Below, in pieces: positions 1-64,000 of a stretch of 64,000 nt of DNA. Position 1 is the stretch's first letter, and the number at the start of each line of letters is the position of its first letter. This DNA is from Flavimarina sp. Hel_I_48 (GTDB lineage: Bacteria; Bacteroidota; Bacteroidia; Flavobacteriales; Flavobacteriaceae), in contig NZ_JPOL01000002.1 in NCBI RefSeq assembly GCF_000733945.1, positions 1,613,001 through 1,677,000 of the forward strand, given 5' to 3'. The notes under the pieces were generated by a model, which searched no databases, was not told the origin of the DNA, and saw nothing but the letters and a program-made list of their open reading frames with translations. A program made the translations under genes and the position numbers.

Positions 1-54
1 CCTCACAAAAAGGATTTTCGCTACAATCCCTAACGTAAATTTCGTTTCCAGATA
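1..54 (+). repeat. partial copy of a dispersed intergenic repeat
   Basis: This is the 3' half of an element that recurs twice at 39696-39815 and 39891-40014. Shared blocks are CCTCACAAAAAGG, CAATCCCTAACG and a TTTCCAGA-like end. The 5' half lies outside the window. It sits beyond the sodA terminator, so it is intergenic. I infer a REP-like family; the function is unknown. Confidence 0.6.
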
Positions 55-80
55 ATAATTTGAATAAAAAGCCTGGAAGA

Positions 81-114
81 AATAAAAAAGCCTGATCACA
101 AAATGACCAGGCTT
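81..114 (-). terminator. rho-independent terminator of sodA
   Basis: An 11-bp stem (88-98 with 104-114) with one internal wobble and a five-base loop lies about 25 nt past the sodA stop. On the minus strand it is followed by a T-rich run at 81-87. Confidence 0.8.
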
Positions 115-138
115 TGATATCATAAAAAAAAATTCTTC

Positions 139-747
139 TTATTTATTATTCGCAAAACGCTTAGAAACTTCTTGCCAGTTTACTACTTCCCAAAAAGCTT
201 CAATATATTTAGGACGCTCATTTTGATAATTTAAGTAATACGCATGTTCCCAAACATCAAGACCTAAAATAGGTGTCCCGCCACAACCAGTATCTGGCAT
301 TAGTGGATTGTCTTGATTTGGTGTAGAGCAGATTTCCACTTTACCACCTTCCTGAACACACAACCACGCCCATCCTGAACCAAATCTTGTTCCAGCAGCT
401 TCGGTAAATTTAGATTTGAAATCTTCAAAGGAACCAAAAGCCTTATCGATAGCGGTTGCAAGATCGCCTTCAGGCTTTCCACCACCATTTGGGCTCATTA
501 CTTCCCAAAAAAGGCTATGGTTGTAAAAACCACCACCGTTGTTACGTACTGCTTTGTTTTGCATATCCAGGTTCCCAAGGATATTTTCAATTGATTTTCC
601 TTCTAGATCTGTTCCTTCAATTGCAGCATTCAATTTTTTTGTATATCCGCCATGGTGCTTGTCATGATGTATTTCCATGGTCTTTGCATCAATATGCGGG
701 GTTAGCGCGTCAAATGCGTATTTTAATTTCGGTAATTCAAAAGCCAT
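139..747 (-). CDS. sodA: superoxide dismutase, Mn type
   Basis: This enzyme converts superoxide to hydrogen peroxide and oxygen. The protein has 202 residues, the usual size, and no signal peptide, so it should be cytosolic. The four metal ligands are visible: His27 in EIHHDKHH, His77 in FYNHSLFW, and Asp164 and His168 in DVWEHAYY. Gly-rich GGGF before His77 and Gln145 in TPNQDNP are the pattern of manganese enzymes; iron enzymes carry a Gln near position 70 instead. A cambialistic enzyme cannot be excluded. The gene stands alone, divergent from the helicase gene at 908, with a TAnnTTTG-type promoter element at 783-790 and a clear terminator. TTTAG/CTAAA motifs in the shared intergenic region may link it to metal control. 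Confidence 0.95.
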
Positions 748-782
748 TATAGTATGATTTTGATTAATATTCAGTTGTCATT

Positions 783-790
783 CAAATTTA
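783..790 (-). promoter_or_regulatory. -7 element of the sodA promoter
   Basis: On the minus strand this reads TAAATTTG, a full match to the Bacteroidota -7 consensus TAnnTTTG. It lies 36 nt upstream of the sodA start codon. I see no good TTTG -33 box at the usual distance. Confidence 0.55.
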
Positions 791-841
791 AGCAAACACC
801 TGCAAGGAAGCGGGCTATCTTGTGTTATAAATGTCTTAAGG

Positions 842-884
842 TTTAGCTGGCCGTCTAAATGAAATATTCTGGTTTAGTCTAAAT
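842..884. promoter_or_regulatory. two TTTAG/CTAAA inverted-repeat elements, candidate operators
   Basis: The first element is TTTAG-N8-CTAAA at 842-859. The second is the perfect palindrome TTTAGTCTAAA at 873-883. The second shares its core with the palindromes at 44819-44833 and 49236-49250 in the iron locus. It overlaps the expected -33 region of the downstream helicase gene and lies between that gene and sodA. TTAG/CTAA half-sites are typical of DtxR/MntR-like metal regulators, so metal control of one or both genes is an inference. Confidence 0.45.
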
Positions 885-895
885 CTGGTTTTTAG

Positions 896-903
896 TATCT
901 TCG
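896..903 (+). promoter_or_regulatory. -7 element of the addA-like gene
   Basis: TATCTTCG matches TAnnTTTG at seven of eight positions, with a TTTA at 873-876 spaced 19 nt upstream. The ATG at 908 begins only 5 nt after the element, so the mRNA would have almost no leader. Confidence 0.45.
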
Positions 904-907
904 GGCA

Positions 908-3900
908 ATGCAAGAACAACATGCCATTTCGGTCTATAATGCTTCGGCAGGTTCTGGAAAGACCTTTGCCCTCGCCTGCAATTACCTGAGTATTTTATTG
1001 CGCAGCAGCAGTCCTTTCAAATACCGTCATATTCTGGCCATAACCTTTACCAATAAGGCTGTCGCCGAAATGAAATCCCGGATTATAGAGAACCTCAAGG
1101 AATTTGCTCACGGAAAAGAGCTCGAGCAATCTGCTATGTTCCTGGCGGTAAAAGCTAAAACCGACTTAGATAATGACGTTATCAGCACAAAATCTGCCCA
1201 GATCCTCCACAATATCGTTCAGGATTACGCTTCTTTTGATGTGGTGACCATTGATAATTTTACCCACCGCATTATTCGCTCTTTTGCTCGTGATCTTAAG
1301 ATTCCGCAGAATTTTGAGGTAGAGCTCAACACCACCGAAGTTCTGGAGCGTGCAGTTGATAATCTAATAGAACGTGCCGGCACTGATAAACTGCTCACGC
1401 CGATACTGCTTGATTATGCCATCGAGAAAATAGATGACGACAAAAGCTGGGACATTAGTCGGGATTTTTACGACATCTCGCGTTTGTTGCTCAGTGAGAA
1501 CGATCGCTATAATATAGACTTGCTCAACAAAAGATCGCTTCAGGATTTTGCTTCCCTAAAAAAGCAGCTCAATCAAAAAATTGCACTTTGGGATAAAGAA
1601 ATTATTCAGCATACCACAGAATTGCTAGAGTTTATACATTCAAAAAATCTACTTCCAGAACACTTTACGGGTAAATACCTGCCAAAGGCGCTTGATAAAG
1701 TCAAAGAGGGAAATTTTACGTTCAATCCTGAAGTGGGGTGGATTAAAAACATGGGGGAACAGCCTTTTTATAAACAAAAGGAAAAACAGGAAATCAAAGA
1801 TATTCTGGATGCGAATGCGGCCGAAATTACCTCTTTATTCAGGCAAATAACCGGTAAAATCACTCAATTATCCCTGTTTCAGGAGCTTTTAAAGAAGATT
1901 ACGCCGCTTTCACTCCTTCAGGCGATAAATAATGAAGTACAAAAAATCAAAAAAGACAAGAACCTGTTGCTCATTTCTGACTTTAACGAGGTTATAAGCA
2001 AAAACATTGCGAACCAGCCCACCCCTTTTATTTATGAGCGGCTGGGGGAACGCTATCAGCATTATTTTATTGATGAGTTTCAGGATACATCGATCCTTCA
2101 ATGGGAAAACCTTATACCTTTAGTGGATAATGCGGTAAGTACCGGGGAGCGCGTTGAACCTTCTAACAGTATCATGCTTGTGGGCGATCCCAAGCAGGCG
2201 ATTTATCGCTGGCGTGGCGGTTATGCTGAACAGTTTATCAGGCTTTCGGCGGGTTTTAATCCCTTTCAAAATCCTGATATGGCTCAGGTAAACCTGGAAA
2301 CCAATTTTAGGAGCCATGAAGAAATTATTAGCTTTAATAACCGGTTTTTTACTGAAATAGCCCAATTTCTTGAAAATCCGGTTTATGAAAATATTTACTT
2401 AAAAGGTAATGAACAGGGCAAAAACAATAGAACTGGTGGGCATGTTTCGATCTCTTTTGTTGAGGCACAAACGGTTGAGGAAGCTAAAGAACCATATTTA
2501 AGCAAAACGCTGGAAATTTTACAACAAACACTTGCCCGTGGTTACCCGCAAAAAGACATTTGCATCCTGGTGCGCAAAAACGGCGAGGGAATCTTGTTGG
2601 CGCAATATCTTCAGGAAGCAAATATACCCGTGATATCCAGCCAGAGCCTGCTTGTCTCTCAGTCGGCAGAGGTTCGTTTTATCGTAAATCTGCTCCGTTT
2701 TATGCAGCAGCCCGATGCAAAAGCGATAAGCATCCTATTATTGGAATATTTAGCCGAAAATCGCTTAAAAACGCCCAATAAACATCTGTTTTATGCGGAA
2801 ATGTTGGAAAAACAAGGTCAGGAATTGTTTGATAAAATTCCGCTTAAAGCGCAAAATTTCAAGCTACAACGTTGCCAGCAACTGCCCCTTTATGAAGCGG
2901 TGGAATATATAGTGCAATATTTTGACCTTAATAGCAATGCCGGTGCTTATCTGCAATCTTTTTTAGATGCGGTATTTGATTTTGGCCAAAAGAACGAAAG
3001 CGGCCTGCATGGTTTTCTGGACTGGTGGGAAAAAAACAAAGATAAGCTGAGCATTGGAACGCCCCCAGATACCGATGCCGTTCAGATCATGACCATTCAT
3101 AAAGCAAAAGGACTTGAATTTCCCGTGGTGATTTATCCCTTTGCAGACAGCCTGTTGTACCCTAATGTTGATGAAACCAACTGGTATCCCACAGATCCCG
3201 ATGCATATGCCGGATTTGAATCGTTGCTGATTTCACAGAAAAAAGGCCTGCTCCATCTGGATGAAAAATCTGCCGAATTGTATCACGATAAGCGCCAGCA
3301 ACAGCAACTGGACAGCCTTAATATGTTATATGTTGCCCTTACCAGGGCTGTTGAGCAACTTCACATTATATCTAAGATTACCGAAAAAACACAGCCCAAG
3401 ACGGATCCTACTTCTTTTGCTGAACTTTTTGTAAACTATCTGAATGCGACACAGCAATGGGAAAATGGAAAATTGCAGTATCTTTTTGGCGATCCGGAAA
3501 AGACAACGGTCAATAAAACAAAACAGAACAATGACCCGGCGCTATCTTTAATAAGCAGCCCAAAAGAAAGTCATAACCTGATTCTGGTCACGCGCGCAGA
3601 GCGCTTATGGGACGAAGATCGCAAGGAATCCATTAACAAAGGGAATTTATTGCACGATATACTTGCGGGAATACCTTATGAAAGTGATATGCCCGCTGCC
3701 CTAAAAAATGCACAGGCCACCGGCTTGTTACAAAAAGAGGAACTGGACTCTTTTAAAACGCAGTTACAGCAATTGATTGACCAGCTAAAAGCAGAAGGCT
3801 TTTTCAATAAAGAGCATGTAATCTATAATGAACGCGACCTGGCCAGTAATGGAGAGCTTTTAAGGCCAGACCGTGTAGAAATAGATGGTAAGAACAATGC

Positions 3901-4054
3901 GTACCTTTTAGATTACAAAACCGGTGCGCCACAAAAAAACCATCATGATCAGGTAAACAACTATGCAGAGGCACTGGAAAAAACGGGTATGCGCATTGTT
4001 AAAAAGACGCTTGTATATGTGAATGAAAAACAAACCATACACCCTGTTTATTAA
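908..4054 (+). CDS. AddA/RecB-like UvrD-family helicase-nuclease
   Basis: A superfamily 1A helicase joined to a nuclease, expected to process double-strand DNA ends for RecA-dependent repair. The protein has 1048 residues. Visible helicase motifs are the Walker A loop AGSGKT (residues 14-19), AITFTNKAVAEMK (motif Ia), FIDEFQDTS (motif II, about 386), GDPKQAIYRWRGG (motif III), NFRSHEE (motif IV), TIHKAKGLEFPVV (motif V) and YVALTRA (motif VI). The C-terminus carries a PD-(D/E)XK nuclease signature, RPDRVEIDG followed by LLDYKTG near residue 1001. A partner with the AddB type of nuclease lies at 6860, separated by kbl and the OmpA gene. AddA is the likelier name, but RecB cannot be ruled out by eye. 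The start at 908 leaves the Walker A loop at the usual distance from the N-terminus. Confidence 0.9.
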   Translation: MQEQHAISVYNASAGSGKTFALACNYLSILLRSSSPFKYRHILAITFTNKAVAEMKSRIIENLKEFAHGKELEQSAMFLAVKAKTDLDNDVISTKSAQILHNIVQDYASFDVVTIDNFTHRIIRSFARDLKIPQNFEVELNTTEVLERAVDNLIERAGTDKLLTPILLDYAIEKIDDDKSWDISRDFYDISRLLLSENDRYNIDLLNKRSLQDFASLKKQLNQKIALWDKEIIQHTTELLEFIHSKNLLPEHFTGKYLPKALDKVKEGNFTFNPEVGWIKNMGEQPFYKQKEKQEIKDILDANAAEITSLFRQITGKITQLSLFQELLKKITPLSLLQAINNEVQKIKKDKNLLLISDFNEVISKNIANQPTPFIYERLGERYQHYFIDEFQDTSILQWENLIPLVDNAVSTGERVEPSNSIMLVGDPKQAIYRWRGGYAEQFIRLSAGFNPFQNPDMAQVNLETNFRSHEEIISFNNRFFTEIAQFLENPVYENIYLKGNEQGKNNRTGGHVSISFVEAQTVEEAKEPYLSKTLEILQQTLARGYPQKDICILVRKNGEGILLAQYLQEANIPVISSQSLLVSQSAEVRFIVNLLRFMQQPDAKAISILLLEYLAENRLKTPNKHLFYAEMLEKQGQELFDKIPLKAQNFKLQRCQQLPLYEAVEYIVQYFDLNSNAGAYLQSFLDAVFDFGQKNESGLHGFLDWWEKNKDKLSIGTPPDTDAVQIMTIHKAKGLEFPVVIYPFADSLLYPNVDETNWYPTDPDAYAGFESLLISQKKGLLHLDEKSAELYHDKRQQQQLDSLNMLYVALTRAVEQLHIISKITEKTQPKTDPTSFAELFVNYLNATQQWENGKLQYLFGDPEKTTVNKTKQNNDPALSLISSPKESHNLILVTRAERLWDEDRKESINKGNLLHDILAGIPYESDMPAALKNAQATGLLQKEELDSFKTQLQQLIDQLKAEGFFNKEHVIYNERDLASNGELLRPDRVEIDGKNNAYLLDYKTGAPQKNHHDQVNNYAEALEKTGMRIVKKTLVYVNEKQTIHPVY

Positions 4055-4062
4055 CCATAATC

Positions 4063-4070
4063 TACCTTTG
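4063..4070 (+). promoter_or_regulatory. -7 element of the kbl promoter
   Basis: TACCTTTG fits TAnnTTTG exactly and lies 14 nt before the kbl ATG, just after the addA-like stop codon. No convincing -33 TTTG is seen. It suggests that kbl has its own promoter with a very short leader. Confidence 0.5.
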
Positions 4071-4084
4071 TAAAAACTAAATTT

Positions 4085-5281
4085 ATGTACGGAAAGATAA
4101 AAGAACATTTAGAAGACGAAATTAAAAGTATAAAAGAAGACGGCCTTTATAAAAAAGAGCGCGTCATCACCTCACCACAGGGAGCTGCAATAAAATTAGA
4201 TTCCGGCAAGGAGGTCATAAACTTCTGTTCAAATAACTACCTGGGCCTATCATCACATCCCGAAGTTATACAGGCAGCAAAAGACACCTTGGATTCTCAC
4301 GGTTTTGGTATGAGCTCTGTACGGTTTATCTGCGGCACACAAGACATCCACAAAAAACTGGAGCAGACCATTGCAGATTTTTACGGTACGGAAGACACTA
4401 TTCTCTACGCAGCGGCTTTTGATGCAAACGGCGGGGTTTTTGAACCATTGCTCACTAAAGAAGATGCAATAATTTCAGACAGTCTTAATCACGCTTCGAT
4501 CATCGATGGGGTGCGTTTGTGCAAAGCTATGCGCTACCGTTATGAGAACAGCAATATGGAAGATCTTGAAGAACAGCTCAAAAAAGCCAATGAGGATGGA
4601 GCACGTCATAAAATTATAGTTACTGATGGGGTTTTCTCCATGGATGGGCTTGTTGCCCCACTGGACAAGATCTGTGACCTTGCCGATAAATACGATGCCA
4701 TGGTCATGATAGATGAATGTCATGCCACTGGGTTTATAGGTGAAAAAGGAATAGGAACCCTCGAGGAAAAAGGTGTTCTGGGAAGAATAGATATTATAAC
4801 TGGAACCCTTGGAAAGGCGCTGGGTGGCGCTATGGGTGGATATACCACGGCCAAAAAAGAAATCATAGACCTATTACGCCAGCGTTCGCGTCCCTACCTA
4901 TTTTCAAATTCGCTTGCACCCGCAATTGTAGGTGCTTCCCTTAAAGTATTTGAAATTCTGGGGGAAAGCACGAAGCTTAGGGACACATTAGAAGAAAATA
5001 CAAAGTATTTCAAGAAAGGCATCAAGGAAGCTGGTTTTGATATTATAGACGGCGATTCTGCCATTGTCCCTGTGATGCTGTACGATGCTCAGCTATCACA
5101 AAATATGGCTGATGCATTACTTGAAGAAGGAATTTATGTCATAGGATTCTTCTATCCTGTAGTTCCCAAGGAAAAAGCCCGTATACGCGTGCAACTTTCT
5201 GCAGCTCATACTAAAGAACACCTTGATAAGGCGATAAATGCGTTTAAAAAAGTTGGCAAATCCTTGAAAATCATTGACTAA
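4085..5281 (+). CDS. kbl: glycine C-acetyltransferase (2-amino-3-ketobutyrate CoA ligase)
   Basis: A PLP-dependent alpha-oxoamine synthase that cleaves 2-amino-3-ketobutyrate with CoA into glycine and acetyl-CoA, the second step of threonine breakdown. The 398-residue length is standard for Kbl. Visible features are [13 protein letters not shown] near residue 48, the cofactor-contacting DECHATG at 210-216 and the PLP lysine Lys244 in [10 protein letters not shown]. The related enzymes BioF, HemA and serine palmitoyltransferase share the fold. The N-terminus ([13 protein letters not shown]) and the [10 protein letters not shown] block fit Kbl best. No threonine dehydrogenase gene lies nearby. 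The gene follows the addA-like gene by 30 nt and has its own -7 element. Confidence 0.9.
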
Positions 5282-5341
5282 ATAAGGAAACATCGCTAGT
5301 AGCGCGTTTTAACGATTTAATAAAATTTTATTACTTTAGGC

Positions 5342-5372
5342 TTTGTACATAAATTTTAACAACTTACTTTTG
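5342..5372 (+). promoter_or_regulatory. strong Bacteroidota promoter of the OmpA/TSP3 gene
   Basis: TTTG (5342-5345), 19 nt, TACTTTTG (5365-5372) match both consensus boxes at the preferred spacing. The predicted leader is about 25-30 nt and AT-rich. This is one of the two best promoters in the window and fits an abundant outer membrane protein. Confidence 0.85.
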
Positions 5373-5404
5373 CCCTAATTAACACTTAAAATTACAATTA
5401 AAAT

Positions 5405-6796
5405 ATGAAAAATCTTAGCAGATTACTTTTGTTCGCTGCGCTCGTTTTCTTCGGAACGAATGCTGTGAATGCACAAGACAAGAATAATCCGTGGGGAATA
5501 TCTATTGGCGTAAATGCTATTGATACTTACCCTGTAGGAGATGCGATGGCCAATGGTATGCGTGGTGAGTTCTTAGATGAATTTTATAACGTAGATGACC
5601 ACTGGAATATCCTTCCATCAGTTTCTACAATAGAAGTTAGCCGTTATGTAGGTGATGGTTTCATCTTTGGCGTTCGTGGATCTATCAACAAAATTGATAA
5701 ATTAGGCGACGTTAGTGCAGATGATCTAGCTTACTACTCTGTAGATGGTATGATTGCTTATAGCTTCCGCGATGCTCTTTTTGGAGAAGGTGGTTGGTTT
5801 GACCCTTACTTAGGTATTGGTGGTGGTTATACATTCCTAGACGATGTTTCTAGTTTTGGTACTGCTAACGGAACTGTTGGACTTCGTCTATGGTTGTCTG
5901 ACAATATCAACTTAAACCTTACTTCTACTTACAAGCATGCGTTTGAAGATCGTTACGTGAAGCATTTCCAACATACTGCTGGAATAGGTTTCGTATTCGG
6001 TGGTACAGATTCTGACGGTGATGGTATTTATGACGATGAGGATGAATGCCCAGAAACTCCAGGTCTAGCTGAATTTAACGGTTGTCCTGATACTGACGGT
6101 GATGGTATCGCTGATAAAGATGATGCTTGTCCAGATGTTGCTGGTCTTCCAGAATTTAACGGTTGTCCTGATACTGACGGTGATGGTATCGCTGATCCAG
6201 AAGATGACTGTCCAGAAGTTGCTGGTGTTCCTGCACTGAACGGATGTCCTGATGCTGATGGCGATGGCGTTAAAGATAGCGAGGATGAATGTCCTAACGA
6301 AGCTGGTCCTGCTGCAAACAACGGTTGTCCTTACGCTGATTCAGATAATGACGGTGTATTAGACAAAGATGATGACTGTCCAGAAGTTGCTGGTCCTGCA
6401 TCTAACAATGGTTGTCCAGAAATTACAGTAGAAGTTCTTGAAGAACTTAATGTTCAAGTACGTACTGTATTATTCGATCTTAACAAATCAACAATTCAAC
6501 AAGATTCTCAAAGTACTCTTGATGATGTGATCGAAACAATGAAAGAATATCCTAACACACGTTTCTTAATTGAAGGTCACACAGACAGTCAAGGTCGTGA
6601 TGAGTATAACATGAAGTTATCTCAAGAGCGTGCTCAATCTGTAAAAGATTACATGGAAAGCCACGGTCTTCCTGCAACTCGACTTTCTTCTCAAGGATTT
6701 GGTGAAGAGCAACCAGTTGCAACGAATGCTACTGCTGCCGGAAGAGCTAAAAACAGACGTGTTGAGTTATCTCTTATAGAAGATAGCAACGAATAA
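5405..6796 (+). CDS. OmpA-family outer membrane protein with thrombospondin type-3 repeats
   Basis: A major outer membrane protein that should anchor the outer membrane to peptidoglycan. The 463-residue protein starts with a signal peptide ending near VNAQD (residue 24). A membrane beta-barrel domain covers roughly 25-198. Five calcium-binding TSP3 repeats of the form [12 protein letters not shown]...CP...NGCP follow at about 200-340. An OmpA C-terminal peptidoglycan-binding domain covers about 350-460, with [18 protein letters not shown] and NRRVEL. Codons are strongly biased, as expected for high expression. It has its own strong promoter and terminator, so it is a single-gene unit lying between kbl and the addB-like gene. 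Confidence 0.93.
6071..6196 (+). repeat. 45-bp exact direct repeat within the TSP3 region
   Basis: Positions 6071-6115 and 6152-6196 are identical over 45 bp with an 81-bp period. They encode two copies of the [15 protein letters not shown] unit. The neighbouring three units are more diverged. Such repeats allow copy-number change by recombination. Confidence 0.85.
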
Positions 6797-6820
6797 TTGT
6801 TTTTAAATATATATTGCGAA

Positions 6821-6847
6821 AAAGCCTCGAGAAATCGGGGCTTTTTT
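6821..6847 (+). terminator. rho-independent terminator of the OmpA gene
   Basis: A 10-bp stem (6821-6830 with 6835-6844, one wobble pair) with a GAAA tetraloop is followed by a T run. It ends about 13 nt before the ATG of the next gene. Confidence 0.9.
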
Positions 6848-6859
6848 TATTTTTAGGTT

Positions 6860-9574
6860 ATGACCACATTTATTGATGAGCTCGTAGAGCATTTACTTCA
6901 AAGTCAGCATAAGCTGTCTTCTATTCAATTGATACTGCCCTCCAAAAGGGCTGGAACATTACTGAAAAAAAATATTGTCAAACGTCTTGAGGGTACAACT
7001 GCAATCCTACCTTTAATACGGAGTATTGAAGAATTGATTGTGGACATGTCAGGATTAGCTTCCGCATCGCAGACGCAGTTACAATTTGAAATGTACAAAG
7101 CGTACCTGCAAACGCATACTGATAATCCAGATACATTCATTGAGTTTTTAGCCTGGGCACCGGGTGTTCTGGGAGATTTTAATGAGATTGACCGTTACCT
7201 GCTTCCTACTGATTTCTTTTTTGATTACCTCACTGCGATCAAAGAAATGGATTACTGGCAAGCAGATCCAGAACCCACAGCAATGGTTAAGAATTACCTT
7301 ACTTTCTGGGAACAAATAGCTTTGTTTTATGATGCATTTAATAAGGTTCTTCAAGCGCAAGGCTTAGGGTATCAGGGCATGCAATATCGTGAAGCTGCCG
7401 CAGCAGCAGAGATATATACCACAAACAGCCGCGATCATTACATATTTGCAGGTTTCAATGCACTTAATAACGCGGAGCAGCACATCATTCAATCTTTTTT
7501 AAAAAATAATGCTTCAGAAATTATTTGGGATATAGATAGTCATTTCCTTTCTGACATGAATTATAACGCAGGTCGTTTCATTAGGGAATATCTGAAAGAC
7601 TGGAAATATTTTAAAGATAACAGCATACACAAAGGACTGGATTGCTATAAAAACAGGAAGGACATACAGTCCATTGCTATATCAGGAAGTATTGGTCAGG
7701 CAAAATACGTAGGCCAGCAGATTGCAGGTTTATCTCAGGAGGAACTGGAGAATACTGCAATAGTTCTTGGCGATGAAGCGCTCTTGCTTCCGTTACTTTC
7801 TTCACTGCCTGAAAATGTGGTGAACATCAATATTACTATGGGGCTCCCATTAAATCAAGTTCCTGATGCTTCCTTTTTTGACGCATGGTTATCGCTTCAT
7901 GATAATATACAGAATTCGGCTTTTATTTGTAGAGATTTGCTTTCTTTCCTTACGCAAAGCCACAGCGAACTACTACTTGAAAATTCCACGAGCTCAATAC
8001 GTAAAAAAATAGAGAGCGAAAATCTGATTCGCATCACGTCTGATGAGTTGATACGTATATGTGTAGGAGAAGAAGATGTTGCAAGAGCATTGTTTCAGTC
8101 CTGGGATACGAATGCAAAAAAAGCAATAGATGCCTCACTTGAGGTGATTAAAATGCTGAAAAACAGGCTAATTCCGTCAAAAAACTGGCTACAATTGGAG
8201 TATTTGTTCGCTTTTCAGGAGATTTTCGGCCAACTTGCAGATTTGTCTAAATCCTATCAGTACCTGTCAGATATTAAAAGTCTGCTTTATTTCTACAGGG
8301 AGTTGCTTTCTAAAGAAACACTAGACTTTAGGGGCGATCCTTACGCAGGTCTACAGATTATGGGAGTATTGGAATCCCGGGTCCTAGATTTCAAAAATGT
8401 GATAATTACGGGATTGAATGAAGGCACACTTCCATCCGGTAAAAGCCAGGGAAGCTTTATTCCTTTTGATCTTAAAAAGGAATACAAACTCCCCACCTAT
8501 CGTGAAAAAGATGCAATCTACGCCTATCACTTTTTTCGGCTTATACAACGGGCAGAACATATTTACCTTGTGTATAACAATGAATCCACAGGAATACACA
8601 GTGCAGAGAAAAGCCGTTTTTTGCTTCAGTTGGAAATAGACCAATTACCAAATCATCAATTCACCCAAATTTCGGCGAACGCAGCCGTGACCATTAGTCC
8701 AAAAACGCCAAAAACTATTGAAAAAACGCCTGAAATCATTGAAAAACTCAAAGCCCAGGCAGCTTATGGTTTTTCACCTTCGGCCCTAACTACCTATATT
8801 AGAAACCCTATAGATTTTTATTACCGTTACGTTCTAGGAATTCCTGAAATAGATGGTATTGAAGATGTGGTGGCTCATAATACCCTGGGTACGATTGTTC
8901 ATGAAACACTTGAGCAAATTTATACAGATGCCCTAAATCAAGAACTGAACATAGCATTATTAAAGAAAATGCGTGCAGCTGTACCTAAGGAAATACAAAG
9001 GCAATTTGAGAAAATCTATAATCTGGAAAATACTAAAACCGGAAAAAACCTGATCATTTACAATGTTGCCCTCAAGTTTGTTTACAACCTTTTAAATAAG
9101 GAACAGGAACTTCTAGAAGCTGGCAATACGCTGGTTATAACCAGTTGTGAGCAAAAATTTACAGCTACACTTCAGCAAGAACCTTTCCCCATAAACCTGC
9201 GGGGTACGGTGGATCGCATGGACGTAATGAATGAAACCACCAGAATCATTGATTACAAGACCGGAAATGTCACCGCAGCAGAGCTCAAATTAACAGACTG
9301 GGAACTGCTCACCGCAGATTACAAAAAACATGCAAAGGCATTTCAGGTTCTCTGCTATTCCTTAATGTTGTTCAAGAAATCTGGTTTGCCAGATAATCTG
9401 GAAGCCGGCGTTATATCCTTTAAAAATCTCAATAGCGGCTTTTTAAAGTTTCATGAAAATAAAAGCACAGAGATAAATGAAGGGTTGATGAACAAATTCG
9501 AAGGATTTGCCCTTCAATTGATATATGAAATTCTAGACCTAAATACGCCTTTTGTAGAAAAAGAGGTCTCTTAA
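6860..9574 (+). CDS. AddB-like PD-(D/E)XK nuclease/helicase-fold protein
   Basis: Probable second subunit of an AddAB-type double-strand break processing enzyme. The 904-residue protein has an N-terminal part with the SF1-like fold, but LPSKRAGTLL stands where a Walker A loop would be, so ATP hydrolysis by this subunit is doubtful. A RecB-type nuclease domain follows at the C-terminus, with INLRGTVDRMD and RIIDYKTG near residue 796. I do not see the four-cysteine iron-sulfur cluster of Bacillus AddB. The nuclease region starts near residue 635 with the block FSPSALTTYIRNP. The AddA-like partner is at 908-4054. The ATG lies immediately after a terminator, leaving no obvious room for a separate promoter. 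Confidence 0.82.
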   Translation: MTTFIDELVEHLLQSQHKLSSIQLILPSKRAGTLLKKNIVKRLEGTTAILPLIRSIEELIVDMSGLASASQTQLQFEMYKAYLQTHTDNPDTFIEFLAWAPGVLGDFNEIDRYLLPTDFFFDYLTAIKEMDYWQADPEPTAMVKNYLTFWEQIALFYDAFNKVLQAQGLGYQGMQYREAAAAAEIYTTNSRDHYIFAGFNALNNAEQHIIQSFLKNNASEIIWDIDSHFLSDMNYNAGRFIREYLKDWKYFKDNSIHKGLDCYKNRKDIQSIAISGSIGQAKYVGQQIAGLSQEELENTAIVLGDEALLLPLLSSLPENVVNINITMGLPLNQVPDASFFDAWLSLHDNIQNSAFICRDLLSFLTQSHSELLLENSTSSIRKKIESENLIRITSDELIRICVGEEDVARALFQSWDTNAKKAIDASLEVIKMLKNRLIPSKNWLQLEYLFAFQEIFGQLADLSKSYQYLSDIKSLLYFYRELLSKETLDFRGDPYAGLQIMGVLESRVLDFKNVIITGLNEGTLPSGKSQGSFIPFDLKKEYKLPTYREKDAIYAYHFFRLIQRAEHIYLVYNNESTGIHSAEKSRFLLQLEIDQLPNHQFTQISANAAVTISPKTPKTIEKTPEIIEKLKAQAAYGFSPSALTTYIRNPIDFYYRYVLGIPEIDGIEDVVAHNTLGTIVHETLEQIYTDALNQELNIALLKKMRAAVPKEIQRQFEKIYNLENTKTGKNLIIYNVALKFVYNLLNKEQELLEAGNTLVITSCEQKFTATLQQEPFPINLRGTVDRMDVMNETTRIIDYKTGNVTAAELKLTDWELLTADYKKHAKAFQVLCYSLMLFKKSGLPDNLEAGVISFKNLNSGFLKFHENKSTEINEGLMNKFEGFALQLIYEILDLNTPFVEKEVS

Positions 9575-9683
9575 CGCGTAGGCTTTCCATACTTTTAACC
9601 TCCTTCTCAAATAATAATGCCTTTTAATTTAATATCTTGCCGTTTGTTATGGAAACCTTTTGCTTCTCAATAAAATAAGCAGT

Positions 9684-9695
9684 GTTCAATTGAAC
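9684..9695. promoter_or_regulatory. 12-bp palindrome upstream of eboA
   Basis: GTTCAATTGAAC is a perfect palindrome ending 19 nt before the eboA start codon. It could be an operator. Only one copy was noticed, so chance is possible. Confidence 0.3.
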
Positions 9696-9714
9696 CTAAA
9701 GAAATTACAACCCT

Positions 9715-10566
9715 ATGAAACCCCAGCAAATAATTGATAAACTTGAATATTATACACAGCATAGTCTGGAGAAAGAATCTCAGGGCTGGCTTGAAGAAAA
9801 AATAGACCAAATAATTACCGAAGAATCCGTACGCGCGTTTTTTCTTACGTATACCCTGCTAGCGGAGAAGGTTTCTGCCGCGCCGGTTAGTATTACCGGG
9901 GAAACTGAAATGGAACTTTATCTCAAAAATCAAAAAGTCAACGCTCTTGAGATAGCACGTATTTATTTCTTAAATAAGATTTTATCTGCAAAACAAGAGG
10001 TTTTTGTACCGCAAGTATCAAAAATCATTCAGATCGCAGACACTTCTGAACTTGAAACTTTTTTAAAATATTTAATTTTACTGCCTAACCCAGAGTCCTT
10101 TAAAATGGTTGCGGTAGATGCATTGCGCACCAATATCGCTTCGGTATTTGACGCACTTGCCCTACACAATCCATATCCTGCAAAGTATTTTGAGGATAAA
10201 CAATGGAACCAGATGTTCTTAAAAGCCGCATTTATGCAGCGCCCTTTAGAAAAGATCGTATCAGTAGATGAACGTGCCAATGCTGACCTTACCCGTATCA
10301 TTTCAGACTACGCGCATGAACGCTGGGCCGCGGGCCGGGATATAGATCCCTATTTCTGGCGACCCGTAAGCGGTTTTATGAACGAGGTATTACTGGCAGA
10401 TATGCAACGCCTCTTCATGAATGAAAATCCTGCAGTACAAAAAGCAGCGGCGCTTTGTTGTCATTATTCACAAAATGAAGAAGCAAAAAAATTACTAGCA
10501 AACAGCCCAGAACTCTATCAACTCGTAGAAAACAATACACTAAACTGGAATACATTATATAATTGA
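9715..10566 (+). CDS. eboA: EboA domain protein
   Basis: First gene of an ebo cluster. The 283-residue protein has no signal peptide and no transmembrane segment. It is mostly alpha-helical and looks like a helical-repeat scaffold; blocks such as HERWAAGRDIDPYFWRPVSGF are conserved in the family as I know it. Its biochemical activity is unknown. Ebo genes occur in many bacteria, in cyanobacteria near scytonemin genes, and in some algal plastids. They have been linked to moving or processing a small metabolite. The next gene starts 2 nt after this stop codon. The assignment rests mainly on the conserved order with eboB, C, E and F. Confidence 0.85.
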   Translation: MKPQQIIDKLEYYTQHSLEKESQGWLEEKIDQIITEESVRAFFLTYTLLAEKVSAAPVSITGETEMELYLKNQKVNALEIARIYFLNKILSAKQEVFVPQVSKIIQIADTSELETFLKYLILLPNPESFKMVAVDALRTNIASVFDALALHNPYPAKYFEDKQWNQMFLKAAFMQRPLEKIVSVDERANADLTRIISDYAHERWAAGRDIDPYFWRPVSGFMNEVLLADMQRLFMNENPAVQKAAALCCHYSQNEEAKKLLANSPELYQLVENNTLNWNTLYN

Positions 10567-10568
10567 TT

Positions 10569-11477
10569 ATGGAAGATAAACTGAGATTTATAGACCCCCA
10601 TGTGCATATGACATCCCGCACAACAGATGATTATGAGGCAATGGCCGCAGCAGGAATCGTAGCGCTTATTGAACCCTCTTTCTGGTTGGGACAACCCCGC
10701 ACCCAGGTAGGTTCCTTTCAGGATTATTACAGCAGTTTAGTGGGTTGGGAACCCTTTCGTGCAAGCCAGTTTGGCATTAAGCATTATTGTACCATAGGAC
10801 TCAACTCTAAAGAAGCCAATAATGAAGCACTTGCAGAACAGGTGATGGAATTGCTTCCGCTTTACGTGCACAAACAAAATGTGGTCGCCATAGGGGAAAT
10901 AGGCTACGATGATCAGACTGCCGCTGAAGATAAATATTTCAGGATACAACTTGACCTGGCTAAAGAACTCGGCATGACCGTGCAGATTCACACCCCGCAC
11001 AGGGATAAAAAATCAGGAACGTTAAAAAGCATGGAAGTATGCCTTGAACATGGTCTTGATCCTGCGAATGTCATAATAGATCATAACAATGAAGAAACGG
11101 TGAAAGATGTACTTGATCGCGGTTTTAAAGCGGCATTTACCATCTATCCCAATACAAAGATGGGCAATGATCGTATGGTAGAAGTCGTTAAAAAATACGG
11201 CAGCAAAGATATAATCGTTGACAGCTCTGCAGACTGGGGCGTGAGTGATCCCTTAGCGGTTCCCAAAACTGCCGCCCTGATGCTTAAAAAAGGGATATCA
11301 AGGGAAGATGTTATCAAAACCTGTTACCAGAATGCCCTTGATGCCTACGGAAGAAATGGGAAAATGAAAGAAGCAGACTGGGAAGATCACAAAGGCATTG
11401 ACCAGACTGAACTTTTTAATGACAACAGTGTGCTACGTGGTCAAAAACCGAAGGTAGATGCAGATAAAATAGTTTGA
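10569..11477 (+). CDS. eboB: TatD-like metal-dependent hydrolase EboB
   Basis: A TIM-barrel amidohydrolase of the TatD/PHP-like type, 302 residues. Metal-binding residues are visible: His11 and His13 in DPHVHM, the Glu in AIGEIGYD, the His in QIHTPHRD, the His in IIDHNNEE and the Asp in VDSSADWG. The substrate is unknown. I chose the ATG at 10569, two bases after the eboA stop, over an in-frame TTG at 10563. It overlaps eboC by one base, so the genes are surely co-transcribed. Confidence 0.88.
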   Translation: MEDKLRFIDPHVHMTSRTTDDYEAMAAAGIVALIEPSFWLGQPRTQVGSFQDYYSSLVGWEPFRASQFGIKHYCTIGLNSKEANNEALAEQVMELLPLYVHKQNVVAIGEIGYDDQTAAEDKYFRIQLDLAKELGMTVQIHTPHRDKKSGTLKSMEVCLEHGLDPANVIIDHNNEETVKDVLDRGFKAAFTIYPNTKMGNDRMVEVVKKYGSKDIIVDSSADWGVSDPLAVPKTAALMLKKGISREDVIKTCYQNALDAYGRNGKMKEADWEDHKGIDQTELFNDNSVLRGQKPKVDADKIV

Positions 11478-12367
11478 TGAACCCAGCCTTACAAGGATAC
11501 TTAAGACTGGCGAGACCCGCCAACCTGCCCACTGCAGCGGCAGATATACTAACTGGTGCGGCTGTGGCAGGATTGTTTACAAGTTTACCGCATAACGAGA
11601 CGATCTGGTATGACTTTGTTGCACTCGTCTTTTCTTCTGTATTCCTATATGCAGGGGGCGTGGTCTTCAATGATTTTTTTGATTACAGGATTGATCAATT
11701 GGAACGTCCAGAACGACCTCTTCCCAGTGGGGTCGTAAGCCTGAAAGCGGCGGCAATTTTCGGTGGTGTTTTAATGCTTCTGGGTATACTATTAGCCTTT
11801 TATGCAAATTTTATTGCCGGAGCTATCGCCCTTGTTTTGGCACTGGCCATTCTCACCTATGATGCTTTTTCAAAAAAAAGTGCCTTTTTTGGTCCGCTGA
11901 ATATGGGTCTTTGCCGCAGCCTTAATCTTTTGCTGGGCATGGCCCTTCTAGTGAAGTTCGGCTATTGGCCTATTGTCTTTACACCATTGATCTATATTGG
12001 TGCCATAACCATGATTAGCCAGGGCGAGGTACATGGAAATAATAAAAGAAGTGTTGCTTTTGCCGGGGTGCTTTATTTATTTGTGCTTCTAGGAATTCTT
12101 GCTGCTACATTTTTCTGGGAGCTCCAAACCTTACAGGCACTACCCTTTTTACTTGTTTTTGCTTTTCTGATTTTCAAACCCTTATATGAGGCGTATCGAG
12201 AAAATTCCCCTAAAAACATTAAAAAGGCGGTAAAAGCAGGCGTAATAGCGCTAATTGTCATGGATGCATGTATTGCCGTAGCATTCTCAGAGTGGTGGGT
12301 AGGCCTTCTCGTTTTGCTTCTGCTGCCGCTTTCTATAGGAATGTCAAAACTATTTGCCGTCACATAG
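11477..12367 (+). CDS. eboC: UbiA-like membrane prenyltransferase EboC
   Basis: An integral membrane protein of the UbiA superfamily, 296 residues with about eight or nine hydrophobic segments. The first aspartate-rich motif is intact as NDFFDYRIDQLERPERPLPSG-like sequence near residues 60-80. The second appears as YDAFSKKS near residue 133. These bind the prenyl diphosphate and magnesium in UbiA enzymes. The aromatic or other acceptor is unknown. The ATG at 11477 overlaps the eboB stop (TGATG). It is not fused to an EboD-like cyclase, and no eboD follows. Confidence 0.88.
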   Translation: MNPALQGYLRLARPANLPTAAADILTGAAVAGLFTSLPHNETIWYDFVALVFSSVFLYAGGVVFNDFFDYRIDQLERPERPLPSGVVSLKAAAIFGGVLMLLGILLAFYANFIAGAIALVLALAILTYDAFSKKSAFFGPLNMGLCRSLNLLLGMALLVKFGYWPIVFTPLIYIGAITMISQGEVHGNNKRSVAFAGVLYLFVLLGILAATFFWELQTLQALPFLLVFAFLIFKPLYEAYRENSPKNIKKAVKAGVIALIVMDACIAVAFSEWWVGLLVLLLLPLSIGMSKLFAVT

Positions 12368-12447
12368 CATATTTTGATTTTACATCTGCGGAATTAAATT
12401 TAGTCGCTAGGCAGGTTTGTCATGAGGAGCAAAAAGGTATTTTCTAA

Positions 12448-12455
12448 TATCTTTG
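12448..12455 (+). promoter_or_regulatory. possible internal promoter element before eboE
   Basis: TATCTTTG matches the -7 consensus. It lies in the 165-nt gap between eboC and eboE, where eboD is expected in the usual gene order. A TTTG at 12416-12419 is 28 nt upstream, farther than normal, so the promoter is uncertain. Confidence 0.35.
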
Positions 12456-12532
12456 CATCACTAGATTGAAATATTCCTTCAAAAAAACAGTTAATTCAGA
12501 TACCACAAACCCCAAAATTACTTTTATAAGTC

Positions 12533-13738
12533 ATGCGCATACCACAAAACAGACATCTTACCTTTTGCACAAATATATACGCGGGGGAAAACTGGAAAAC
12601 CACGTTTTCTGAACTACAGAAATATATTCCCGGAATAAAAAAAGAACTTGCTCCAAATGAATGGTTTGGTCTTGGCCTGCGCCTTTCTTATACGGCAAGC
12701 GAAGAACTTGGACTGGGAGAAAAGCTCTCCGACTTTAAAAAGTGGCTTGATGATAATCAGGTTTATGTTTTTACCATGAACGGTTTTCCTTATGGAAACT
12801 TTCATCAAATTCCCGTAAAAGATAGCGTGCATGCGCCTGACTGGACTACAGAGGAACGTCTGGAATATACTAAAAAACTGGCACGTCAACTTGCGGTTCT
12901 CCTTCCGGAAGGTGCTTCTGGCGGGATTTCCACATCTCCCATCAGCTATAAGCACTGGCATAAAACAGAAGAAAAACAGCATAAAATACTTCAAAAAGGG
13001 GCAGAAAATCTGCTAAAATTGGCGATTTTTCTAGAAAACCTGGAAAAGGAAACCGGTCACCATATTCATATAGATATTGAGCCTGAACCAGATGGGCTAT
13101 TGGAGAACAGTGACGAAATGATCGCACTTTATACCGAATTCCTCATTCCGCAAGCGGAAGAATATTTCAACGAAAAAACCGGCAAAAAAGGTCAAAATCC
13201 GACAATTTTGGTTAAAAATTACCTACAGGTTTGCTACGATATTTGTCATTTTTCACTTGCTTTTGAAGAACCGGAGATAACCTTCGCAAAATTTGCCAGA
13301 AATAATATTTCAATAGGTAAGATCCAGATAAGTTCAGCCTTGAAGATCCTTTTTGATCCAGAAAATAAAGATCTTTTATGGGATTCCCTTGCACGGTTCA
13401 ATGAGGCTACCTATCTGCATCAGGTTACAGAAAAAATAGATGGTAAAGTAATCACTTATTCAGATCTGCCGGAAATTCTTTCAGAAAAGAGAGATTTTAA
13501 GGAATTACGTGCGCATTTTCATGTTCCCGTATTTCTAGAAGAATTTCAGGGCTTGTTTTCAACGCAGGATTATATTTTAAAAACCTTAGATTATCTGCAA
13601 AAACATCCCGTAACACAGCATCTTGAGGTAGAAACCTATACCTGGGAAGTTCTTCCCGAAAGTTTAAAAATAGATTTATCAAGTTCTATTATCCGTGAAT
13701 TGCAATGGGTGCTGGAGCGCGTAAAAACAAACATATGA
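12533..13738 (+). CDS. eboE: metabolite traffic protein EboE
   Basis: A 401-residue soluble protein resembling the xylose isomerase-like TIM-barrel fold. Blocks such as TFCTNIYAGENW near the N-terminus, HIHIDIEPEPDGLLEN near residues 178-193 and YDICHFSLAFE support the EboE family. The acidic and histidine residues could bind a metal. The reaction is unknown. It is separated from eboC by 165 nt and overlaps eboF by four bases (ATGA). The initiating ATG at 12533 keeps the conserved HLTFC block at the start. Confidence 0.85.
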   Translation: MRIPQNRHLTFCTNIYAGENWKTTFSELQKYIPGIKKELAPNEWFGLGLRLSYTASEELGLGEKLSDFKKWLDDNQVYVFTMNGFPYGNFHQIPVKDSVHAPDWTTEERLEYTKKLARQLAVLLPEGASGGISTSPISYKHWHKTEEKQHKILQKGAENLLKLAIFLENLEKETGHHIHIDIEPEPDGLLENSDEMIALYTEFLIPQAEEYFNEKTGKKGQNPTILVKNYLQVCYDICHFSLAFEEPEITFAKFARNNISIGKIQISSALKILFDPENKDLLWDSLARFNEATYLHQVTEKIDGKVITYSDLPEILSEKRDFKELRAHFHVPVFLEEFQGLFSTQDYILKTLDYLQKHPVTQHLEVETYTWEVLPESLKIDLSSSIIRELQWVLERVKTNI

Positions 13739-15108
13739 ACAAGACGGTCGTTATAAATATTGTAGGGCTTACACAGCGGCTCATTGGCAAGCATACCCCT
13801 TTTATAAAGTCTTTTCAGGAAAATGCGGCAAGCGCAACTGTTGATCCCGTTTTGCCTGCCGTGACCTGCAGTGTACAATCAACCTATCTTACCGGGAAAT
13901 GGCCTTCAGAACATGGAATCGTGGGTAATGGCTGGTACAATAAAGAACAGGCTGAGATCAACTTCTGGAAACAGTCCAACAAAATTGTCGAAGGTGACAA
14001 AATCTGGGATCATTTAAAAAAAGAAGATCCCACGTTTACCTGTGCAAATATGTTCTGGTGGTACAATATGTATTCTAATGCCGATTATAGCGTTACGCCG
14101 CGCCCCAATTATCTGGCCGATGGCCGAAAAATACCGGATTGTTATTCACACCCGGCAGAATTAAGGGATATCTTGCAGAACGAGTTGGGCATGTTCCCAT
14201 TATTTAATTTTTGGGGACCAAAAACATCCATAAAATGCAGCAGATGGATCGCCGATGCCTCCCTGCGCACTGACGAACTTTACGATCCTACACTCACATT
14301 GATTTACCTGCCGCATATGGATTATAATACGCAACGGCACGGCATTGATTTTGACAAGATTGGTAAAGATCTGGAAGAAATAGATGCCGTTGTAAAAGAC
14401 CTTGTCACCTATTATGAGAGCAAGAATGCCCATGTAATCCTGTTATCAGAATATGGGATTACAGACGTTGACCAACCTGTTCATTTAAACCGAATTCTGC
14501 GAAAGGAAGGCTATCTTGGGATACGTATGGAGCGCGGTCTTGAACTTCTGGACGCGGGTGCGAGTAAGGTTTTTGCCGTTTCAGACCATCAGATAGGCCA
14601 CATTTATCTCAATGATGTATCCCTTAAAAATGCTGTGATCAAACTCATGGAAAATACCCCTGGCGTGGAAAAAGTACTTACGGGTGAAAGTCGGGCCGAA
14701 GCACATCTCGATCATGACCGTGCAGGGGATATTGTGGTCGTAGCAGATAGCCATTCCTGGTTTACCTATTATTTCTGGGATGATGATGATAAAGCTCCAG
14801 ATTATGCGCGTATGGTGGATATTCATAAAAAACCAGGCTACGATCCCGTAGAAATGCTTACCGATCCAAAGGATAAACTGGTCATGCCAAAAGTTGCCTG
14901 GAAACTGCTACGCAAAAAAATGGGTTTCCGTCAGGTACTGGATATCATTCCCCTGCAAGCGGAACTTATTAAAGGTTCACACGGCCGTATTCCGGAAGAC
15001 ACCGCGGATCATCCTATTTTTATTACTAATGGAAAGGGTTTCTTAAAAGGAAATCGTATTCGGGCAATTGACGTTTTTGACCTACTGAGAACGCACGTTC
15101 AAAATTAG
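13735..15108 (+). CDS. eboF: alkaline phosphatase-superfamily protein EboF
   Basis: A protein of the nucleotide pyrophosphatase/phosphodiesterase branch of the alkaline phosphatase superfamily, 457 residues. The nucleophile region is LPAVTCSVQSTYLTGKWP. Later metal-binding candidates are LLSEYGITDVD, SDHQIGH and the C-terminal SHG. The first strand reads VINIVGLTQ, without the usual metal-ligand Asp; as I recall, other EboF proteins share this. No signal peptide is present, so it should act in the cytosol with the other Ebo proteins. I chose the ATG at 13735, overlapping the eboE stop, over a GTG at 13705. The substrate is unknown. Confidence 0.83.
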   Translation: MNKTVVINIVGLTQRLIGKHTPFIKSFQENAASATVDPVLPAVTCSVQSTYLTGKWPSEHGIVGNGWYNKEQAEINFWKQSNKIVEGDKIWDHLKKEDPTFTCANMFWWYNMYSNADYSVTPRPNYLADGRKIPDCYSHPAELRDILQNELGMFPLFNFWGPKTSIKCSRWIADASLRTDELYDPTLTLIYLPHMDYNTQRHGIDFDKIGKDLEEIDAVVKDLVTYYESKNAHVILLSEYGITDVDQPVHLNRILRKEGYLGIRMERGLELLDAGASKVFAVSDHQIGHIYLNDVSLKNAVIKLMENTPGVEKVLTGESRAEAHLDHDRAGDIVVVADSHSWFTYYFWDDDDKAPDYARMVDIHKKPGYDPVEMLTDPKDKLVMPKVAWKLLRKKMGFRQVLDIIPLQAELIKGSHGRIPEDTADHPIFITNGKGFLKGNRIRAIDVFDLLRTHVQN

Positions 15109-15114
15109 GGTTTC

Positions 15115-15468
15115 ATGAAAACGTTTTTTTACTGTTTTGCAGCGGTATTTGCCATTCTATTTGGATGGGCTGCTTTTTTACAAAACAATGATCCAGATGC
15201 CTTCTTATGGTATTGTATCTATGGATCTGCTGCGGTGGGGTGTGTTCTTTTTATAGCTAAAAAATTGAACTTCCTTATCGCTTATATATTGGCCGTTTCT
15301 TATGTAATAGGCGCTTTTTTATCATGGCCAGCGCAATTTGAAGGGGTAGCAATAAACGGTGGGGATATAGATAACATTGAACATGCCAGGGAAGCATTAG
15401 GTCTTTTGATAAATGCTGCCGTTCTTATAATCCTTGCATTGAGGATTCAGTGGTTGAGAAACAAATGA
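15115..15468 (+). CDS. TMEM220-family small membrane protein
   Basis: A 117-residue integral membrane protein with about four hydrophobic helices. The N-terminal helix is followed by QNNDPD, the block typical of TMEM220-type proteins. Its function is unknown. It starts 6 nt after the eboF stop and is therefore likely the last gene of the ebo transcript. Whether it belongs functionally to the ebo system is open. Confidence 0.75.
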   Translation: MKTFFYCFAAVFAILFGWAAFLQNNDPDAFLWYCIYGSAAVGCVLFIAKKLNFLIAYILAVSYVIGAFLSWPAQFEGVAINGGDIDNIEHAREALGLLINAAVLIILALRIQWLRNK

Positions 15469-15559
15469 CAATTTTCAGCAATGCAAAAAAATTGATCTTT
15501 ACTACGCTTTTATCGCAAAGTAAATTCTAGCGGTTACAGATAATTATAAACTTAAAATG

Positions 15560-15592
15560 AAACTGGTATTGAAATCATTCCAATACCAGTTT
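15560..15592. terminator. bidirectional hairpin between the ebo operon and the glucan locus
   Basis: A perfect 12-bp stem (15560-15571 with 15581-15592) with a nine-base loop lies between two convergent operons. The flanking T runs are weak in both directions, so termination efficiency is uncertain. Confidence 0.6.
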
Positions 15593-15675
15593 ACGTTTCA
15601 GCTAGTAATTTATTACGCCCCTCCTATCATTAATCTAAATACTTTTATAGACCCAGGAGTACATTTGATAAGCTG

Positions 15676-16584
15676 TTAATTCTTCTTCGCAATAGCATCA
15701 TCTACCTCTATAATTTCGCCTTTATTGACAACTCTATCAATAAATTTTGCAATGCTGTCAACGTAGCCGTAGCCTAATCCTGCCCAATCGTGGTTCCCTT
15801 CTTGGGCGGTTGCAAGATAATGGGAGGCATTTAGTGCTTTTAAGCGTTCTGCAATCACCTTTGAGCCGTCTAGCGGAAGAAATCCTACATCGGTTAGTTT
15901 ACAAAAATGATGTGGCGCACTTTCATACGGAACCAAATTATCTTGTTTGCCATGAATTAGATAGGCAGGCACTGCGTTGCCTTCCTGAATATAACGTGCG
16001 TCCAGAATAGCACCCGCAAAGGAAACTACCGCTGCAAATTTATAACGCTCTAAATGAAGGTCTGCATAGCCAGGATAGGCTTGCATATAAACAGTATTTA
16101 AAACACCCTCAGCACCTGCGCTGCTACCTACAAGAATAATTTTATTTGCATCAAAATTGAAATCCGACCCATTTTTCAAATAATCCACGGCCTCCAAAAT
16201 ATTTCTGGTATTGGCTTCGAAAGTCTCTATTTTTAAATTTGCCGGACAATCACAACCAAAACCATTGCGCTTTCCTGCACGTGTAAGATCATAGCTTATA
16301 GAGGCAACTGCGTATCCCTTTGTTGCCATGGTCTGCGCAAATTTGACTTCTTCAGGATTATCACGCTTTCCACCAGAAAAACCACCTCCATGTACGATTA
16401 TCAGAAGTGGACGATCTGCTGTTGCCCGTGATTCCTTAGCGGTATAAAAATCAAGCTTTAGCGTGTCCTGATACGTGTGTATCGATTTCTCGATATTGGC
16501 ATATACCTGTCCTACATAGAGTTCCTGGCTATAGGATGTAAGTACGGCAAACATCGTTAGAAAAATTAGTGAATATGATCGCAT
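15676..16584 (-). CDS. secreted alpha/beta-hydrolase (carboxylesterase-like)
   Basis: A 302-residue esterase-type hydrolase with an N-terminal signal peptide ending near SYSQE (residue 20). The oxyanion motif HGGG is at 65-68 and the nucleophile Ser155 lies in GSSAG. Likely triad partners are Asp215 in GKQDNLVP and His265 in EGNHDW. It could remove acyl groups from the target glycan, but the substrate is not visible. It lies 146 nt downstream of the previous gene of the locus, with a hairpin between, so it may be outside the main operon. Confidence 0.8.
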   Translation of the reverse strand: MRSYSLIFLTMFAVLTSYSQELYVGQVYANIEKSIHTYQDTLKLDFYTAKESRATADRPLLIIVHGGGFSGGKRDNPEEVKFAQTMATKGYAVASISYDLTRAGKRNGFGCDCPANLKIETFEANTRNILEAVDYLKNGSDFNFDANKIILVGSSAGAEGVLNTVYMQAYPGYADLHLERYKFAAVVSFAGAILDARYIQEGNAVPAYLIHGKQDNLVPYESAPHHFCKLTDVGFLPLDGSKVIAERLKALNASHYLATAQEGNHDWAGLGYGYVDSIAKFIDRVVNKGEIIEVDDAIAKKN

Positions 16585-16625
16585 AATGTAATCTTTAGAA
16601 TTGGGTTTATAATCTATTTAAATGT

Positions 16626-16667
16626 AAAGATTCCCATACTGGATATAAACCAAATATGGGAATCTTT
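16626..16667 (-). terminator. hairpin terminator after the T9SS protein gene
   Basis: A perfect 13-bp stem (16626-16638 with 16655-16667) lies 64 nt after the stop codon of the 16731-17651 gene. The T run on the minus strand is short and interrupted. Confidence 0.6.
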
Positions 16668-16730
16668 TAAAATATACCTATTGATAGAGTTATAATAAAT
16701 ATAACGCTGTAATAGTAAATAAACTAACGT

Positions 16731-17651
16731 TTATTTTAATAATAATTTTGAATTATAGCTTTTTCCGTCTGCATCTATCTGAAGAATATAAACTCCAGCA
16801 GCGATATTAGCTGAACGATTCCATGTAGTTGAGAAGGTTCCCGCAGGCTGCTTAGCGTTTACGATATTTTCAACCAATCTTCCAGAAAGATCATAGATCG
16901 CTATTTTAAGATTAGCTGCTTCTTTTAAATCAAATTTGATTTGGGCACTGTTAGATACAGGATTAGGATAAACTGCAAGAGAAGTGTTAAGCACCTCTGA
17001 ATCTATAGAAAGAACTTGCTCACTCATAATTAGTTCTACGGCACCTACGTAATAGAATTGATTACCGCTTGTATTATTTGCACCGGCGGTTACATTTACA
17101 CTAATCTCACCATTAGCATCAGCTTGCATATTCTCAATAATCACTCTGTTGCCTCTGTTCCCATTTACTTCTAATGTAGCAGTCTCAACGGTTGCACCGC
17201 TTAATGTATAAAGGGTTTCCTTGCTACCAGCTACTCCAGTTCTTGAAGCAAAAATAGAAAACGTGTAAAACATATTCTGTTGAAGACCGCTTAAGGTAAA
17301 CTCACCTGCTGGGCGTCCTGGGTTTGAATTAAATGTATTTACTGCTCCAAAAAAACTATCACTAGTTGCCGCAGTAGGAAAAGGAATAGCATCTCCTGCA
17401 TCAGTTGTTCCATTTGAATTGACACCATCAAAAGCTATATTAACATCAAGGGTAATCCCTGTAGCTAAACCATCACTATCTATTAAATCAGCGATGTTTA
17501 AATTAGGGGCATTCTGAACATTTGTACTGACATTATTATAGTTACCAGCTGTTTCATTATCTGGTGCACCAAAGTCAATGTAGGCCTTGGTCTGTGCAAA
17601 ACTTGCAAATGTGCAAGCCAGAAGAAAAAATAATTGTGTAATTGTTTTCAT
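16731..17651 (-). CDS. secreted protein with T9SS type A sorting domain, function unknown
   Basis: A 306-residue protein. A signal peptide ends at FASFAQ (about residue 19). Residues 20-205 begin with KAYIDFGAPD and read as a beta-sandwich with GDAIPFP and LSGLQQNMFYTFSIFAS, reminiscent of fibronectin-like or carbohydrate-binding modules. A type IX sorting domain occupies about 225-306, with LAVYPNPVSN, IYDLSGRLV and AAGVYILQI. It should be exported across the outer membrane and held on the surface. I do not recognise a catalytic domain. Its place at the end of the glucan locus suggests substrate binding. Confidence 0.8.
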   Translation of the reverse strand: MKTITQLFFLLACTFASFAQTKAYIDFGAPDNETAGNYNNVSTNVQNAPNLNIADLIDSDGLATGITLDVNIAFDGVNSNGTTDAGDAIPFPTAATSDSFFGAVNTFNSNPGRPAGEFTLSGLQQNMFYTFSIFASRTGVAGSKETLYTLSGATVETATLEVNGNRGNRVIIENMQADANGEISVNVTAGANNTSGNQFYYVGAVELIMSEQVLSIDSEVLNTSLAVYPNPVSNSAQIKFDLKEAANLKIAIYDLSGRLVENIVNAKQPAGTFSTTWNRSANIAAGVYILQIDADGKSYNSKLLLK

Positions 17652-17698
17652 ATAGATTTGGTTTAAATTAATAAAATTTACGGTAAAATTAGATGAAA

Positions 17699-19018
17699 TT
17701 AATGAATTAACAGGCGTTGTGCGTTAATTTTTTCATTATAAGATACTTGAAGTATGTATATTCCTGCCTTTAATGCGCCTTTTGACCACGTAGCTTTTCC
17801 ATTCTGTAAAGGTGTTACAGCGCTATAAACAGTTTTGCCTAAAAGATCATAAACTGTGATTAATGCGTCTCCATTTGCCTGTTTATCAAGTTGAATAGTA
17901 CAACGCTCGTTCACCGGATTAGGATAAATAATAAAATGACCCGCTGTAGTTATTTCATCATCAATACTTAAATCAATATCGCTTTTGACGCGAACATCAA
18001 TATCCTTATCCACAACTCTATTGAAGAGAACTAAATGACCAGCGGCATTCATGTGCGTACCATCACCTGAATCATACTGCGGTAATATACCATTATTATC
18101 TTCCTGACCCAGATCTGTCCAAAAATCAATAGTCATATTCCCAAATTTCTCGTCTACGGCCTGCAGCATCTCCAATTGAATATTTTTCTTTGTGGTATTT
18201 GTACCAAAATCTTTAGGCTGTACCGAAGTTACCCATAATGGTATTTCCGCATCAGCAATTTTCTTGCTTATCAAGTCATAATTGTTCATTTGATCTTCAG
18301 CGGGGTAACCATATGCTGCGTCATTAGAGGGCATATTAATAATAATTCCACCCGGATTATATGAAAGCGCCTTCGTGACATTGCGCTGCGTATCAATTGT
18401 TCTGCTAACGCCATCCTTGATGGGTGTTCCCGTAGGTAAAATATCATAGGTTGAATAACCTCCCTTTCCCAGATTGATTACCTCAAATCTAGTATCTTTT
18501 TGATTGAGATAGGTTTTGTATCTATTTACCCAACTGTCATTTATATCATCAGGACCTACCCCTTCAGCGGTTGAAGAACCTAGTACTACGATGCGATAGA
18601 CTACATCCTCATCTTTAATAATGGAGAATGTACCGTTGCTGGTATCGCTCAACCCGCCTCCAGAAATACGTATTAGGCAAGTATTCGAGATTTGATTGGG
18701 AACTTTAAGGTCGTAATAGCCTAAATCTGCAGAGGTCGTGGACACAGTACTCCATGTACCTCCATTATTCCGTGAAAACTCAATAGATACAGTGGTATTT
18801 ATTTCAGAACTCTCCCAGGTAATACGCTGAGTTTTACCTGCCTCAAGGATATTATCGCCATTAGGATATGTTAAGGTTAACGTAGCTGCAGTGCTGCTGT
18901 TCCTGCTGCTAAGAATCTGCTCCTTGTTTTCATAGCCCCAATATGCAGTGCTGGTAAGGTCTTTTGAAAAGCCCAGGGCGGAAATAAATAATAATAACGC
19001 TACGTAAATTTTTTTCAT
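17699..19018 (-). CDS. SGNH/GDSL hydrolase with T9SS sorting domain
   Basis: A 439-residue secreted protein. After the signal peptide (about 1-18) comes a beta-sandwich of about 50-135 with TYPNGDNILEAGKTQRITW, similar to Kre9/KNH-like modules. The SGNH hydrolase domain follows at about 142-345: VVLGSSTAEG holds the serine, and GDGTHMNAAGH holds the Asp and His. The C-terminal 80 residues form a type IX sorting domain with IIYPNPVNE and LKAGIYILQV. SGNH enzymes remove acyl esters from glycans, so de-acylation of the imported glucan is a reasonable guess. It is 31 nt downstream of the GH3 gene. Confidence 0.83.
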   Translation of the reverse strand: MKKIYVALLLFISALGFSKDLTSTAYWGYENKEQILSSRNSSTAATLTLTYPNGDNILEAGKTQRITWESSEINTTVSIEFSRNNGGTWSTVSTTSADLGYYDLKVPNQISNTCLIRISGGGLSDTSNGTFSIIKDEDVVYRIVVLGSSTAEGVGPDDINDSWVNRYKTYLNQKDTRFEVINLGKGGYSTYDILPTGTPIKDGVSRTIDTQRNVTKALSYNPGGIIINMPSNDAAYGYPAEDQMNNYDLISKKIADAEIPLWVTSVQPKDFGTNTTKKNIQLEMLQAVDEKFGNMTIDFWTDLGQEDNNGILPQYDSGDGTHMNAAGHLVLFNRVVDKDIDVRVKSDIDLSIDDEITTAGHFIIYPNPVNERCTIQLDKQANGDALITVYDLLGKTVYSAVTPLQNGKATWSKGALKAGIYILQVSYNEKINAQRLLIH

Positions 19019-19049
19019 TGTTATACTTTAATAATTATTGTGATTGGGG

Positions 19050-21320
19050 TTACTTTTTTAATTCAAACTCCACTTTTTCAGAGACATTACTGCTGCCTCC
19101 CATAAAAGCCTCAAAGATACCCGCTTCTGCTAAAAAATCTAATGTACTATTATAAAATTTTAAATTTTTTGATGAAAGTGTGATTTTTATCGATTTGCTT
19201 TCACCTTTTTTCAACATTACTTTTTTAAAACCTTTTAATTCACGCATTGGTGGCGCAATACTACGTACAACGTCGTGTACATAAAGCTGAACGACTTCCT
19301 CCCCATCATATTCGCCAGTGTTCTTAACGGTAACGCTTATATCTATCGATTCTCCCATAGTTATACTAGCCTTATTGACTTTCAAATCACTGTATTCAAA
19401 AGTAGTGTAGCTTAAACCATGCCCAAAAGCAAACAACGGACTATTAGCTACATCCAGATAATTGGACTTAAACTTGGACCATTCCGCACCTTCGGGTCTT
19501 CCGGTGTTTTTCTGAGCATAGTAAATAGGAACCTGACCCACATTTCTGGGCCATGTTGCGGTCAATTTACCAGATGGGTTATAATTGCCAAAGACAACAT
19601 CTGCAATTGCATTACCTGCTTCTATACCCGGGTGCCATACCTGAAGGATATCAACTGGTAACGCGTTTAAATCTTCAATGGCAAGCGGGCGACCGCTCAT
19701 TAAAACAACCGCGACCGGCTTACCGGTTTCCAGCAGGGCTTCGATCAGTTTTAATTGTGGTTCTGGGATTGTGATGTTTGAACGGCTGGAAGCCTCCCCG
19801 GTCATTTCGGTAGCTTCACCAATGACCGCAACTACCACATCAGCATTTTTTGCATTCGCAACAGCTTCGTCAATCAATTCCTGCGAACTGCGGGAATCTA
19901 TTTCGGCACGCATGCCAAATACATTTAATTTTTCCGCAAAGACGGAATCATTTGTAATATTTGAACCTTTTGCATATGTAATTTGCGCATCTGGTGCGAC
20001 ATTCTTAAAACCTTCCAGTACCGGGATGGATAATTGTGGATCTCCCGTAGGTGCCCATGTTCCCAGCATATTATTTTTATTGTCTGCCAACGGACCTACC
20101 AAAGCGATTTTAGCATTTTTCTTCAGGGGAAGAATTTTTTGGTCATTTTTCAATAAAACGAAAGAATGTGCAGCCAGTTTTCGGGCAAAACCACGTGATT
20201 CCTGGGTTAAAATGTCCGTTTTTGCGCGTTTTTTGTCAATATATTTATAAGGATCTTCAAAGAGACCCAGTTTATATTTGGCTTCCAGGACGCGTAGGGC
20301 AGCCTGGGTAATATCGTCTTCGGTGACTTTACCTTCGTCAAGGGATTTTTTTAACGTGGTCAAAAAACCTTCGCCCACCATATCCATGTCCAGACCGGCG
20401 TTGAGCGCCAAAGCAGAAACCGCCTGAAGGTCACCCAGGCCGTGCGCGCTCATCTCATTTACTGAAGTATAATCTGAAACCACCAGGCCTTTGAAGCCCC
20501 ACTGGTCACGCAATAAATCAGTTAGCAGCCATTTATTGCCACTGGCAGGAATACCATCTACGTCATTGAAGGAACTCATGACACTGCCCACACCAGCATC
20601 TATCGCAGCTTTGTACGGTGGCAAATATTCATTGAACATATTAATACGGCTCATATCTGTAGTATTATAATCCCGACCCGCTTCTGCAGCGCCATAAAGT
20701 GCAAAATGTTTTACGGTGGCGATCATGGTTTTTGGATCGGTCAGATCTGTTCCCTGATATCCGGTTACCATTGCTTTGGCAATAGCCGAACCCAAAAATG
20801 GATCTTCGCCTGCACCTTCTGCAATACGACCCCAACGCGGATCGCGGGCGATATCCACCATAGGTGAAAAATTCCAGTTTATACCGTCTGCGGTAGCTTC
20901 TAAGGCAGCCACTTCTGCACTGTGTTTTATCAGTTCCATATCCCAACTGGCAGACATGCCCAGTGGAATGGGAAACGTGGTCTTATACCCATGAATAATA
21001 TCTGAACCAAAAAGCAATGGAATCTTCAACCGGGTTTGATTCACGGCGAGGTCCTGCGCTTCTTTTATCTCTTCAGGACCTGCAATACCAAACAAACCGC
21101 CCACATTACCGGCTTTGATCTTAGCTTCCACATTACTGCTTACTACAGAACCGGTCGCCACACCTCCACCCGGTGTCACAAGATTGAGCTGGCCTATTTT
21201 TTCATCTATGGTCATTTTATCCAGTAATGCCTGTACTTCTGGAATATCACTTGTGGTCTGCGCAAAACTGAAGCTGAACACACTTAAAAAAAGGGTCAGG
21301 AAAGATATATATGTTCTCAT
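19050..21320 (-). CDS. bglX: periplasmic beta-glucosidase, GH3
   Basis: A family 3 glycoside hydrolase of 756 residues, the normal size for BglX-type enzymes. A signal peptide ends near SFAQTTSD (residue 20). The catalytic nucleophile is Asp283 in GLVVSDYTSV. The N-terminal (alpha/beta)8 domain contains KHFALYGAAEAGRDYN. The second domain starts near residue 390, and a fibronectin type III-like domain closes the protein (from about 650, HGLSYTTFEYS). It should release glucose from short beta-glucans. Next to two GH144-type genes, sophorose or other beta-1,2 oligomers are the likely substrate. The start codon overlaps the stop codon of the upstream esterase gene by one base. Confidence 0.93.
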   Translation of the reverse strand: MRTYISFLTLFLSVFSFSFAQTTSDIPEVQALLDKMTIDEKIGQLNLVTPGGGVATGSVVSSNVEAKIKAGNVGGLFGIAGPEEIKEAQDLAVNQTRLKIPLLFGSDIIHGYKTTFPIPLGMSASWDMELIKHSAEVAALEATADGINWNFSPMVDIARDPRWGRIAEGAGEDPFLGSAIAKAMVTGYQGTDLTDPKTMIATVKHFALYGAAEAGRDYNTTDMSRINMFNEYLPPYKAAIDAGVGSVMSSFNDVDGIPASGNKWLLTDLLRDQWGFKGLVVSDYTSVNEMSAHGLGDLQAVSALALNAGLDMDMVGEGFLTTLKKSLDEGKVTEDDITQAALRVLEAKYKLGLFEDPYKYIDKKRAKTDILTQESRGFARKLAAHSFVLLKNDQKILPLKKNAKIALVGPLADNKNNMLGTWAPTGDPQLSIPVLEGFKNVAPDAQITYAKGSNITNDSVFAEKLNVFGMRAEIDSRSSQELIDEAVANAKNADVVVAVIGEATEMTGEASSRSNITIPEPQLKLIEALLETGKPVAVVLMSGRPLAIEDLNALPVDILQVWHPGIEAGNAIADVVFGNYNPSGKLTATWPRNVGQVPIYYAQKNTGRPEGAEWSKFKSNYLDVANSPLFAFGHGLSYTTFEYSDLKVNKASITMGESIDISVTVKNTGEYDGEEVVQLYVHDVVRSIAPPMRELKGFKKVMLKKGESKSIKITLSSKNLKFYNSTLDFLAEAGIFEAFMGGSSNVSEKVEFELKK

Positions 21321-22132
21321 TATTCAGGTTTATTTAAAGATTTTGAAAAAATCCATGTAAATAGTTCGGGTTCTGCAAAAGCTTGATCCCAACTGTTGTG
21401 ATTGGCATTATCGTATAAATTCATTTTTGGGTGTGCACCCGCTTTCAGCAGCGCTTCTGTCATTTTTACTGAATAAAGAGGGTCTACCACATCATCAAGT
21501 GCGCCATGAAAAATCCAAAGCGGTGTATTCTTAGCATATGCGGAAGCCGTTTCTGGCGCAGCACCACCACAAATAGCGATCGCTGCTGCAAAAGTATTAG
21601 GCTTACGGTATAAAATCTCATACGTGCCCAGTCCACCCATGGAAAGTCCACCTACATATATCCTATTTTGATTTATAAACGGTTTATTTTTAAGACTATC
21701 AAGTAGGTTCATGACCTGATCAAGTGCCTTTGTAGGTTCTCCGCCATTTTTAAATGCAAACTTTACTCCGGGACCGCTGCGATCTACATCAGCATTTGAC
21801 CAATAATCATCCTGTGGGCATTGCGGAAAAACCACAACTGCAGGGAATTTTTTTCGGTTTAGGTCGTTCAAAAACAGTTGGCTGCCGTGAATCAGTTGTT
21901 TTTCATTATCACTCCCACGCTCTCCCGCGCCATGTAAAAACAATACTAGAGGATACGATTCTGATTCTGAAAAATGTTCAGGATATAAAATCCTATAGTT
22001 TAGGGAATCTCCATTTACAACGAAAAACTCCCTTTTAAACTGTTCCTTTTCCTGCCCAAAAGCCAAGGTAACAACTATCATACCTAGTATAAGAACAAGT
22101 TTATGTACTATTTTAGTCAATATATCGGTCAT
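21320..22132 (-). CDS. secreted esterase/peptidase-like alpha/beta-hydrolase
   Basis: A 270-residue hydrolase of the PhoX/feruloyl-esterase-like type often annotated as prolyl oligopeptidase or phospholipase/carboxylesterase. A hydrophobic N-terminal segment (about 9-26) is a signal peptide. LFLHGAGERG is at 65-72. The triad is Ser164 in GGLSMGG, Asp213 or Asp214 in GALDDVVDP and His245 in NANHNSW. It is translationally coupled to the GH3 gene. Removal of ester decorations from the glycan is an inference from context. Confidence 0.82.
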   Translation of the reverse strand: MTDILTKIVHKLVLILGMIVVTLAFGQEKEQFKREFFVVNGDSLNYRILYPEHFSESESYPLVLFLHGAGERGSDNEKQLIHGSQLFLNDLNRKKFPAVVVFPQCPQDDYWSNADVDRSGPGVKFAFKNGGEPTKALDQVMNLLDSLKNKPFINQNRIYVGGLSMGGLGTYEILYRKPNTFAAAIAICGGAAPETASAYAKNTPLWIFHGALDDVVDPLYSVKMTEALLKAGAHPKMNLYDNANHNSWDQAFAEPELFTWIFSKSLNKPE

Positions 22133-22184
22133 TTGTAATCATTTATGGATGTTTTAGGCAGTTTTCTGATTGTTTTCAGTAAAA

Positions 22185-23570
22185 TTAATACCTGAATTCA
22201 AGCTTGTCAAGCCCCGCTTGTATTTGTTCATTTTGCATAAATAAATTCCACAATAGGCCTGTACGGTAATTTTCGATCATGATAATTTGGGGTCCTTGAT
22301 CAATGGCAAGATAGGCTTCGGCAACCCAATCATATTGCGGACTAAAAGCGTCGTAAAATCCCGCCGGGCCAAGTAATTTCTCCCGATTTTCATTAAAATT
22401 ATAAAGGGCAGCAAGTGATTTTTCTGAAGTATATGGAATACTGCTTATGGCCGCAGTGGGCGAGATCACACCGGCATCATTTCCCGGTCTGTGCGCATTG
22501 TATCCTAAACTCCCATCCGCGTTACGGGAATAGCTCGCGGTCAACCCCCATAACTTCTCGCCATAATCACGATAGCCCAACGGATTTTCCACGCAATATG
22601 AATAATTAATCAAACTGTGATTGACATTTACATCCCAATAGTTTGAGTATGCATCGGCCAGATTTCTGGGATCAAGTCCTAGATAGGAATAATGTGCCCA
22701 GAACAAGGGACCGCCCATTTCTTCTGCGCCATCGTGTTTTACTAGTAGTGGATAGTTATAGGCTGTATTTGCAGATTGAATACCGCCATTACGGGCCCAA
22801 CCGGCATCATATACGGCCTTTTCAATTCCAAAATCAGTTGAAGCTGCGGCGAGGATATAGGGAAGCAATGTCTCATTGTATCCCCTTAGTTGAAGATTAA
22901 TACTGAAACCGGTATTCGGACTCCAATGCCAGTATAGAACGTTCTCGTTTTGAGTAAAAAAATTCCATTCTATACTGTTGACAAGATCAAAAGCTTGTTT
23001 AGAAAGTTGCTTTTCCCCTGCAGAACCATCCTTTAAATATTCTCCCACAGTGATCAATCCCTGTGCAAGAAAAGCGGTTTCTACCAGATCTGCACCGTCA
23101 TCTTCTGCGCTAAAGGGAATAACATTTCCGGTAGACCCATTGATCCAATGCGGCCAGGCACCGTGAAAACGATCAGCGTTTTTTAAAAAACCCAAGATTT
23201 GAGTAAACCGTGCCACGCCTTCTGGACGGCTAATAAATTGGCGTTCTATACCAACGATAATACTCATCAGGCCAAAACCCGTACCACCAGTAGTTACTAT
23301 ATTTTGATCTTGTGAAGCGTTGGCAGGAATATAACGCTCACGGGCTGCGCCGGAATTTTTTTCGGCAAAATCCCAGAAATACTTAAAAGTTTCCCGTTGG
23401 GTAAGATCAAGAAGATCAGCCTCACTGATTTCAGGATCTGATGCAGGAGGCTGGGAATCTTCAGGATCTACAACCGGGGGGACTTCTTCCTGAACTGCGT
23501 CTCCACTATCTGAAGAACAGCCCACGAAAAATAGAATTCCTATTATAAATAAGTATTTTGCAAAATTCAT
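22185..23570 (-). CDS. GH144-type glucanase lipoprotein (copy 2)
   Basis: A member of the 'glucoamylase' Pfam family that contains the GH144 beta-1,2-glucanases. The chosen ATG at 23570 gives a 461-residue protein starting with a lipoprotein signal (FFVGC, Cys18). A longer in-frame start would overlap the upstream gene and hide the signal, so I rejected it. The catalytic (alpha/alpha)6 domain contains GGTGFGLM, ADRFHGAWPHW, DLVETAFLAQGL, LYWHWSPN and GPLFWAHYSYLGLDPR. It begins 2 nt after the stop of a paralogue that shares all these blocks. The two copies probably split endo and exo or disaccharide-releasing roles. Confidence 0.85.
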   Translation of the reverse strand: MNFAKYLFIIGILFFVGCSSDSGDAVQEEVPPVVDPEDSQPPASDPEISEADLLDLTQRETFKYFWDFAEKNSGAARERYIPANASQDQNIVTTGGTGFGLMSIIVGIERQFISRPEGVARFTQILGFLKNADRFHGAWPHWINGSTGNVIPFSAEDDGADLVETAFLAQGLITVGEYLKDGSAGEKQLSKQAFDLVNSIEWNFFTQNENVLYWHWSPNTGFSINLQLRGYNETLLPYILAAASTDFGIEKAVYDAGWARNGGIQSANTAYNYPLLVKHDGAEEMGGPLFWAHYSYLGLDPRNLADAYSNYWDVNVNHSLINYSYCVENPLGYRDYGEKLWGLTASYSRNADGSLGYNAHRPGNDAGVISPTAAISSIPYTSEKSLAALYNFNENREKLLGPAGFYDAFSPQYDWVAEAYLAIDQGPQIIMIENYRTGLLWNLFMQNEQIQAGLDKLEFRY

Positions 23571-23571
23571 G

Positions 23572-24951
23572 CTATTCAAGATAAGGGCTTGTGAAGCCCA
23601 GTTTGCGCAGACCATTCTGCACATCTTCATTATTCATAAAAAGCTTCCATAAAAGTCCACTTCTATAATTTTCGATCATTACGGGGATAGGGCCCTGATC
23701 TATTGCAAGATAACGTCGTTCATACCAGTTGTCCTGAAGACTAAAGGCGTCATAAGGACCATATTTTCCAATCAACGTATCTTCTTTAGTATACATAAAG
23801 TTCAAAAAACGCTCGCTTTCCTTCGGTGTATAAGGCATGCTGGAAAGTGCTGCCGTGGGCGAAATAACACCCAGATCGTTACTGGGCTGATGACCCGCAT
23901 ATCCATTCATGGAATAGCTTGAGGTCATTCCCCACATATCTTTTCCATAACCTTTAAAACCCTTGGGGTTATCAACCGCATATTTGTACTGTATCAAAGC
24001 GTGATTTGTATTCAGCTCCCAATAATCAGCATATTGATCTTTGAGTCCGTTAGGATCAAGCCCTAAATACGAATAATGTGCCCAGAAAAGTGGCCCTACG
24101 GGATCATCCCCATCTGGGTAGTGATCAAGCACCGTTTTTAAGCCATACATCATCGTATCATTCTTAATATTTCCACCTCGCGCCCAGCCTTCTTCGTAAA
24201 TCTTTTTAGTAATGGGGTGTGTGGGAGAAGCTGCAGCCAGCACGTACATTATAAGTGCTTCGTTGTAACCGGTAACGGCAAAGTTCATGTCCCAGGTATA
24301 CTTGGGCGACCAGTGCCAATAGAGCACATTTTTTCCTTGCGTATACCAGTCCCATTCTACTTCTTCCCAAAGGATATTGATATCTGCTGCAAGTTGTTTT
24401 TCGGCTTCATTACCGTCCTGATAATATTCTTTAACGGCAAGCAACCCTTGAACCAGGAACGCTGTTTCTACCAGGTCACCGCCATCATCCTTCTTACCAA
24501 AAGGTTTCACTTTTCCTGTGGTTCCATCCAGCCAATGTGGCCAGGCACCGTGAAAACGGTCAGCTTTCCCAAGAAAATCCACCATTTTCTGAAAACGCTC
24601 AAAACCTTCCTTTTTAGGTATAAAACCGCGTTCTATACCAGCTAAAATAGCCATAAGTCCAAAACCAGTACCCCCTATGGTGACCGTGTTTTTATCATTG
24701 CTGGGATAAACCCCGTCCATGTGGATACGCTCTGATGCCAGGCCAGAATCTGGATTGCCACCATCCCAGAAATAATTTATGGTCTGCTGCTGCACCGTAT
24801 CCAGTAAGGCTTCCGTAGAAACGGAATCTGCCGCCGTTGTAGCAACGGCAGCAGATTTCTGTTCATTTTCCTTGTTCTTGCAGCTTATGGTTAAAACGAT
24901 AAGCGCAAGAACCAAAACAATTTTATTCCTATGTGTTTTTAAGTTTACCAT
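23572..24951 (-). CDS. GH144-type glucanase lipoprotein (copy 1)
   Basis: Paralogue of the next gene, 459 residues. A lipoprotein signal ends at LTISC (Cys24), followed by a Lys/Glu-rich linker suited to surface exposure. Family blocks are GGTGFGLM, ADRFHGAWPHW, DLVETAFLVQGL, VLYWHWSP, GPLFWAHYSYLGLDPN and AIDQGPIPVMIENYRSGLLW. Characterised GH144 enzymes cleave beta-1,2-glucan or release sophorose, and I apply that here by family membership. The gene overlaps the end of susD by 7 bp. The assignment to the family is firm; the linkage specificity is inferred. Confidence 0.86.
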   Translation of the reverse strand: MVNLKTHRNKIVLVLALIVLTISCKNKENEQKSAAVATTAADSVSTEALLDTVQQQTINYFWDGGNPDSGLASERIHMDGVYPSNDKNTVTIGGTGFGLMAILAGIERGFIPKKEGFERFQKMVDFLGKADRFHGAWPHWLDGTTGKVKPFGKKDDGGDLVETAFLVQGLLAVKEYYQDGNEAEKQLAADINILWEEVEWDWYTQGKNVLYWHWSPKYTWDMNFAVTGYNEALIMYVLAAASPTHPITKKIYEEGWARGGNIKNDTMMYGLKTVLDHYPDGDDPVGPLFWAHYSYLGLDPNGLKDQYADYWELNTNHALIQYKYAVDNPKGFKGYGKDMWGMTSSYSMNGYAGHQPSNDLGVISPTAALSSMPYTPKESERFLNFMYTKEDTLIGKYGPYDAFSLQDNWYERRYLAIDQGPIPVMIENYRSGLLWKLFMNNEDVQNGLRKLGFTSPYLE

Positions 24952-26366
24952 CCTGGATTCTGAGTCATTTCTGGTGTTTGTATCAATTGGTTGTTCGGTA
25001 TGGGAAACAAATAGTTTCTTTCCTGAAAGGGAAGACCCAGTGCTGTCATTACAGCAGCAGCCTTTTTTGTCCTGACGAGATCAAACCAGCGGTCATGCTC
25101 CATAGCTAGCTCCAGTCTTCTTTCCAGAAAGATTGCATCGCCTAATGCCGATTGATCTGTAGTTGTAATATCATCTAAATTTACGCGGTTACGCACTTGA
25201 TTTAAAGGCGCTAAGGCAGCAGCTGATTGACCTAACTCATTTAGCGCTTCCGCGCGAATAAGTAACAGTTCTGCATAGCGAAGTACACGAATATTCTTAT
25301 CTGTGTCTTCTTGATCTGTATATGCTGAAGAATAGGCTTTCTCATTATATCTAGGATTTTCAACCCCGGCACTTACTTCTCTCCCATCAAATAAAGTTTC
25401 CCCCGCAAAAATGATGGTGGCATCCCGGCGAATTGAATCGCCGGCTGCGTTATAGGCATTCAATAAATCTTCAGAAGGTGTGTTAAAGCCCCAGCCCCAT
25501 CCACCAGCGCCACGGGCACCTTGGGTCATTGAATATTGTTGCACACCGTGTGCAATGATTTCCCCACGGGCCTGAATTTCAAAAAGGGATTCCATTCCAT
25601 TTTCTGTAGATTCCCTCCATACGGTTGCATAGTCTGGCTCAAGGCCATAAATGCCAGAATTGATCACATTATTGGTCATATCTGCGGCCTCCTGCCATTT
25701 TTCCTGGTATAAATATACTTTTGCAAGTAAACCCTGTGCGGCACCCTTTGTGGCGCGGCCAAGATCCTGAGCGGCATATTCACTTTTTAATGGCAAAGCA
25801 GCTATTGCATCCATTAAATCCTGCTCAATATACTCGTAAACCTCAGCCTTTGGCGCGCGGGCTATAAGATCTATTTCCTGAATGGGCACATCTCCAAAAG
25901 AACGTACCAACCAGAAATAGTTGAGCGCACGAAGAAATTTTGCCTCACCCATGAGGCGGGAACGTAAGTTTTCATCAATATTGGCATCATTTTGAGTAAT
26001 CTCTATAGATTGTGATGCACGTCCAATTGTTTTATACCATAATTCCCACATACTCCGTATAGAAGGTGATGATGTAGTATAGGTCAAACCATCCAGCAAA
26101 TTTTTGTCGGCTCCGGTATCTGTGGGCGAACTCCCTTTGTCCGCATTATCTGAAATGATTTCGGTAATACCTAAAAAGGAGAACGCATAACTAAAGTCAG
26201 TATGCATACCATAAACGCCGGTTAAAAAGTCAGCTGGTGTAAAATCATCACCACTATCTGCAGCAACTGGGTTTATTACCTCCACTTCTTCTACAAATTC
26301 ATCACATGAAGTAACTGCGAAGCCCATAAAGAGGCTGCATATACCTAATTTATATATTGTATTCAT
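24945..26366 (-). CDS. susD: SusD/RagB-like glycan-binding lipoprotein
   Basis: Surface lipoprotein that captures glycan fragments and closes over the SusC channel. It has 473 residues with a lipobox ending at Cys21 (AVTSC). The TPR-rich helical fold typical of SusD appears as GEAKFLRALNYFWLVRSFGDVP, KGAAQGLLAKVYLYQEKW and RYAELLLIRAEALNELG. It ends with a standard PNNQLIQTPEMTQNPGW tail. It follows susC by 17 nt and overlaps the first glucanase gene. Confidence 0.95.
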   Translation of the reverse strand: MNTIYKLGICSLFMGFAVTSCDEFVEEVEVINPVAADSGDDFTPADFLTGVYGMHTDFSYAFSFLGITEIISDNADKGSSPTDTGADKNLLDGLTYTTSSPSIRSMWELWYKTIGRASQSIEITQNDANIDENLRSRLMGEAKFLRALNYFWLVRSFGDVPIQEIDLIARAPKAEVYEYIEQDLMDAIAALPLKSEYAAQDLGRATKGAAQGLLAKVYLYQEKWQEAADMTNNVINSGIYGLEPDYATVWRESTENGMESLFEIQARGEIIAHGVQQYSMTQGARGAGGWGWGFNTPSEDLLNAYNAAGDSIRRDATIIFAGETLFDGREVSAGVENPRYNEKAYSSAYTDQEDTDKNIRVLRYAELLLIRAEALNELGQSAAALAPLNQVRNRVNLDDITTTDQSALGDAIFLERRLELAMEHDRWFDLVRTKKAAAVMTALGLPFQERNYLFPIPNNQLIQTPEMTQNPGW

Positions 26367-26383
26367 AATGAGTTTTTTTAATA

Positions 26384-29300
26384 TTATAACTGAAAGTTAG
26401 CTCCAAAGATGAACGTTCTCGTTGTGGGATAAGCTGACAATTCTACGCCAGTTGTTCCCTGAGGGTTTCCATCCTGATTCAATTCCGGCGTAAAGCCAGA
26501 ATAGTTAGTGATCATAAACGGGTTTTGTAAAGTCACATAAAGCCTAGCTTTACTGATAACTGAAAAGTCCTCAAACGTGTAGCCTAAGGTGACGTTGTTC
26601 AACCTGAAATAATCACCATCTTCCAACCAATAAGAGGACGCCAATGCATCTCTATTAGAACCTGGCTTTGAAGCTGAAGTATTGTCTGGTGTCCAGCGGC
26701 CGTTAAATAAATCAACAGGTATATTCTCAACACCCAGACGTGTATTTGCAAGGCCATTATACACTTTGTTCCCACCTACACCAAAACCATCTACACTAAA
26801 GTCAATATTTTTGTAGTTTACACCTATATTGATACCGTAGTTAAATGTGGGGATATAATTTCCGTAGAATTTTTTGTCCCTGTCATCAATAACGCCATCA
26901 TTGTTTTGATCTACATAACGCAAATGTCCTGCCGCAGCATTACCTATTGAAGCATTATCATCAATTTGCTCCTGTGATTCCCATACGCCGTCAGACTCTA
27001 GCAACCACCAGGCGAAGATGGGCTGGCCACCCTGCAATCTCTTCGTGATTTGCCCATTACTCAAATCTCCTCCTATTGCACCATCGTAAGCTGGCTTAAC
27101 GTTCTGCACCCTATTTTTATTGGTAGAAAGGTTAAAACCTACATTGTAGCTGAAATCCTGACCTATCTGATCCCTCCAGTTTACTAAAAATTCAAAACCG
27201 CTATTGGTTATTTCGGCAGCTTCATCAAAGAAATTATTACTGTATTCTGAATTAAGAAGGGGTCTAACTTCAAGGATTGCATTAGTATTTGTACGATCAT
27301 AATAATCTATGGTACCTGATAACTTACTGTTAAACAGACCAAAATCAAAACCGAATTCCCATTCTTCGGTTACCTCCCACGAAATAGGAAACGCCGGGCT
27401 GCCCAAAGCTGCTCCTAAATTTAGACCTTGTGAAGGGCCAAATACATAATTAGTATTGCCACTTCCTGCTTCCGCGACTATAGATTGTACATTAAAAGGA
27501 ACATTGGCATTACCCAACTTACCCCAACCTGCAAAAAACTTCAAATTAGATAACCAGTCCGTATTTTCCATAAAGGCCTCATTAGACATGGTCCAACCTA
27601 AACTCACTGCCGGGAAATAATCAAAGTAATTCCCATCTCCTGTAGCAAAATCACTGGTTCCATCCCTTCTCAGTACACCTCTTACGTAATATTTAGAATC
27701 ATAATTGTATTCTACCCTTCCAAAATACGACTGTAGGTTTGTAGATTGAAATTCATCCCCTGTAGTCTGATCCACGGAATCATCAAAAATCCTGTCGGTT
27801 CTGTAACCAAAACTTCTAAGACGCTTTTGATTGTAAACATCATAAGCCAGGGCTGTAATTCTCTCTCCTCCGCCAAAATTTTCACGACTTAGACCCAGGG
27901 TTGCACTAATGTCATGCTTATCAAAGGTCTTTGTGTAAGTAAGGAAACTTTCTAAGTTCCATCTAAAAGATTCAACACTTTGCACTTCATACCTGTTATT
28001 TGCGTATTGTGTAGAAACCTCTCCATCACCATCAGGATCTGTGCGTTGCTCATCAAAAAACGCTGCGGTCCTACTAGGATCTCCATTAAGCCATTGGGCC
28101 CTTATGTCATTAAAATCATGTCGCTTAGAATAAAACTTGGTAGCCCCAAAACGGGTCGTGAGCATCAAATCATCTGTAAGGTCAAGTTCCGCACTGAGCT
28201 GACCCTGTAGCGTGGTTGTGTTTATGTCTTCATCTGCAAAAAATACACTGGCTACTGGATTCCCTGCCTGGTTCAATCTCCCCAAGGTTTCCCCTGGACC
28301 CACTTGATAACCTACTACGCCTGTGGTCTGATTCACAAAAGACTGACCAAAGAGTCCATTATCATAATAAACCGGCACTAAAGGCGATTGACTGTAGGCT
28401 TGACTAAAGGCGCCAAAAGGTTTTGGTCTCTCTTTTGTATAAGTAATGTTCAAATTAGAAATGATCCTGAATTTATCATCAAACATGTGGTACGTATTGT
28501 TATTTCTAATAGTACCCCTTCTATAGGTTGCATCTTGTAGAATACCTTCTTCCTGATACAGGTTATAACTTAAAAAGTAGTCAATATTATCCCCAGCACC
28601 AGAAACAGAGAAACTGTTATTGTTGATATTACCTACCTGTAACAATTCATCATACCAATCTGTATCATAGGCCTGATTAGGTGCTAATTGAAAACTTCCT
28701 GTTGCTGCACTAGCCTCATTGAAATATTGACGATACTGCGCTCCATTAGCCATATCTACTTTATTAAGGATACTCCGTGCACCATAGTAAGATTCTAACC
28801 TAAATACAGGAGCTCCCTTTTTTCCTTTTTTGGTTGTAACCAAAATAACACCGTTTGCTGCTCGTATACCATAAATGTTAGCATAAGAGGCTCCTTTTAA
28901 GAAATCTATACTCTCAATGTCATTAGGGCTGATACTTCGTATATCAGAAACCGGCTGGCCATCTACAACGTAGAAAGGGTCCCTACCACCTTCTGATGTA
29001 CCCAGACCACGCATAATAACCGTAGGGCTTGATCCTGGTGAGTCGTTAGAGACAATGTTTACACCGGCAACTTTACCCTGTACAGATTGTAGGGCACTGG
29101 TTGCAGGCTGCTTTGATATTTCTTCAGATTTCACAGAGACTACCGCCCCAGTAATATCGCTCCTTTTCTGGCTACCATATCCTACGACTACTACCTCATC
29201 TAGATCACTAGCGGCAGATACCATACCTACATTGATTTCAGATTGGTCTGCGACAGGAACTTCTTTCGTCTCGAAACCTAAATAAGAATACGTTAATACA

Positions 29301-29503
29301 TCCCCGGATGATGCGTTTAGGGAATAATTTCCGTCAAAATCAGTCTGGGTGCCTGTTGTGGTTCCTTGTATTACAATATTGACACCCGGCAACGGCCCCC
29401 CGGTATCATCTGTAACTGTACCCGTAATTGTTTTGTCTCCTTGCGCCCAGGCGAGCGAAGTGAACATCATCAGGAAGAAGATGAACTGTAACTTTGTTTT
29501 CAT
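26384..29503 (-). CDS. susC: SusC/RagA TonB-linked outer membrane transporter
   Basis: TonB-dependent channel for oligosaccharide import, 1039 residues. After the signal peptide (ends about WAQG) comes a carboxypeptidase-regulatory-like domain (about 24-100, PLPGVNIVIQGT and DFDGNYSL). A plug domain with SDITGAVVSV, LQSVQGKVAGVNI and a long barrel ending in FIFGANFQL follow. The EVVVVGYGSQKRSDI block is typical of SusC. It is the first gene of the operon, paired with susD. The 349-nt upstream gap holds a -7 element. Confidence 0.95.
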   Translation of the reverse strand: MKTKLQFIFFLMMFTSLAWAQGDKTITGTVTDDTGGPLPGVNIVIQGTTTGTQTDFDGNYSLNASSGDVLTYSYLGFETKEVPVADQSEINVGMVSAASDLDEVVVVGYGSQKRSDITGAVVSVKSEEISKQPATSALQSVQGKVAGVNIVSNDSPGSSPTVIMRGLGTSEGGRDPFYVVDGQPVSDIRSISPNDIESIDFLKGASYANIYGIRAANGVILVTTKKGKKGAPVFRLESYYGARSILNKVDMANGAQYRQYFNEASAATGSFQLAPNQAYDTDWYDELLQVGNINNNSFSVSGAGDNIDYFLSYNLYQEEGILQDATYRRGTIRNNNTYHMFDDKFRIISNLNITYTKERPKPFGAFSQAYSQSPLVPVYYDNGLFGQSFVNQTTGVVGYQVGPGETLGRLNQAGNPVASVFFADEDINTTTLQGQLSAELDLTDDLMLTTRFGATKFYSKRHDFNDIRAQWLNGDPSRTAAFFDEQRTDPDGDGEVSTQYANNRYEVQSVESFRWNLESFLTYTKTFDKHDISATLGLSRENFGGGERITALAYDVYNQKRLRSFGYRTDRIFDDSVDQTTGDEFQSTNLQSYFGRVEYNYDSKYYVRGVLRRDGTSDFATGDGNYFDYFPAVSLGWTMSNEAFMENTDWLSNLKFFAGWGKLGNANVPFNVQSIVAEAGSGNTNYVFGPSQGLNLGAALGSPAFPISWEVTEEWEFGFDFGLFNSKLSGTIDYYDRTNTNAILEVRPLLNSEYSNNFFDEAAEITNSGFEFLVNWRDQIGQDFSYNVGFNLSTNKNRVQNVKPAYDGAIGGDLSNGQITKRLQGGQPIFAWWLLESDGVWESQEQIDDNASIGNAAAGHLRYVDQNNDGVIDDRDKKFYGNYIPTFNYGINIGVNYKNIDFSVDGFGVGGNKVYNGLANTRLGVENIPVDLFNGRWTPDNTSASKPGSNRDALASSYWLEDGDYFRLNNVTLGYTFEDFSVISKARLYVTLQNPFMITNYSGFTPELNQDGNPQGTTGVELSAYPTTRTFIFGANFQL

Positions 29504-29568
29504 ACACCTTATTTGTTTGAAATTGGTTTCATTGAATTACTCTCTAAATTTCAACTCAATTTAGTCCT

Positions 29569-29576
29569 CAAATTTA
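29569..29576 (-). promoter_or_regulatory. -7 element of the susC operon
   Basis: On the minus strand TAAATTTG fits TAnnTTTG and lies about 65 nt upstream of the susC start codon. A suitable TTTG -33 box is missing, which fits a promoter that needs an activator. Confidence 0.45.
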
Positions 29577-29852
29577 CCTCAAACGTTATCGTTGAAGGGT
29601 ACATATCAAATACATCAAAAGCATTTAAATACTTAAATCATTAAAAATTAGCTATTTATATCTATAAACAGACTGTTTAACCTTGCCCATATTTAAGGTT
29701 TGATGTACTAATGATGTAATTTTTAAGTGGATTTTAGATGTTGTTGTAGAAAAAAATGAATACTGAGAATACCTAATTTTGAAAATAAAGGCAAATTCTG
29801 GTGATAAGGTTTTTTTGACTATTTCTTATTTTAAGCGCTTCTAATTATTCTT
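29577..29852. other. AT-rich intergenic region upstream of the glucan operon
   Basis: This is the rest of the 349-nt gap between the sensor-regulator gene and susC. It holds a short imperfect inverted repeat, AACG-TTAT-CGTT at 29582-29593, close to the susC -7 element. Apart from that I see no gene, RNA or clear terminator. The region is a natural place for regulator binding. Confidence 0.4.
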
Positions 29853-32615
29853 TCAAAAGTTTTTGATAAGGAATTTTGATAAATTCTTAGTCGTCTTGAT
29901 ATCCAGTTTTTTCCTCAATCTGTATCTGTGAATCTCGACACCACGAACCGTTATTGCCATTAGTGGGGCAATTTCTTTAGTACTCAGATTCATTTTGAGA
30001 TAGGCACAAAGCTTTAAATCTTTAGTACTGAGATTGGGATACTGCTTTAATAGGTTTTGGAAAAAATCCTGGTTGACATCTTTAAAATTAGCTTCAAAAA
30101 CTTTCCAGTCATTCTTGCCCTCCACCATTGTACTTATCTTCTGGTCAATGGCGTTATATTTTGACTTACTTTCAAATTTATCTTTTACTTCTGCAAGCTC
30201 TTTTTTGACTTCAATCAGAATTTTATTGCGCTGAGCGGCCTGATAAGTTGAATTGGCCAGTTCTTTTCTTTTGATATCAATTTCTTTTAGAAGATTGTTT
30301 CGTTCTGCGATTTGCACCTTGCGTTCCTGTTCTTTCTCAATTCGCTTTTCTAATTCACGACGGTGCTGATTCAGTTTATGTTTATTTACGATATAAATAG
30401 AGATAATGATGATAACCATTAACATAAGATACAAACCTTTTGCAAACCCACTGAAATACCATGGTGGCCTTATACTAAAGGAAATTATCAGGGGATCCTT
30501 GCTTTTTGAACCGTTTACCAGCGTCCAGATTTTTAAATCATAATGACCAGGATCCAGATTTTGAAAATCCACGAATCCATTTTCCATAGGTTTTTCCGTA
30601 TTATCTCCAAGTTTATAGATAAAGGAAGAACTACTCACAGTAGGTGCTGAAAAGCCCAGCGTTAATAGATCTGCGCGCTTAAAAGAAGGTTCTTCAGACG
30701 CTCCATTTATTTGTATGGGATCTGCTGTGTTTTTAAAATATTCCAATTGGGGCTTAGGGATTTCCTCATTCTTCCTATTTCTACGAAATGCATTTAAGTT
30801 TAGCGCCGCATACCCATCGTTAAGGGCTATATAAAATATACTGTCATTGATTCGTTCAATATTTTCATAGCCTTTGATAAGATTATCCTCAAGTAAGGGC
30901 TCACTGATATAAATACTATCGCCGGCAAAATCAGTATAAATTAACCCCGAACCTTTTCTGTTTTTGAACCAAAAAGCTTCGTTTTCCTGACCTACCAATT
31001 CAAAATCGCTGTAGGATCGTAATGCATCAAATTTAAGAATGCTATCCTGTATGGTGTTATAAACAAACCATTCGCCATTATTATAGAAAGAAATTTGATC
31101 TTTAATACGATATACATTGGTTTTAAAGGCGGAAAAAACACTATCTCTTCCATAGGTCTTGTAGGAAGTAATATGCTTATCTTTTTGATCAATCTGTACC
31201 TTATAAAAATTTTTATAAGGATGACTTGCCCATAATGTAGTCTCGTCTTGAAATACTATTTTATTGAGCGGTACATATAACGTTGAATCTGGATTTTCAA
31301 TTATTTCAAGATTATCGCTCCCCCTTTTTAAGAGACGCAGACCGTTGTAAGTCGCGCTAATATAGAAGTCATCACTTCCCAGCAAAGCTGTAGTACTATA
31401 GCTTCCCGTGAGATCAGAAATTTCATGGAGATCTAAACCTTTTATCTTAAAAATGCCTCTATTGTGATTGGCAATAAGTTGGTCGTCAAGGGCAGAGAAC
31501 GACCACAGTTGCCCTTGAGATCCTGGTACAAACTCGCGATGGTTGTCCCTAATTAAATGAATTCCCGTATTTGTACCCAGATAAAGGTCATTGCCTTTTA
31601 TGGCGATATCATAAACGGCACCCAGTTCGCCAGTTTCTTCCAGATATATAGAAATTCCTCCCTGAAGTTTGATTTTATCAAGGCCATTGTCGAGACCCAC
31701 CCAGAGGTTTCCATTTATCTCATGAAGCGCTAAAACAGTATTGTTCGTAAGTCCATTGCCTCTGTTGTAATAAAGGGTTCTTCCCTTATTGGAGTCAAAA
31801 ATGAGCAAACCACCCTGTATGGTCCCAAAAGCAATTGTTGAAGTTGTGATTGTAGAGATTTTATTCAGCTCATGGGTAATTAAAAAATCATTTAGCTCGC
31901 TATTTTCCCAGGGAACAATCTCCTGATCTTGCATTTTGAAGAGACCATCTGCCTTTGTTCCCAGGATCAGCTGGTCTTCAAAATAAGTGAGCGCGGCAAT
32001 AGGAACCCCTTCCGGAGTCGTATTTGAAGAAAGAAGTTCTAGTTTGCTTCCTGTTAAAGTGTAAACCTGACCTTTATTTGAACCAATAATCAATTTCCCT
32101 TTAACATTTAAAAGGGAAGTAATCAGGAAATCTGGTTTTATCGCCCTTATGGTTTTATTATCATAGATATAAACCTGACCAAAAGAGCGAAAAGCAACGC
32201 CATCTTTATAGGGTTCGATCTGCCAGAATTCCTCATTATTGAAACTTGCCGGCTGCAGAAGATGTGTTAAGGAGGTGTAAGAAAGGCTTCCGTAAAGGTC
32301 TTTTTCCCAAAAACCAAATTCTTCATAAGAACCGGTATAAATACGCTTCCCAACACATAAAACGGAACGTATAATAGTTTTGTTCGGCAAACTGTACAAC
32401 TGCCACCGCTGGCCATCATAGCGCAACAGACCTTCATTGTTTGCAGCATAAACAACACCATCTTCAGCACTGCCTACATCCCAGTTTTGGCTTGCCGCTC
32501 CATAATCATTTACTGAAAAGTTAGTAACCGGCGGCAATAATTGTTGCGCTTCCATTGTAAAAAAGCACAATAGAAAAACATAACGGATAAACGCAAAACA
32601 CTTAAAGTAGTTCAT
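29853..32615 (-). CDS. beta-propeller membrane sensor with LuxR-type DNA-binding domain
   Basis: A 920-residue one-protein sensor and transcription regulator. It has a signal peptide (to about MEAQQ, residue 25), then two beta-propellers of the Reg_prop kind (about 30-630, with repeats such as GLLRYDGQRW and NLWVGLDNGLDKI). A triple-tyrosine domain follows (about 640-725, PGHYDLKIWTLVNGS). A single transmembrane helix lies near 728-748, followed by a coiled coil rich in Lys/Glu and a C-terminal helix-turn-helix (about 860-915) with LSTKDLKLCAYLKMNLSTKEIA and IHRYRLRKKL. There is no histidine kinase. It lies directly upstream of the susC operon and probably senses a glucan oligomer in the periplasm. 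Confidence 0.88.
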   Translation of the reverse strand: MNYFKCFAFIRYVFLLCFFTMEAQQLLPPVTNFSVNDYGAASQNWDVGSAEDGVVYAANNEGLLRYDGQRWQLYSLPNKTIIRSVLCVGKRIYTGSYEEFGFWEKDLYGSLSYTSLTHLLQPASFNNEEFWQIEPYKDGVAFRSFGQVYIYDNKTIRAIKPDFLITSLLNVKGKLIIGSNKGQVYTLTGSKLELLSSNTTPEGVPIAALTYFEDQLILGTKADGLFKMQDQEIVPWENSELNDFLITHELNKISTITTSTIAFGTIQGGLLIFDSNKGRTLYYNRGNGLTNNTVLALHEINGNLWVGLDNGLDKIKLQGGISIYLEETGELGAVYDIAIKGNDLYLGTNTGIHLIRDNHREFVPGSQGQLWSFSALDDQLIANHNRGIFKIKGLDLHEISDLTGSYSTTALLGSDDFYISATYNGLRLLKRGSDNLEIIENPDSTLYVPLNKIVFQDETTLWASHPYKNFYKVQIDQKDKHITSYKTYGRDSVFSAFKTNVYRIKDQISFYNNGEWFVYNTIQDSILKFDALRSYSDFELVGQENEAFWFKNRKGSGLIYTDFAGDSIYISEPLLEDNLIKGYENIERINDSIFYIALNDGYAALNLNAFRRNRKNEEIPKPQLEYFKNTADPIQINGASEEPSFKRADLLTLGFSAPTVSSSSFIYKLGDNTEKPMENGFVDFQNLDPGHYDLKIWTLVNGSKSKDPLIISFSIRPPWYFSGFAKGLYLMLMVIIIISIYIVNKHKLNQHRRELEKRIEKEQERKVQIAERNNLLKEIDIKRKELANSTYQAAQRNKILIEVKKELAEVKDKFESKSKYNAIDQKISTMVEGKNDWKVFEANFKDVNQDFFQNLLKQYPNLSTKDLKLCAYLKMNLSTKEIAPLMAITVRGVEIHRYRLRKKLDIKTTKNLSKFLIKNF

Positions 32616-32677
32616 TTTTAGGACTAATGCTGCCTAAATGTAACCCAATACCTTAGGATCTCAAAATCTGCCAGCCT

Positions 32678-33727
32678 TTAAGCTTCATCATAATCTATCG
32701 TGATACTTGCGCTCGTGGGATGTGCCTGGCAGGTAAGTACCAGACCTTCGGCAACCTCATCATCAGTTAATATCTGGTTTTTGCGCATGGTTGCGCTACC
32801 GTTAGTAACCCTAGCGATACAACTGGCGCAGATCCCACCCTGGCAGGAGTGCGGGGCATCTATTCCCTGACTCAGTGCCGCATCCAGTATAATCTCATCC
32901 TGTGGCATATCAAATTCAAATTCCTCGTCATCAACGATTATCTTGATCTTGGCCCGGCCATCAAGGCTCGCACTGACATCACTCTGATCATCGCTTGAAA
33001 AAAGTTCAAAATGAATATTGTCTTTAGCAACTTTGTTTTCGGTTAGGACTTCGGTAACCATGTTTATCATTTGCTCTGGACCACAAAGGTAGAACCGATC
33101 AAAATCATGCCCCTTAAATTTGTTTTTCACCACGTAGTTGACCGTTGATCGCTCAATACGGCCAAAATGGGTATCTGGTTCCTGTGTACGACTATAAACA
33201 AATTCTACATCCAGACGGTCGCCATACTTAAGCTGAAGCGCTAACAGCTCTTTGTAATAAATGGTTTCCTCCAGCGATTTGTTACCGTAAACGAGTACAA
33301 ATCTACTTTTAGGCTCCTCTTCCAGAATGGTTTTCATGATAGACATTACCGGTGTGATCCCGCTCCCGGCAGCAAATGCGGCATAATCTTTTTTTGCGGA
33401 AGTTTCAGGCTCAAATACAAACCTACCTTCTGGTGGATGCACCATAAGCGTCTGGCCCACTTCAAAACTCGAGTTTGCCTCTACCGAAAATGTACCGCCC
33501 GGCACTTCTTTTACGGTAACTTTCAAAAGTCCACTTCCCGGTGTTGAACACAGGGAATAGGAACGTCTTACTTCTTTACCGTTTATTTCGGTTTTTAAGG
33601 TTATATATTGCCCCGCTTTGAAAGTATAGTCCTGCTTTAATTCTTGTGGGACATCAAAAGTAAGGCTTACCGCCTGGGGCGTTTCACGCTTTATATCCTG
33701 TATCTTCAGCGGATTAAAATCTGCCAT
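32678..33727 (-). CDS. PaaE-like ferredoxin-NAD(P)H reductase
   Basis: A soluble electron-transfer flavoprotein of 349 residues. The order is an FAD-binding barrel with RRSYSLCSTP (about 55-64), an NAD(P)-binding domain with FAAGSGITPVMS and FYLCGPEQMI, and a C-terminal plant-type [2Fe-2S] ferredoxin domain with SCQGGICASC and a later TCQAHP. The same architecture occurs in PaaE, the reductase of phenylacetyl-CoA epoxygenase. No paaABCD genes are near, so the oxygenase partner is unknown. It could serve another di-iron enzyme such as a desaturase. Confidence 0.85.
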   Translation of the reverse strand: MADFNPLKIQDIKRETPQAVSLTFDVPQELKQDYTFKAGQYITLKTEINGKEVRRSYSLCSTPGSGLLKVTVKEVPGGTFSVEANSSFEVGQTLMVHPPEGRFVFEPETSAKKDYAAFAAGSGITPVMSIMKTILEEEPKSRFVLVYGNKSLEETIYYKELLALQLKYGDRLDVEFVYSRTQEPDTHFGRIERSTVNYVVKNKFKGHDFDRFYLCGPEQMINMVTEVLTENKVAKDNIHFELFSSDDQSDVSASLDGRAKIKIIVDDEEFEFDMPQDEIILDAALSQGIDAPHSCQGGICASCIARVTNGSATMRKNQILTDDEVAEGLVLTCQAHPTSASITIDYDEA

Positions 33728-33838
33728 AAATTCCTTTTTTGTGGGTAAAAATACAAAGCATTCAATATTCTAGCGTAACATTTTACTAATTTTCACACTA
33801 ATAAAGAAGCAAACCACAGACAACCAAAAACTAAGGGC

Positions 33839-35308
33839 ATGTTCAAACATTTTATCACCCTGCAATGGAAAGGGTTTTTTCGTTCGGCATCATTGAAAGC
33901 CAATATTGTCATTAAAATATTTATGGCACTTGGTGCACTTTATTTTATCGCCATGTTCACTTTTGCGGGGATAGGTCTTTTTTATGGTTTGGAAAAAAAT
34001 GGTTACGAACCCTTACAGACGGTTAACCGCTTTATGATCTATTATCTGGCGGGCGATCTTATTTTCAGGTATTTCTTTCAAAAAATGCCAATAATCAACA
34101 TAAAACCGCTGCTTTTACTCCCTTTTGACAAGAAAAAGATAGTAAACTACGCACTTGGCAAAACTGCCGTTTCCTATTTCAATCTCGTACACGCATTTTT
34201 CTTTATTCCATTTACGGTTGTTTTGCTCCTTAACGGCTATGACCCACAGGGCATAACCTGCTGGTTATTAGGGATAATCTTCCTGTTCTACATAAATAAT
34301 TTTATCAATATTTTCCTTAATGATGCCCAGGGACTTGTAGCGTTGGTTGCCCTTGGACTTGCCGCGCTGGGCGGTGCACAGTATTATGGTTATTTTGACA
34401 TTACTGAGTATGCACTTCCTTTCTTTCAAAACTTGTACAGTACCTACTGGTTATTTTTGATTCCGCTGATCGTACTTGGCCTAATGATATATCTGGCACA
34501 CCGCTACTTTAGCGCACGCTTATACATGGATGCCGGCCTGGCGACAAAAGCGAGCACAGCTTCTACTGAAAATCTGGACTGGCTCAACCGTTTTGGGCGT
34601 ATTTCCATATTCCTTAAAAACGACATCAAACTTATAAAAAGGAATAAGCGCAGCAAGACCACGGTAATCATGAGCGTTGCCTTCTTGTTTTATGGCCTTC
34701 TTTTTTTTACGGGAGGGATAGAAAGTTATAATAATCCTTTTATGAAAATTTTTGCCGGGATTTTTGTCTCTGGAGGTTTTCTGTTCAGTTTTGGTCAATT
34801 TGTACCCAGTTGGGACAGTTCCTATTATCCCTTAATGATGACCCAGAACATCAGTTATAAGGAATATCTTACCTCAAAATGGTATCTCATCGTCATGGCT
34901 ACGGCGGTTAGTACTATTTTAGGAGCAGGATATTTATATTACGGCTGGCAGGCATATGCCGCGATCGTAGTGGGTGGTATCTTTAATATGGGAGTGAATG
35001 CGCACGTGGTAATGCTGGGTGGAGCTTTTAACAAATCCCCCATAGATTTAACCAGCGGAAAAAAAGCCTTTGGCGACTCTTCCGCATTCAATCTAAAATC
35101 CATTTTGATTTCGATCCCAAAATTTTTACTTCCCATAATTCTCTACGCAGCTGGTCATTTTACCCTGGGACCTACATTTGGCTATGCGCTGATAGCACTT
35201 GCCGGCCTGGCCGGTTTTGCCTTTAGGGACTGGATGTTCAAAAAAATTGAGTCGGTCTATAAAGCCGAAAAATATAAAACCATTGCTGCTTACAAGCAAA
35301 CTACGTAA
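33839..35308 (+). CDS. DUF5687 membrane protein, ABC-2-type permease
   Basis: A 489-residue integral membrane protein with about ten to twelve hydrophobic segments. A charged loop near 230-270 contains FLKNDIKLIKRNKRSK. It looks like the permease half of a Bacteroidota ABC exporter of the DUF5687 type. The ATPase gene follows about 83 nt downstream. The transported substrate is unknown. Confidence 0.82.
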   Translation: MFKHFITLQWKGFFRSASLKANIVIKIFMALGALYFIAMFTFAGIGLFYGLEKNGYEPLQTVNRFMIYYLAGDLIFRYFFQKMPIINIKPLLLLPFDKKKIVNYALGKTAVSYFNLVHAFFFIPFTVVLLLNGYDPQGITCWLLGIIFLFYINNFINIFLNDAQGLVALVALGLAALGGAQYYGYFDITEYALPFFQNLYSTYWLFLIPLIVLGLMIYLAHRYFSARLYMDAGLATKASTASTENLDWLNRFGRISIFLKNDIKLIKRNKRSKTTVIMSVAFLFYGLLFFTGGIESYNNPFMKIFAGIFVSGGFLFSFGQFVPSWDSSYYPLMMTQNISYKEYLTSKWYLIVMATAVSTILGAGYLYYGWQAYAAIVVGGIFNMGVNAHVVMLGGAFNKSPIDLTSGKKAFGDSSAFNLKSILISIPKFLLPIILYAAGHFTLGPTFGYALIALAGLAGFAFRDWMFKKIESVYKAEKYKTIAAYKQTT

Positions 35309-35311
35309 TTC

Positions 35312-35334
35312 CCCCTTACCCCCAAAGGGGTTTT
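35312..35334. repeat. C-rich hairpin directly after a stop codon
   Basis: CCCCTT (35312-35317) pairs with AAGGGG (35325-35330) around a C-rich loop, followed by TTTT. A closely similar hairpin lies at 57697-57717, also right after a stop codon. It may be a weak terminator or processing site between the permease and ATPase genes. Confidence 0.55.
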
Positions 35335-35391
35335 AATGGATTGCGGAAATGTTTCAGGTTAAATATTAATGATAATAGTAATAGCAATAAT

Positions 35392-36129
35392 ATGATACAT
35401 ATTCACGAACTTTCAAAAACTTACAAAGGTGTTACCGTTTTAAATATTGAAACGCTTGATGTCCCACAAGGTCAGTCCTTTGGGCTGGTAGGTAACAATG
35501 GCGCGGGTAAGACCACGCTGTTTAGTGCATTGCTGGATCTCATTCAGCCCACTACGGGATTTATTGAGAACAACGGAGTAAAGGTCAATGAAGACGAAAG
35601 TTGGAAATCGCATACGGCTTCTTTTATAGACGAAACTTTCCTGATAGGATACTTAACCCCGGAAGAATATTTCTATTTTATTGGTGAATTACGTGGTCAA
35701 AATAAGGCTGATGTAGACCGTTTATTGGCTGGTTTTACTGATTTCTTTAATGATGAAATCCTCCACCAACGCAAATACCTGCGGGACCTCTCTAAGGGAA
35801 ATCAGAAAAAAGTGGGCATTGTGGCTACGCTAATAGGCAATCCTGATGTGATCATTTTAGATGAACCTTTTGCAAACCTGGATCCCACCACACAAATACG
35901 CCTTAAGGGAATCATCAAAAAACTTGCGGAAGATACCGGTGTAACCGTACTCGTTTCCAGTCACGATTTACAACATGTCACAGAAGTATGCCAGCGCATT
36001 GTCGTTCTTGAAAAAGGAAAACTTGTAAAAGATATCATTACTTCTGAAGCAACACAAAAAGAACTTGAAATGTATTTTAGCAGGGAATCTATTGCTGTGG
36101 AAAATGATTATAATGTTATTGAGGATTAG
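35392..36129 (+). CDS. ABC transporter ATP-binding protein
   Basis: ATPase subunit partner of the DUF5687 permease, 245 residues from the chosen ATG at 35392. An upstream TTG at 35341 would add 17 residues unlike the family, so it was not used. The Walker A is GNNGAGKTT, the signature is LSKGNQKK, and Walker B is VIILDEPFANLDP, followed by the switch histidine in SSHDLQH. As the signature reads LSKGN rather than LSGGQ, it belongs to the export type common with ABC-2 permeases. Confidence 0.9.
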   Translation: MIHIHELSKTYKGVTVLNIETLDVPQGQSFGLVGNNGAGKTTLFSALLDLIQPTTGFIENNGVKVNEDESWKSHTASFIDETFLIGYLTPEEYFYFIGELRGQNKADVDRLLAGFTDFFNDEILHQRKYLRDLSKGNQKKVGIVATLIGNPDVIILDEPFANLDPTTQIRLKGIIKKLAEDTGVTVLVSSHDLQHVTEVCQRIVVLEKGKLVKDIITSEATQKELEMYFSRESIAVENDYNVIED

Positions 36130-36261
36130 AGGATTATCTGATGTGCGGATGGTTTGATGTGCGAATCTGTTGATTTGAAGATTTGTCGATCTGAACACCC
36201 CTTATTCACAAATTTTCTCATCCACACATCTTCTAATTTCCTCATCCACGCATTTCCTCAT
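36130..36261. repeat. low-complexity imperfect inverted repeat between convergent genes
   Basis: The left part holds GATGTGCGGATGG/GATGTGCGAATC-like units. The right part holds repeated TTTCCTCATCCACGCAT-like units that are roughly complementary. The two arms can form a long imperfect hairpin between the ABC ATPase and mutY genes. It may end transcription from both sides. Such microrepeats are common in flavobacterial genomes in my experience. Confidence 0.45.
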
Positions 36262-37338
36262 TCAAAAATCGAAGGTTTCCAGAAACCTGTCAATTACCCG
36301 GGGCACTGCATAATCGTGTATATTTTCAATTGGGATCAAAGCGTTCCCTACGTGATCTTCCTGCAATTGAACGATCCAGAATTTCACAAAAAGATGCTGA
36401 TGCGACAATTTATGCTGAACGGCTTCCGCATTGTATAATTGAATATTTCCTGGATGTATTTTATTGACGTATTCCGCAATATTTTCCTCCTTAAAGGTTT
36501 GATTTTTTAGTTGGTCAACAAATTCGGCAAGATCAAGATTGTTTTCACTCTCCAGCAATGGAAATTCAAACAAACCGCGCCAGATTCCCTTGTCCGTGCG
36601 TTGTTTTAAAAGCGTAAATTTTCCGTTTAGCATAAAGACAAGGTAATTAAAATATCTATTCCTAACCTTGACCTTTCCTTTTTTGACCGGCAGACTATCA
36701 ATTTTATTTTCCTTGAGTGCCACGCAACGATCATTAAGTGGGCAGTGTAGGCAATACGGATTTTTAGGCTTGCACTGTATGGCTCCAAATTCCATAATCG
36801 CCTGGTTAAAAAGCGCTGGTTCTTTAGGATCTATAAGTTCCTGCGCCAGCGCTTTAAACTCGCGCTGGCCGGCTCCGGTGTTGATAGGCGTATCGATACC
36901 AAATACGCGCGACAGCACACGGTACACATTGCCATCTACAACTGCCGCATCCTCTCCAAAACATATGGAAGCAATGGCACTCGCCGTATAATCACCCACT
37001 CCCTTTAGTGTTTTTAGGCCTTTATAGGTGTCCGGGAACTTGCCATTGCGCTCGTTACTAACCATTTTTGCGGTGGCATGCAGGTTTCTGGCTCGGGAAT
37101 AATAGCCTAGCCCCTGCCACAATTTAAGCACATCGTCTTCTGGCGCTTTCGCTAAATCATGTACGGTAGGATATTTTTCGACAAAGCTGAAATAATAAGG
37201 CATTCCCTGATCTACACGGGTTTGTTGAAGTATAATTTCTGAAAGCCAAATACTGTAGGGATCTATGGTATTGCGCCAGGGCAGCTCTCGCTTATTAATT
37301 AAGTACCAAGAGATCAGCTTGTTAGTTAAATCATTCAC
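36262..37338 (-). CDS. mutY: A/G-specific adenine glycosylase
   Basis: Base-excision repair enzyme that removes adenine mispaired with 8-oxoguanine. The 358-residue length is normal. The catalytic Glu lies in LSEIILQQTRVDQ, the helix-hairpin-helix is LKGVGDYTASAIAS, and the catalytic Asp follows in AAVVDGNVYRVLSR. The iron-sulfur ligands fit C-x6-C-x2-C-x5-C in CKPKNPYCLHCPLNDRC. The C-terminal NUDIX-like 8-oxoG recognition domain starts near residue 230. The start codon is GTG at 37338; no in-frame ATG lies before the conserved RELPWR. Confidence 0.95.
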   Translation of the reverse strand: MNDLTNKLISWYLINKRELPWRNTIDPYSIWLSEIILQQTRVDQGMPYYFSFVEKYPTVHDLAKAPEDDVLKLWQGLGYYSRARNLHATAKMVSNERNGKFPDTYKGLKTLKGVGDYTASAIASICFGEDAAVVDGNVYRVLSRVFGIDTPINTGAGQREFKALAQELIDPKEPALFNQAIMEFGAIQCKPKNPYCLHCPLNDRCVALKENKIDSLPVKKGKVKVRNRYFNYLVFMLNGKFTLLKQRTDKGIWRGLFEFPLLESENNLDLAEFVDQLKNQTFKEENIAEYVNKIHPGNIQLYNAEAVQHKLSHQHLFVKFWIVQLQEDHVGNALIPIENIHDYAVPRVIDRFLETFDF

Positions 37339-37354
37339 AAAATGAAACTTTTTG

Positions 37355-37362
37355 CGAATTTA
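37355..37362 (-). promoter_or_regulatory. -7 element of mutY
   Basis: Minus-strand TAAATTCG matches seven of eight positions of TAnnTTTG and has the same TTCG ending as the element before the addA-like gene. It lies 16 nt upstream of the GTG start. Confidence 0.4.
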
Positions 37363-37420
37363 GCCGTTTATGTAGTTATATTTAAATCAATTAGGTGTTA
37401 AATATAATCAGATAAATTGT

Positions 37421-37428
37421 TATCTTTG
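37421..37428 (+). promoter_or_regulatory. -7 element of the HU gene
   Basis: TATCTTTG fits the consensus exactly, 38 nt upstream of the HU start codon. No TTTG -33 box is evident. Confidence 0.55.
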
Positions 37429-37466
37429 CACCCTTAAAAATTTTAACCCCCCTAAATTAATTTATA

Positions 37467-37763
37467 ATGACTAAAGCAGATATAGTTGGGAAAATCTCTG
37501 AAAAGCTAGGAATAGAGAAAAATGATGTTCAGGCAACTATCGAAACATTTATGAGTGAAGTAAAAAACTCATTGGAAAGTGGAGATAATGTCTATCTTAG
37601 AGGTTTTGGCAGCTTTATAATCAAAACACGCGCTGAGAAAACAGGTCGTAACATCTCTAAAAACACAACCATTAAAATACCAGCACATAACATTCCCGCT
37701 TTCAAACCTGCCAAGGTTTTTGTAGAAGGTGTGAAATCCAATGTGGCTGTAGAAAACAAATAA
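37467..37763 (+). CDS. HU/IHF-family DNA-binding protein
   Basis: Nucleoid protein that bends DNA as a dimer. It has 98 residues, slightly longer than the 90 of typical HU because of a short tail (VKSNVAVENK). The core MTKADIVGKISEKLGI, the RGFGSFIIK strand and the DNA-contacting arm around NISKNTTIKIPAHNIPAFKPAK are all present. It starts a run with a tiny basic-protein gene and RNase G. Confidence 0.94.
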   Translation: MTKADIVGKISEKLGIEKNDVQATIETFMSEVKNSLESGDNVYLRGFGSFIIKTRAEKTGRNISKNTTIKIPAHNIPAFKPAKVFVEGVKSNVAVENK

Positions 37764-37788
37764 ATATTAATTTTAAATCTAAATTTTT

Positions 37789-37881
37789 ATGCCAAGCGGT
37801 AAAAAAAGAAAAAGACATAAGGTAGCGACACACAAACGTAAAAAACGACGTAGAGCTAACCGTCACAAAAAGAAAAAGTAG
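37789..37881 (+). CDS. 30-residue highly basic protein, possible ribosome-associated protein
   Basis: A very short gene starting ATG at 37789, 25 nt after the HU stop codon. The product begins MPSGKKRKRHKVATHKRKK and is almost entirely Lys, Arg and His with a few small residues, so it should bind RNA or DNA. I recall proteins of this kind in the same place, between HU and RNase G, in related bacteria; they are usually left as hypothetical. A small ribosomal protein is my best guess, but this is not shown by the sequence. The stop codon lies inside a perfect terminator hairpin. Confidence 0.75.
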   Translation: MPSGKKRKRHKVATHKRKKRRRANRHKKKK

Positions 37882-37899
37882 TTTTAAACTACTTTTTCT
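37873..37899 (+). terminator. terminator overlapping the stop codon of the basic-protein gene
   Basis: AAAAAGTAGTTT (37873-37884) is a perfect inverted repeat of AAACTACTTTTT (37886-37897), followed by further T residues. The last codons and the TAG stop form the left arm. Stem and T run fit rho-independent termination, although the single-base spacer means the true loop must open a few pairs. Confidence 0.65.
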
Positions 37900-37905
37900 T
37901 TTATC

Positions 37906-37925
37906 TCCCCATTACGCAATGGGGA
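37906..37925 (+). promoter_or_regulatory. hairpin in the rng leader region
   Basis: TCCCCATT-ACGC-AATGGGGA is a perfect 8-bp hairpin, followed by further self-complementary stretches up to 38040. It lies 136 nt before the RNase G start. It could be a leader structure for self-control, as known for RNase E in Escherichia coli, or simply end transcription. Confidence 0.35.
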
Positions 37926-38061
37926 TCGTTCATTGACATCTAGAACAGGCTTGTGATATGTGATCACTGCCTTTCTTACCGGTAAATCCTGTGATAAAAT
38001 AAAATGTTTAATCCATTTGTGTGTGCGCACCTGCGCAGACATGGATATAATTTAATGAAGC

Positions 38062-39606
38062 GTGAATAATGAATTAATCATTAGATCTAGTTCCACTTCA
38101 GTTGATTTTGCCCTTTTAAAAGATGGTAAACTAATAGAATTGCATAAGGATGAAGATGATAACCAGTTTAACGTAGGCGATATTTTTGTTGCTAAAATAC
38201 GCAAAACGGTTCAAGGACTTAATGCCGCATTTGTCAATGTAGGCTATGAGAAAGATGCTTTTTTGCATTATCATGACCTTGGGCCACAACTTCCCACCTT
38301 ATTGCAGTTTGTAAAACGTGTAAGCACAGGTAAATTAAAAGAATACTCCTTAAAGAATTTCAATAAGGAAAAAGACATAGACAAAAACGGAAAGATTGCC
38401 GATGCTGTCAAGTCTAACCAGCCCTTGCTGGTACAAGTTGTAAAAGAACCCATATCTACAAAAGGCCCGCGGATAAGCAGTGAACTTTCCATAGCAGGCA
38501 GATATGTTGTTCTGGTACCTTTCTCAGATAGGGTTTCCATTTCTCAAAAAATAGAATCCAAAGAGGAAAAAACACGTCTTAAGCGTCTGGTTATGAGCAT
38601 ACGCCCCAAAGGTTTTGGGGTGATTGTACGTACCGTCGCAGAAGGCAAGCTGGTTGCAGAACTGGACAGGGACCTACAGAATCTTGTGGACCGCTGGAAT
38701 GTAATGTGCAAAAAACTGCAAAATGCCAGCCTACCCAGTAAAGTACTGGGCGAGATGAACAGGGCCTCCTCCATCCTTAGGGATCTATTCAATGATTCCT
38801 TTAGCGGAATATGCGTGGATGACGAGACACTCTACCATCAACTCAAGGAATATTTACAGGAAATTGCTCCTGAAAAAGAAAACATTGTAAAGCTCTATCA
38901 AAACAGTGTCCCCATTTATGAAAAATTTGGGATCGAGCGACAGATCAAAACCTCCTTTGGTAAAACCGTGACCATGAGTCGCGGTGCCTACCTCGTTGTA
39001 GAGCATACCGAAGCGCTGCACGTCATTGACGTGAACAGTGGTAACCGTTCCAATAAGGCAAAAAGCCAGGAAGAAACGGCACTTGAGGTCAATATGATCG
39101 CCGCGGCCGAGATTGCACGCCAGCTCCGTTTACGAGACATGGGCGGCATTATCGTGATCGACTTTATTGATATGGGCAAGTCTGAAAATCGTAAAAAGCT
39201 CTTCAACCTTCTTAAAAAGGAAATGAGCGATGACCGCGCCAAGCATAAAATACTACCGCCCAGTAAATTTGGTTTGATCCAGATTACCAGGCAGCGGGTA
39301 AGGCCAGAGATGAACATCAAGACCCGGGAGGTAGATCCTAACGGTGATGGTGAGATCGAAGCCCCAATAGGCGTGGTAAACCGAATTCATACAGACCTTA
39401 TCAGAATTTTTAAAAATAAAAAAGACTATAAAAAGATCACACTGCACACGCATCCTTTTATAGCGGCCTTCTTGACAAAAGGCTTTCCTTCTGTACGTTC
39501 TAAATGGTTTTTAGAATATAAAAAATGGGTAAAAATCATGCCCAGAGATGCTTACACGTATCTCGAGTACCGCTTTACAGATAAAGACGGGAAAGAAATA
39601 AACTGA
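38062..39606 (+). CDS. rng: ribonuclease G/E family endoribonuclease
   Basis: Endoribonuclease for rRNA maturation and mRNA decay, 514 residues, the RNase G size without the long RNase E tail. An S1 RNA-binding domain lies near residues 35-130, interrupted by an insertion rich in charged residues (about 87-125). The catalytic region holds the metal-binding aspartates in VIDVNSG and IVIDFIDMG. The C-terminal domain includes TRQRVRPE. The start is GTG at 38062 (VNNELIIRSSSTSVDFALL), which matches the conserved start of RNase G in related bacteria. It has a long leader of about 180 nt after the basic-protein gene. Confidence 0.93.
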   Translation: MNNELIIRSSSTSVDFALLKDGKLIELHKDEDDNQFNVGDIFVAKIRKTVQGLNAAFVNVGYEKDAFLHYHDLGPQLPTLLQFVKRVSTGKLKEYSLKNFNKEKDIDKNGKIADAVKSNQPLLVQVVKEPISTKGPRISSELSIAGRYVVLVPFSDRVSISQKIESKEEKTRLKRLVMSIRPKGFGVIVRTVAEGKLVAELDRDLQNLVDRWNVMCKKLQNASLPSKVLGEMNRASSILRDLFNDSFSGICVDDETLYHQLKEYLQEIAPEKENIVKLYQNSVPIYEKFGIERQIKTSFGKTVTMSRGAYLVVEHTEALHVIDVNSGNRSNKAKSQEETALEVNMIAAAEIARQLRLRDMGGIIVIDFIDMGKSENRKKLFNLLKKEMSDDRAKHKILPPSKFGLIQITRQRVRPEMNIKTREVDPNGDGEIEAPIGVVNRIHTDLIRIFKNKKDYKKITLHTHPFIAAFLTKGFPSVRSKWFLEYKKWVKIMPRDAYTYLEYRFTDKDGKEIN

Positions 39607-39611
39607 ATGAT

Positions 39612-39644
39612 AACCCCCTCCAATAATTTTGGTGGGGGTTTTTT
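39612..39644 (+). terminator. terminator of rng
   Basis: A 12-base stem (39612-39623 with 39629-39640, one T-T mismatch) with a five-base loop is followed by a run of T. It lies 5 nt after the rng stop codon. Confidence 0.9.
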
Positions 39645-39695
39645 GTTTTCTATAAGTTCCTTTAAATGATATTTTGATCCATTTGTTGGTTTAAA

Positions 39696-39815
39696 GCGTT
39701 TCCCTGCGGGTAAGGCTTTATTGCAATCTTTTTGCTCGTGCATCACAAAAAGGCTTCCTACCGGTAGGGCTGGCAGAGTTACTTCAATCCCTAACACAGA
39801 ATCTGTTTTCAAAGC
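39696..39815 (+). repeat. dispersed intergenic repeat, copy 1
   Basis: About 120 bp from GCGTTTCCCTGCGGGTAAGG to a TTTTCAAAGC end. It shares with copy 2 the blocks GCGTTTCCCTGCGGGT, GCAATCTTTTTGCTCGTGC, CAAAAAGGCTTCCT and CAATCCCTAAC. The middle TTTTTGC/GCAAAAA-like pairs can form a hairpin. Open reading frames that span it on the minus strand are by-products of the repeat. Confidence 0.8.
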
Positions 39816-39890
39816 ATTTTAAATAGTTACTTAGGAGCGAAAAATTGGGTTTAAATAGGACGATTTATGTAATGATATAGAAGTTTTAGG

Positions 39891-40014
39891 GCGTTTCCCT
39901 GCGGGTCGGGCTTTGCGTTGCAATCTTTTTGCTCGTGCCTCGCAAAAAGGCTTCCTCCCGATAGGGGGCTAGCAGAGTCACTGCAATCCCTAACGCGAGA
40001 TTCATGTCCAGAGC
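39891..40014 (+). repeat. dispersed intergenic repeat, copy 2
   Basis: About 124 bp in the same orientation as copy 1, with GCGTTTCCCTGCGGGTCGGG at the left and CAATCCCTAACGCGAG at the right. The hairpin TTTTTGC-TCGTGCCTC-GCAAAAA is perfect here. GCGTT at the left end and AACGC at the right end can also pair. Together with copy 1 and the rng terminator this fills the 520-nt gap 39607-40126; the remainder (40015-40126) holds nothing I recognise. Confidence 0.8.
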
Positions 40015-40126
40015 ATAAGATTGATTTTGACCCTATGCCTAAATTTGTTTTATTTGGAATCAAAATATTTTTAGGAATGCCCACAGATATACATAACTAC
40101 ATCCAATTATTAGCTATTTTTAAAAT

Positions 40127-41443
40127 ATGAAGACAGTTTTTGGGTTTGTAGGTGTACTAATTACCCTATTTATGCTGATTTCTTGTGGTACACATGGTAA
40201 GCTACATAAGGAAATCACAGGCACATTTATGGATTCGCTTTGTTTTGAGCAGGGTTTTGCCGGGCTTGCGCTCTATGATCCTGTGGAAAAAAGAATGCTT
40301 TACACCCACAATGCCGATAAATATTTTACGCCGGCATCAAATACAAAACTGCTCACTTTTTATACTGGATTATCCATTTTAGGGGATTCGGTACCTGCGT
40401 TGAAATATCATGTTTCTGGCGATAGCCTTATTTTTAGTGGGACGGGGGATCCCTCGCTACTTAATACTGATCTCCCTTCTTCTAACATATTGGATTTTTT
40501 ACGGTATCGCAGGGAATGTCTTTTCTATGAAGTGCCCAGTTATACGGAAACCCATTTTGGCCCAGGCTGGGCCTGGGATGACTATGATTATTATTACAGC
40601 GTAGAGCGTGCGGCCTATCCTATTTATGCAAATCGCGCAACATTCACCCAGAACGACTCGCAAGAAGTCCCGGAAGCCTATCCCAAATATTATAAGAAAA
40701 ACCTAGTTCTGGACTCCTTAAACCTTCAAAAAACATCCCGTTTAAGCCGAAAATTGAACGAAAACACCGTTTTTTATCAAAATATGGTTCGTGATACCTC
40801 TTTCCGGCAGGAAGTTCCCCTTAAATATTCCCCAGAACTTTTTGTTGAAGTCCTGGAAGACACGCTTAAAAAGGAAGTTGGTTTAATTTCAAAATACCGC
40901 CCATTCAATGGAATCGAAAAAACGCTTTATAGTATTCCTACAGATAGCCTCTATAAACAGATGCTGATGGTAAGTGATAATTTTCTTGCAGAACAGATTT
41001 TATTACTTGCTGCCGGCGTACTTACTGATACGCTCAAAACCGGCATCGCCATTGACTATATGAAGGAAAATGCCTTTAAACAATTACCAGATAAACCTAT
41101 CTGGGTGGACGGTTCTGGCCTGTCGCGTTACAACCTGCAAACCCCGCGCAACATGATCAAGGTCCTGGAGCTGATCACCGAAAAAATGCCGGTGGAGAAA
41201 GTGATCCAATTTTTACCCGTTAGCGGAAAAGAAGGGAGTTTAGAAAATTACAGCGGTGCTATTCCCTATCTCTACGCTAAAACCGGTAGTATGAGCAATA
41301 ATCACAGCCTAAGCGGATTTATAAAAACCAAAAGCGGAAAAATGCTGCTTTTCAGTTTTATGAACAGCAATTATATCGTGCCTTCAGCTACGCTAAAGGA
41401 AGGGATGGAAAAAATACTGCTAAAGATTCGTGATCATTATTAG
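40127..41443 (+). CDS. dacB: D-alanyl-D-alanine carboxypeptidase/endopeptidase, PBP4 type (S13)
   Basis: Peptidoglycan-trimming enzyme that removes the terminal D-Ala or cuts cross-links. The 438-residue protein starts with a lipoprotein signal (MLISC, Cys20). The active-site motifs are all seen: SxxK at Ser71-Lys74 (SNTK), SDN in MLMVSDNF near residue 284 and KTG in YAKTGSMSN. The large domain II insertion of PBP4 lies between the first two. It is flanked by the repeat array and a gap without clear promoter boxes. Confidence 0.88.
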   Translation: MKTVFGFVGVLITLFMLISCGTHGKLHKEITGTFMDSLCFEQGFAGLALYDPVEKRMLYTHNADKYFTPASNTKLLTFYTGLSILGDSVPALKYHVSGDSLIFSGTGDPSLLNTDLPSSNILDFLRYRRECLFYEVPSYTETHFGPGWAWDDYDYYYSVERAAYPIYANRATFTQNDSQEVPEAYPKYYKKNLVLDSLNLQKTSRLSRKLNENTVFYQNMVRDTSFRQEVPLKYSPELFVEVLEDTLKKEVGLISKYRPFNGIEKTLYSIPTDSLYKQMLMVSDNFLAEQILLLAAGVLTDTLKTGIAIDYMKENAFKQLPDKPIWVDGSGLSRYNLQTPRNMIKVLELITEKMPVEKVIQFLPVSGKEGSLENYSGAIPYLYAKTGSMSNNHSLSGFIKTKSGKMLLFSFMNSNYIVPSATLKEGMEKILLKIRDHY

Positions 41444-41643
41444 CAATTCTAGAGCTGTTTCTCGCGGGTTTCTGGCTTCCACTTGCGTTTTCAACTAAAA
41501 AACTCGCAATGACAAGAATGTCAGATCGAGTGTGCGACGCAGGAGCATTTATCGAGATCGCTTTATAAAAAGTTTCCTTCTCTAGAAGGCATAGACAAAG
41601 AAATCCTTAAATTATGCCTTTAATAAAATATTTACTTCCTAAA

Positions 41644-44091
41644 ATGCTGAAAAAACTATTCTCCATCATTCCTGTGCTCCTTTTCGTCGTAGGCTGTTCT
41701 ACTCAAAAAGAAGCTGTTTCTGCATCAAAAACAGGTGAAAACGAACAAAAACTACCGAATGGTATTAAATATTACGATAAGGTAATCACCGCAAAGGCCA
41801 TTACAGATGATGGCCTTTTCAAAACCCATCGCGTGGATGAGAAGTTGTATTATGAGATCCCAGATTCTCTTTTTGGGGTAGATATGCTGCTGGTAAGTAG
41901 GATTGCCAAGGTTCCCAATAACTTTGGCGGCGGTTATGTTAATGCTGGTTCAAAGGTAAATGAGCAGGTAGTGCGCTGGTCTAAACGGGATAAGCAGGTG
42001 GATATGAAAGTGGTGAGCTTTGAAAATCAAAGTGATCCAGAATCGCCCATTAACTATAGCGTAGAGGCAAACAATTTCTTTCCGATACTTTTCAGTTCAA
42101 AAATCGTAGCCTATTCTAAGGACTCTACCGCTGTGGTGATTGAGGTTAATGGGCTCTTTGAAGAAGATATTCAGGCATTGAGCGGGATTTCCCCTCGCTT
42201 AAAAAAGCAGTACAAAGTAAAGAAATTAGATAAAAGCAGATCGTTTATAGAATCTGTAAAATCATTTCCGAAGAATATAGAAGTACAGCATGTGGCTACT
42301 TACGAGGCTGAAGAACCACCCGAAAATGACCAGGCCGGTACGATCTCTTTGCTCATGAACCAGTCAATGATCCTATTGCCAAAAGATAAAATGCAACCGC
42401 GAATAGCAGACGATCGCGTGGGCTGGTTTACGACTAAAAAATACGATTACAATTCTGACGAACTAAAGTCTGATGATTATGAGATCATTCGCCGCTGGCG
42501 ACTGGTACCAAAGGATATGGAAGCTTATAAACGTGGCGAACTTGTAGAACCTGTAAAACCCATCGTTTATTATCTTGATCCGGGTACGCCAGAAAAATGG
42601 AGACCGTATTTTAAAAAGGGTATAGAAGACTGGAACGTGGCTTTTGAGGAAGCGGGTTTTAAAAATGCGATCATTGCTAAAGATCCCCCCACAAAAGAAG
42701 AAGACCCGGAATTTAGTCCGGAAGATGCGCGTTATTCTGTGGTGCGTTACATTGCCAGCACAACCAGGAACGCGGTGGGACCTTCAGTAAGCGACCCGCG
42801 TACCGGTGAAATTATTGAAAGTGATATCATCTGGTACCATAACCATTTACGCTCGTACCGTAACCGTTTTATGATCGAAGCTGGAGCACAAAATCCCAAT
42901 GCGCGTACGCTGAATACGCCAGAGGCGGAAATAGGCGAAATGATGCGTATGGTGATCGCCCATGAAGTGGGACATGCCCTGGGAATGCCACACAATATGA
43001 AAGCAAGTTCGGCTTATCCCACAGATTCCCTTCGAGATGCCAATTTTACTAATAAATATGGCTTAACGCCAAGTATAATGGATTACGCACGCGTAAATTA
43101 TGTGGCGCAGCCCGGTGATGAAGGTGTGCGCTATATACGCATGATGGGTCCTTATGACCTGTATGCCATTAATTGGGGCTACCGTTATCTGCCAGAAGCA
43201 AATTCCGCTAAAGCGGAAAAAAGCACATTAGACCAGTGGATTCTTGTGAAAGCGGGCGATCCTATATATGAATTCGGTAGTGGTCGTGATGGAGTAGACC
43301 CGCAATCACAACGGGAAAGCCTGGGTCGCGACCAGGTAAAAGCAAGTGCGTATGGACTGGCAAATCTTAAAAAAGTAGTTCCCAATCTGGTGGAATGGAC
43401 AGCAAAAGAAGGCGCTGATTATGCGGAACTTGATGAAGTCTACAGCGAACTTACCAGTTTATGGAGAGGTTATATTTATCATGTCATTGCCAATGTGGGA
43501 GGAGTTTATGAAACCTTAAAAACTTCTAATCAGGAGGGCGTTGTTTATAACCCGGTCCCTAAAGCAATGCAACAAAAAGCAATTGCCTTTCTCAATGAAA
43601 ACGCATTTACCACCCCAGAATGGTTGCTTGATGAGAATATCCTGAACCGTATAGAAGCAGATGGAGCTATAGAGCGTGTACAGAACTTACAAACACGCGC
43701 CATGAATTATCTGCTTGATGCGGATAGAATCTCCCGAATGAGTGAAAATGAACAGCGCAACGGGAATTCCGCATACGCGCCCCTTTCCATGTTAGATGAT
43801 GTGCGCAAGGGAGTTTATAGCGAACTATATTCGGGCAAACCTGTAGACGCTTATCGCCGCAACTTACAGCGCTCCTATATAGATGCTGCCGCTGAAATAC
43901 TGCAGAAAGCAGAAACTGAAGATGGTGAAAATCTTTTGAAATCTGATGTCGTAGCGCTAATGCGTGGTGAATTGCAACGGCTGGCAATAGATCTATACAA
44001 ACGAAAATCGAGAAGTGGGGATGCTTTGACCACCTATCATTATGAAGATCTGATTGCGAGAATCAACAAGGCATTTGATACTAATGATTAG
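41644..44091 (+). CDS. zinc-dependent metalloprotease lipoprotein (DUF5117/DUF5118 type)
   Basis: A large envelope protease of 815 residues from the ATG at 41644. That start gives a lipoprotein signal ending at FVVGC (Cys17); the ATG at 41614 would only add ten residues in front. The zinc motif HEVGHALGMPH near residue 440 has the HExxHxxGxxH form of metzincins, and the Met-turn candidate is SIMDYARVNYVAQPGD. N-terminal DUF5118-like and DUF5117-like segments (KVNEQVVRWSKRDKQVDM) precede it. The substrate is unknown. Confidence 0.87.
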   Translation: MLKKLFSIIPVLLFVVGCSTQKEAVSASKTGENEQKLPNGIKYYDKVITAKAITDDGLFKTHRVDEKLYYEIPDSLFGVDMLLVSRIAKVPNNFGGGYVNAGSKVNEQVVRWSKRDKQVDMKVVSFENQSDPESPINYSVEANNFFPILFSSKIVAYSKDSTAVVIEVNGLFEEDIQALSGISPRLKKQYKVKKLDKSRSFIESVKSFPKNIEVQHVATYEAEEPPENDQAGTISLLMNQSMILLPKDKMQPRIADDRVGWFTTKKYDYNSDELKSDDYEIIRRWRLVPKDMEAYKRGELVEPVKPIVYYLDPGTPEKWRPYFKKGIEDWNVAFEEAGFKNAIIAKDPPTKEEDPEFSPEDARYSVVRYIASTTRNAVGPSVSDPRTGEIIESDIIWYHNHLRSYRNRFMIEAGAQNPNARTLNTPEAEIGEMMRMVIAHEVGHALGMPHNMKASSAYPTDSLRDANFTNKYGLTPSIMDYARVNYVAQPGDEGVRYIRMMGPYDLYAINWGYRYLPEANSAKAEKSTLDQWILVKAGDPIYEFGSGRDGVDPQSQRESLGRDQVKASAYGLANLKKVVPNLVEWTAKEGADYAELDEVYSELTSLWRGYIYHVIANVGGVYETLKTSNQEGVVYNPVPKAMQQKAIAFLNENAFTTPEWLLDENILNRIEADGAIERVQNLQTRAMNYLLDADRISRMSENEQRNGNSAYAPLSMLDDVRKGVYSELYSGKPVDAYRRNLQRSYIDAAAEILQKAETEDGENLLKSDVVALMRGELQRLAIDLYKRKSRSGDALTTYHYEDLIARINKAFDTND

Positions 44092-44113
44092 ATAAATTCA
44101 TACATCAAACTAT

Positions 44114-44150
44114 AAAAACCCTTAGCTTTCTCCTATGCTAAGGGTTTTTT
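44114..44150 (+). terminator. terminator of the metalloprotease gene
   Basis: A perfect 13-bp stem (44114-44126 with 44137-44149) with a ten-base loop ends in six T residues. It lies 22 nt after the stop codon. Confidence 0.92.
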
Positions 44151-44206
44151 GTGAAGGAAATCTATATAAAACGGATTCTATTCGTTAAAAACTATCAATT
44201 AAGATT

Positions 44207-44234
44207 TTTGTAACGCCTGTCTCCGTTAACTTTA
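44207..44234 (+). promoter_or_regulatory. possible promoter of the DUF2383 gene
   Basis: TTTG at 44207-44210 and TAACTTTA at 44227-44234 resemble the -33 and -7 boxes. The spacing is 16 nt and the last base of the -7 box differs from consensus, so this is a weak match. Confidence 0.35.
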
Positions 44235-44259
44235 TAATAGAAACCAAAAAAAACGAATT

Positions 44260-44715
44260 ATGAATTATTCAGAAGAAATAGGTAAAAAACTAAATACATT
44301 ACTAGAAAAGAATTACGATGCTGAGGCTGGTTATAAAAAAGCAGCTGAAGACGTCAAAAACCCAACCTTGAAAAGTTATTTTGAATCGAGGGCGAAGGAT
44401 CGTTACGACTTTGGCCATGCCATTAAAGCGGAATTGAGCAGTTATGGGCAGGAACCTGATAAAGGTACTAGCATTAAGGGTGACTTGCACCGCGCTTGGA
44501 TGGACTTAAAGTCGGCTTTTAGTTCAGATAAAGAAGAAGCTATTTTAGAAGAAGCCATACGTGGTGAGAAAGCTGCTATTGAAGATTACGATGAAATTAT
44601 TAATGATAAAGAAGTTCCCCCTTCTACTTCAGAATTATTGATTAAACAAAGAAATCTTGTTCAGGAAGCGCTAACAAAAGCACAAGCTTTAGAAATCGCA
44701 GCTGATAATAGCTAA
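44260..44715 (+). CDS. PA2169-type four-helix-bundle protein (DUF2383)
   Basis: A 151-residue, entirely helical, ferritin-like protein. It has paired glutamate and histidine positions (EKNYDAEAGYKKAAE near 15-30, AKDRYDFGHAIKAEL near 45-59, EAIRGEKAAIEDYDE near 97-113) that could bind metal, as in the ferritin-like clan. Proteins of this family are stress-induced, but the activity is unknown. It forms a single-gene unit with its own terminator. Confidence 0.85.
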   Translation: MNYSEEIGKKLNTLLEKNYDAEAGYKKAAEDVKNPTLKSYFESRAKDRYDFGHAIKAELSSYGQEPDKGTSIKGDLHRAWMDLKSAFSSDKEEAILEEAIRGEKAAIEDYDEIINDKEVPPSTSELLIKQRNLVQEALTKAQALEIAADNS

Positions 44716-44760
44716 TCGATTTCACATCTAAATTTAAAATTAGATAGGGTTACATTTTTT

Positions 44761-44789
44761 AAAAGCCACGTTCCATGAACGTGGCTTTT
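44761..44789. terminator. terminator of the DUF2383 gene
   Basis: A perfect 13-bp stem (44761-44773 with 44777-44789) with a CAT loop. A T-rich run precedes it and four T residues close the right arm, so it could work in both directions. Confidence 0.88.
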
Positions 44790-44818
44790 CTATGAAATAA
44801 AACAAAATTTTTTATTTT

Positions 44819-44849
44819 TATTAATTCTAAATAAATATTACTAGTTTTG
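44819..44849 (+). promoter_or_regulatory. promoter and candidate metal operator of the ankyrin-DUF2271-PepSY operon
   Basis: TAGTTTTG at 44842-44849 is a full -7 match. Immediately upstream, TATTAATTCTAAATA (44819-44833) matches at 13 of 15 positions the perfect palindrome in the promoter at 49236-49250. No TTTG -33 box exists because the palindrome occupies that place. The predicted leader is about 110 nt. Confidence 0.5.
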
Positions 44850-44968
44850 TAGAATACATTTAAAAGTTGGTTGCCGAATAGGATTTGACGAAAATCCCCA
44901 AACATTAAATTAATATATAAACTTAAAACTGATCTATGGTAATTTGATCCGTTTTTATGAAATGAGAT

Positions 44969-46462
44969 ATGAAAAAAGCTTTGATTTTACTAATACTCCT
45001 AACTATTTCAACAGCCTTTTCGCAGGAGGAAAATATTTTATTGGAACGTTCATTCTGGGAAAAAAATCCAGACCTCACCATCGTAAAAGAACAGATTGCG
45101 GCTGGGAATGATCCTGCCCAATTTGCAAGTAATGCTTTTGATCCTGCGGTTTTAGCAACCCTAGGCGGAGCGAGTAGTGATGTCATTAGCTATTTATTAT
45201 CATTTGAAGGCAACGATGTTAATAAAAAAACACATGATAGCCGTACCTATATTTTCTGGGCCGCTTATGCAAACCGCCCTGAGATTATGAAACAGCTTCT
45301 TGAAAAAGGTGCAAAGCTTGATGTAACAGATAGCCATGGCTACACTCCCGTTGCGTTTGCCGCGAATGGAGGGCAGACCAATCCTGAAATCTATGATCTT
45401 TTTGAAGAATACGGTGTCGTTCTGGCTAATGAAAAAACAGATCATGGAGCCAATTTACTTCTCTTGCTTTCCCCAAATATGGAAACAGCAAAGGATATGG
45501 ATTATTTTATCACTAAAGGCATCAACCCAAAAGAAAAAGATGATAGCGGTAACGGGATCTTTAATTATGCTGCCCGTAAAGGCAATATTTCATTCCTGCA
45601 AAGTCTTGTTGATAGAGATTATGATTACAAAACATTAAATAAAGAAGGTGAAAATGCTTTTCTATTTGCGGCACAGGGTAGCCGTGGGCATACTAATTCC
45701 CTTGACCTTTTTGAATATCTTAATGCCTTGGGACTTGATCCAGCAGTAGTCACAAAAAAAGGTGAGACTGCCTTGCACAGTTTGGCCTATCGTTCAAAAG
45801 ACATGGACGTTCTGAACTTTTTTCTGGAGAAAGGTCTTGATGTTGATCAAGCGAATGCAGAAGGAAATACACCTTTGCTCAACGCGGCCTCAAGAAACAA
45901 GTTGGATATTGTAAATTTTCTTTATACTCATTCTAAAAATCCAGAGGCTACCAATGAGCAGGCGCAAACTCCCTTGATGCTGGCATTACAGAATAACAGC
46001 CCAGAAGTTGTAGATTTCTTTTTAGAGAAACAAAAAAAGCCAAACGATCAAAAGGACAATAACAATAACTCGCTCGCCTATTATCTTGTTGATGGTTATA
46101 GCCCCAGAAATAAAGACGCTTTTAATGCCAAGCTGGACCTCCTAAAAAAGCATAAAATCGCATTAAATACAGTCCAAAACGAAGGAAATACCGCTTTACA
46201 TATTGCGGCAAAAACGAATAATCCTGACCTCCTCAAAGAAGTTGCTTCATGGAACATCCCTATCAACGCGATAAATGATGAAGGATTAACCGCATTGCAT
46301 ATCGCAGCAATGAAAGCTCAAAATGATGAGGTTTTGAAATATCTTATCGCTCAGGGCGCAGATAAAAATGTAAAAACATCTTTTGAAGAAAGTGCTTACG
46401 ATCTGGCAAGCGAAAATGAATTGTTAAAGGAAAACGGGGTTGCCATAAAGTTTTTAAATTAA
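44969..46462 (+). CDS. periplasmic ankyrin-repeat protein
   Basis: A 497-residue protein with a signal peptide (MKKALILLILLTISTAFSQ). The rest is built of ankyrin repeats, for example NRPEIMKQLLEKGAKLDVTD, GYTPVAFAANGG, GETALHSLAYRSKD, GNTPLLNAASRNKLDIVNFL, GNTALHIAAKTNNPDLL and GLTALHIAAMKAQNDEVLKYLI. No enzyme domain is seen. It should act as a protein-binding scaffold in the periplasm. It starts the operon with the DUF2271 and PepSY genes (14-nt and 9-nt gaps), so it probably helps assemble or protect the redox partners. Confidence 0.88.
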   Translation: MKKALILLILLTISTAFSQEENILLERSFWEKNPDLTIVKEQIAAGNDPAQFASNAFDPAVLATLGGASSDVISYLLSFEGNDVNKKTHDSRTYIFWAAYANRPEIMKQLLEKGAKLDVTDSHGYTPVAFAANGGQTNPEIYDLFEEYGVVLANEKTDHGANLLLLLSPNMETAKDMDYFITKGINPKEKDDSGNGIFNYAARKGNISFLQSLVDRDYDYKTLNKEGENAFLFAAQGSRGHTNSLDLFEYLNALGLDPAVVTKKGETALHSLAYRSKDMDVLNFFLEKGLDVDQANAEGNTPLLNAASRNKLDIVNFLYTHSKNPEATNEQAQTPLMLALQNNSPEVVDFFLEKQKKPNDQKDNNNNSLAYYLVDGYSPRNKDAFNAKLDLLKKHKIALNTVQNEGNTALHIAAKTNNPDLLKEVASWNIPINAINDEGLTALHIAAMKAQNDEVLKYLIAQGADKNVKTSFEESAYDLASENELLKENGVAIKFLN

Positions 46463-46475
46463 GAAAGTTCAATTT

Positions 46476-46961
46476 ATGAAAAAGTTATATAGAATAGTTC
46501 CAGTGCTTTTACTTGTCGGTTTTTTAATCGTAGGCTTCACTGCGGCCGATAAGAAAACCGTAAAATGTCTCATCCAGATGACTAATTATGAGGGTGAAGG
46601 TGCTTATATGGTCGTTTCCCTCTTAAATCCAGAAGGCGAATATGAAGAAACACTTTATGTACAGGGAACTGATGATGAGTGGTACAGCGAAATCACCGAA
46701 TGGTGGCAGTTTTATTCTAAGGAAAGTTCTAATATCGATGGGATTTCCGGCGCGACCGTTAGCGGTGGTGAGCGTAGTGTAAGTGTTCTTCAAATTCCGG
46801 TAGATAAAATTGACAAAGGCTATCAACTACGCTTTGAAACATCTGTGGAAGACAAAAAGTATTATAAAGATGACCTTCAGTTTGAACTCACCTCTGAGAA
46901 TTTAAAAAGCAAAAAAGAAGGTAAAGGCTTTATTCGCTACGTGCGCATGCTTGCTCAATAA
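46476..46961 (+). CDS. DUF2271 periplasmic protein with an ApbE-type flavinylation motif
   Basis: A 161-residue exported protein with a hydrophobic N-terminal signal (about 5-24). The body is a beta-sandwich-like DUF2271 domain. Residues 88-96 read DGISGATVS, which fits the Dxx(S/T)GAT pattern at which ApbE attaches FMN to threonine (here Thr94). DUF2271 proteins next to PepSY membrane proteins have been proposed as periplasmic electron carriers. I infer that this protein passes electrons from the PepSY reductase to ferric chelates. No apbE gene lies in the window. Confidence 0.8.
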   Translation: MKKLYRIVPVLLLVGFLIVGFTAADKKTVKCLIQMTNYEGEGAYMVVSLLNPEGEYEETLYVQGTDDEWYSEITEWWQFYSKESSNIDGISGATVSGGERSVSVLQIPVDKIDKGYQLRFETSVEDKKYYKDDLQFELTSENLKSKKEGKGFIRYVRMLAQ

Positions 46962-46970
46962 ACCTTGCCC

Positions 46971-49163
46971 ATGACGCGTTCGCTATGGCGGTATAGCCAT
47001 TTTATCCTGGCTCTCACCTCTTCCCTTTTTTTATTGATCGCAACCCTTACCGGAGCCATTCTTGCGGTAGAGCCCATTGCTCATCAGGCCAAGGGGTATG
47101 CTGCCAGTAATTTAGAAGAGGTTCCGCTGGCTCAAACGCTAAGGATATTAAAGGAAAACTACGAAGAGGTTTTCACCTTAGAAGTTGAACCCTCAGGATT
47201 TGTAAAAACTTCGGTTTTAAATGCAAATTTTGAAAGTCTGGATCTTTACATAGATCCGCTTACGGGAGAATCCCTGGGCAAAGTTGCGCCGCGCTCTTCC
47301 ATTTACCAGTTTGCCACTACCCTACATAGATCGCTATTTTTAAAAGGATTGGGCCGCTTTTTTGTTGGTCTGGTCTCTTTATTGCTTTGCCTGATCGCCA
47401 TTTCCGGTATTTTATTGCTGGCACAGCGGCAAGGTGGGTTCAAACAATTCTTTTCTAAAGTAAGGGATCGCAATTTTGCCCAGCGCTACCATGTCATTTT
47501 GAGCCGGTGGTTTATCCTGCCCATTATTATTATCGCTACCACAGGCGTTTATCTTTCCGCGGAAAAATTCTCCCTGCTTCCCGATACAAAAACAGTCAAA
47601 ACACAGATAAAATCACCTGATTTTAAGGTGATTTATGATCATATTTCGGATATTCCGCTGTTTCAGGAACTCAAACTTGCCGATGTACGTAAAGTGGATT
47701 TCCCATTTTCTACAGATCCCGAAGAATATTACAACATTGCCCTGGAAGATCAGGAAATTGAGGTAAATCAGCAAACAGGGGCAGTAATAAGCCGTAGAGA
47801 TTACCCATTTGTGACCTTAGCTACCCGCTTTAGCTTGCTTACCCATACCGGTACGGGAAGTGTTTTATGGTCGGTAATACTTTTGCTCAGTAGTTTATCC
47901 ATTTTATTCTTTATGTATTCTGGTTTTGCGATCAGTCTGAAAAATCGAAAAAAGGGCTTTTCCATAAAAAAAATGCCGCCTAAAGAAGATTGTGAATATA
48001 TCATTCTGGTGGGTTCAGAAATGGGAACCACTTTTACCTTTGCGCACCAACTTTACAACGCACTGAGCGCTTGTGGCAAAAAGACTTTTCTGGCACCGCT
48101 CAATGCATATACCACATTTAAAAATGCCAAAAAAATATTTATACTTACCGCTACATACGGTAAAGGCGATGCTACCACAAATGCCCGAAAATTCACCCAA
48201 TTATTACCTAAAATCGCCCAAAATCAGGTAGATTTTGCCGTTTTGGGCTTTGGTTCTACCCAATATCCCGACTATTGTAAATTTGCCGTTGACATTGACT
48301 ATTTATTGCAACAGCAGCCTTCCTTTAAGCAATGTTTGAAACTGCATAAAATCAATGAGCAATCTGCTGAAAGCTTTCAATCCTGGGTTCACGCGCTGGC
48401 TGATGTGCTTGGCATCCCTTTGCAGATTAAGCATCAAAAAACAGCAAAAAAGGTCGAAAAACAACGACACTTCGAAGTAATACGCCGTAGTGAACTTAAT
48501 GTGGATGACACTTTTCTGCTTTGGCTAAAGCCGAAAAAGAAAGCCAAATATCAATCTGGGGATTTGCTTGCGATTGTTCCGCCAGGACAGCAGCTTGCAA
48601 GGCAATATTCTATCGCTAAAGTGGACAAAAATATAGTGCTCAGCGTCAAAAAGCACGAACAGGGAATTTGTTCGCCTTATCTGAGCAGTTTATGGAAGGG
48701 TGACAAATTAAAAGCTAGCATTCAGCAGAATATACATTTCCATTTACCAAAAAATAACTCCCCGGTATTTATGGTTGCAAACGGTACGGGAATCGCCCCT
48801 TTTTTAGGAATGCTTAGCAGCCGGAAAAATCGAAATAGTATATTACTCTGGGGAACCCGTACAAAATCGTCTTCAGAACTTTATAGAACACTTCTGGAAA
48901 AACACCTCGCAACTAACAAAAACCTGACCTTTGAAAAATGCTATTCCCGAGAAGGTAACAAAACTTATGTTCAGGACCTGGTTTTACAAAATCAAGAAAG
49001 ATTGATAACTACGTTTGAAAAGGGTGGCACGCTCATGCTTTGTGGATCATTAGCCATGCAGCGCGATGTACTATCAACTGTAGAGCAACTATTGCAAAAA
49101 GCCAATAAACCTGCCCTATCCTACTACGAAGAAAAAGATCAGGTAAAACTGGATTGTTACTGA
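46971..49163 (+). CDS. PepSY membrane reductase fused to FMN and FAD/NAD(P) domains
   Basis: A 730-residue inner membrane flavoprotein. The N-terminal half (about 1-320) is a PepSY-associated TM domain with four main helices and histidines likely to bind heme (RYSHF, TTLHRS, RYHVILSRW, LTHTGTG). A flavodoxin-like FMN domain follows (about 340-480, VGSEMGTTFTFA and TATYGKGDATT). Then comes a CPR/sulfite reductase-type FAD and NAD(P)H module (about 490-730, RQYSIAK, VANGTGIAPFLGM and TLMLCGSLAMQRDV). It should carry electrons from cytosolic NAD(P)H to the periplasm. It resembles XusC with an added diflavin module. The ATG at 46971 was chosen over a TTG six bases upstream. Confidence 0.88.
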   Translation: MTRSLWRYSHFILALTSSLFLLIATLTGAILAVEPIAHQAKGYAASNLEEVPLAQTLRILKENYEEVFTLEVEPSGFVKTSVLNANFESLDLYIDPLTGESLGKVAPRSSIYQFATTLHRSLFLKGLGRFFVGLVSLLLCLIAISGILLLAQRQGGFKQFFSKVRDRNFAQRYHVILSRWFILPIIIIATTGVYLSAEKFSLLPDTKTVKTQIKSPDFKVIYDHISDIPLFQELKLADVRKVDFPFSTDPEEYYNIALEDQEIEVNQQTGAVISRRDYPFVTLATRFSLLTHTGTGSVLWSVILLLSSLSILFFMYSGFAISLKNRKKGFSIKKMPPKEDCEYIILVGSEMGTTFTFAHQLYNALSACGKKTFLAPLNAYTTFKNAKKIFILTATYGKGDATTNARKFTQLLPKIAQNQVDFAVLGFGSTQYPDYCKFAVDIDYLLQQQPSFKQCLKLHKINEQSAESFQSWVHALADVLGIPLQIKHQKTAKKVEKQRHFEVIRRSELNVDDTFLLWLKPKKKAKYQSGDLLAIVPPGQQLARQYSIAKVDKNIVLSVKKHEQGICSPYLSSLWKGDKLKASIQQNIHFHLPKNNSPVFMVANGTGIAPFLGMLSSRKNRNSILLWGTRTKSSSELYRTLLEKHLATNKNLTFEKCYSREGNKTYVQDLVLQNQERLITTFEKGGTLMLCGSLAMQRDVLSTVEQLLQKANKPALSYYEEKDQVKLDCY

Positions 49164-49231
49164 TTAAGTCCTTCTTTATCAAACCTATTATCTGGCTATT
49201 TAAATTAATTATAAATAATTTCACATATCTA

Positions 49232-49262
49232 TTTGTATTTAGTCTAAATAAGGTTATTTTTG
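49232..49262 (+). promoter_or_regulatory. promoter with palindromic operator of the TonB receptor gene
   Basis: TTTG (49232-49235), 19 nt, TATTTTTG (49255-49262) match both consensus boxes. The spacer holds the perfect 15-bp palindrome TATTTAGTCTAAATA (49236-49250), where a bound repressor would block RNA polymerase. The promoter shows that the true start codon must lie downstream of 49262. Confidence 0.75.
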
Positions 49263-49277
49263 CCTAAAATTCATTTA

Positions 49278-51698
49278 ATGCCGCGAATAATACTCTTATT
49301 TCTAATTTTAATTTCTGGGATAGCTCATGCGCAGTATGATATTCAGGGCATTGTAAAAGACCAGAATGGCTATGTGGTAACTGGTGCGGAAATCATAGTA
49401 TCTAAATCTGGTTTGAAGAAGAGCACATTCTCAAATGCTTCTGGTACTTATATTCATAAAGATATGAGTTCCGGAACTTATGTAGTCCAAATAAATAAAG
49501 ACGACTATATAGAATATCAACAGGTAATCGTGACCGATGATCATGTCAACTTTGATATTCTCATCAATGATCTTTCTGATTATGAACTCGGCGATGTGGT
49601 TATTCAAATTGAATCCATCAAGTCTGAAATTGAAAAAAAAGGATTTGCCGTAAATGTTATAGAAACCGAAGCAGCTTCCTATCAAAACTTACAGACTAAT
49701 GAACTGCTTAACCGATCGGTGGGAGTAAAAGTGCGGCAAAATGGGGGCATGGGCTCTTCGGTAGATTATAATTTAAATGGACTATCTGGAAATTCGATCA
49801 AGATGTTTATAGACGGAATTCCTATTTCCACTTATGGTTCTTCCTTTGACCTCAACAGTATCAACCCTGCGATGATTGAACGTATAGAGGTTTACAAAGG
49901 TGTTGTTCCCGGTGAACTTGCAGATGATGCGCTGGGCGGTGCCATTAATATTATCATGAAGAAAAACCGGTCCAACAATCTGAGCGCCTCGCTGTCTTAT
50001 GGATCGTTCAACACCACCCAGGCCAACTTTAACGCTACTTACAATTCAAAAACTTCAGGTTTTTATACACGTGCCTCTGGCTTTTACAATTATTCTGACA
50101 ATGATTATGAAGTCTGGGGAAAATTCGTTCGCAATATTTTACCGAATGGTCGCTACGATTATGTCAGGGCAAAACGCTTTAATGATGCTTTCCGTTCGTA
50201 TGGAGGTGTTGTAGAACTGGGTTATAATCAGGTAAAATGGGCAGATAATTTTTCTGTGGGCTATACCAATTCAGATTCTTACAATGAGATTCAGCATGGT
50301 GCATTTATGTCTATTCCTTACAAAGGCAGGTTTGTTGAGGCGCATGCAGATGTGTTCAACTTAACCTATAACAAAGCGAATATCGTTGATGGCCTGGATG
50401 TGAACTTTCAGGGCATCTACAGCAAGCGTAAAACAACAGTAAACGATACCGTACCATATAATTATAACTGGTTTGGCGAATTGAGCCGTGATCTGGACGG
50501 AGATCCTATTTTACGCCCACAGGGCGCGCAGCAGGGTGAACCTACTATCGCAAATATAAACAGGGAGATTTTCTCCTTTAGAAGTGGTATAGCCTATAGC
50601 CTTTCGGAACAGCACAAATTCATTTTCAACCATCTTTTTTATGATATCGCCAGGGAGGAAGATGATGAGATCAAGTCTGATCTGCAACGCAATTTTATAG
50701 GGACACGCGACCTGCGGAAGAATGTTTCTGCGCTTACCTATGAAATGCGCTTATTGGAAAACAGGTTCAAATCGACTGTTTTCGGTAAATATTACCAGCA
50801 AAATGTCCAAAAAATGGATCCTATTGCCGAAAATCAAAATGGGGAAACAGTACGTGTTGAAAAATATTTCAGCAATAAGACCAGTACACTGGGGTATGGC
50901 ACTGCGGTTTCATATTTAGCCATGCCTGCATTAGTCCTTCTAACCTCTGCGGAAAAAGCGGTACGCCTGCCCTCTGAAAATGAAGTTTTTGGCGATGTGG
51001 GCGAGAATATTGTCGAAAATCCAGGAATAGACGCAGAACGTAGCAATAATTTCAATCTGGGCTTTAAAGCCGGTCTTTACAAAATAGGGGAACACAAATT
51101 TTCAATAGGTGCTTCTGGTTTCATTCGCGATACACGGGATAAGATTGTAAGACAAACCCAAACCAACCTCAATGATGCGATTCAAACCGCCCCTTTTGAA
51201 AATTTGGGACGTACAAAATCCATCGGTTTTGATGCAGAACTCAGCTATATTTTTAGGGATAATCTCAATGTGCTTGTCAATTTTTCAAAGTTTGATACCC
51301 GTTACAATACAAAATACGATATGAATGGTGAAGTACTCAGCCTTTATGACGTGCAGATTCCCAGCGAACCTTTTATGACTTCAAATGCTAATGTAAACTA
51401 TCATTTTGAAGACTTTGTTCAAGACAACAGCGTCCTGAGCGTATTTTATAACCTTAGTTATGTAGACTCATTTTACAATATCTGGGTGCCCCAGAAAGTC
51501 AGTGGTATTGATCAGTTTAAAGTTCCCGCGCAACTCATTCAAGATGTAGGGGTAAGTTATGCTTTCCCGAACAAGAACCTAGTAGCAAGCCTTGATATCA
51601 AGAATATATTCAACAAACAGGCCTACGATAATTTTGCCGTTCAGAAACCGGGCAGGGCCTTTTACCTCAAACTAAACTATACACTTAATAATTTCTAA
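49278..51698 (+). CDS. TonB-dependent siderophore/heme receptor (XusA-like)
   Basis: An outer membrane transporter of 806 residues. A signal peptide ends at IAHAQY (about residue 18). A carboxypeptidase-regulatory-like domain covers about 20-105. The plug (about 110-225) contains GFAVNVIET, NRSVGVKVRQNGG, IKMFIDGIP and ERIEVYKGVVP. The barrel ends in FYLKLNYTLNNF with the terminal Phe. An in-frame TTG at 49260 lies inside the promoter and was rejected. It is followed by a DUF4374 lipoprotein gene 10 nt later, the XusA-XusB order known for xenosiderophore uptake. The exact ligand is unknown. Confidence 0.9.
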   Translation: MPRIILLFLILISGIAHAQYDIQGIVKDQNGYVVTGAEIIVSKSGLKKSTFSNASGTYIHKDMSSGTYVVQINKDDYIEYQQVIVTDDHVNFDILINDLSDYELGDVVIQIESIKSEIEKKGFAVNVIETEAASYQNLQTNELLNRSVGVKVRQNGGMGSSVDYNLNGLSGNSIKMFIDGIPISTYGSSFDLNSINPAMIERIEVYKGVVPGELADDALGGAINIIMKKNRSNNLSASLSYGSFNTTQANFNATYNSKTSGFYTRASGFYNYSDNDYEVWGKFVRNILPNGRYDYVRAKRFNDAFRSYGGVVELGYNQVKWADNFSVGYTNSDSYNEIQHGAFMSIPYKGRFVEAHADVFNLTYNKANIVDGLDVNFQGIYSKRKTTVNDTVPYNYNWFGELSRDLDGDPILRPQGAQQGEPTIANINREIFSFRSGIAYSLSEQHKFIFNHLFYDIAREEDDEIKSDLQRNFIGTRDLRKNVSALTYEMRLLENRFKSTVFGKYYQQNVQKMDPIAENQNGETVRVEKYFSNKTSTLGYGTAVSYLAMPALVLLTSAEKAVRLPSENEVFGDVGENIVENPGIDAERSNNFNLGFKAGLYKIGEHKFSIGASGFIRDTRDKIVRQTQTNLNDAIQTAPFENLGRTKSIGFDAELSYIFRDNLNVLVNFSKFDTRYNTKYDMNGEVLSLYDVQIPSEPFMTSNANVNYHFEDFVQDNSVLSVFYNLSYVDSFYNIWVPQKVSGIDQFKVPAQLIQDVGVSYAFPNKNLVASLDIKNIFNKQAYDNFAVQKPGRAFYLKLNYTLNNF

Positions 51699-51708
51699 AA
51701 TTAGATCT

Positions 51709-53066
51709 ATGAAAAATCGATTCAATAAATTTTTTACTTATGCCGCGCTGGCAGGGCTTTTAGGCTTTTCAGTAAGTTGTAGCAATGATGACTCCATTGA
51801 TGATCAGACCGGTGGTGAAACTGAAAACCCCACAACAGAAGATAGCCGGTGGTTTACGGTAGCTGGTGCAATTATGGATGAAACCCGGGAAATGGCAATG
51901 GCGGGACCATTCTATATTCCATTTCAAAAGAAGATGCACAAAATCCTGATTTTGAAGTTGACGTTTTCAAAGGTTATCAGGTACGTTCACAGCGTACGGC
52001 GAGATTACAATCTTCAGTAGATGGAGCTACTATGTTCAATATCGCTTATGGTGGTGATATAGGCGGTGAATTTTCTAAATATAACGTAGAAGGCGGTGCA
52101 GATTTTGTTCCCACTGGTGGAGTGGTAAATATTTCTCAATATGCAGGAACGTCCCCGCGATGGGTAAAGCTTTTTGACGGTGATAAAACAGGTGTTGCTG
52201 CAAGTGTAACTTCCCCACAAGTCAATGAGGGCGATACTTATGAATATACCAGGGGTACAGCGACGCTTGTGTCTATAGATATGGAAGATGTACTTATTTC
52301 TAAAAACAATTCGTTTGAAATCCCTTTACAGCCAGAAGAAGAATTGCTGGGTCACTACATTTTCAGATTGGATGCACCTGTTCTCAATGCTGCAAAAGAT
52401 AAACTTATTGTAGGAACCTGGATGGGTAAAACAGACCCTGCAACTGGAGAGCGCGATGCGAATCCTTATGAAAGATTAGGTTCAAAATCTGTAATTGTTG
52501 ACTATCCCTCACTAGAAAACCCTACAATCATAACGTCCACAGTGGGTCACGGTGATACCAGTGGATATCGTAGTTTTAATAGTTTTTTAGGCGATGACGG
52601 CAGTATTTATCAGGCTACACAAAGGGATTCTGAAGGATCTCATATCTTAAAAATCAATGCAGATAATACGTACGACAACACGTATGTCTTTAGTCTTGAT
52701 AATGCCCTAAGTATTACCAATTCATACATTGAAAGCTGGAGATATGTTGGGAATGGTATCGCTTATGTTATGTACACCCATGACGGTGCGAGCGCGTCAA
52801 ATTTCAATACGGGTCAGCAACAGAGCTTTCTTGCCCGTGTAGATCTTAATGCACGTACAGCAACACGCGTAGATCTTCCCTATGATCCAGACATGTACTT
52901 TTTCCAGTACCAGGGGTTTGCGGTAGACGGTGATAATGTATATGTAAGCATCTCCCCTGTGGGAAAAGATGGTAACATTTACATTTTAAATAGCGTAACG
53001 GGCGATGTTACTAAAGGTGCAAAATTGCTTAATGAAGCAGGCAACCACTTTATAGGCGTATTTTAA
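51709..53066 (+). pseudogene. DUF4374 surface lipoprotein (XusB-like), broken by a one-base deletion
   Basis: The reading frame runs from ATG 51709 with a lipoprotein signal (FSVSC, Cys24) to about 51885. There it shifts; the remaining frame, open from there to 53066, continues the same protein. After the shift the sequence NGGTILYSISKEDAQNPDFE and SQRTARLQSSVDGATMF follow without a break. One missing C in the CCC run at 51884-51886 explains everything: adding it restores DETPGNGNGGTILYS. The restored product is about 452 residues, a beta-propeller-like DUF4374 protein that would capture a ferric siderophore at the cell surface. It may be a true mutation or an error of sequencing in a homopolymer. 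Confidence 0.85.
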
Positions 53067-53089
53067 AAAATCTTTTCATCGAGATTTGG

Positions 53090-53124
53090 AAGGTTGGGCT
53101 TTTTAAAAGTCTGACCTTTTTTTT
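53090..53124 (+). terminator. terminator of the iron locus
   Basis: An 11-base stem with several G-T pairs (53090-53100 with 53108-53118) and an eight-base loop is followed by eight T residues. The rest of the gap to dnaE (53125-53309) is AT-rich and shows nothing clear. Confidence 0.75.
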
Positions 53125-53309
53125 GTTTTAGATCGGGAACATTTGTGTTTAAGACTGGTATAACTTTTAAAAACTTTCCTTTTTAACTGTCGTAATAATC
53201 CATAATTTTAAAGTCATTTTCCTGAAACTACGACCTATACAATTTCCTTGTTTTAAGCATATAATTCAGCCAAAAACAATGAAAAAAGCAATAAAATAAG
53301 CAAAAACGC

Positions 53310-56300
53310 ATGTATTTAATATTTGATACCGAAACCACTGGCTTACCCAAAAACTGGAATGCCCCCATAACTGACGGTGACAACTGGCCGCGCGCGATCC
53401 AGATTGCATGGCAGTTGCATGATGGGATGGGGAATATGATAGATCACCAGGATTACCTCATTCGCCCAGATGGATTTGATATCCCTTATGATGCAGAGCG
53501 TATTCATGGGATTTCAACAGAGCTCGCCAGGCGCGATGGCTTTCCACTGGCCGAGGTTTTGGGCAAATTTAGGGATGCCCTTGAGACAACCAAGTTTGTC
53601 GTAGGTCAAAACGTAGGTTTTGACATCAAAATTATGGGTGCAGAATTTCATCGTCTCGATGTACAAAACCAATTACAGGAACTGCCCGTACTGGATACCT
53701 GTACCGAAAAAACCGCCCAACTTTGCGAAATTCCCGGTGGTCGCGGAGGAAAATTCAAGCTACCCACCCTTACCGAACTGCATGAATATCTTTTCAACAC
53801 ACCCTTTTCTGAAGCGCACAATGCAACGGCAGACGTTGAGGCAACCACGCGCTGTTTTCTGGAATTGGTACGCAGGCATGTGTTTACTAAAGAAGAATTA
53901 GATGTAGAGCCTGGATATTTTGAAGAATTTTCAGAAGCCAATCCACAGCTTATAGACCTTGTAGGCCTCAAACATATCAATCTGGAAAAGGCCTCTGCAA
54001 AAATCAGAAAGGAACTGGAGAAAGCGGAGCGCTCTGATATTACTTCGGCAGAGATCAGGGTAAATGTGGAGCAGATGGCAGAAGTGGATTTTGTGCACCT
54101 GCACAACCACTCGCAGTTTTCTATCCTTCAATCCACTTCAAGTGTTGCAGATCTGGTAAATGCAGCAAAAAAACACAGGATGCCGGCAGTGGGCATCAGC
54201 GATATGGGCAATATGATGGGCGCTTTTCATTTCGTCAAGGCCATTACCGCTTACAATAAAGATCTTCAAAAGAAAAATGCTGCGTTAATTGAAGCTGGCG
54301 AACCCATTACAGATAAACCAATAAAGCCCATTGTGGGTGTTGAACTTAATGTGTGTGAAGATCATACAAACAAAAGCCAAAAAGATAATGGTTACCAAAT
54401 CGTCTTCCTGGCAAAAAACAAGCGCGGTTACCACAACCTCGCTAAAATGTCATCGCTTGCCTATACAGATGGGTTTTATTACATCCCGCGTATAGATCGC
54501 AAGATTGTTGAAAAGTACAAAGAAGACCTTATCGTCCTTACAGGAAACCTGTATGGGGAAGTGCCCGGTAAAATCCTCAACGTAGGTGAAAATCAGGCAG
54601 AAGAAGCACTTTTATGGTGGAAAAAGACCTTTGTTGATGATCTTTATATTGAACTCATGCGCCACGGCCAGGAGGATGAAAACCGGGTAAATTCCACGCT
54701 GGTGGAGTTTTCTAAAAAACATGATATCAAAACGGTTGCCACAAACAACACATTTTATATTGAAAAATCTGATGCCGAAGCTCATGACGTTTTACTTTGC
54801 GTAAAAGATGGTGAAAAGGTCGCTACCCCTAAAGGCCGTGGTCGAGGATATCGCTTTGGCCTGGACAACGATCAATATTATTTTAAGACCGCCGAAGAGA
54901 TGAAGGCGCTCTTTAAAGACCTGCCGGAAGCGATCAGCAACGTGCAGGAAGTAGTCGCAAAGATTGAAGCTTTTGACCTTGCCAGGGACGTATTATTACC
55001 CGCGTTTACCATTCCGGAAGAATTTATTGTTGCCGAGGACAAAACAGACGGTGGGAAACGAGGGGAAAATGCCTATTTACGCCATATAACGTTCCTGGGT
55101 GCAAAAAAACGTTATGGTAAAGATCTGGATGAAAAGATACGGGAACGGGTAGATTTTGAGCTTTCGGTTATTGAAAATACAGGTTATCCCGGTTATTTTC
55201 TCATCGTGGAAGATTTTATACGCGAAGCACGAAACATGGACGTTTCGGTGGGTCCCGGTCGGGGTTCTGCAGCCGGGAGCGTGGTAGCGTATTGCCTCTG
55301 GATAACCAATATTGATCCGCTTAAATACGATCTGCTTTTTGAGCGTTTCCTCAATCCGGATCGTGTGAGCATGCCAGATATTGATATTGATTTTGATGAC
55401 GAGGGCCGCAGTCGCGTCATGGATTATGTGATCGAAAAATACGGGGCCAATCAGGTAGCCCAGATTATCACCTACGGAACCATGGCTGCAAAAAGTTCGA
55501 TTCGGGATACCGCACGCGTCCTTGACCTTCCGCTGGGCGATGCAGACCGTATCGCAAAACTGATCCCCACGATGTCCAAACTCAACAAGATTTTTGGACA
55601 AAGCGATAGTGATCTCAAGAAAAAATTCCGCAGTGATGACCTGATAAAAGTCAATGAATTGCTCAACCTCGCCGAAGGGGATGATCTGGAGGGACAAACT
55701 TTACGACGCGCGCGTCAGCTGGAAGGTTCTGTACGTAACACGGGTATTCACGCCTGTGGGGTAATCATTACGCCAGACGATATTACCAATTTTGTACCGG
55801 TTTCCACCGCTAAAGATTCTGATTTATATGTGACCCAGTTTGATAACAGCGTGGTAGAAGAAGCCGGACTCCTAAAAATGGACTTTTTAGGACTAAAAAC
55901 GCTCACGCTGATCAAAGATACCGTGAAACTGGTAAAGCATAAACACGGTATTGATCTGGACCCGGATAATTTTCCGCTTGACGATGAGAAAACATATGAG
56001 CTCTTTCAACGCGGGGATACGGTAGGGATTTTTCAGTATGAATCCCCGGGGATGCAAAAACACATGCAGGCCTTAAAACCTACCGTTTTTGAAGATCTTA
56101 TTGCGATGAACGCCCTGTACCGCCCGGGACCCATGGAATATATTCCCAGCTTTATTGCCCGTAAGCACGGTGATGAGGAAATTGCATACGACCTTCCCAT
56201 CATGCAGGAATATCTTGAGGAAACCTATGGGATTACCGTGTACCAGGAGCAAGTGATGCTGCTTTCACAAAGTCTCGCGGGTTTTACAAAAGGTGAGGCC

Positions 56301-57695
56301 GACGTACTGCGGAAGGCTATGGGTAAAAAAATATTATCTGTTCTTGATAAGATGAAACCCCAGTTTTTATTGGGAGGCGAGAAAAACGGCCATCCCAAGG
56401 AAGTTCTGGAAAAAATATGGAAAGACTGGGAAGCTTTTGCCGCATATGCTTTTAACAAATCACATTCCACCTGCTATGCATGGATTGCCTACCAGACCGC
56501 TTATTGTAAGGCCCACTATCCTGCCGAATATATGGCTGCGGTATTGAGCAATAACATGAGCGACATCAAACAGGTTACCTTTTTTATGGAAGAATGCCGC
56601 CGTATGGGACTCGAGGTTCTGGGTCCAGATGTGAATGAATCGTATAGGAAATTCACCGTAAACGACCGCGGCGCGGTTCGTTTTGGTATGGGAGCCGTAA
56701 AAGGCGTGGGAACAAATGCGGTACAGACTTTAGTGGATAATAGGAAAGACGGTCCTTATAAGAGTGTTTTTGATCTTGCCAAGCGTATCGACTTACGTGC
56801 GGCCAATAAAAAAGCCCTGGAAAGCCTTGCGCTTGCCGGTGGTTTTGATGGTTTTAATACCTCGCACCGCGCGCAATATTTTAAAGATGAAGGTGACGGG
56901 ATTACTTTTCTTGAGAAAGCGGTAAAATACGGCGCCCGTTATCAGGAGAATGAAAATTCGGCACAGGTTAGCCTTTTTGGCGATGCAAGCGAAGTACAAA
57001 TCCCTGAGCCGGTAGTTCCTCCCTGCGAAGAGTGGGGCACCATGGAAAAACTCAAACGGGAAAAAGAAGTGGTAGGTATTTACATTTCGGGGCATCCACT
57101 GGATGATTATAAAATTGAAATGGAAAATTTCTGTAACGGAAAAGTGAGCGATTTTCACAACCTCAACGAGTCCCTGAACCGGGAAGTCACCTTTGGAGGT
57201 GTAATTACCGAAGTGCAACATCGCGTTTCAAAAAACGGAAAGGGCTGGGCCGCGTTTTTTATTGAAGATTTTAGCGACTCCTTTGAGTTCCGAATGTTTG
57301 GCGAGGATTATCTAAAATTCAGGCATTTCCTGATCCCCAATAGTTTTGTGCACGTTCGTGTTTTTATCAAAGAAGGCTGGACCAACAGGGATACAGGCAA
57401 AAAAGGCGATCCCCGTATTCAGTTCAACAACTTTATGCAGTTGCAGGATTCTATGGAAACCTTTGGCAAAAAACTTACCATAAACCTGGATCTCAAAGAT
57501 GTGCAGGAAGATCGAATCAATATGCTTCGCGAAATTTTACTGAATCACCGGGGTGATCAAAACCTGTATTTTTATGTATTTGATACAAAGGAAAAAATGT
57601 CCTTGCAAATGCCCAGCCGTAAAAAGAAAGTGAAAATCTGTAATGAATTACTGACACAGCTAAAACAGAAAAACCTGAATTATAAGTTGAATTAA
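53310..57695 (+). CDS. dnaE: DNA polymerase III alpha subunit with N-terminal 3'-5' exonuclease domain
   Basis: Main replicative polymerase, 1461 residues, about 300 longer than Escherichia coli DnaE. The extra length is an N-terminal DEDD exonuclease (about 1-190) with FDTETTGLP (5-12), GQNVGFDIKIM and HNATADVEAT. It should supply proofreading in the same chain. The PHP domain begins near 262 with VHLHNHSQFS. The polymerase palm has GPGRGSAAGS and the catalytic aspartates in PDIDIDFDDEGR (near 688). A helix-hairpin-helix, an OB fold (near 1270-1370) and a tail follow. It is a DnaE by sequence order, not PolC, where the exonuclease is inserted inside the PHP domain. Confidence 0.95.
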   Translation: MYLIFDTETTGLPKNWNAPITDGDNWPRAIQIAWQLHDGMGNMIDHQDYLIRPDGFDIPYDAERIHGISTELARRDGFPLAEVLGKFRDALETTKFVVGQNVGFDIKIMGAEFHRLDVQNQLQELPVLDTCTEKTAQLCEIPGGRGGKFKLPTLTELHEYLFNTPFSEAHNATADVEATTRCFLELVRRHVFTKEELDVEPGYFEEFSEANPQLIDLVGLKHINLEKASAKIRKELEKAERSDITSAEIRVNVEQMAEVDFVHLHNHSQFSILQSTSSVADLVNAAKKHRMPAVGISDMGNMMGAFHFVKAITAYNKDLQKKNAALIEAGEPITDKPIKPIVGVELNVCEDHTNKSQKDNGYQIVFLAKNKRGYHNLAKMSSLAYTDGFYYIPRIDRKIVEKYKEDLIVLTGNLYGEVPGKILNVGENQAEEALLWWKKTFVDDLYIELMRHGQEDENRVNSTLVEFSKKHDIKTVATNNTFYIEKSDAEAHDVLLCVKDGEKVATPKGRGRGYRFGLDNDQYYFKTAEEMKALFKDLPEAISNVQEVVAKIEAFDLARDVLLPAFTIPEEFIVAEDKTDGGKRGENAYLRHITFLGAKKRYGKDLDEKIRERVDFELSVIENTGYPGYFLIVEDFIREARNMDVSVGPGRGSAAGSVVAYCLWITNIDPLKYDLLFERFLNPDRVSMPDIDIDFDDEGRSRVMDYVIEKYGANQVAQIITYGTMAAKSSIRDTARVLDLPLGDADRIAKLIPTMSKLNKIFGQSDSDLKKKFRSDDLIKVNELLNLAEGDDLEGQTLRRARQLEGSVRNTGIHACGVIITPDDITNFVPVSTAKDSDLYVTQFDNSVVEEAGLLKMDFLGLKTLTLIKDTVKLVKHKHGIDLDPDNFPLDDEKTYELFQRGDTVGIFQYESPGMQKHMQALKPTVFEDLIAMNALYRPGPMEYIPSFIARKHGDEEIAYDLPIMQEYLEETYGITVYQEQVMLLSQSLAGFTKGEADVLRKAMGKKILSVLDKMKPQFLLGGEKNGHPKEVLEKIWKDWEAFAAYAFNKSHSTCYAWIAYQTAYCKAHYPAEYMAAVLSNNMSDIKQVTFFMEECRRMGLEVLGPDVNESYRKFTVNDRGAVRFGMGAVKGVGTNAVQTLVDNRKDGPYKSVFDLAKRIDLRAANKKALESLALAGGFDGFNTSHRAQYFKDEGDGITFLEKAVKYGARYQENENSAQVSLFGDASEVQIPEPVVPPCEEWGTMEKLKREKEVVGIYISGHPLDDYKIEMENFCNGKVSDFHNLNESLNREVTFGGVITEVQHRVSKNGKGWAAFFIEDFSDSFEFRMFGEDYLKFRHFLIPNSFVHVRVFIKEGWTNRDTGKKGDPRIQFNNFMQLQDSMETFGKKLTINLDLKDVQEDRINMLREILLNHRGDQNLYFYVFDTKEKMSLQMPSRKKKVKICNELLTQLKQKNLNYKLN

Positions 57696-57696
57696 T

Positions 57697-57717
57697 CCCC
57701 TTATCCCCCGGAAGGGG
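57697..57717. repeat. C-rich hairpin directly after the dnaE stop codon
   Basis: CCCCTT (57697-57702) pairs with AAGGGG (57712-57717) around a C-rich loop. It is nearly the same as the element at 35312-35334, which also follows a stop codon directly. Confidence 0.55.
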
Positions 57718-57720
57718 AAC

Positions 57721-57758
57721 AAAAATGGTCTAAAACCTGACTATTTTAGACCATTTTT
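57721..57758. terminator. bidirectional terminator between dnaE and the propeller gene
   Basis: A perfect 15-bp stem (57721-57735 with 57744-57758) with an eight-base loop. A and T runs at both ends make it work for both convergent genes. Confidence 0.92.
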
Positions 57759-57789
57759 CACCTGTTTTAAAGCCAAATTAGGCAGTTTT

Positions 57790-59322
57790 CTAGTAGTCAC
57801 TATTGGTTACAAAGGCAATATGTTTGCTGTCGCTTGACCAACTAGGTACATTGATAGTGCCCTGGCCACCGTAGATATAGGCAATGATGTTTGGCGTTCC
57901 GCCACTTATGGGCATTAGTCGCAGGGTGCAGTGCTTATAAAAAGGATGATCTCCTGAGGGAACATCTTTTGAGAACGATAGAAAGGCGATCCATTTTCCA
58001 TCTGGAGAAATATGTGGAAACCAATCGTTATAATTTTTATCAAAAGTGAGTTGTTCGGGACTGCTTCCATCGCTATTCATTCGCCAGAGCTGCATTGCTC
58101 CCGTACGGTTAGAATTGAAATATATATGTTTTCCATCTGGAGCATATTCTGAACCGTCATCCAGACCCTTTGTATCTGTAAGTTGTGTTTCTTTTTGACT
58201 CTTGACATCAATAGCATAGATATCATATTTTTCATTGCGCCACCCGGTAAAAAGCAAGGTGTTCTTATCTGGCGAGATACTGTGCAAATAAGAGTTACCT
58301 ACTCCATCCTTAGTGATTTTTCGCGGAAGTGAATCCCCTTTTGAGTTCATTAAATAAATGGAAGAATCCTCATTGTCTTTCGGATTATGGTTACTAATAC
58401 CTATTAGGTTTTCATCAAAAGAAAAAACATGATCGTTGTTGTTATTTGTGGCAAAACCGGTATTGATCTGATGCACGGTATTAGTCTCAAAATTATAACG
58501 GTACAAAAACCCATTGCTGTTATAAACAAGCTCCCTATCAGCGTTTACCCAGTTGGGCGCCTGAAGGGAATGTGCTGATTGAAATAGGATTTTACGCTGA
58601 CCTGTTTCTACATTCATTGTTTCCATATTGCTGCCCAGGTAGTATTGATAGGCAACTTTAGACGGCGGCATAGGTTTAATGATGCGTACGTTGTTAAATA
58701 TGGCTTTAGCCATGGCATTTTCGTCATGCGCACAAACAAAAAGCCCCACAAAAACCTCGTTTCTGAGCCCTATTTTGCCAATTTCCACTGTTGTAAATGC
58801 TTCGCCCCATTTCGCAGTACTCATATAATAGGTGTCGCCGCGACGCTCCAGTTGGATCACATTGGGAAGAGAATCTGTAGACTTTACCTCACCGGTAACA
58901 CTGCCGGCTTCCTTACGGTATTGCAGGGAAGCAAGGCCATCAGCATGTACAACGGCGCTAACATGTTTTGCGTTTCCACTTAAATTATCCCGAATACTCC
59001 ACCCGATTTTTCGGTGCGGATCGCCGGTTTTATTCAAAAATTCAACCTGCGCCCTGAGAATAAAGTCTCCTTGTATGGATTTATATAAATATTGGAATTC
59101 ATCCTGTTCACCCCATAAATTCGTTCCAGATCCAGAAATGGTATAGGTCTGGTTTTTAGTGTCATAAGCAACCATACCATCTGTAACAGGATCACCTATA
59201 TTCGCCTGGTTTTCAAAAATGCCAAATTCTGATAAGCTGCTATTTCCAGATTGACTCCACAAATGGGAGATAGAACTAAAAAGCGCTAAAGAGATTAAAA
59301 AGGTAACGTTGTAGTTTTTCAT
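57790..59322 (-). CDS. secreted TolB-like beta-propeller protein with N-terminal DUF1349-like domain
   Basis: A 510-residue exported protein (signal peptide to about residue 23, ending SHLWSQ). Residues about 30-205 form a beta-sandwich of the DUF1349/LamG kind (DEFQYLYKSIQGDFILRAQV, IGWSIRDN). A WD40-like PD40 propeller follows with SPDKNTLLFTGWR, APDGKHIYFNSNRTG, SPDGKWIAFLSFS and SSDSKHIAFVTNSDY. Such proteins bind proteins or carbohydrates; I see no catalytic signature. It lies on the minus strand, downstream of the beta-lactamase-like gene. Confidence 0.85.
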   Translation of the reverse strand: MKNYNVTFLISLALFSSISHLWSQSGNSSLSEFGIFENQANIGDPVTDGMVAYDTKNQTYTISGSGTNLWGEQDEFQYLYKSIQGDFILRAQVEFLNKTGDPHRKIGWSIRDNLSGNAKHVSAVVHADGLASLQYRKEAGSVTGEVKSTDSLPNVIQLERRGDTYYMSTAKWGEAFTTVEIGKIGLRNEVFVGLFVCAHDENAMAKAIFNNVRIIKPMPPSKVAYQYYLGSNMETMNVETGQRKILFQSAHSLQAPNWVNADRELVYNSNGFLYRYNFETNTVHQINTGFATNNNNDHVFSFDENLIGISNHNPKDNEDSSIYLMNSKGDSLPRKITKDGVGNSYLHSISPDKNTLLFTGWRNEKYDIYAIDVKSQKETQLTDTKGLDDGSEYAPDGKHIYFNSNRTGAMQLWRMNSDGSSPEQLTFDKNYNDWFPHISPDGKWIAFLSFSKDVPSGDHPFYKHCTLRLMPISGGTPNIIAYIYGGQGTINVPSWSSDSKHIAFVTNSDY

Positions 59323-59385
59323 GATTTTGATTTCAATTGAGTAATTTAAAGTACTGAATATACCTTATAGCACCACAGTGCGCAT

Positions 59386-60678
59386 TTAGTCATCAATAGC
59401 GCTAAGCACGATCTGCCTGAATTTCCAGGTGGTCTGGTCATTTGGAATATCCTGGGTTTGCTTCATGATTATACCGATCAATTTTTCGGCTGGATCTGCA
59501 AAATATTGGGTGTTGAAATAACCGCCCCATTCAAAAGTGCGGGGACTGCCCTTCCCGCCCATTTCGGTTCCCTTAGCATTCACTACGCTAAATGCCAAAC
59601 CATGATACGATCCTGATCCTGCCCAAATATCACCTATCTGATTGCTTAAAATCACGTCTACCGTTGTGCGGCTGAGTAAACGCGTTCCATTAAGTTCACC
59701 TCCATTGAGATACATTTGTAGAAAAGTAGCGTAGTCAATCGCTGTACTCGATAAACCAGCACCCCCGGAAAAGAACGTGTTATCGCCTTTTTTTGGATAG
59801 TCAACATCGTAAAAACCGCCCTTATAATTCTTCCAGGTATTGTCATTATAAGTCTGTACTGCCACAAGACGTTCCTGTTTTTCTTTTGGAAGGTAGAACC
59901 AGGTATCACTCATACCTAAGGGTTCAAAAATGTGCGTACGCAAATAAACATCCAGGGGCATCCCTGACAAAATCTCAATCAGATAACCTACCACATCTAT
60001 ACTTTCACCATAAGTAAACTTCTCACCCGGATTGTGGTGCAATGGGAGTTGGGCTAATTTTTTTATATTTTCCCCAATTTTTACTGATTTTGTGGTAAAA
60101 AGATCTGTAATCCCTGCTTCCTGATAAATTTTTTTAAAACGGGCATCACCATCTATCTCGCCATATCCTATACCAGACGTGTGAGTAAGTAAATTTCTAA
60201 TGGTAATGGGCTTGTCTGCCGGAATCGTCTTATACGTACCATCTGGCAACAAGGTATCCAGCACTTGCGCATTCTCAAATTCAGGAATATATTTTGAAAT
60301 GGGATCGTCCAGTTGAAATTTGCCCTGTTCCCAGAGCATCATAAGGCCTGTAGACGTAATTGCTTTCGTTTGAGAAGCGATCCTAAAAATAGCATCTCTT
60401 TCAAGTGGTTTGCTGATTTGTGCATCCCCCTTTCCAAAGGCTTTGTAGTAAACGATTTTTCCTTCCCGGGCTACAAGTGCCACCATCCCCGGCACCTGGT
60501 TTTGATTGATCGCTGCTATAGCCATAGAGTCAATAAGCCCCAAACGCTCTGAAGACATACTGACATTTTTAGGGGCGGCCTCCTCCAAGGGTGGTGAGTT
60601 CTTGAGGGAAGTGGTTTGTGCAAAAAGAGGAATTGTAGAAAAAAGAACGAATAATAAAAAGTAATTTTTTAAAGACAT
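59386..60678 (-). CDS. serine hydrolase, class C beta-lactamase/PBP family
   Basis: A 430-residue exported protein (signal peptide to about LFAQT). The SxxK motif is Ser102-Lys105 (ASQTK). The tyrosine of the YxN-type motif is Tyr223 in FTYGES. A late glycine-rich loop (SGGAGLSS) follows. Enzymes of this family act as esterases or D-peptidases; a drug-resistance role is not implied. It starts 63 nt upstream of the propeller gene, so the two may share a transcript. Confidence 0.88.
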   Translation of the reverse strand: MSLKNYFLLFVLFSTIPLFAQTTSLKNSPPLEEAAPKNVSMSSERLGLIDSMAIAAINQNQVPGMVALVAREGKIVYYKAFGKGDAQISKPLERDAIFRIASQTKAITSTGLMMLWEQGKFQLDDPISKYIPEFENAQVLDTLLPDGTYKTIPADKPITIRNLLTHTSGIGYGEIDGDARFKKIYQEAGITDLFTTKSVKIGENIKKLAQLPLHHNPGEKFTYGESIDVVGYLIEILSGMPLDVYLRTHIFEPLGMSDTWFYLPKEKQERLVAVQTYNDNTWKNYKGGFYDVDYPKKGDNTFFSGGAGLSSTAIDYATFLQMYLNGGELNGTRLLSRTTVDVILSNQIGDIWAGSGSYHGLAFSVVNAKGTEMGGKGSPRTFEWGGYFNTQYFADPAEKLIGIIMKQTQDIPNDQTTWKFRQIVLSAIDD

Positions 60679-60822
60679 AAACCGGTAGCTTAATTTAAGT
60701 ACCTTAAAGATAACGTTATTTATTTCATTGGAGTGAAAGAGATTACAGGTTCATCTAATTGGTCAGCCATTATGGCAAACCTTTTTACTTGAGAACATTA
60801 ATTTCTAGAAACAAAAAACCCT

Positions 60823-60848
60823 CAATATCAAAAAGATAAAGAGGGTTT
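60823..60848 (-). terminator. terminator of tRNA-Leu
   Basis: On the minus strand GAAACCCTC pairs with GAGGGTTT around a 15-17-base loop, followed by TTTTTT. It lies 3 nt after the 3' end of the tRNA. Confidence 0.8.
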
Positions 60849-60851
60849 CTG

Positions 60852-60935
60852 TACTCGGGACGGGACTTGAACCCGTACGACCTAATGGTCATTGGATTTT
60901 AAGTCCAACGTGTCTACCAATTCCACCACCCGAGC
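60852..60935 (-). tRNA. trnL: tRNA-Leu (anticodon TAA)
   Basis: The minus strand folds into a class II tRNA of 84 nt. The acceptor stem is GCTCGGG with CCCGAGT. The anticodon loop is CTTAAAA, giving TAA, and a long variable arm (TGACCATTAGGTCG) is typical of leucine tRNA. GGGTTCAAGTCCC forms the T arm. No CCA is encoded, which is common in Bacteroidota. Confidence 0.95.
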
Positions 60936-60994
60936 GTGATGTACCTTTCAAAATAAGCTTTTTTTACTGATATGCAATTAAAAACAAGCTTTTA

Positions 60995-61027
60995 TAAAAA
61001 ACCCTCTATCGCCAGGCGATAAAGGGT
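60995..61027 (-). terminator. terminator of tRNA-Gly
   Basis: A stem ACCCT-TATCGCC with GGCGATA-AGGGT (61001-61013 with 61015-61027) is followed on the minus strand by TTTTTT. It lies 4 nt after the tRNA. Confidence 0.85.
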
Positions 61028-61031
61028 AGAG

Positions 61032-61103
61032 AGCGAAAGACGGGATTTGAACCCGCGACCCCCACCTTGGCAAGGTGATGCTCTACCCCTGAGCTACTTT
61101 CGC
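61032..61103 (-). tRNA. trnG: tRNA-Gly (anticodon GCC)
   Basis: A 72-nt tRNA on the minus strand. The acceptor stem is GCGAAAG with CTTTCGC. The D arm GCTC-AGGGGTAGA-GC and the anticodon loop TTGCCAA (anticodon GCC) are clear. GCGGGTTCAAATCCCGT makes the T arm. No CCA is encoded. Confidence 0.95.
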
Positions 61104-61326
61104 ATAATCGCTATTGTGATCAATGCGGATGCAAATTTAAAAGATTTCTACAATACAGCAAGCATTTTGTAAAAAGAATTTTCATTTTAAAAACATCTTC
61201 CCTAATATACCGCTCAAGGATTTCAGGTCAAGGTATTTAGCTCTTAAAGAAATGAATTAAATCCAGATTCTGATTTGAAAACTACCTTAAATAGGTGATT
61301 TTCTCCTTAAAACACACGATTTTTAG

Positions 61327-63951
61327 CTATGAAACCTTGTTTTTTGCGTTCCGTAATAACATTCTCTTGATTTCATTGAGCTTCATCAATGCCTCTACCG
61401 GCGTGAGCGTATCTATGTCTATGTGCAGGATCTCCTCTTTGATTTCTTCCAGTAACGGGTCGTCGAGGTTAAAAAAACTGAGCTGCATTTCATCTTCGGT
61501 GGCTTTTTTAAGCTTTTCACTATTGCCCTGCCTACCATGTGATTGTTCTAACTGAACTAATATTTTATTTGCCCTGTGCAGTACCTGCTGAGGCATGCCC
61601 GCCATTTTCGCAACGTGTATACCAAAGCTGTGCGCACTGCCACCGGCGACCAATTTCCGAAGAAAAAGCACATTATCCTTTAGTTCTTTAACCGAAACAT
61701 TAAAGTTCTTGATCCTTGTAAAAGTATCACCCATGTCGTTGAGCTCATGGTAATGCGTTGCAAAAAGTGTCTTGGGCCGTGCGGGATGTTCATGAAGGTA
61801 CTCACTGATCGCCCAGGCAATGGAAATCCCATCGTAGGTGCTGGTACCGCGCCCTATCTCGTCTAGAAGCACCAGGCTGCGCTCAGAAATATTGTTGAGA
61901 ATATTTGCGGTTTCGTTCATTTCTACCATAAAAGTAGATTCTCCCATGGAGATGTTGTCACTGGCGCCAACACGTGTGAATATTTTATCCACAAGACCCA
62001 TACGTACCGCTTTGGCCGGTACAAAAGATCCCATTTGTCCTAACAAAACAATAAGTGCCGTTTGTCTCAGTATAGCAGATTTACCAGACATGTTAGGGCC
62101 GGTGATCATGATCATCTGTTGGGCTTCCCTATCCAGGAAAACATCATTGGCAATATAAGGCTCGCCCAGCGGCAACTGCTTTTCGATTACGGGATGACGC
62201 CCTTCTGTAATCTCCAGTTCCTGGGAATCATCAATAACCGGACGCACATAATTATTAGCTTTGGCGACACAGGCGTAGGAACATAGACAATCCAGTTCTG
62301 CAATACCGGCCGCATTGGCCTGCACCGGTGCTATAAACTGGGATATCCATTGTACGAGTTGGTTAAAAAGCTGCTGTTCAATGGCCAGAATGCGTTCTTC
62401 TGCACCTAAAATCTTGGCTTCATACTCTTTGAGTTCTTCTGTAATATAGCGCTCTGCACTTACGAGCGTTTGTTTGCGTATCCATTCTGGTGGGACTTTG
62501 TCTTTATGGGTGTTACGCACTTCTATATAGTAGCCAAAAACGTTGTTGCTGGCTATTTTAAGCGAAGTAATACCGGTACGTTCGGTCTCGCGCTGCAACA
62601 TATTGTCCAGATAACCTTTTCCCTCATGCGCAAGATTGCGCAGCTCGTCAAGTTCATCGTGAAAACCGCCCGCGATCGTATCCCCTTTCAAAACATTGAC
62701 CGGAGCATCTTCGTTGAGCGTTTCCTTGATCTTGGCACGCAGATGTTCCAGGTTGTTGAGATTTCCTCCCAAAATTTGCATGGCTTCATTTTCTGAATTT
62801 TGGGCGAGGGCTTTTACCGGCACCATGGCTTCCAGCGAATTTTTGAGTTGGACGACCTCCCGCGGACTCACCTTTCCGGTGGCCACTTTACTGATAAGCC
62901 TTTCCACATCTCCTATCTGTTTGAGGTGCTGTGTGATTTTATTGTAAATCTTGTTGTTTTCTAAAAAGTAGGAGACCACCTCATGCCTTCTGGTAATCGC
63001 GTCTTGATTTTTTAGCGGAAGCGCGAGCCAGCGTTTTAAAAGCCTTCCGCCCATAGCGGAAGTGGTTTTATCAATCACATCAAGTAACGTGATCGCCTGT
63101 GGACTCGTACCCCGATACAGTTCAAGATTGCGAATGGTAAAACGGTCCATCCAGACATAGGCATCTTCTGCGATACGGTTGATGCGGCTTATATGCTTAA
63201 GTTTATGATGTTGCGTCTCACTGAGATAATGAAGTGCTGCACCAGCAGCAATCACGCCCTCCTCGAGTTGCTGTACCCCAAAACCCTTAAGCGATTTTAC
63301 TTCAAAGTGCTTGTAAAGCGATTCATAGGCATAATCGGTCTGAAAAATCCAGTTTTCCAGGTAAAAAACGTGGTATTCTTTACCAAAATCTGCCAGAAAT
63401 TCCTTTTTACAGCTTTTGCTGATCAGTAATTCACTGGGGTTGAAATTTTGTAAAAGCTTGTCTATGTAGGCCACATCGCCCTGCGTGGTCAAAAATTCAC
63501 CTGTGGAAACATCAAGAAAGGAAATGCCCAGCACTTTCCTGCCATAATGCAGCGCGGCCAGAAAGTTGTTGCTTTTGGATTGCAGCACCTCGTCGTTAAG
63601 CGCGACGCCCGGGGTGACCAACTCTGTAACACCGCGCTTCACGATATTTTTGGTCATTTTGGGATCTTCGAGTTGGTCGCAAATGGCCACGCGGCAACCG
63701 GCCTTGACAAGTTTTGGTAAATAGGTGTTAAGGGAATGGTGCGGGAAACCGGCCAGTTCGGTACGCTCGCCGCCATTGTTGCGATTAGTCAGTACAATTC
63801 CCAGGATCTGCGCGGCCTTGACCGCATCTTCGCCAAAAGTTTCATAAAAATCCCCTACACGGAAAAGCAACAAGGCATCAGGATATTTGTGTTTTATCCC
63901 GTTATACTGCTTCATTAAAGGAGTGACCTTTTTGATTTTCTTTGAAGACAT
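61327..63951 (-). CDS. mutS: DNA mismatch repair protein MutS
   Basis: Recognises mismatches and starts repair; 874 residues, complete in the window. The mismatch-binding domain carries [11 protein letters not shown] with the Phe-x-Glu (FYE) near residue 35. The connector, lever and clamp domains follow. The ATPase core has Walker A GPNMSGKS near 615-622, and [14 protein letters not shown] and [10 protein letters not shown] further on. The C-terminal tail has ELEQS-like LVQLEQSHG and a helical end. It sits alone downstream of its own promoter region, which is cut by the window edge (63952-64000). Confidence 0.97.
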
Positions 63952-64000
63952 GCTGTTTTTACGTGTTTTTAGGCAGTTTTACCCGTTTTTTAGCTGATTT

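Follow-up and report, generated by a model that had tools for sequence, protein, structure and literature searches.

The window, a stretch of 64,000 nucleotides from Flavimarina sp. Hel_I_48, probably carries a two-module iron-assimilation locus of a Flavobacteriaceae-type bacterium, in which a portable periplasmic reductase (module A) adjoins siderophore uptake (module B). The features of the locus are as follows:

44819 to 44833, forward strand: weaker copy of the palindrome, TATTAATTCTAAATA, two mismatches, upstream of the ankyrin gene (pattern scan)
44842 to 44849, forward strand: TAGTTTTG, following the weaker palindrome copy
44969 to 46462, forward strand: ankyrin-repeat protein of 497 amino acids, cassette gene 1 (Ank_2, 202 bits)
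46476 to 46961, forward strand: DUF2271 protein of 161 amino acids, cassette gene 2 (PF10029, 128 bits)
46971 to 49163, forward strand: PepSY_TM protein with fused FMN and FAD/NAD(P)H modules, cassette gene 3 (Pfam PF03929, PF00258, PF00175)
49232 to 49262, forward strand: TTTG-N19-TATTTTTG, promoter-like pair of the receptor gene, enclosing the palindrome (pattern scan)
49236 to 49250, forward strand: perfect palindrome TATTTAGTCTAAATA, putative Fur-type operator for the receptor
49278 to 51698, forward strand: TonB-dependent receptor with CarboxypepD_reg domain, XusA/MxcH-like (Plug, OMP_b-brl_3)
51709 to 52020, forward strand: first piece of the lipoprotein, with signal peptide, lipobox-like Cys then acidic stretch, and start of the mature protein
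51894 to 53066, forward strand: second piece of the lipoprotein, most of a predicted XusB-like beta-propeller (listed reading frame from ATG 52032)

The initial annotation had described five genes in a row and, from them, a complete reductive release path. The ankyrin, DUF2271, PepSY fusion and receptor genes were recovered with E-values far below chance, but the fifth is not one open DUF4374 gene, and with this gene broken as sequenced the path cannot be called complete.

The third cassette gene encodes a single protein with PepSY_TM, Flavodoxin_1 and NAD_binding_1 domains, in agreement with the fused diflavin protein first proposed. Its start was placed at the ATG at 46971 (M3 of the listed reading frame) and not at the TTG at 46965 of the list, and this methionine is invariant in the 19 aligned proteins (19/19). 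The transmembrane part has four hydrophobic segments with four conserved histidines at their ends; in the alignment of the 99 loci, His12, His121, His176 and His294 are kept in 97, 99, 99 and 99, respectively, and two bis-His heme sites are predicted from them. Since the AlphaFold model, run without an alignment, reached a pLDDT of 42 and was too poor to place the four histidines, the heme geometry is read from the sequence. Comparison with solved structures showed that the diflavin half is similar to P450 reductase and to the reductase part of NOS, and the FAD positions and the C-terminal Tyr position are conserved in the alignment.

The DUF2271 protein is predicted to be a covalent FMN carrier, as the initial annotation had supposed: an ApbE-type flavinylation site, SGAT, lies at residues 91-94. 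The motif [S/T]GA[S/T] is found in 75 of the 92 aligned members, that of the window included, and its last position is T or S in all 92. Flavinylation of DUF2271 has been demonstrated in another species (PMC8238504) and would extend to the protein of the window. No relative of DUF2271 was found in a PDB sequence search. The window locus has no ApbE gene, which speaks against the two-module reading, and two such genes are present in the genome. ApbE is near the cassette in 15 of the 99 loci compared; as it is present in 91 of the 99 genomes, this co-occurrence is uninformative. The ankyrin protein has a signal-peptide-like N-terminus, as judged by eye, and is thus probably periplasmic. NCBIfam matches to Dot/Icm effectors were far under their cut-offs and were rejected as shared repeats. 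The palindrome copy upstream of its gene is weak on its own, as across the compared loci only 8 of 93 ankyrin genes are preceded by a site with at most two mismatches, and this weakness also counts against the two-module reading.

Ankyrin and DUF2271 genes were found beside PepSY in 92 of the 99 loci compared, which comprise all 18 full-length matches from 99 genomes and 80 of the 338 confirmed relatives from the named scan; because the scan query was an alignment mostly of cassette members, the figure is valid for close relatives and not for every diflavin PepSY. Among the seven loci without them, L110, L117 and L131 start at a contig edge, and L056, L092, L121 and L135 have neither gene beside PepSY. 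L047 and L087 probably represent one species, since the protein is identical. DUF2271 was found in 19 of the 99 genomes, the window's own included, and each of these also encodes the diflavin PepSY, which is split over two contigs in G028 and lies away from DUF2271 in G035. PepSY without DUF2271 occurs in one genome of the 99, G027 (partial PepSY, 84% complete).

The context of the cassette, taken as about seven genes upstream and five downstream with genes called mechanically, is of heme type in 47 of the 99 cases (40 HmuR/HmuY-type, 7 with DUF6607 alone), of siderophore type in 24 and neither in 28, and these 28 cassettes without recognised heme or siderophore genes nearby argue against the two-module reading. 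Pfam confirmed HmuY in three loci and DUF6607 in one, the other labels being taken from sequence clusters. Some cassettes stand with ApbE and without a recognised receptor, that is, without one from the receptor clusters of this analysis, the upstream genes being known by clusters only. On the PepSY tree, built by a quick method and containing long rows, at least five switches between heme and siderophore contexts were counted (71 rows, the 28 unassigned left out), or at least four (64 rows) without the seven DUF6607-only loci. When the siderophore label was set against heme and unassigned together, 11 changes were counted, including the contig-cut unassigned rows (L110, L117, L131). The PepSY of the window nests in a mostly heme-type clade, and on their own trees the receptor and lipoprotein of the window fall among siderophore-type loci. 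The initial annotation had overlooked that the ankyrin protein belongs to the core, that this core is also common to heme-uptake loci, and the lineage of the window reductase.

The receptor gene is intact and starts at the ATG at 49278, not at the TTG at 49260 of the list. The MxcH model gave 381 bits, under its cut-off of 925. The Xus-like nature first ascribed to the receptor is upheld in that it belongs to a family found beside DUF4374 genes: eight distinct DUF4374-linked receptors (nine rows, one gene twice) fall in the receptor cluster of the window or match it best among the reference clusters used, a comparison made with such receptors in place of XusA itself. On the receptor tree, the DUF4374-linked receptors form their own clade (100/100), apart from that of the window.

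Within the window, the pattern is matched exactly at the receptor palindrome and nowhere else. A site with at most two mismatches lies upstream of 14 of the 24 receptors of the cluster (window included) versus 14 of 922 other neighbouring reading frames; the pattern was derived from the window's own palindrome, and the groups are not independent, as divergent genes share sites. The palindrome may be a Fur site, and iron control of the locus is likely. Co-regulation of the two modules is open to doubt, as the upstream region of the cassette is separate from that of the receptor, a further point against the two-module reading. In Riemerella, B739_0173-0177 are listed as a receptor, a hypothetical protein, an ankyrin protein, a 'predicted periplasmic protein' and a 'nitric oxide synthase', and all are up under iron limitation, with log2 values of 3.31, 3.64, 2.41, 3.06 and 1.05, respectively (PMC5429918); these genes are equated with the cassette from their order and annotation and not from sequence comparison. 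Fur binds and represses the B739_0173 promoter, and the Fur box named there is of the E. coli type, not the window palindrome (PMC7976709).

The surface lipoprotein gene of the locus is not intact. Its second piece is open upstream to about 51880, in a frame different from that of the first. Neither piece matches PF14298 (DUF4374) at E-values up to 10, nor do two intact relatives tested, and the profile found nothing in the whole window genome, the same model having found matches in 8 of 149 genomes; the assignment to DUF4374 by Pfam was hence rejected. Remote homology between the lipoprotein family and DUF4374 is clear with a profile of eight sequences and weak (52%) with one DUF4374 sequence. 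The lipoprotein, too, had no relative in a PDB sequence search. The structural likeness to XusB that had been anticipated was recovered by structure prediction: the model of an intact relative has the fold of B. fragilis XusB. When the reading frames of the window were inspected by eye, no other gene looked clearly split, which neither supports nor excludes a sequence error.

In the mechanism proposed, the diflavin PepSY would take electrons from cytosolic NAD(P)H by way of FAD and then FMN, pass them across the inner membrane through two bis-His hemes and hand them to the flavinylated DUF2271 carrier, with the ankyrin protein probably acting as a periplasmic scaffold or adaptor that links carrier and substrate. 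Fe(II) would be released from the ferric complex after its import, and FeoB would take it up, a FeoB-type gene being present in the genome. The XusA-like receptor and an XusB-like surface lipoprotein would form module B, controlled through an iron-responsive operator. In relatives, module A is also found in HmuY/HmuR heme loci, or with ApbE and without a recognised receptor. The window would thus pair a module A of heme lineage with a module B for siderophores in which the lipoprotein gene is broken, a break that itself tells against the two-module reading.

It is unlikely that the locus is an intact XusABC-type xenosiderophore system, with a frame break that stems from faulty sequencing or assembly and a diflavin module that takes the place of whatever electron donor XusC has. 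The good conservation of the second lipoprotein piece (35-67% identical to 22 aligned relatives and 71% to one further relative, L177) would suit an error or a break of very recent date; the lipoprotein family is found in 23 of the 99 cassette loci, and the same-genus genome G010 has true DUF4374 genes with ankyrin and DUF2271, once with a diflavin PepSY. Against this, the gene order claimed to match XusABC does so in neither direction, being PepSY - receptor - lipoprotein in the window and PepSY - DUF4374 - TonB in BT2063-2065 (table in PMC10434189). In DUF4374 loci from six other genomes (six of the eight with matches), the PepSY gene has 372-548 codons, the one of 548 with PepSY_TM only, and ankyrin and DUF2271 were not recognised. 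The mostly heme-type lineage of the window PepSY is a further objection.

That same lineage would favour a cassette still serving heme or another ferric substrate, beside a decaying receptor-lipoprotein pair with its own promoter. The receptor's own promoter-like site and the broken lipoprotein gene are consistent with this, as are nine same-genus genomes with the receptor-lipoprotein pair in which no PepSY gene was recognised within about 8 kb. It is doubtful nonetheless, as the receptor gene is intact with the sole exact operator of the window, and the genome has no match to HmuY (a model without positive genome control) or to DUF6607 (positive in 4/4 control relatives). A role of the PepSY protein as a ferric-siderophore permease instead of an electron carrier, as proposed for Alteromonas PepSY genes (PMC7190382), is very improbable; electron transfer is what the fusion to a diflavin module and the four conserved histidines fit, and the PepSY_TM protein FoxB has two heme-binding sites (PMC11334425).

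The two-module locus can be compared with several known systems. In the flavinylated PepSY-like systems surveyed by Meheust et al. 2021 (PMC8238504), PepSY_TM is likewise clustered with DUF2271, 1077 PepSY proteins carry an NAD-binding domain as in the window, and TonB receptors occur in 231 clusters, for which iron reduction was proposed. The window-type loci differ in their placement beside HmuY/HmuR heme loci, in the switching of uptake modules and in having ankyrin as constant partner, whereas DUF4198 is the secreted partner given as frequent in the survey; the word 'ankyrin' does not occur in its main text. XusABC of Bacteroides thetaiotaomicron and B. fragilis (PMC13142918, PMC10434189) shares the receptor family, an XusB-like propeller lipoprotein and PepSY in one locus; to these, the window adds the diflavin fusion, DUF2271 and ankyrin, and it differs in a lipoprotein outside Pfam DUF4374 and in an iron response that we infer. 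Of the HmuY/HmuR heme loci of Bacteroidota, the window genome has neither HmuY nor DUF6607 matches, although cassettes adjoin genes of this kind in nearly half of the loci. FoxB (7ABW) and the HiuABC siderophore reductases share PepSY_TM with paired conserved histidines, and in the available text on these no mention of a fused diflavin module was found. In the open-licence literature, as far as its text was available, no treatment of ankyrin, DUF2271 and PepSY as a single unit and no tie of DUF2271 or PepSY to HmuY was found, and the term 'DUF6607' does not occur in the papers listed for one such search (12 of 14); a table in PMC5429918 gives the ankyrin-, DUF2271- and PepSY-like genes without comment.

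It is tentatively suggested, as a possibility only, that the cassette is a substrate-independent periplasmic reductase of Bacteroidota, made of an ankyrin adaptor or docking part, flavinylated DUF2271 and a diflavin heme PepSY (ApbE being optional), that has been plugged repeatedly into heme or siderophore loci, the heme loci reducing heme or heme iron outside the cytosol. What drives periplasmic iron release in Gram-negative bacteria is only partly understood. If true, a reductase that spans the way from NAD(P)H to the periplasm in a single protein, with its carrier and adaptor fixed, would offer one testable electron route for both heme and siderophores. A set of genes linked to iron and Fur, which the published Riemerella data present one gene at a time, would also gain a function, and the reductase would explain the redox genes in the heme-uptake loci of many Flavobacteriaceae.

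In the initial annotation, the locus was read as five consecutive plus-strand genes forming a complete XusABC-like system, after the xenosiderophore system of Bacteroides. The genes for the ankyrin protein, the DUF2271 protein, the PepSY_TM/flavodoxin/NAD-binding fusion and the TonB receptor proved real and open and the line of interpretation was sensible, but the fifth gene, for the lipoprotein, is not intact as sequenced. A complete XusABC-like system is contradicted by this break, by the lack of a DUF4374 profile match and by a gene order other than that of XusABC. The first three genes, here called the cassette, are tightly packed, with gaps of 13 and 9 bases.

Features of the locus
44969-46462, plus strand: ankyrin gene
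46476-46961, plus strand: DUF2271 gene
46971-49163, plus strand: diflavin PepSY gene
49232-49262: promoter-like pair TTTG-N19-TATTTTTG, upstream of the receptor gene
51709-52020, plus strand: first piece of the lipoprotein gene, in one reading frame; it encodes the start of the protein, with its signal peptide and a lipobox-like cysteine
52032-53066, plus strand: listed ORF with the remainder of the lipoprotein gene, in a different frame from the first piece and open back to about 51880

Unbroken lipoprotein copies are present in relatives, and no second clearly split gene was noticed when the window's ORF list was inspected without homology comparison. The genome around the window measures 4.14 Mb, and among the matches listed, the named relatives of the window's genes are mainly from Flavobacteriaceae. 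Elsewhere in the window, several large genes with secreted-looking products follow one another on the minus strand (19053-29503) and, judging by the sequence starts alone, look like a polysaccharide utilisation locus.

The cassette was compared across 99 loci, comprising the window, 18 loci from a genome scan and 80 named ones (80 of 338 confirmed relatives, the counts holding for close relatives). A same-family ankyrin protein lies beside DUF2271 and PepSY in 92 of these. DUF2271 is present in 19 of 99 genomes (own included) and diflavin PepSY in all 19, the exceptions in arrangement being G028 (split over two contigs) and G035 (at a separate place); one genome, G027 (84% complete), has PepSY, as a partial match, without DUF2271. 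An ApbE-cluster gene is within reach of the cassette in 15/99 loci, and several of these consist of a compact ankyrin-DUF2271-PepSY-ApbE set that no member of the receptor clusters defined here adjoins. From the co-occurrence, the shared neighbourhood and these compact sets, it was therefore concluded that ankyrin, DUF2271 and diflavin PepSY make up the core unit, whether ApbE accompanies them or not, and that this core is not XusABC. Three Capnocytophaga loci (L092, L121, L135) carry diflavin PepSY genes without ankyrin and DUF2271 neighbours; the PepSY gene of L092 and L121 is followed by one of about 1,030-1,050 codons for a large, secreted-looking protein. The window's genome has two more TonB receptor/short PepSY pairs (L057:3885-7580 and L058:4117-7508), in which a fused flavin module would not fit.

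In another species, DUF2271 has been shown to be a substrate of ApbE; its conserved site is [S/T]GA[S/T] (PMC8238504). The site reads SGAT in the window's protein, and the motif fits 75 of 92 aligned members, with xGET in 13 and AGAT in four. Two ApbE genes are found in the genome, both outside the window, one apparently in an NQR cluster by the look of its neighbours. At L062:4912-7876, one of these two ApbE genes (6447-7427) adjoins genes for two further proteins, one of 438 aa that looks secreted and one that is small and secreted; this neighbourhood, possibly DUF3570-like, is perhaps a separate flavinylated set.

Heme-set neighbours were found in 47/99 loci (40 with an HmuR-like receptor, an HmuY-like lipoprotein or both, and seven with only DUF6607), the labels being confirmed with Pfam for DUF6607 in one locus and for HmuY in three. 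A siderophore-type receptor is present in 24 loci, window included, 23 with a XusB-like lipoprotein and one (L048) with a DUF4374 lipoprotein; neither kind of gene was recognised in the other 28. In a genome of the same genus (G010), about 27 kb (L179, L048) hold three iron modules and just one diflavin PepSY gene: receptor-DUF4374-ankyrin-DUF2271 without PepSY; DUF6607/HmuR/HmuY; and an AraC-cluster gene with receptor-DUF4374-esterase-ankyrin-DUF2271-PepSY, as if a single reductase served several carriers. At L178:7980-13375 (G013), a DUF2271 gene sits inside a DUF6607/HmuR/HmuY-like cluster; no ankyrin or PepSY gene was recognised nearby, and the diflavin PepSY gene of G013 is on another contig.

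In the tree of 99 PepSY proteins, the window's copy falls in an eight-row clade (99% SH-aLRT) whose other members are six heme-type loci (four HmuR/HmuY, two DUF6607 alone) and one unassigned. Context labels were clustered on this tree (0 of 500 shuffles as low), with at least five switches between heme and siderophore over 71 rows, and four over 64 rows without the DUF6607-only loci. The ankyrin and DUF2271 identities agree with the tree in placing the window's cassette nearer heme-type loci: 51-52% and 71-74%, respectively, to heme-type L039 and L040, 40-43% and 42-49% to siderophore-type L050, L053, L054 and L055, and 42% and 55% to L048. On the receptor tree, the window's protein falls in a group of 8 rows (98/96) whose other members come from siderophore-type loci in Flavobacterium, Paenimyroides, Faecalibacter, Pedobacter and one MAG. 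It is separate from a clade of nine same-genus receptors (100/100; L167-L175, nine genomes) that are paired with a XusB-like lipoprotein and for which no PepSY gene could be recognised at a distance of up to about 8 kb. The lipoprotein piece also groups with siderophore-type loci (8 rows, 90/86; 10 rows, 99/97; long branches present), nearest to L177 (71% identity), a cassette-less pair in G041. The window's receptor and lipoprotein lie downstream of the cassette, whereas they are upstream in most siderophore-type loci compared. DUF6607 gave no match in the window's genome (control relatives positive 4/4), nor did HmuY, in a search run without a positive genome control. The simplest reading, in which module loss and transfer are judged from trees, is that a heme-type cassette would have lost its heme module and now adjoins a siderophore module of other origin.

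Pairs of the TTTG/TATTTTTG type, a promoter consensus, occur just four times in the 64 kb window (spacing 17-23, both strands). Between both boxes of the pair upstream of the receptor lies a perfect 7-1-7 palindrome, the sole exact match in the window; at up to three mismatches there are 12 matches in the window, no excess (mean 7.9; reached in 10/100 shuffles). With up to two mismatches, the site was found upstream of 14/24 receptors of the window's cluster compared with 14/922 other neighbour ORFs, and also of 9/13 AraC-type regulators beside receptors (assigned by Pfam on one member), 18/41 heme-type receptors and 18/46 DUF6607 genes. It is rare upstream of ankyrin genes (8/93; the window's copy has two mismatches), and cassette operons may therefore usually begin further upstream. 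We infer that the palindrome is a Fur site. In Riemerella anatipestifer, iron limitation raises five consecutive genes (TonB receptor, hypothetical protein, ankyrin, 'predicted periplasmic protein' and 'nitric oxide synthase') by log2 3.31, 3.64, 2.41, 3.06 and 1.05 (PMC5429918). The final two annotations would suit DUF2271 and a diflavin protein, the genes being matched by order and annotation alone. Fur represses the first of these genes and binds its promoter, but the site named in PMC7976709 is an E. coli-type Fur box, different from the window's palindrome, which weakens a simple equation of the two. By analogy, the published data support iron control of such loci.

Residues 345-732 of the PepSY protein match the reductase domains of P450-reductase and NO-synthase (solved structures), and 96-97/99 proteins, with 2 gaps, keep R546, Y548, S549, C693, D730 and Y732 at the C-terminus. 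The window has the full set of NADPH-type residues (S661, R662, K666, Y668 and Q670), S661 and Y668 being conserved in 97/99, while R662 is Arg in 65/99, K666 Lys in 59/99 and Q670 Gln in 78/99; the roles of all these residues are presumed here. The electron donor is thus likely NADPH in the window, and may not be so in all relatives. Residues 1-330 contain four hydrophobic segments, with His12, His121, His176 and His294 at their ends (97/99, 99/99, 99/99 and 99/99, window counted; both His12 misses are gaps). If positive charges lie inside, His12 and His176 would be cytosolic and His121 and His294 periplasmic, and the four would hold a stacked pair of bis-His hemes, the arrangement reported for FoxB (PMC11334425).

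Electrons would then pass in the cytosol from NAD(P)H to FAD and FMN of the diflavin module, through the membrane by the two hemes of the PepSY part, and in the periplasm to flavinylated DUF2271, which would reduce the ferric complex imported by the receptor. Freed Fe(II) could enter the cell by FeoB (a strong FeoB_N match is present in the genome), and the ankyrin protein probably acts as a dock that joins the carrier to its partner. Neither the ankyrin partner nor the heme link of the cassette was discussed in the text available from a search of open-licence papers. The window's cassette is a variant of the flavinylated PepSY systems, and the better finding is a portable ankyrin-DUF2271-diflavin PepSY cassette, common to heme and siderophore loci.
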